Shown one piece after another: positions 1 to 21,843 of a stretch of 21,843 bases of DNA. The notes under the pieces were generated by a model. That model ran no database searches. It saw only the letters and a program-made list of their open reading frames with translations, and was not told the origin of the DNA. How positions within the stretch are numbered: the stretch's first letter is position 1; every line of letters starts with the position of its first letter. This DNA comes from a virus. The DNA lies in the IMG/VR virus record IMGVR_UViG_3300034198_010897, positions 1 through 21,843 of that record; one strand, given 5' to 3'. Position numbers and translations under genes: made by a program.

Positions 1-13
1 AAGAATGAAAGTA

Positions 14-69
14 TAAGGTATAAAGAATTAAGAATGAATCACATCTAGTTCTTAATTCTTTATACTTTA
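14..69. repeat. hairpin 1: long AT-rich inverted repeat
   Basis: Bases 18-34 are the exact reverse complement of 49-65 (17 base pairs). The stem extends outward to 14-17 with 66-69, with a single G-T wobble at 17/66, giving about 21 pairs around a 14-base loop (35-48). The stem is almost entirely A and T. The right arm carries the ATTCTTTATAC word found again at 209-219 and 237-247. Confidence 0.85.
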
Positions 70-100
70 CAATCTCAATCAATTCTTTATTCTTATACTC

Positions 101-175
101 TCCATTCAGAAGTTCATTGTAATTCTTATAGTCAGTGGTGTGGTTAATTCTAATTACAATGGACTTCTCAATGGA
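101..175. repeat. hairpin 2: 24-base imperfect inverted repeat
   Basis: Bases 101-124 pair with 152-175. The inner ten (115-124 with 152-161) are perfect. Position 114/162 is a T-G wobble and 107/169 a C-C mismatch; the rest pair normally. The loop is 27 bases (125-151). This is the longest stem in the gene-free region. Confidence 0.85.
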
Positions 176-193
176 CAGTTATTTTTTATACTT

Positions 194-231
194 AACGATT
201 GCAATTTAATTCTTTATACTTTGCAATCGTT
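194..231. repeat. hairpin 3: perfect 11-bp stem
   Basis: AACGATTGCAA at 194-204 is the exact reverse complement of TTGCAATCGTT at 221-231. The 16-base loop (205-220) consists of a copy of the ATTCTTTATACT word. A direct repeat of 208-228, differing at one base, lies at 54-74. Confidence 0.85.
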
Positions 232-255
232 GTTTTATTCTTTATACTTTTTAGG

Positions 256-282
256 ATCGGGTCGCGTCGCATGAGACCCGAT
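256..282. repeat. hairpin 4: GC-rich 8-bp stem
   Basis: ATCGGGTC at 256-263 pairs perfectly with GACCCGAT at 275-282 around an 11-base loop. It marks the change from AT-rich to GC-rich sequence. It could end a transcript coming from the left, but no T-run follows, so a terminator is not claimed. Confidence 0.6.
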
Positions 283-348
283 AGATTCCGATTCTCTTAA
301 CCTTTCCCCCCTTGCGCTCCCTGGTGATCGGGGGCATGATGGGCACAA

Positions 349-364
349 GCGGGACGGATCCCGC
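349..364. repeat. hairpin 5: short GC-rich stem before the 388 gene
   Basis: GCGGGA (349-354) pairs with TCCCGC (359-364) around the tetraloop CGGA. It lies 23 bases upstream of the ATG at 388, so it would be in that gene's 5' leader. A role in translation or mRNA stability is possible but unproven. Confidence 0.5.
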
Positions 365-387
365 CAAACCACACCGCCAGACCTGCC

Positions 388-624
388 ATGCTGATCGCTC
401 AAAGTATCACCAACCCCCACACATTTGAGGCGATTGTTGAATACTTCCGCCCCTCAGATCGCGGATTCCAGTATGTCATTCCCAGCGCCGATGTTGTTAA
501 TTTTGTCGTTGATTCTGACGAGTTTAATGAGATCGGGGATGATGTATTTTATGATCTCGCTGAACACTACTGTAAGTGCAATGGAGTAGATTTTTACAGG
601 GTATTTACATCCGAAGAATGGTAA
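388..624 (+). CDS. hypothetical protein, 78 aa
   Basis: I do not recognise a family. The 78-residue product is acidic, especially in the middle (VVDSDEFNEIGDDVFYD), has no membrane segment or signal peptide, and ends in the acidic-aromatic tail EEW. Two cysteines lie close together near residues 62-64 (CKC). The ATG at 388 has no clear Shine-Dalgarno sequence, and neither does the next gene at 681; both sit in the more GC-rich part of the window. Codon use is more GC-rich than in the structural genes to the right, which may mean separate acquisition or host-like codon use. A GC-rich hairpin follows the stop, so it may be transcribed alone or with the gene at 681. The + frame is preferred over the overlapping antisense frame because of its compact placement between two hairpins. 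Confidence 0.65.
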   Translation: MLIAQSITNPHTFEAIVEYFRPSDRGFQYVIPSADVVNFVVDSDEFNEIGDDVFYDLAEHYCKCNGVDFYRVFTSEEW

Positions 625-629
625 CAATC

Positions 630-655
630 GGGGGCAACTTTCGCCCCTATTCTTA
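630..655 (+). terminator. GC-rich hairpin after the 78-aa gene
   Basis: GGGGC at 631-635 pairs with GCCCC at 643-647 across a 7-base loop, with a G-T wobble outside (630/648). It begins six bases after the stop codon and is followed by a T-containing stretch (TATTCTT), not a clean T-run. It is a plausible but weak intrinsic terminator, oriented with the upstream gene. Confidence 0.5.
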
Positions 656-680
656 ACACTTTCCCATCGCATCTTTCACC

Positions 681-1082
681 ATGACCGCTACACTTTCCCG
701 CTACACTTTGGAATGGTCTGCTACTCGTGGCAATGAGATTCCGGAATTGGGTTACATTTATACCCAGGAAGTTACCTTCTACACTGTAGACAATTATCGC
801 TATGATGTGTCGTTTGATGTTGGCGACGGTCGCAGATTAGGCGTCCTATTTGTAACTGTAGATCAGCAAGATCCGCAAGGTTACAATCAAACAATGCACT
901 ATTGTTTGGGACAATTTTATAACAATCAAGGTGCAATTAAGTTCGCTCAGTTTGCACTTAACCACTTTATTGAGACCGAAACGTGGTCAGTTTGCCCATC
1001 ATTTCAGGCAGTAGATTACATCGAAGGCGACCCACATACGCTGGCAGGTGATGAGATTGTGAGCGAACTTTATACCTGGTAA
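681..1082 (+). CDS. hypothetical protein, 133 aa
   Basis: I recognise no family. The protein is soluble-looking, 133 residues, rich in Tyr, Phe and Asp, and has beta-type alternation in its first half. A later segment (NNQGAIKFAQFALNHFIE) looks helical. No signal peptide, membrane segment or catalytic motif is visible. It starts with ATG without an obvious Shine-Dalgarno and ends just before a GC-rich hairpin. Like the 78-aa gene before it, it lies in the relatively GC-rich block and uses more GC-ending codons than the structural genes. The two share layout (no Shine-Dalgarno, hairpin after stop), so they may have arrived together. It is long, on the same strand as everything else and without a competing frame, so it is very likely a real gene. 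Confidence 0.75.
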   Translation: MTATLSRYTLEWSATRGNEIPELGYIYTQEVTFYTVDNYRYDVSFDVGDGRRLGVLFVTVDQQDPQGYNQTMHYCLGQFYNNQGAIKFAQFALNHFIETETWSVCPSFQAVDYIEGDPHTLAGDEIVSELYTW

Positions 1083-1095
1083 GTTATACGTTCGT

Positions 1096-1126
1096 GGGCG
1101 GCAGTTTGTGTTACTTTGCCGCCCTT
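1096..1126 (+). terminator. GC-rich hairpin after the 133-aa gene
   Basis: GGGCGGCA (1096-1103) is the exact reverse complement of TGCCGCCC (1117-1124), with a 13-base loop. It lies 13 bases after the stop codon of the 133-aa gene. Only two T residues follow, so termination strength is uncertain, but the 8-bp GC stem directly after a gene fits a terminator or an mRNA 3'-end stabiliser. Confidence 0.55.
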
Positions 1127-1304
1127 ATGTTCGTTCGTGTTTGACAGTTACCGTAGCGGGGGTGGGGGTGATTAAAAAAGCAATGGATCCCCTAATCTAT
1201 AAAAGTAAATATAAGGCAAACAATACTTCAAAAATAAAAAAATTCCCGGACCATAAAAACTTCAAAAACCCCACATATATAAAATCAAAACTTTGCAACA
1301 CCAA
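1127..1304. other. intergenic stretch, mostly A-rich
   Basis: This spacer starts with a G-rich run (1158-1169) and becomes very A-rich from about 1170. An open frame spans it (1108-1308) but starts inside the preceding hairpin and encodes low-complexity Lys/Asn sequence, so I treat the stretch as non-coding. A TATATAAAAT word at 1275-1284 could be a promoter -10 for the small gene at 1305, without a recognisable -35. Confidence 0.5.
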
Positions 1305-1475
1305 ATGAAAAAAAATTCCGGAGATATTTTTGCGTCCATAGAGATCGATCCAATTACAGGGCAATACTTTATTACCATACCTGAACAAGTTATGAATGAA
1401 CTCGAATGGTATGAAGACACAAGAATTAAATTTTCAATCGACAGTGATGAAGTAATTCTAAAAGAGGTTGATTGA
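1305..1475 (+). CDS. AbrB/MazE-like small protein, 56 aa
   Basis: The core, from about residue 15 (DPITGQYFITIPEQVMNELE) to the end (WYEDTRIKFSIDSDEVILKE), follows the layout of the swapped-hairpin AbrB/MazE/SpoVT fold: a beta strand entering an I-P-E turn, a short helix with a W-Y-E-D-type turn, then two strands ending V-I-L-K. Proteins of this fold bind DNA as dimers, as transition-state regulators or antitoxins. The family assignment is by pattern only. The acidic character is unusual for a DNA binder; some phage relatives may be purely structural. I chose the ATG at 1305 over an in-frame TTG at 1293. No toxin gene is adjacent. Its stop codon overlaps the -35 box of the next promoter, so it could act on that promoter, which is inference. 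Confidence 0.7.
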   Translation: MKKNSGDIFASIEIDPITGQYFITIPEQVMNELEWYEDTRIKFSIDSDEVILKEVD

Positions 1476-1500
1476 CAGAACATAGATAATAGTGTATGAT
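1472..1500 (+). promoter_or_regulatory. near-consensus sigma70-type promoter
   Basis: TTGACA at 1472-1477 is a perfect -35 box, followed by exactly 17 bases and TATGAT at 1495-1500 (five of six to TATAAT). T4-like cyanophage early genes are known to use host vegetative-type promoters. The predicted start (about 1507) leaves only some 16 bases before the ATG at 1523, with no Shine-Dalgarno. The -35 overlaps the stop codon of the upstream gene. Confidence 0.7.
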
Positions 1501-1522
1501 AATGATGTAACAGCATTCTATT

Positions 1523-2278
1523 ATGGCTAAAGGATTTACTGTAAAAGCAAAAGCACCTACTCCAACTCAAGCGCCAGAGTGGGATTATAATTTGGCAAAA
1601 TCAATGGTGCAAGGAAAGTCCGTTGTATTTTGTCTTCCAGGAAGAGGAGTATCTTATACTTACTTGAAGAACTTTGTACAACTGTGTTTTGATCTTGTGC
1701 AAGCAGGAGCAAGCATTCAAATCTCGCAGGACTATTCATCAATGGTCAACTTTGCAAGATGCAAGTGTTTAGGTGCGAATGTACTGCGTGGACCTGATCA
1801 GATTCCTTGGGACGGCAAACTGAACTACGATTGGCAACTTTGGATTGATTCTGATATTGTTTTCAATACTGAGAAGTTTTGGCAACTTGTTCTGATGGAA
1901 AAAGACATCGCTGCTGGTTGGTATGCTACAGAAGATGGTCACACGACTTCAGTTGCACATTGGTTAGAAGAAGATGATTTCCGCAGCAATGGTGGTGTAA
2001 TGAATCACGAAACTGTAGATAGCATTTCAAAGCGTCGTAAACCATTTACTGTAGACTACACTGGATTTGGTTGGTTACTGATTAAAAAAGGTGTCTTTGA
2101 GCATCCTGAAATGAAGTATCCTTGGTTTGCACCAAAAATGCAAGTCTTTGAGTCTGGTGAAGTTCAGGACATGTGTGGAGAAGACGTATCGTTCTGTTTG
2201 GATGCAAAGGAAGCAGGTTTTGAAATCTGGTGTGATCCTCGCATTCGCGTTGGACACGAAAAATCAAGGATTATTTGA
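1523..2278 (+). CDS. GT-A-fold glycosyltransferase-like protein, 251 aa
   Basis: It likely transfers a sugar from a nucleotide-sugar donor, with an unknown acceptor. An N-terminal segment (SVVFCLPGRG, about residues 33-42) could be the first Rossmann-like strand. A DxD-type metal/nucleotide motif sits in WIDSDI (D109, D111). A GED element at 219-221 begins a C-terminal block ending in CDPRIRVGH, with H245 placed like the late metal-binding histidine of GT-A enzymes. No membrane span or signal peptide is seen, so it should be cytosolic. The length suits a minimal single-domain enzyme. It is first in a tight unit: its TGA overlaps the ATG of the next gene by one base. The upstream sigma70-like promoter suggests early or middle expression. 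The target could be phage structural proteins, host surface or DNA; the sequence does not decide. The fold is fairly sure, the activity less so. Confidence 0.75.
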   Translation: MAKGFTVKAKAPTPTQAPEWDYNLAKSMVQGKSVVFCLPGRGVSYTYLKNFVQLCFDLVQAGASIQISQDYSSMVNFARCKCLGANVLRGPDQIPWDGKLNYDWQLWIDSDIVFNTEKFWQLVLMEKDIAAGWYATEDGHTTSVAHWLEEDDFRSNGGVMNHETVDSISKRRKPFTVDYTGFGWLLIKKGVFEHPEMKYPWFAPKMQVFESGEVQDMCGEDVSFCLDAKEAGFEIWCDPRIRVGHEKSRII

Positions 2279-2472
2279 TGTCTAACGAACGCTATAATAT
2301 TCTTTGTAAGGGACGTAGAATTTATTCTGCGCTTACAGAAGAAGAATATTTCAATGTCATGGAAGACCTGTCGATTGAATATTATCAGACAGGTTCTCCA
2401 CGACCTGAAGATCTTGAAACTGAAATTTTATTGGAGAGTAATCTATGGCAGCTAAGTCAAAAGTCGGTCTGA
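2278..2472 (+). CDS. conserved-type hypothetical protein, 64 aa
   Basis: A small acidic protein with the central pattern LTEEEYFNVMEDLSIEYYQTG followed by P-R-P-E-D. I recall similar small proteins in T4-like cyanophages but know no function. No membrane segment is visible. The start is the ATG at 2278, which overlaps the glycosyltransferase stop (TGATG); a TTG one codon earlier is less likely. Its 3' end overlaps the next gene by 28 bases, and its last codons carry that gene's Shine-Dalgarno (GGAGAG, 2433-2438). Translational coupling along this unit is therefore likely. Confidence 0.75.
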   Translation: MSNERYNILCKGRRIYSALTEEEYFNVMEDLSIEYYQTGSPRPEDLETEILLESNLWQLSQKSV

Positions 2473-2600
2473 ATAAGAATAGTTCTTATATTCCTGGTCC
2501 TCCTAAAAAGTCTCGTCAGGGAGCTGGTGGTGGAACTAAGTACGCTGCGTCTTCTCGTAATGGAGCACGTAAAAAGTATCGCGGACAAGGTAAAGGATAA
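2445..2600 (+). CDS. small basic protein, 51 aa
   Basis: Translation from the ATG at 2445 gives MAAKSKVGLNKNSSYIPGPP, then a Lys/Arg/Gly-rich tail ending KKYRGQGKG. The product is strongly basic with few hydrophobic residues, so it is probably disordered and could bind nucleic acid. I recall similar short proteins with a PGPPKKSRQG-type centre in T4-like phages; their function is not known to me. A good Shine-Dalgarno (GGAGAG, 2433-2438) lies six bases before the ATG, inside the upstream gene, which it overlaps by 28 bases in another frame. Its stop (TAA, 2598-2600) overlaps a second basic reading frame. Confidence 0.8.
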   Translation: MAAKSKVGLNKNSSYIPGPPKKSRQGAGGGTKYAASSRNGARKKYRGQGKG

Positions 2601-2725
2601 GCAATTCTGGAAAGTACAACAGCAACAAACGTAAAAACACGGGTACGTGCCGTACAAATGCTCAAAAAGCAGCGGCACGTAAGCGTCGTAAACCAAAACC
2701 TGGACGTAAGTATAAGTTTCAATAA
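2597..2725 (+). CDS. probable second small basic protein, 42 aa, with apparent ATA start
   Basis: This frame reads SNSGKYNSNKRKNTGTCRTN, then AQKAARKRRKPKPGRKYKFQ and a stop one base before a strong terminator. The composition (Lys/Arg/Asn, no stops, ending exactly at the terminator) looks coding, yet no ATG, GTG or TTG lies at the right place. The in-frame codon at 2597 is ATA, overlapping the previous stop as ATAA, where ATGA would be the usual phage coupling overlap. An AAGG (2587-2590) sits six bases upstream as a possible Shine-Dalgarno. Either ATA is used as a weak start, the gene has lost its start, or a base was misread. It may be a decayed or rarely translated gene. Confidence 0.5.
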   Translation: MSNSGKYNSNKRKNTGTCRTNAQKAAARKRRKPKPGRKYKFQ

Positions 2726-2726
2726 G

Positions 2727-2756
2727 AAAAATGACTCATTTTGAGTCATTTTTTTG
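2727..2756 (+). terminator. rho-independent terminator
   Basis: AAAAATGACTCA (2727-2738) pairs with TGAGTCATTTTT (2742-2753) around a TTT loop, and the T-run continues to 2755. It closes the glycosyltransferase unit one base after the stop of the 42-aa frame. The A-rich left arm and T-rich right arm mean it may also work on the other strand. Confidence 0.9.
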
Positions 2757-2769
2757 TAAATAAATAAAT
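2757..2769 (+). promoter_or_regulatory. T4-like late promoter candidate for speD
   Basis: The stretch TAAATAAATAAAT contains ATAAATA at 2760-2766, the core of the T4-type late promoter known to be conserved in cyanomyoviruses. It lies right after the terminator and 37 bases before the speD ATG. The box is short and the DNA AT-rich, so chance matches are possible; position raises the odds. Confidence 0.5.
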
Positions 2770-2802
2770 TTTTTCATCAAAACTGAGTTGAAAAACATTT
2801 CA

Positions 2803-3129
2803 ATGGGTAAACACCTGCTTTTAGAGGTGTATAATGTCGATTTTAACCTAATTAATGACGTGGAATCGCTTCAAAACGTCATGATAAGAGGCATAAAACG
2901 AGCAAAAATGACGATTTTGAACACTTTTTCTCACTGTTTTTTGCCACAGGGGTGTACAGTTGTGATTGCTTTGTCTGAAAGTCATGTTTCTTGCCATACT
3001 TGGCCAGAAAATGGTTGTTTAGCGGTGGATGTATACACTTGTGGTGAAGGAAATCCCCGTCTTATCGCTCTTGAAATACTTAAATACCTTGATTCAGACT
3101 CATATTCTCTGCGCGAAGTCGAACGTTAA
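2803..3129 (+). CDS. speD: S-adenosylmethionine decarboxylase proenzyme (class 1B)
   Basis: This enzyme decarboxylates S-adenosylmethionine to give the aminopropyl donor for spermidine synthesis. The family cleaves itself at a Glu-Ser bond, turning the Ser into a pyruvoyl group. Here the motif ALSESHVSCHTWPENG gives E59-S60 as the cleavage site, H65 as the processing histidine and C80 (VYTCG) as the catalytic cysteine. The spacing (5 and 20 residues after the Ser) matches the short bacterial/archaeal enzymes such as that of Thermotoga maritima. At 108 residues it is slightly short but holds all key positions. I chose ATG 2803 over an in-frame TTG at 2788. speD is a known auxiliary metabolic gene in T4-like cyanophages. 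It stands between a terminator and the structural cluster, with a late-type box upstream, suggesting late expression. Confidence 0.93.
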   Translation: MGKHLLLEVYNVDFNLINDVESLQNVMIRGIKRAKMTILNTFSHCFLPQGCTVVIALSESHVSCHTWPENGCLAVDVYTCGEGNPRLIALEILKYLDSDSYSLREVER

Positions 3130-3137
3130 ATAGAAAC

Positions 3138-3191
3138 AAGGAGATAGCAACCTCCTTTATAAAAGTTCTGTTTTATTCATTAAAACAGGAG
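3138..3191 (+). promoter_or_regulatory. two hairpins, the second masking a ribosome binding site
   Basis: AAGGAG (3138-3143) pairs with CTCCTT (3152-3157). A second stem joins 3166-3175 to 3181-3190 with one G-T wobble and a 5-base loop. The right arm of the second stem contains most of AGGAG (3187-3191), the Shine-Dalgarno of the ATG at 3197. The CCTCC at 3151-3155 could pair with that Shine-Dalgarno instead. Translation of the 80-aa gene is therefore probably controlled by RNA structure. The first hairpin could also end speD transcripts. Confidence 0.6.
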
Positions 3192-3196
3192 CTAAA

Positions 3197-3439
3197 ATGT
3201 CTAATTTACCAGTCGATAGAGACGAAAATTACATGTATGACATGTGGGGTACAACAAAGTTAATCACTGATTACGATAATCACTCACCAAAAAGAGTCAT
3301 TCAAGAAGTTATGCACGACGTAGCACCGAAGCATAACTTGAAAAAACAACAAGAACTTCATGAAAAAATTCGTAATGACGAAGATTATGATGATTGGGAG
3401 TATGGAACTGAACCAACACTCGGTTCTTCCTGGAAATGA
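3197..3439 (+). CDS. hypothetical protein, 80 aa
   Basis: The product is hydrophilic and acidic: a Tyr/Asp-rich N-terminus (DRDENYMYDMWG), a central Lys/His-rich helix (about residues 43-60, KKQQELHEKIRN) and an acidic stretch DEDYDDWEYG near residue 62 onward. No signal peptide or membrane segment is seen. I recall similar short genes next to gp25 in cyanomyoviruses but no function. The start is well supported by AGGAG five bases before the ATG at 3197. That site is in the 3' arm of a hairpin, so expression may be restricted. The late promoter for gp25 follows its stop almost immediately, so it belongs to the upstream transcript. Confidence 0.78.
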   Translation: MSNLPVDRDENYMYDMWGTTKLITDYDNHSPKRVIQEVMHDVAPKHNLKKQQELHEKIRNDEDYDDWEYGTEPTLGSSWK

Positions 3440-3440
3440 A

Positions 3441-3448
3441 CATAAATA
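3441..3448 (+). promoter_or_regulatory. T4-like late promoter for the gp25 cluster
   Basis: CATAAATA begins two bases after the TGA of the 80-aa gene and 28 bases before the gp25 ATG. The sequence and position fit a T4-type late promoter read with the phage sigma factor gp55. It is the best-placed promoter for the gp25, gp6 and giant-gene run. Confidence 0.65.
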
Positions 3449-3468
3449 AGTAAAGAAATCTACCTAAA

Positions 3469-3870
3469 ATGGCAGTCACAAGGATATCACAGTCTTTTAA
3501 GGATATTAGTTTATCTTTTGATCCACATCCTGTGACAAAAGATCTACCTGTTCTTACAAATGAAAGAGCGACTATTCGTTCAATTCGTAATTTGGTTGAA
3601 ACAATACCAACTGAAAGATTTTTTAACTCGACAATTGGATCAAGCGTAAGAAGAAGTTTATTTGATTTTGTTGATTATGCAACTGCTTCTGTTATTCAAG
3701 ATCAAATTATTGAAGTCATTTCAAACTATGAACCAAGGGTTACAAATACAGTTGTTCAGGTAGATCCAATTCCAGATTTAAATGAATTTGAAATTACTAT
3801 AACATTTGATATTATTGGACAAGAAATTCCAACCCAACAGTTTTCATTCATATTAGAGGCAACAAGATAA
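3469..3870 (+). CDS. gp25: baseplate wedge subunit gp25
   Basis: The 133-residue length is almost that of T4 gp25 (132). The protein has the GPW/gp25 family layout: an N-terminal strand region, the element NERATIRSIRNLVETIPTER (about residues 31-50) leading into F-N-S-x-I-G, a helix with SLFDFVD, then the conserved EPR at about residues 92-94 before paired C-terminal strands ending in a hydrophobic strand. In T4, gp25 joins gp6 and gp53 in the wedge core and is thought to contact the sheath starting layer. The next gene is gp6, one base after the stop, as expected for a shared transcript. A late-type box lies just upstream. The Shine-Dalgarno is weak. Confidence 0.92.
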   Translation: MAVTRISQSFKDISLSFDPHPVTKDLPVLTNERATIRSIRNLVETIPTERFFNSTIGSSVRRSLFDFVDYATASVIQDQIIEVISNYEPRVTNTVVQVDPIPDLNEFEITITFDIIGQEIPTQQFSFILEATR

Positions 3871-3871
3871 A

Positions 3872-5812
3872 ATGCCTTTTACTAAGTTCGCTAATCTAGA
3901 TTTTGATCAGATAAAGACCTCTATCAAAGACTATCTCCGTGCAAATTCAAATTTCACGGATTTTGACTTTGAGGGGTCTAATTTTTCTGTTTTAATTGAT
4001 ACTCTTGCTTATAACACTTACATTACTGCATTTAACTCGAACATGGTTGTAAATGAATCCTTTTTGGATTCTGCAACATTGAGAGAAAATGTAGTTTCAT
4101 TGGCAAGAAATATAGGATATGTGCCCAGATCAAGAACTGCAGCGAGTGCAGTTGTATCTTTTACCATACAACCAAAGACTTCAACCCAGACAGTTACTTT
4201 ACAAGCGGGTTTAGTGTGTACTGGGAGTTCTGGTGGAACATCTTATATTTTTTCAGTTCCAGACAACACAACGGCAAGTGTTGTTAATGGTGTTGCCTCG
4301 TTTAATAATCTAACCGTCAAGCAAGGAACATTTTTAAAAAAAGAATTTACTGTTGATGGATCTTTAGATCAACGTTTCATATTAGAAAACTCATACATTG
4401 ACACGTCCACAATTCGTGTTTATGTAAAAGGAACTGGAGACAGTGGACTTGGAAAACCATACACTCTTGTAGATAATATTTTTGAAGTTGATTCCACCTC
4501 AAAAATTTATTTGATTCAAGAGGTTAAGGATGAAAAGTATGAACTTCTTTTCGGTGATGGAGTTTTCGGCAAAAAACTTGAAAATAATGCTGTTATCACA
4601 GTAACTTACATTATCACAGACGGTAAAGATGGTAATGGTGCAAGTTCATTTACTTTTGCCGGAAGCGTAAAGAATGAGAATGATACTATAGAGGTTCCAA
4701 ATAATACAATAACGATTAGCACAATTCAATCTGCACAAAATGGATCCGACATTGAAAGTATTGATTCCATTCGAAGATTTGCTCCTAGATTATATTCTTC
4801 TCAATATAGAGCAGTCACCACAAGAGACTATGAGACAATTATAAAATCAAAGATATATCCAGAAACAGAATCTGTGTCTGTGGTTGGTGGAGAAGAACTA
4901 ACACCTCCCCAATATGGAAAAGTTTTGATTAGTATTAAACCAAAAAATGGTACATTTGTTTCAGATTTTAATAAACAAGAAATCAAAAATAAACTCAAGC
5001 AATATAGTGTTGCTGGTGTAAATCCTGAAATTGTAGATTTGAAAATATTGTATGTTGAAATAGACTCATCAATCTACTATAACTATGCACAGGTTTCTAG
5101 CGTAGAAAATTTAAAAACAAAAGTTATCAAATCTTTAACTTCTTACGCACAATCTACAGATCTAAATGCTTTTGGTGGTAGATTTAAGTATAGTAAAGTT
5201 TTACAGGTCATTGATAATACGGATACTGCAGTTACATCAAATATCACAAAGGTAATTATTAGAAGAGATTTAAAGGTAAACATTAATACTCCAACTCAAT
5301 ATGAAATTTGTTATGGAAATAAATTTCATATAAATCCTGCAGGAAAAAATATTAAGTCTACTGGATTTAATATTTTTGGTGTTACAGATACTGTATATTT
5401 TACAGATACTCCAAATACGGATTCCAATGGCAATCTTACTGGAACTGGAGTCATTTCGATTGTAAAACAAATTCCTGTTTTAGTAGGTGTTGGGTCTACC
5501 GCAACTCTTAAGACACCAGTTGTAGTTCAGTCTGCAGGAACTGTTGATTATAGTCTTGGAGAAATAAGACTTAATGCACTAACAATCACTTCAACTAAGT
5601 TGGAGCAAAATATAATTGAAATTCAAGCATTTCCAGAGTCTAATGATATTATTGGATTGAAGGATTTGTATTTGTCTTTTAGCATTTCAAAAAGCAAAAT
5701 AAATATGGTTAAAGACGTTATTGCTTCTGGTGATGACGTTTCTGGAGTAGTATTTTCTACTAAAGATTACTATAGATCTAGCTATTCGAACGGGGATTTA
5801 ACGAGGTCATAA
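3872..5812 (+). CDS. gp6: baseplate wedge subunit gp6
   Basis: At 646 residues the protein is close to T4 gp6 (about 660). gp6 dimers form the continuous ring that links six wedges around the baseplate hub. The N-terminus carries the conserved patch DFEGSNFSVLIDTLAYNTYI, where the chain folds on other wedge proteins. A baseplate-J-like region includes DSIRRFAPRLYSSQYRAVTT (about residues 298-317), which is followed by RDYE and then YGKVLISIKP. Both match the family. Position between gp25 and the giant gp7-position gene agrees with T4 order. The gene starts one base after gp25 and ends one base before the next ATG; the GAGG at 5803-5806 near its end is the next gene's ribosome binding site. 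The C-terminal third is rich in Gly, Ser and Thr strands. Confidence 0.93.
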   Translation: MPFTKFANLDFDQIKTSIKDYLRANSNFTDFDFEGSNFSVLIDTLAYNTYITAFNSNMVVNESFLDSATLRENVVSLARNIGYVPRSRTAASAVVSFTIQPKTSTQTVTLQAGLVCTGSSGGTSYIFSVPDNTTASVVNGVASFNNLTVKQGTFLKKEFTVDGSLDQRFILENSYIDTSTIRVYVKGTGDSGLGKPYTLVDNIFEVDSTSKIYLIQEVKDEKYELLFGDGVFGKKLENNAVITVTYIITDGKDGNGASSFTFAGSVKNENDTIEVPNNTITISTIQSAQNGSDIESIDSIRRFAPRLYSSQYRAVTTRDYETIIKSKIYPETESVSVVGGEELTPPQYGKVLISIKPKNGTFVSDFNKQEIKNKLKQYSVAGVNPEIVDLKILYVEIDSSIYYNYAQVSSVENLKTKVIKSLTSYAQSTDLNAFGGRFKYSKVLQVIDNTDTAVTSNITKVIIRRDLKVNINTPTQYEICYGNKFHINPAGKNIKSTGFNIFGVTDTVYFTDTPNTDSNGNLTGTGVISIVKQIPVLVGVGSTATLKTPVVVQSAGTVDYSLGEIRLNALTITSTKLEQNIIEIQAFPESNDIIGLKDLYLSFSISKSKINMVKDVIASGDDVSGVVFSTKDYYRSSYSNGDLTRS

Positions 5813-5813
5813 T

Positions 5814-8800
5814 ATGATACAAACGGGTTTTGAGTCTAGAATAAAAGTACAACAAATAATTGAAAATCAACTTCCAGAATTTATTATAGATGAAAGTCCA
5901 AAATCTGTTGACTTTTTAAAGCAGTATTATGCTTCTCAGGAATACCAAAGTGGTCCAACAGATATTGTTGAAAACTTAGATCAATATTTAAAACTTGATA
6001 ATCTAACACCAGAGGTTGTAGTTGGATTTACTACACTTTCCTCAGGAATCTCTTCGTCCGCATCGACAATTCAAGTTTCAACAACCAAAGGTTTTCCACA
6101 AAACTATGGTTTATTAAAAATTGATGATGAGATCATCACTTATACTGGACTAACTACAAATACATTTACAGGTTGTATTCGTGGTTTTTCTGGAATTACA
6201 AGTTATCATAAACAATTAAATTCTGAAGAGTTAGTTTTTTCAACATCAAACTCATCATCTCATATTGGATTCTCAACCGTTACCAACTTAAGTGTTCTTT
6301 TCCTAAAAGAATTTTACAATAAAATTAAATATTCTTTAACTCCAGGATTAGAAAGTAAAGAATTTGTTTCTAATTTAAATGTTGGAAACTTTATTAAAGA
6401 AGCAAGAACTTTATACGAGTCTAAAGGAACCGAAGAATCTTTTAGAATTCTTTTTAATATTTTATTTGGTGAAACCCCACAAGTAATTGATTTAGAGAAA
6501 TTCTTAGTCAAACCATCAGCATCAACTTATATTAGAAGAGCAGTTGTTATTGCTGATGCAATTTCTGGCGATCCTTTAAAATTACAAGGACAAACTATCT
6601 TTAAAAACAATGATACTGGTACTTCAGCATCTGTATCTGAAGTAGAATTAATTAGAAGAAAAGAAAAAACATATTATAAACTTTTACTTTTTATTGGTTA
6701 TGATGATACTTTCCCAACGATTACTGGAACTTTTAATATTACAGGGAGCACCAAAAATTTAGAATATGTTAGTGTAGGTAGTTCGGTTATCAGTGTAGAT
6801 TCAACTATAGGTTTTCCAAAATCTGGACTAATTTATAATGGAGAAACCGAAATTGCATATACAAACAAAAGTATAAATCAATTTTTTGGATGTTCTGGAG
6901 TAACCTCAGGAATTGCAACTGCATCGACGATATATTCTGAGGAAACTTATTATGGTTATGAGGATGGAGATACATCCAAAAAAGTTAAACTCAGACTTAC
7001 TGGTGTTTTATCTGATTATATACCAATTACAACAAATTCATCTATTTCTGAAGGTGAAGAGATTACTGTTAAAAATTTAGGTGAATTAATTAAAAATCCA
7101 CAATCTGATAAAACGTATAAAGAAATATTTGCAAATAGTTGGATTTATAATACAAGTTCAAGATTTTATATTGATTCTTTTTCTCCAGGATCAATATCTC
7201 AAGTTACATTGAGTAGTGATATTGATAAATCAAGTTTAAAGGTTGGGGACTATATTGATATTTTATATCGAGATTCTCAAACAATTGTAGCATCAAATTT
7301 AAGAATAACTTCTATTTCAGGCAAACAGATTTTTACATCACAGAGCTTTACTCTGTCTTCAGGATCAAACTATGATATTCGAAGAAAAATTAACCATGCA
7401 AGTAGTTCTTTAGTCCCATTAGAAGTTACCCCAATTATAGCAGAAATTCAAAATGTATATAATCAAAATAATGATTATATGTATGTGGCATCTAATTCAT
7501 TACCCGGTTATCAAGTAACAAAGTCTATCTTCTCATACAATGCTTCTGGTGTAAGTTCACAAGATTCAAATACTGGATTATATTCTAAAATTACATTTTC
7601 CGAAAAAGTATCATTTATAAGTGGAAATCAAATTTATTATAAACCATCTGGATCATCAATTTCTGGATTAAGTGAAGGTGTATACTACGTTGAAGTCTTA
7701 ACTGGACAGCAAGAAATAAGACTCTATGCTTCTAAAGAAGTCATAGGAACTTCAAATTATTTAAGTTTTGGAGAGTTAACTTCTGGAACTCATAATTTTA
7801 CTTTAAATACCCAAAAAGAAAAAGTATTATCACCTCAAAAAATACTTAGAAAGTTTCCTTTAGAAGTTAATATTGGAGATGGTGATTCTGATGCTACTGT
7901 CCCTGGATATGTTGGGATGTTAATTAATGGTGTAGAAATATCAAATTATAAATCTGGAAATAAAGTTTATTATGGTCCACTAGAATCAATTAAAGTTTTA
8001 AACGGCGGTTCTAAGTTTGATGTTATTAATCCACCACTACTAACATTATCATCTGGAATTGGATCTGTACAACCAGTAGTTAGCGGATCGGTAGAAAAAA
8101 TATATGTTGACCCTCAAGATTTTGATATAGATGTTGTAGTCTCTATTGCTCTTACTGGCGGAAATGGTCAAGGATCTTCCTTTGAACCAGTAATTGAAAG
8201 AAAAAGAAGAGAAATTAAATTTGATGCTAGACAGTTAGCATTTGGTGGTGGAGTTGATACTACACAAGAAACAATTACTTTCTTATCAAATCATAATTTG
8301 ATAAATGGTCAAGTAATTATCTATAGACCTGGAAATAATCCATCTCTAGGAATTGGAACTTATAAAGGATCCAATGCTTCTACAGGAAATACTTTAAAAG
8401 AAGAAACTCCATATTATACAAAATACATAAGTGACACTACAATTCAACTTTATCAAACACTTTCAGATTTTACTTCTGGTATTAACACAGTAGGTTTTAC
8501 TACTATTGGAACCTCTGGAATTCATAAATTTGTTACAGAACCTAAGAACACTTTAACTGGGATTAAAGTTTTAAATGGTGGATCAGGATATACCAATAGA
8601 AAACTGAGAGTTCTATCGACAGGTATTTCAACAATCCATAGCACAATAACATTTAATAATCATGGATTTAAAGATGGTGAATTAGTTACTTATTCAAATA
8701 CTCAAAATTCTATATCCGGTCTTTCAACAATCAAACAATATAATATTATTAAAATTGACAATAATCAATTTAGATTGGCAGATGCAGGAATAGGTGGAAC

Positions 8801-11800
8801 AATTACAAGTAATTATGATAGAAGAAAATATGTCAGTTTAGGTTCAACTGGAAGTGGATATCATATTTTCAACTATCCAGAAATATCTTTTAAAGTTGAA
8901 TATGGTGCTGTTGGTTTAGGTAGTACACAATTTAGGGGATCAATCAGTGCTATACCAATTATTAGAGGACAAATAATAGATGCGTATGTTTATGAGAAGG
9001 GATCAGATTATGGATCAACCGTTTTAGATTATCATAAGAAACCATCTATTTTAATTAAAAATGGGAAGAATGCCCAATTTAAACCAATCATCATTGATGG
9101 TGCAATACAAGACATTTCATTACAAAATAGTGGAACCGAATATTATTCAACTCCAGATGTTGTAGTTTCTGGTGTTGGAACGGGAGCAGTTCTTAGACCT
9201 GTTGTTGTAGATAACAAAATATCAGATTTAATTATCGTAAATGCTGGAGCAGGTTATTCTACAACAAATACCACCATTACTGTTGTTCCTTCTGGAAAAA
9301 ACGCGGTTTTTGATCCTCAAGTTAGATCTTTAACTATCAATAAAAACTTTTTATATAATAATGTTAATGATACTACCGTATCTTCAAATGAAATCATAGA
9401 ATCTTCCTATAATAATCTTCAGTATAGTATTTGTGGTTACTCAGACTTAGTTCAGACTGCTTTTAATGATAATGGATCATCTCATTCCCCAATAATTGGA
9501 TGGGCATATGATGGAAATCCAATTTATGGTTCTTATGGATATTCAAATCCAAAAGACAAGAACTCATCTCTGAAAAAATTAGTTTCTGGGTATACCTTAA
9601 ACACTGACAATATTATAAACAGACCTTCAGGATTTTCTAATGGATTTTTTATTGAAGATTATAATTTTACCAATTCTGGAGACTTGGATGAATATAATGG
9701 AAGATTTTGCGTTACTCCAGAATTTCCTGATGGGGTATATGCTTACTTTGCAACTTCTGTTATAGATTCTCAGAACAATGTTGTAGGAAGCTTTCCATAT
9801 TTTATTGGAAATAAGTATAGATCTAAGTTTATATCAGACAATCAAAGTTTGAATCAATCTTTTGATTTTAATAATTCAAATCTTGTAAGAAATACTTTTC
9901 CATATAAAATTAATGATAAGTATGCAGACAATGATTTTATCATTGAATCAAATGAAATTGTCAATCAAATTACTCGTGTTGAATCAGTTACTTCTGGATC
10001 TATTGAAAATTATGAAATAATTAATGCTGGTGATAATTATAAAATTAATGATAATCTTGTATTTGATGAGACAAAAACTGGCGGTGGAGGTCTCAGCGCA
10101 CAAGTTTCTGAAATTAAGGGTAAAAATATTGTCAATCTACAAACATCTAAAATATCATATGACGATGCTGTTTTTGTTTGGGACAATGGTAATAAAATTA
10201 AAGTAAAAGTTTCGCCAAGACATGACTTACAAAATTTAGATTATGTCAATATATCGGGATTTTCCACTTCTCTGTCAACACTAAATGGTTTTCATCAGAT
10301 TGGAGTTACTACCCAATCATCAACCTTAATTAAAGAAATACCTTCTTCTGGTATTGTAACCGACATTTATGTTTCCAATATACCAGAAAATATTTCTATA
10401 GGTAGTAGCATAGGAATTGGAACAGAAACATTATCAATTTTAAACATTTTTAGTGTTCAAAATGTATTAAGGGTTCTCAGAGGACTGACGGGGACATCTC
10501 ATACTACAACTACACTTGTGTATTTTGTTCCTGATACATTTACAATTAATAAATCTGTTAATTATTTTGATTCTAAAATTAATGATTTGGTTTATTTTAA
10601 TCCCACACAATCAGTTGGTGTAGGAAGCACATCTGGTATAGGAATCGCAGTTACATTTAATGTTGGTATACAGACCAATAATATAATATCCGTACCAACT
10701 CAATCAATTTATTTACCAAATCATCCATTCTATACTAATCAAGAAGTAACACTAACAAAACCTTCATCTGCATCTGCAATATCTGTAGCGAATACATCAC
10801 AGAGTGCATCATTCAATTTGCCTATAAGTGGTAACAGTCAAAATGTTTATATTATTAGAAAATCTGTAGATCATATTGGAATTGTAACTCAAATTGGATT
10901 GACAACTTCAACTAATGGTCTATTCTTCTTATCAAATGGAACGAATAACTATCAATATTCAATACAGTCCAACTTTAGTCAAATTGTTGGTGATATTGAA
11001 AAGATTACTACCATAGTTTCTGTTTCTACTTCTCATAATTTATCATCTGGAGATAATATAAACCTTTATGTCAAACCAAGTTTGACAGTTGGTATTGGAA
11101 CATCAACATCGGTAAAATTAAAGAGAGATTTATTAACAAACTATGTTTTAGCAAATCCAATAGGATTTAATTCTACAGCAATTAATACATCTAAGAGTAC
11201 TTTTAATATTACTTCTCATGGATTAAAAACTGGCGATAAAATTAAGTATGATGCAAATCAATTAATATCTGGACTGTCAACTGGTTTTTATTATGTTTAT
11301 AAAGTAGATAATAATACTTTTAAACTATCAGAAACTTATATTGATGCATATAAAACTGTACCACCAAATACTGTAAGCATAGCAAGTACTGGTGGAACAT
11401 CACAGACAATTTCTCTTGTCAATCCACCACTAACATCTATTAAAAATAATAATTTAGTGTTTGACATAAGTGATTCATCATTGTCTGGATACAAACTCAA
11501 AATATTTTATGATAATAACTTTAAAGATGAATTTGTTTCAACTGGTTCTACGAACACTTTTTCAACAATTGGAGTTGGAACTTGTGGCGTATCAACTAAT
11601 GCATCTCTGACAATTAATTACAGCAAAGAACTTCCAACAAGACTATTTTATGCTTTAGAAAAATCTGGATATATAAGCACAGCGGATAAAGAAGTTGAAA
11701 GATACTCCGAAATTAGTTTTGTTGATAGTTACTATCAACAGGGGTCATATAAAGTTTCTGGAATAGGAACGACAACATTTAATATATCATTAAAAACTTC

Positions 11801-14800
11801 TCCAGAAAAAGATTCTTATACTGAGTCAGAGTGTGATACTTTAGAATATACAACAAATTCAACATCTGCTTCTGGTGGAGTTTCAAAAGTAAGAACTATT
11901 TCTCCTGGAGTAAACTTTAAAAAACTACCAGTCTTTAAAGAAATTGAATCGGATAATGGTACGGGTGCATACATTGTTCCAACATCTGATTTTATTGGAA
12001 AAGTAAATCAAATTAGAATTGTAAATGAAGGATTTGAATATTCATCCGATAAAACTTTAAGACCAGAAGCTTCTATACCAAAATTATTAACAATACAAGA
12101 TTCTCAGAGAATTACTGATGTTCAGGTTGTAAATGGTGGAAAAAATTATACTTCTTCTCCAGATTTAGTGATTGTTAATCCTGATACAGGTAAAAAAATT
12201 GATTCTGGTCTATTAGTTGCAAATTACTATGGAAATTCAATATTATCAGTTTCTGTTAAAGTTGAACCAAAGGGATTACCATCTTCAGTAGTCCAAATTA
12301 AGTCCATCAACAATACAAATGGCGTAGGGATTCAAACCATAAAAACCTCATCATCTGGAATTGTAACATGTGTCTTAGTTACTCCTATTTCTGGATTTGG
12401 TACTGAACCATTCTCAGTTGGAGATAGAATTTTTGTAGAGGGAATTCAAAAATATGGAACTGATGGTGACGGATTCAATTCTGAAAATTATGGATACCAA
12501 TTCTTTACTGTATCATCTTATTTGAATGGAGGCACAACTGCACCTAGAGAGTTAGAATATAATTTATCTGGTTTATCAACAAATGTTGGTATAGCAAAAA
12601 CGATTCAGGATTCTTTTGGAATTATTATTAATTCTTCTAATTATCCACAGTTTAGTGTTTCACAAACTTTTTCAAACTTTATTTTTGGTGAAATTCTAGA
12701 AGTTTATGTTGGAAATACTTTTATAGAACAAGATTTAAGAATTGTTGAATCAAATCAAAATTACATTAAAGTTTCTGGATCATATAATTTAGAAGTTAAT
12801 CAAATTATTAGAGGCACACAATCTGGTTCTTTGGCAACAATTAATACTATCAATGAATCAACAGGAAAATTTGGTGTTGGTTATGCATCGACCCAAAGAA
12901 TAGGTTGGGATGATAATATTGGAGTACTTAATGATGATACTCAAGTAATTCAAGATAACAATTATTATCAAAATCTTTCTTACTCTGTAAAGAGTAATCA
13001 AGAATGGGTTAATATTGTAAGTCCAGTAAATGATCTACTCCACATTAGTGGATTGAAAAACTTTGCAGATACTCAAGTTATTGAAAATGTTGGAGTAGGA
13101 ACCACTTTTGTAACTGATTATACACTATCATTATATGACATAATTGAAGAAAATAGAGTTGATACTATCAACAATTATGATATGGTTTTAGATGTTGATT
13201 TAGTTGGTGGTTTATCTAGATTTTTAAAATTCAAAAATAAAAAATTGGCGGATTACATAGAATGTCTTACCAATAGAGTTCTTGAAATTGATGATATTAG
13301 TGCAGAATTTTCAAATAGTGATCAAGAAATTGAACCATCTCTAAAAGTAGATGAAATTACACCATCCAAAAAATTCAATAAGTACTTAATTCAAATATCT
13401 GATAAAGATTATTCAAATTTCCAGTTTACAGAATTAGTCCTTTTGAATAATAATGACCCAGTAGATCCAGATATTTTTACTCTGGAAAGAGGCACTTTAA
13501 GTACAGGAGTTTCAACTGAAACTGCATATACATCCAATTTACTTGGAGATTTGTATGGAGAAATTGATGAATTGGGAAATCATTATTTAAAGTTTGATCC
13601 TACCGATCCTTATAATACCACATATAACATAAAGTATTCTAATATTTCTTTTGATAATTATAATACTGGAATTGGAACTGAATCAATTGGATTTGTAAGT
13701 CTAACTGGCATTACTTCAACAATAGGGGTTGGTTCAACAGCAATTTTATTAGAAAAACCAAAATCACTTGTTGAGTCTAGTTTTTCAGAAATTCAGTTAA
13801 TTCCTCCTACCACAAATGAAATGAATTATGTTGAGATTTTCTTAGATCATGATGGTACAAATACAAATATATCTGAGTTTTATTTTGAAAGTTCTGATGG
13901 TTATAGTTCTAATTTTATTGGATCATTTGGAGCTTCTATAAGTGGAAATATTTTATCATTAAATTATACCAACACATCCAACGATTCAGTCACCATTAGA
14001 TCCAAAAATATTGGATTTGGTACAACTGCAGTTGGAGTTGGAACATATAGATTTAAAGCATATGGACAACCAGATGATAATGAAAGAACAATTAAATATA
14101 CATCTTCTTTTGCAAACGTATCTTCATCTTCTACAATAACATCATTTGATAAAAACACTTTTAGTTCAGTAAAATCTTTGATAAAAGTAAGCATTGGAGA
14201 AACAAGTGCTTTACATCAGGTTATGCTAGTATCTGATTCAAGTAATGTTTATACTCTACAATATCCATTTTTAGCAGTAAACTCTTCAAGTGGAATTGGT
14301 ACTTTTGGGGGAGAGATATCTGGATCTAATGTTTCTCTAAAGTTTTATCCAAATGCGGAATTTTCCGGAACATTTGAAATATTGAATTTTAATCAGTCTT
14401 TCTATAAAGAAAATGATTATGTCACAGCAAATGCGCCATTAGATTTAACCTATGGAAATATTACTGAGACAATTGGAGTTTCTAAGTACTATGCAATTAA
14501 TAGTAATGAATTGAATAGATTAGACTTTGAATTGAATTATCAGGGAACTCCAATCTTCATGAAAACATTTGATCCATCTGATACAAATGTTTTAAATTCT
14601 TCCACTGGAGAATTTACAATTACGAATCATTTCTTTAACACGGGTGAAGAATTAATTTATAGACCAAATTCAACATTTATTGGAGTTGCAGCAACTTCTG
14701 TTGGAATTGGATCAACGCTAAACCATGTTGGAGTAGTTACTAACATATTACCCAGAACGGTATATGCAATTAGAGTTAATAACGATAAGTTTAAAATATC

Positions 14801-17729
14801 AACAAGAAAAGAATTTGCAACTTCTGGAATTGCAGTAACATTTACATCTTTGGGATCTGGAAACGCACATGAATTTGAAATGGTTAAAAAGAATGAAAAG
14901 TCAATTATCTCAATTGATAATATCATTCAATCCCCAATTGCATATTCATTGGTCACTCACACTTTAAATAATAATACTCAAATAAGTGCTTCATCTACAG
15001 TTTTTGCTTTAAGTGGAATATCATCAATTCGTCTTGGAGATATTTTGAAAATTGATAGTGAGTACATGAAAGTGGTTAATGTTGGTTTAGGTACAACATA
15101 TTCGGGACCTATATCTTTTGCTGGGACATTCCCACTTGTAAATGTCTCTAGAGGTTTTGTTGGTAGTTCTGCTACTACACACCCAAATCTATCTCAAGTT
15201 GATCTTTATAGGGGAGCATTTAATATTGTTAAGAGCGATGTTTATTTTACAAATCCTCCAAAGGGAAGTTTGGACGATCAATTATTTGCAGACCTTGATA
15301 ACTTATCAGAATCTAGATCATATTTTAATGGTAGAGTATTCTTGAAAAAAGATTACACAACTAATCAAATTTATGATAATATTTCAGAAAGATTTACTGG
15401 AATAGGACAAACTTATACCTTAACAGTTGGTGGCGGAAATACAGTTGGTTTGGGTACAACTGGAGGAAATGGAATTGTTTTAATTAATGGAATATATCAA
15501 ACACCATCTACTCAAAATAATGCAAATAATAACTTTAGAATCATAGAAAATACTTCCGTTGGAGTTAGCACAATTGTATTTTCTGGAATTACTTCATCAA
15601 ATGGTTCAGTTGTAGTTTCTCAATCTGATATAAACATAAATCAACTTCCTAGAGGTGGAATGATTGTATCTTTAGGATCAACACCTGGATTAGGATATGC
15701 GCCATTAGTAGGAGCGTCTGTAACTGCAATACTTGGTATAGGTGGATCAATTACTTCAATTGGTATAGGAACCACTGGAAATTGGGGATCTGGATATAGA
15801 AATCCAGTTTCAGTAGCAGTTACAGAATATGGTCACTCAGGATCAGCGGCAACTATTACAGCATCTGTAGGAGCTGGGGGAACGCTATCATTCACAGTTG
15901 TGGGTGGTGGAACAGGATATGTAAATCCCCAAATTAATGTTTCATCACCAAGTTATGAAAATCTACCAGTTATTGGTGTTTCTAGACTAAGCGTTGGATC
16001 AACAACTGACTGTGGAACAGGTTTATTGATAAATGTTGAAGTTGGCGCAAGTTCTACCGTAGGAATAGGTTCTACTTTATTTGAAGTTAAAGGATTTAAA
16101 GTTACAAGAAATGGTTATGGATTTAGACCAGGAGATGTAGTTAAAGCAGTAGGTTTAGTAACCGATAAAGGTATTTCACAACCAATATCAGAGTTTCAGT
16201 TAACAGTTTTAGAAACGTTTAGTGATTCATTCTCTGCTTGGCAATTTGGAGAATTAGATTACATTGATTCAATTGCGGCACTTCAAGATGGCGCTAGAAA
16301 GAGATTCCCACTTTATTACAATTCTCAATTATTAAGTTTTGAAAAAGGTTCTGATGCAGAATCCCAATTAATTGATTTTGATTCTTTATTAGTTATTTTT
16401 ATTAACGGTATACTTCAAAAACCAAAAATTGCATATGAGTTTAGTGGTGGTACATCATTCACGTTTAGTGAACCACCTAAACCAGAAGACAAAGTTTCAA
16501 TTTATTTTTACAGAGGAAGTTCTCAAGATAGTAGATCAGTTAATGTAAATGAAACTATAAAAATAGGTGACGATGTAAGAGTTTACAGTAACAATGAATA
16601 TCTTGGCATAACAACAACACAAAATTCTAGAGTAGTTACTGATATTGTTACTTCTGATAAAATACAAACTAATCTTTATATGGAGAATGGAATAGATACA
16701 TTAATTGAAAAACCATTGTATTGGACAAAACAAAAAGTTGATAAAGTTGTTGATGGTGAAATAATATCCAAGTCAAGAGATTCTATAGAACCACAAATTT
16801 ATCCAACAGCAAAAATAATTAAAGATTTATCAACCACTAATAATGAACTATTTGTTGATAATGCACAATTCTTCAATTATGAAGGTTTGCCATCTTTAGA
16901 CATTGATTTTGACGCATTAATAGTATCTGGTGCAGCAGATCCAGTATCAGCAGCAGTGACAGCAGTTGTTTCTGCTGCTGGAACAATACAATCGCTTTCA
17001 ATAGTAAATGCTGGTAGTGGATATACGGGTTCATCCATAACTGTAAAAATTTCTGCTCCTTCATATGTCGGTGTTGGTGTAGGAACAACTGCCACTGCTA
17101 CTATTTCAATTTCAGGTGGATCTCTAACAACTCCTATTTCAATAACTAATCCTGGACTTGGTTACAGTCAATCAAGACCACCTCAGGTCATAGTTCCTTT
17201 ACCAGATCCAACTTATGAAAATGTCAGTTCTGTTACTACATTAGAAGGATTCTCTGGAAAAATAACAGGAATTGCGACTGCAGTAGGTGTTGGTACAGCA
17301 CTTGCTATTAAATTCACTTTAGATAGTTCTTTAGCACCATTTACTGGATTATCAGTTGGTTATCCTGTTTATATTTTCAATACTTCTGTTGGAAGTGGTG
17401 TAACTTCAATTTATGCACGTGACAATCAAATAGTTGGAATTGGAACTACATGTTTAGATAATGTGTACAATGTTAGCGCATTTAATTCAACAACTGGAAT
17501 TATGACCTGCAACATTGTTTCAACATCATCTACAATTGGAATTGCAACAACAGGTTCAATTGTTGGACAAATATCATGGGGAAGGTTGTCTGGATTTACA
17601 AGATCTTCTTCTCCAATTTCTATTGGAGTTTCTGGATACACTATAAACTCGGGATTAACAACATTCCCAACTATTCAAAGAAGAGGGTATGGTCTCAGAG
17701 ACATTGGACCCATCAAAAAGACTTTGTAA
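5814..17729 (+). CDS. giant modular baseplate protein in the gp7 position, 3971 aa
   Basis: One uninterrupted frame of 3971 codons. Residues about 20-45 (LPEFIIDESPKSVDFLKQYY) and 196-222 (EARTLYESKGTEESFRILFN) resemble the C-terminal part of T4 gp7, which has a similar SKG/STKG helix block. With its place between gp6 and gp8, this suggests a gp7-type wedge function, though T4 gp7 is only about 1030 residues. The rest is Gly/Ser/Thr-rich and built from repeats: N-A/G-G-x-G-Y modules (at 730, 921, 1105, 1143, 2107, 3732, 3779 and others); H-G-L-x-x-G-D...YYV...FKL modules (597, 826, 948, 1799, 2936); and IDDE...RG modules (about 75, 319, 1517, 3061). A YHYH-like domain occupies about 1195-1340 (GWAYDGNPIYG at 1229; YAYF at 1309). 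Start: ATG with GAGG seven bases upstream. No signal peptide or membrane span. It probably reaches out from the baseplate, perhaps for adsorption. Confidence 0.85.
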   Translation: MIQTGFESRIKVQQIIENQLPEFIIDESPKSVDFLKQYYASQEYQSGPTDIVENLDQYLKLDNLTPEVVVGFTTLSSGISSSASTIQVSTTKGFPQNYGLLKIDDEIITYTGLTTNTFTGCIRGFSGITSYHKQLNSEELVFSTSNSSSHIGFSTVTNLSVLFLKEFYNKIKYSLTPGLESKEFVSNLNVGNFIKEARTLYESKGTEESFRILFNILFGETPQVIDLEKFLVKPSASTYIRRAVVIADAISGDPLKLQGQTIFKNNDTGTSASVSEVELIRRKEKTYYKLLLFIGYDDTFPTITGTFNITGSTKNLEYVSVGSSVISVDSTIGFPKSGLIYNGETEIAYTNKSINQFFGCSGVTSGIATASTIYSEETYYGYEDGDTSKKVKLRLTGVLSDYIPITTNSSISEGEEITVKNLGELIKNPQSDKTYKEIFANSWIYNTSSRFYIDSFSPGSISQVTLSSDIDKSSLKVGDYIDILYRDSQTIVASNLRITSISGKQIFTSQSFTLSSGSNYDIRRKINHASSSLVPLEVTPIIAEIQNVYNQNNDYMYVASNSLPGYQVTKSIFSYNASGVSSQDSNTGLYSKITFSEKVSFISGNQIYYKPSGSSISGLSEGVYYVEVLTGQQEIRLYASKEVIGTSNYLSFGELTSGTHNFTLNTQKEKVLSPQKILRKFPLEVNIGDGDSDATVPGYVGMLINGVEISNYKSGNKVYYGPLESIKVLNGGSKFDVINPPLLTLSSGIGSVQPVVSGSVEKIYVDPQDFDIDVVVSIALTGGNGQGSSFEPVIERKRREIKFDARQLAFGGGVDTTQETITFLSNHNLINGQVIIYRPGNNPSLGIGTYKGSNASTGNTLKEETPYYTKYISDTTIQLYQTLSDFTSGINTVGFTTIGTSGIHKFVTEPKNTLTGIKVLNGGSGYTNRKLRVLSTGISTIHSTITFNNHGFKDGELVTYSNTQNSISGLSTIKQYNIIKIDNNQFRLADAGIGGTITSNYDRRKYVSLGSTGSGYHIFNYPEISFKVEYGAVGLGSTQFRGSISAIPIIRGQIIDAYVYEKGSDYGSTVLDYHKKPSILIKNGKNAQFKPIIIDGAIQDISLQNSGTEYYSTPDVVVSGVGTGAVLRPVVVDNKISDLIIVNAGAGYSTTNTTITVVPSGKNAVFDPQVRSLTINKNFLYNNVNDTTVSSNEIIESSYNNLQYSICGYSDLVQTAFNDNGSSHSPIIGWAYDGNPIYGSYGYSNPKDKNSSLKKLVSGYTLNTDNIINRPSGFSNGFFIEDYNFTNSGDLDEYNGRFCVTPEFPDGVYAYFATSVIDSQNNVVGSFPYFIGNKYRSKFISDNQSLNQSFDFNNSNLVRNTFPYKINDKYADNDFIIESNEIVNQITRVESVTSGSIENYEIINAGDNYKINDNLVFDETKTGGGGLSAQVSEIKGKNIVNLQTSKISYDDAVFVWDNGNKIKVKVSPRHDLQNLDYVNISGFSTSLSTLNGFHQIGVTTQSSTLIKEIPSSGIVTDIYVSNIPENISIGSSIGIGTETLSILNIFSVQNVLRVLRGLTGTSHTTTTLVYFVPDTFTINKSVNYFDSKINDLVYFNPTQSVGVGSTSGIGIAVTFNVGIQTNNIISVPTQSIYLPNHPFYTNQEVTLTKPSSASAISVANTSQSASFNLPISGNSQNVYIIRKSVDHIGIVTQIGLTTSTNGLFFLSNGTNNYQYSIQSNFSQIVGDIEKITTIVSVSTSHNLSSGDNINLYVKPSLTVGIGTSTSVKLKRDLLTNYVLANPIGFNSTAINTSKSTFNITSHGLKTGDKIKYDANQLISGLSTGFYYVYKVDNNTFKLSETYIDAYKTVPPNTVSIASTGGTSQTISLVNPPLTSIKNNNLVFDISDSSLSGYKLKIFYDNNFKDEFVSTGSTNTFSTIGVGTCGVSTNASLTINYSKELPTRLFYALEKSGYISTADKEVERYSEISFVDSYYQQGSYKVSGIGTTTFNISLKTSPEKDSYTESECDTLEYTTNSTSASGGVSKVRTISPGVNFKKLPVFKEIESDNGTGAYIVPTSDFIGKVNQIRIVNEGFEYSSDKTLRPEASIPKLLTIQDSQRITDVQVVNGGKNYTSSPDLVIVNPDTGKKIDSGLLVANYYGNSILSVSVKVEPKGLPSSVVQIKSINNTNGVGIQTIKTSSSGIVTCVLVTPISGFGTEPFSVGDRIFVEGIQKYGTDGDGFNSENYGYQFFTVSSYLNGGTTAPRELEYNLSGLSTNVGIAKTIQDSFGIIINSSNYPQFSVSQTFSNFIFGEILEVYVGNTFIEQDLRIVESNQNYIKVSGSYNLEVNQIIRGTQSGSLATINTINESTGKFGVGYASTQRIGWDDNIGVLNDDTQVIQDNNYYQNLSYSVKSNQEWVNIVSPVNDLLHISGLKNFADTQVIENVGVGTTFVTDYTLSLYDIIEENRVDTINNYDMVLDVDLVGGLSRFLKFKNKKLADYIECLTNRVLEIDDISAEFSNSDQEIEPSLKVDEITPSKKFNKYLIQISDKDYSNFQFTELVLLNNNDPVDPDIFTLERGTLSTGVSTETAYTSNLLGDLYGEIDELGNHYLKFDPTDPYNTTYNIKYSNISFDNYNTGIGTESIGFVSLTGITSTIGVGSTAILLEKPKSLVESSFSEIQLIPPTTNEMNYVEIFLDHDGTNTNISEFYFESSDGYSSNFIGSFGASISGNILSLNYTNTSNDSVTIRSKNIGFGTTAVGVGTYRFKAYGQPDDNERTIKYTSSFANVSSSSTITSFDKNTFSSVKSLIKVSIGETSALHQVMLVSDSSNVYTLQYPFLAVNSSSGIGTFGGEISGSNVSLKFYPNAEFSGTFEILNFNQSFYKENDYVTANAPLDLTYGNITETIGVSKYYAINSNELNRLDFELNYQGTPIFMKTFDPSDTNVLNSSTGEFTITNHFFNTGEELIYRPNSTFIGVAATSVGIGSTLNHVGVVTNILPRTVYAIRVNNDKFKISTRKEFATSGIAVTFTSLGSGNAHEFEMVKKNEKSIISIDNIIQSPIAYSLVTHTLNNNTQISASSTVFALSGISSIRLGDILKIDSEYMKVVNVGLGTTYSGPISFAGTFPLVNVSRGFVGSSATTHPNLSQVDLYRGAFNIVKSDVYFTNPPKGSLDDQLFADLDNLSESRSYFNGRVFLKKDYTTNQIYDNISERFTGIGQTYTLTVGGGNTVGLGTTGGNGIVLINGIYQTPSTQNNANNNFRIIENTSVGVSTIVFSGITSSNGSVVVSQSDININQLPRGGMIVSLGSTPGLGYAPLVGASVTAILGIGGSITSIGIGTTGNWGSGYRNPVSVAVTEYGHSGSAATITASVGAGGTLSFTVVGGGTGYVNPQINVSSPSYENLPVIGVSRLSVGSTTDCGTGLLINVEVGASSTVGIGSTLFEVKGFKVTRNGYGFRPGDVVKAVGLVTDKGISQPISEFQLTVLETFSDSFSAWQFGELDYIDSIAALQDGARKRFPLYYNSQLLSFEKGSDAESQLIDFDSLLVIFINGILQKPKIAYEFSGGTSFTFSEPPKPEDKVSIYFYRGSSQDSRSVNVNETIKIGDDVRVYSNNEYLGITTTQNSRVVTDIVTSDKIQTNLYMENGIDTLIEKPLYWTKQKVDKVVDGEIISKSRDSIEPQIYPTAKIIKDLSTTNNELFVDNAQFFNYEGLPSLDIDFDALIVSGAADPVSAAVTAVVSAAGTIQSLSIVNAGSGYTGSSITVKISAPSYVGVGVGTTATATISISGGSLTTPISITNPGLGYSQSRPPQVIVPLPDPTYENVSSVTTLEGFSGKITGIATAVGVGTALAIKFTLDSSLAPFTGLSVGYPVYIFNTSVGSGVTSIYARDNQIVGIGTTCLDNVYNVSAFNSTTGIMTCNIVSTSSTIGIATTGSIVGQISWGRLSGFTRSSSPISIGVSGYTINSGLTTFPTIQRRGYGLRDIGPIKKTL

Positions 17730-17734
17730 CCTAG

Positions 17735-17742
17735 TATAAATA
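17735..17742 (+). promoter_or_regulatory. T4-like late promoter for gp8
   Basis: TATAAATA, the full T4 late consensus octamer, lies five bases after the giant gene's stop and 19 bases before the gp8 ATG. It is in a 32-base intergenic gap, the largest within the baseplate cluster, which supports a real promoter and separate late transcription of gp8 and the genes after it. Confidence 0.75.
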
Positions 17743-17761
17743 TAGAAAAAACTATATCCCA

Positions 17762-19330
17762 ATGTCTGCACTTGTAACAGATCAGTTTAGAATATTAAAT
17801 GCGACAAATTTTGTCAATTCTGTAAGTGATTCTTCAAATTCTTATTATGTATTTGTTGGATTATCAAATGCAACTGCTACTGGATTTGGTAGAAATAGTT
17901 CGTGGGATACTACACCACCAAATCCAACAGATAATTTTGATTATTTGAATCATTATGAAACGACAATGCTTTTTGGCAAAAAAATAACGAGTGCAAATAT
18001 TAGAAGAGTAATCAGAAAAATTACTTGGACTTCTGGACAACAATATGACATGTATAGACCTGATTATAGCACAGTTAACAGGTCATCATCTGGTTCTTTA
18101 AGATTATACGATGCAAATTATTATGTTTTAAATTCAGATTATAGAGTTTACATTTGTATTGATAATGGATCAAGTGGAATTAAAACAACAGCAAACTCTT
18201 CACAAGTTGAACCAACTTTTACAGACTTAGAACCATCAAAATCAACAGATGGATATACATGGAAATATCTTTATACAGTCTCACCGAATGATATCATAAA
18301 GTTTGATTCTACAGAATACATTACTGTACCTAATGATTGGCAAACATCTACGGATGCCCAAATTACTGCAGTTAGGGAAAATGGAAATTCTACAATTAAT
18401 GAAAATCAAATAAAAAAAGTTTTTATTAAAAATGCAGGTAATGGATATGTATCACAGTCTGCAAAGTCTTGCAATTTAGTGGGAGATGGATCTGGTGGAA
18501 AAGTTTCGGTTGACATTGATTCAACTGGAAAAATAAGTGATATAACAGTTACATCTGGGGGTAAAAATTATACTTTTGCAATAGTTGATTTGGGAACTTC
18601 GTCAGCAAATATTCCAACTACTTATGCAGAATTAGTTCCAATCATACCTCCATCAAAAGGTCATGGTTTTGATATCTATCAGGAATTAGGTGCGGATAAA
18701 GTTTTATTATACGCAAGATTTGATGATTCTACAAAAGATTTCCCAGTAGATACTAAATTTGCTCAGGTTGGAATTCTTAAAAATCCAACAATTTATGATT
18801 CAACAGGAATAAGCACTACTGTATATAATTCGAATGATTTTTCGGCAGTTTATGCCATGAGATTTAGTGGAACTCCATCTGGAACAATTTCTGTTGGAGA
18901 TAAAATTCAACAATCAGTAACTGGTGGAATTGCTTATGGTTATGTAGTTTCTTATGACTCAGAAACAAAAGTTCTCAAATATTCCAGAGATAGATCTTTA
19001 TATTTAAATGGTGGATCTGGATCAACGTATGCTGATTTTGTAGGTGTATCATCATTCTTTGATAGTTCTGGGACTAATTTATCTTTTAATTCATCAGGAA
19101 CAGTATCAAAAGTTGGTGGCGGGTTTAATGCATCGGTAGATAGTTCATTCTCTGGAATTACTACAACAATTACAAATAAAATTGTAAATCTTGGAATAGA
19201 ATTTACAAATGGACTTGCCAATCCTGAGATAAATAGTAAGTCAGGTAATATAATTTACATTGATAACAGACCAACTGTTACAAGAAATTTAAGACAAAAA
19301 GAAGACGTTAAAATTATCCTGGAATTTTAA
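17762..19330 (+). CDS. gp8: baseplate wedge subunit gp8
   Basis: The N-terminal part follows T4 gp8: an opening AxVTxxFR block (LVTDQFRILNATNFVNSV), a SYYVFVGL strand, then W...PPNPTD. A central segment DGYTWKYLYTVSP, followed by EYITVP, matches the T4 DGYVWEYLF...EYIVVP block. The last 28 residues contain IIYIDNRP and end DVKIILEF, matching the T4 ending with MENRPP and a final ILFTF. T4 gp8 (334 residues) is a homodimer in the outer wedge bound to gp7 and gp10. This version is 522 residues. Much of the excess is an insertion from about residue 217 with N-A-G-N-G-Y (224-229) and S-G-G-K-N-Y (265-270), the repeat type also seen in the giant protein. A perfect late-promoter octamer precedes it and the next gene follows after three bases. 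Confidence 0.93.
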   Translation: MSALVTDQFRILNATNFVNSVSDSSNSYYVFVGLSNATATGFGRNSSWDTTPPNPTDNFDYLNHYETTMLFGKKITSANIRRVIRKITWTSGQQYDMYRPDYSTVNRSSSGSLRLYDANYYVLNSDYRVYICIDNGSSGIKTTANSSQVEPTFTDLEPSKSTDGYTWKYLYTVSPNDIIKFDSTEYITVPNDWQTSTDAQITAVRENGNSTINENQIKKVFIKNAGNGYVSQSAKSCNLVGDGSGGKVSVDIDSTGKISDITVTSGGKNYTFAIVDLGTSSANIPTTYAELVPIIPPSKGHGFDIYQELGADKVLLYARFDDSTKDFPVDTKFAQVGILKNPTIYDSTGISTTVYNSNDFSAVYAMRFSGTPSGTISVGDKIQQSVTGGIAYGYVVSYDSETKVLKYSRDRSLYLNGGSGSTYADFVGVSSFFDSSGTNLSFNSSGTVSKVGGGFNASVDSSFSGITTTITNKIVNLGIEFTNGLANPEINSKSGNIIYIDNRPTVTRNLRQKEDVKIILEF

Positions 19331-19333
19331 AAG

Positions 19334-21843
19334 ATGGCTCAAAAAACTAATCTTAATGTAAGTCCATATTTTGATAATTTTGCCGAAAAGGATCTTGGCG
19401 CAAGAGATAAGAATTATTACAAGGTTCTTTTTAATCCAGGAAAACCTATACAGGCAAGAGAGTTAAATACTCTTCAATCAATATTACAGGATCAAATAGA
19501 AACCTTTGGTAGTCATATTTTTAAAGAGGGATCATTAGTAATTCCAGGAAATATTACTTATGATGCTCAATTTAATGCTGTCAAATTGAATTCCCAACAA
19601 TATGGAGTTGAAATAAGTTCATATTTGGCAAATTTTGTAGGAAAAAAGATAACGGGACAAATATCTGGAATTACTGCAACTGTACAGAAGATACAACTTC
19701 CTAATGCAGGTTTAGGAATTGAATATCCAACTCTGTATGTAAAATATTTAAATTCAGATTCAAATTTTGAAATAAATCCATTTCAAGATAATGAACCTTT
19801 ATATGCTTCAGAAACAGTTGGGACAATTATTACTGGCACTCCATTTGCATCGACTATAGCAACAAACTCAACCGCAACTGGTTCTGCAGCATCTATTGGT
19901 GAAGGTGTATATTTTATTAGAGGAACTTTTGTTAGAGTCCCCAAGCAAACATTAATTTTAGATTATTACACAAATACTCCATCCTACAGAGTAGGGTTGA
20001 GAGTAGATGAACAAATCATAACACCAAAAGATGATGCTACATTATATGACAATGCTGCAGGATTTTCAAATTACGCTGCTCCTGGAGCAGACAGATTTAA
20101 AATATCTTTAACCCTTACAAAAAAATTATTAACAGATACGTCCGATGTTGATTTTGTAGAATTATTAAGACTTAAAGATGGTGCAATTAAAAAGGTTGAA
20201 GTAAAATCTAGTTATTCTTTAATTAGAGATTATCTAGCACAAAGAACATATGATGAGTCTGGAGATTATGTAGTTACTCCATTTCAATTTTCACTTAATA
20301 ACTCATTAAATAATAGACTTGGAAATGACGGTTTATTTTTCAGCAATGAAAAAACAGATCAAGGCAATACACCATCAGATGATTTACTGTCTATAAAGTT
20401 TTCTCCAGGAAAAGCATATGTAAGAGGATATGATATTGAGAAGACAGGAATAGAAATTGTAGATGTTCCAAAACCTAGAACAAAACAAACGGTCTCTTCA
20501 GTAAACATACCTTTTGAAATGGGTAATTTATTGAGAGTTAATAATGTAACAGGAGCTCCTAAACAAAAACAGGAAATCTATTTTCAAAATACCAGAAAAA
20601 ATAGTACAACTGTTTCATCTGGATCAACAATTGGATCTGCTAGAGTCTATAGTTTTAATGTAACAGATGCCGCACACACTGGTTCATCTACAAATTGGGA
20701 CTTATATCTTTATGATATTCAAACTTATACTCAAATTACATTAAATCAGTCAGTTTCTTCTATACAGGTTCCCGCAACTTCTTTTATAAAAGGTAAAAAT
20801 AGTGGTGCTAGTGGATATGTAGTTTCTGCTGGTGACGGATCAGCAGTCATTAACATTAGACAAAAATCTGGGACATTTATAGTTGGAGAACCAATTCTGA
20901 TTAACGGATCTGATTTATATCCAAGAACAATATCGATTATTAAAACATATGGCATTGAAGATATCAAGTCTTTACACCAACCAACTGCAGTTTCCGGATT
21001 TTCTACTGCCTTTTTATCAGATGCTCAATTAGATAGAGTTTCTAGATCAGAAATTATTACAATAACTCCAGGAAGTGGAGGTATAAGTACAGCAACAGTA
21101 GCATTACCAGCATCATTTACCGGAATTAAAACCGATAATATTATTAGATATCAAAGATCTGGTGTAACAACAGAAGTTTATAACAGAGTTATTTCAGTAT
21201 CATCTTCATTAAATTCTTTAACACTAGAAGCAGTTACATCTGTTGCTGGTGTTTGTGATGGTTCATTACCTAGTTCTACATTTAGTGGTTCATATGCAGT
21301 TGGTGTACCAAAACTTAAAAATGAGCAAAAAGGATTTTTATATGCAGAACTACCAAACTCTAACGTTGCTTCAACAAACTTAACCTCATCCACAATTACA
21401 TTTGGAGCACAATCAAATACATCTTTCACACCATCTTCAAATAGTTTAACCGTAAGCACAGGACAATTTAATCTTGGTATTAATTCTACAGGAACTAAGT
21501 TTCAAGCATTTGATGAAGAAAGATATTCTATTTTTTATTCTGATGGAACTATAGAAAATTTAACATCAGATAAAGTCACTTTAAGTGCCAATTCGGATCA
21601 AGTTACTTTTTCAAATATTCAAAATAAACAAGTTGCAGCAGTTAATGCTACATTTGTTAAAACAGGAATACAAAGTAAAGTTAAACAATTTAATAGGTCA
21701 AAATTAATAAATGTTATCTTATCAAAAGATAGTCAATCTGGAACGGTAATTAATACGTCAATTAATGATGGTCTTACTTACAATCAATTTTATGGTTTAA
21801 GAGTTCAAGATGAAGAAATATCTTTAAATTTTCCAGATGTTGT
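19334..21843 (+). CDS. DUF4815-type virion structural protein, 3' end missing
   Basis: An open frame begins at the ATG at 19334, three bases after the gp8 stop, and runs beyond the window end: 836 full codons without a stop. The N-terminus has the signature GKPIQARELNTLQSILQDQI (about residues 36-55), then FGSHIFKEGSLVIPGN. Near residue 356 comes PGKAYVRGYDIE. These match the DUF4815 family, which I recall directly after gp8 in cyanomyoviruses as a virion structural protein of unknown exact role. Its place corresponds to the T4 gp9/gp10 region, so it may be an outer baseplate or fibre-attachment protein. The later part is Ser/Thr/Gly-rich and beta-type, with modules such as GKNSGASGYVVSAGDGSAVI that resemble fibre domains. 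The + frame is clear; the antisense frames at 20746-20967 and 21178-21459 are shadows. Confidence 0.85.
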   Translation, partial: MAQKTNLNVSPYFDNFAEKDLGARDKNYYKVLFNPGKPIQARELNTLQSILQDQIETFGSHIFKEGSLVIPGNITYDAQFNAVKLNSQQYGVEISSYLANFVGKKITGQISGITATVQKIQLPNAGLGIEYPTLYVKYLNSDSNFEINPFQDNEPLYASETVGTIITGTPFASTIATNSTATGSAASIGEGVYFIRGTFVRVPKQTLILDYYTNTPSYRVGLRVDEQIITPKDDATLYDNAAGFSNYAAPGADRFKISLTLTKKLLTDTSDVDFVELLRLKDGAIKKVEVKSSYSLIRDYLAQRTYDESGDYVVTPFQFSLNNSLNNRLGNDGLFFSNEKTDQGNTPSDDLLSIKFSPGKAYVRGYDIEKTGIEIVDVPKPRTKQTVSSVNIPFEMGNLLRVNNVTGAPKQKQEIYFQNTRKNSTTVSSGSTIGSARVYSFNVTDAAHTGSSTNWDLYLYDIQTYTQITLNQSVSSIQVPATSFIKGKNSGASGYVVSAGDGSAVINIRQKSGTFIVGEPILINGSDLYPRTISIIKTYGIEDIKSLHQPTAVSGFSTAFLSDAQLDRVSRSEIITITPGSGGISTATVALPASFTGIKTDNIIRYQRSGVTTEVYNRVISVSSSLNSLTLEAVTSVAGVCDGSLPSSTFSGSYAVGVPKLKNEQKGFLYAELPNSNVASTNLTSSTITFGAQSNTSFTPSSNSLTVSTGQFNLGINSTGTKFQAFDEERYSIFYSDGTIENLTSDKVTLSANSDQVTFSNIQNKQVAAVNATFVKTGIQSKVKQFNRSKLINVILSKDSQSGTVINTSINDGLTYNQFYGLRVQDEEISLNFPDV

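Follow-up and report, generated by a model that had tools for sequence, protein, structure and literature searches.

The question raised by this locus is what a single protein of 3,971 residues does between the baseplate wedge genes gp6 and gp8 of a virus, and whether it is a gp7 at all. The window, meaning the whole stretch of DNA that was analysed, is an entire virus record of 21,843 bases, and the genome itself is a fragment. One ATG-started frame on the plus strand (5814-17729) encodes the 3,971-aa protein, which has a calculated mass of 430 kDa. The frame takes up 54.6% of the window and its product is 3.85 times as long as T4 gp7 (1,032 aa). This agrees with a first-pass annotation that had described a 3971-residue frame filling over half of the window and nearly four times the size of T4 gp7.

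Genomic setting of the giant frame

At the base composition of the window, the chance of a stop-free run of this length is about 10^-146, and the giant protein is conserved along its length in about 30 relatives; the frame is therefore a real gene. A Shine-Dalgarno-like GAGG (5803-5806, plus strand) lies within the end of gp6, 7 nt before the gp7 ATG. The gene order is that of a cyanophage baseplate operon, entirely on the plus strand: gp25 (sheath initiator/wedge subunit, 3469-3870), the wedge subunit gp6 (3872-5812), the giant baseplate wedge protein gp7, the wedge subunit gp8 (17762-19330) and a VrlC-like virion protein (DUF4815, phrog_358; 19334-21841), which is cut by the window end. The nearest phage records are cyanophages, with Synechococcus phage S-SRM01 (Kyanoviridae) at the top.

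A site resembling the T4-type late promoter, ATAAATA, is present between gp7 and gp8 (17736-17742, plus strand). The window holds five such sites (2760, 3442, 5699, 17736 and 19229), all of them on the plus strand. Those at 2760, 3442 and 17736 lie no more than about 30 nt from a gene start, and those at 5699 and 19229 are found inside the preceding gene, approximately 100-115 nt before the next start. Since five sites are fewer than the 15 expected by chance, only their placement is suggestive and not their number. Just upstream of gp25, the window encodes the S-adenosylmethionine decarboxylase SpeD (speD, 2788-3129), which S-SRM01 has at the same position. The G+C content is 38-41% in this upstream stretch and about 30% in gp7 (window positions 1-3000 compared with 5000-15000), and the upstream stretch may be a region of different origin.

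The proteins at the gp7 position share a single conserved core and make up a size series that runs from 503 aa to 6,619 aa. The non-cyanophage set comprises Ps15 (503 aa), IG49 (881 aa), Melnitz (896 aa), phiM12 (1,007 aa) and T4. The other lengths are 1,454 aa in S-CRM01, 3,048 aa in S-PM2, 3,895 aa in S-SRM01, 4,454 aa in P-HM2, 5,195 aa in P-SSM2, 6,076 aa in Syn9 and 6,619 aa in S-SZBM1. A single frame of 3,569-4,162 aa was present in 28 of the 30 IMG/VR relatives, and in the annotated relatives inspected the giant frame follows directly after gp6. The baseplate architecture had at first been considered unusual; the giant gp7 is instead the norm in Kyanoviridae, the copy in the window is mid-sized, and several of its relatives are already annotated as gp7. 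The architecture is ordinary for this lineage.

The gp7 core

Homology identifies the giant frame as encoding gp7, the wedge protein, in a T4-like cyanophage of the Kyanoviridae. Residues 2-3330 matched PHROG 2885, 'baseplate wedge subunit' (E=0, 3,755.9 bits), and GenBank labels the gp7 proteins of relatives 'baseplate wedge initiator'. A core profile was built from the N-terminal 360 residues of cyanophage homologues and four shorter homologues from other phages. In hhalign, this profile matched T4-type gp7 with 96% probability (E 2e-9), compared with 0.2% for the reversed control, and direct profile alignment placed window residues ~190-310 on T4 gp7 residues 724-823. The shorter homologues alone (phiM12, Ps15, Melnitz, IG49) matched T4 gp7 residues ~645-830 with 97% probability. 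Compared with single T4 proteins, the core matched gp7 with 77%, and gp6, gp8, gp9, gp10, gp11 and gp12 gave no match (each 0.4% or less). Moreover, one search with phiM12 gp7 matched both cyanophage and Straboviridae gp7 genes and thus bridges the two groups.

The first-pass annotation had likened the N-terminus to the C-terminal domain of T4 gp7 and had proposed a profile search as the check. These profile searches found the gp7 relation, which is specific to gp7 among the seven T4 proteins, and the gp7 call therefore stands; the likeness can be refined to the first ~310 residues and T4 residues ~645-830. Profiles were required to see the relation because single-sequence searches were uninformative: neither the N-terminus nor the full-length protein had a credible phmmer hit in the PDB, and the blastp hits among T4 proteins were no better than chance. 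There was also no match in NCBIfam.

On the evidence of these alignments, the conserved gp7 core occupies the N-terminal ~310 residues. It consists of two helical halves and a beta domain and is encoded between gp6 and gp8. The first helical half (residues ~8-65) is encoded at 5835-6008. An inserted beta module with FPG module 1 (residues ~70-150, 6021-6263) splits the core, and the second helical half with the ESKGTEESFRILF motif follows together with the beta domain (residues ~155-310, 6276-6743), the part that is homologous to T4 gp7 ~724-823; the core ends at about residue 310. All of these features lie on the plus strand. The N-terminal ~640 residues of T4 gp7 had no counterpart in the giant protein, and blastp matches to T4 residues 1-640 were not beyond chance. 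This part ahead of the core, a trait of the Straboviridae (T4-type) subfamily, is absent, and the cyanophage protein begins at the core.

The AlphaFold model of residues 1-360 was of low confidence (mean pLDDT 62.7). With this model, Foldseek ranked T4 gp7 first among 350,542 PDB chains, a weak match (E 0.035, probability 0.16) in which the top chain was taken as gp7 from its 1,004 resolved residues and the presence of 5IV5 among the gp7 entries. Ranks 2-5 were phage tailspikes and a chain from a Vibrio phage VP1 capsid entry, which a beta part of the model (residues 1-360, 5814-6893) weakly resembles.

Architecture and conservation of the arm

From residue ~312 onwards, the core is followed by an arm of approximately 3,600 residues, rich in Gly, Ser and Thr. 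The idea of a wedge anchor fused to a very long arm was thus supported by the profile matches, in the form of a gp7-type anchor with a very long C-terminal extension. Iterated profiles found 2 FPG, 10 GSGY and 8 HGF modules in the giant protein and none in shuffled sequences. Together the three types cover 1,024 residues, or 26% of the protein; the remainder is conserved and not recognisably repetitive by these module profiles, and repeats at the DNA level are short and weak. The description of the other ~3700 residues as repeat modules was thus overstated: because the modules cover only 26%, the arm combines modules with longer unique stretches in a mosaic and is not a repeat protein throughout.

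The arm, encoded on the plus strand, starts with FPG module 2 (residues 312-367, 6747-6914), which is followed by three single HGF modules (7581-7790, 8253-8513 and 8625-8861), three GSGY modules in a row (residues 1049-1163, 8958-9302) and a degenerate YHYH domain (residues 1204-1337, 9423-9824; Pfam PF14240). Three further HGF modules (residues 1625-1861, 10686-11396) precede the least conserved block of the protein (residues 2505-2904, 13326-14525). Two HGF modules (residues 2928-3115, 14595-15158) and a conserved C-terminal region (residues 3353-3971, 15870-17726) complete the arm. The C-terminal region was not matched by T4 gp6-gp12, T4 gp10 and gp12 did not match the full giant alignment, and the AlphaFold model of this region (pLDDT 66.9) had no credible fold match.

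In the 30 relatives, identity per 100 residues peaked at 0.62-0.74 over the first 400 residues, at 0.64 near the YHYH domain and at 0.65-0.69 over residues 3201-3500; it was lowest, 0.31-0.39, at residues 2501-2700. Whole blocks have been lost: residues 2505-2904 are missing in relative L383 and for the most part in L370, and 256 residues are missing at 2088 in L359. P-SSM2 has insertions totalling ~1,060 residues near window residues 3316-3351. The segment at ~3461-3610 is found again near the C-terminus of gp7 in P-HM2, Syn9 and S-SZBM1. Both ends are thus held while the middle changes, as the termini are conserved and blocks are gained and lost between them.

Two interrupted copies were noticed among the relatives. 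In L385 (from G004), the giant frame resumes in another reading frame after an apparent one-base indel at about residue 2,838, which is perhaps a sequencing or assembly error. In L386 (from G005), two in-frame stops are found at ~3,600-3,700, in the linker immediately ahead of the YHYH domain, and the interrupted stretch carries a late-promoter-like AATAAATA site; gp7 may have been split naturally into two genes here, or the interruption may be an error. In S-CRM01, the possibility that an arm has split off into the genes lying between its short gp7 and gp8 was rejected, as their 317- and 504-aa products had no blastp match to the window protein; nor did the S-CRM01 genome match the C-terminal region of the giant gp7. 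In the main text of the paper on S-TIM4 evolution, gp7 is not mentioned as one of the mutated genes.

Proposed role and comparison with known systems

The literature searched contained no structure of the giant protein or of any Kyanoviridae baseplate, and its role was considered from the structures of T4 and XM1. By homology, the core would pack with two copies of gp6 into a wedge heterotrimer, (gp6)2-gp7. Because of this packing in each wedge heterotrimer, six gp7 copies would ring the hub, and they would couple the baseplate periphery to sheath firing via gp25. In XM1, the helix-turn-helix core of gp17 joins two gp6-like subunits, and the tail spikes are held by an internal loop and the C-terminal tail of gp17 (PMC10457771). 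The non-core sequence of the giant protein likewise sits at two places: residues ~70-150 are inserted within the helical core, and from ~312 onwards the protein is extended at its C-terminus. This extension is composed of beta modules, the YHYH domain and unique regions and varies in length by gain or loss of whole blocks. The cyanophage gp7 would thus have grown at the places that correspond to those of XM1 gp17, a positional correspondence taken from the published description and not from an alignment. Since these two places hold tail spikes in XM1, the most likely inference is that the arm makes up a covalent, modular rim on the outside of the baseplate. Such a rim might dock fibres and other periphery proteins, or touch the host envelope, and might do the work that T4 gives to gp10, gp11 and gp12; cyanomyoviruses are without g10, g11 and g12 (PMC2984593). 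To this reading, a gp7 core that builds the wedge and an arm that forms the rim, we assign a probability of roughly 0.7.

A stronger version is tentative and in our view has the odds against it. In it, the outer baseplate of Kyanoviridae would have been rebuilt by fusion, with one covalent arm of 3,000-6,600 residues per wedge replacing the separate gp10, gp11 and gp12 and grown by block insertion at the two spike-holding places of a simpler gp7 orthologue. If so, six arms would add a modular rim of ~2.6 MDa to the baseplate of this phage.

That the giant protein can be part of the particle is suggested by S-SZBM1, in whose purified virions the 6,619-aa gp7 homologue was detected by LC-MS/MS (71 peptides, 13.5% coverage, peptide positions not given; PMC9146016). 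Virion proteomics had been named in advance as a check, and by this proxy the result is in favour of the protein.

The first-pass annotation had suggested that the arm might replace separate fibres. As a receptor-binding adhesin, an arm that is very long, Gly/Ser/Thr-rich and beta-modular and that carries one fast-changing block would not be out of place. Furthermore, the interval from VrlC to the neck gene, which houses fibre genes in other members, contains nothing but small genes in S-SRM01. However, S-SRM01 has a giant gp7 and also encodes, elsewhere in its genome, several separate proteins that match PHROG tail-fibre families, so that the replacement of fibres is not supported; this comparison covered the closest complete relative, S-SRM01, the genome in the window being a fragment. 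Moreover, the arm on the whole is well conserved (~50-65% identity per 100-residue bin) and not hypervariable, and it contains no collagen-type repeats. A mainly adhesive arm in place of fibres is therefore considered unlikely.

Still less probable is an arm that carries an envelope-degrading enzyme, in which the YHYH domain would serve as a metal-dependent hydrolase at the penetration step. The domain itself was clearly recognised (E 1.3e-28, 100.7 bits against a curated cut-off of 25), its region is conserved in relatives, as given above, and YHYH domains are predicted to be Zn-binding, metal-dependent hydrolases (PMC7824862). However, the two eponymous histidine columns, both conserved at 72% in 80 relatives from cellular contigs, are occupied by S1205 and C1207 in the giant gp7, and the third, upstream histidine of YHYH relatives has no equivalent. 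H1224 remains in the giant gp7, but several of its gp7 relatives have lost it. With the eponymous histidines lost and H1224 variable, the hydrolase reading is doubtful for this copy, and the residues present indicate that the YHYH domain of the giant gp7 is probably not an enzyme. YHYH domains were also seen elsewhere. S-SZBM1 has one in its gp7 and another in S-SZBM1_207 (L114 17634-19232), a protein of ~530 aa encoded between the giant gp7 and gp8. The contigs L387-L389, L394 and L395, assigned to bacterial or archaeal MAGs, encode YHYH and GSGY-type modules that closely resemble those of phage gp7; the contigs are probably of phage origin and misbinned.

Finally, cyanomyophages and pelagimyophages have been stated to have no T4 gp7, with VrlC apparently substituting for it (PMC7029224). 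This implies that VrlC took over the role of gp7 and that the giant frame is not a functional gp7 but a structural protein unrelated to it. We consider this very improbable, because among the T4 wedge and rim proteins tested only gp7 is matched by the core, and the giant frame follows gp6 in the manner described above. VrlC was rejected as a T4 gp7 homologue (profile match 0.2%). For the cyanophages examined, the published claim of gp7 absence is contradicted, since the large gene that follows gp6 encodes the gp7 core and VrlC is not the same protein.

The wedge-and-rim reading is retained. Taken alone, the giant protein is an ordinary member of its family. The family as a whole merits structural attention: its very large virion proteins are located where the contractile tail is triggered, in viruses that are widespread in marine and fresh waters. 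Beyond the size series, the analysis corrects the published statement that these phages lack T4 gp7 and provides an argument against an active enzyme in the YHYH domain of the giant gp7.

Among the named systems, the gp7 'baseplate wedge initiator' of S-SRM01 (QPX48159.1) is the closest. It has the same operon order as the window and aligns with the window protein over the whole length in one alignment (54% identity; 71.5% in core residues 1-260); it lacks ~53 residues near 3707 and is otherwise collinear. P-SSM2 gp7 (PSSM2_111, also labelled 'baseplate wedge initiator') shares the position, the core and the conserved C-terminal region at 42-48% identity and differs by the inserted residues described above. 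S-SZBM1_208 ('baseplate wedge initiator') and Syn9 gp101 ('putative fiber') share with the window the operon position, the gp7 core, the YHYH domain and the near-C-terminal segment. However, ~500 residues are inserted inside their helical core, compared with ~80 in the window, and the arm is mostly different. Stenotrophomonas phage Ps15 gp7 (L116 5989-7500) is barely more than a core and would be a useful minimal model for the wedge. T4 gp7 (PDB 5IV5, 5HX2) has a homologous core at ~645-830 and shares the gp6-gp7-gp8 neighbourhood, but carries ~640 residues before the core and ~200 after it, whereas the cyanophage protein has none before and ~3,600 after. XM1 gp17 (242 aa), a minimal gp7 orthologue with a cryo-EM structure, has the helix-turn-helix core without the giant arm, and in XM1 the tail spike is a separate protein, gp18 (PMC10457771).
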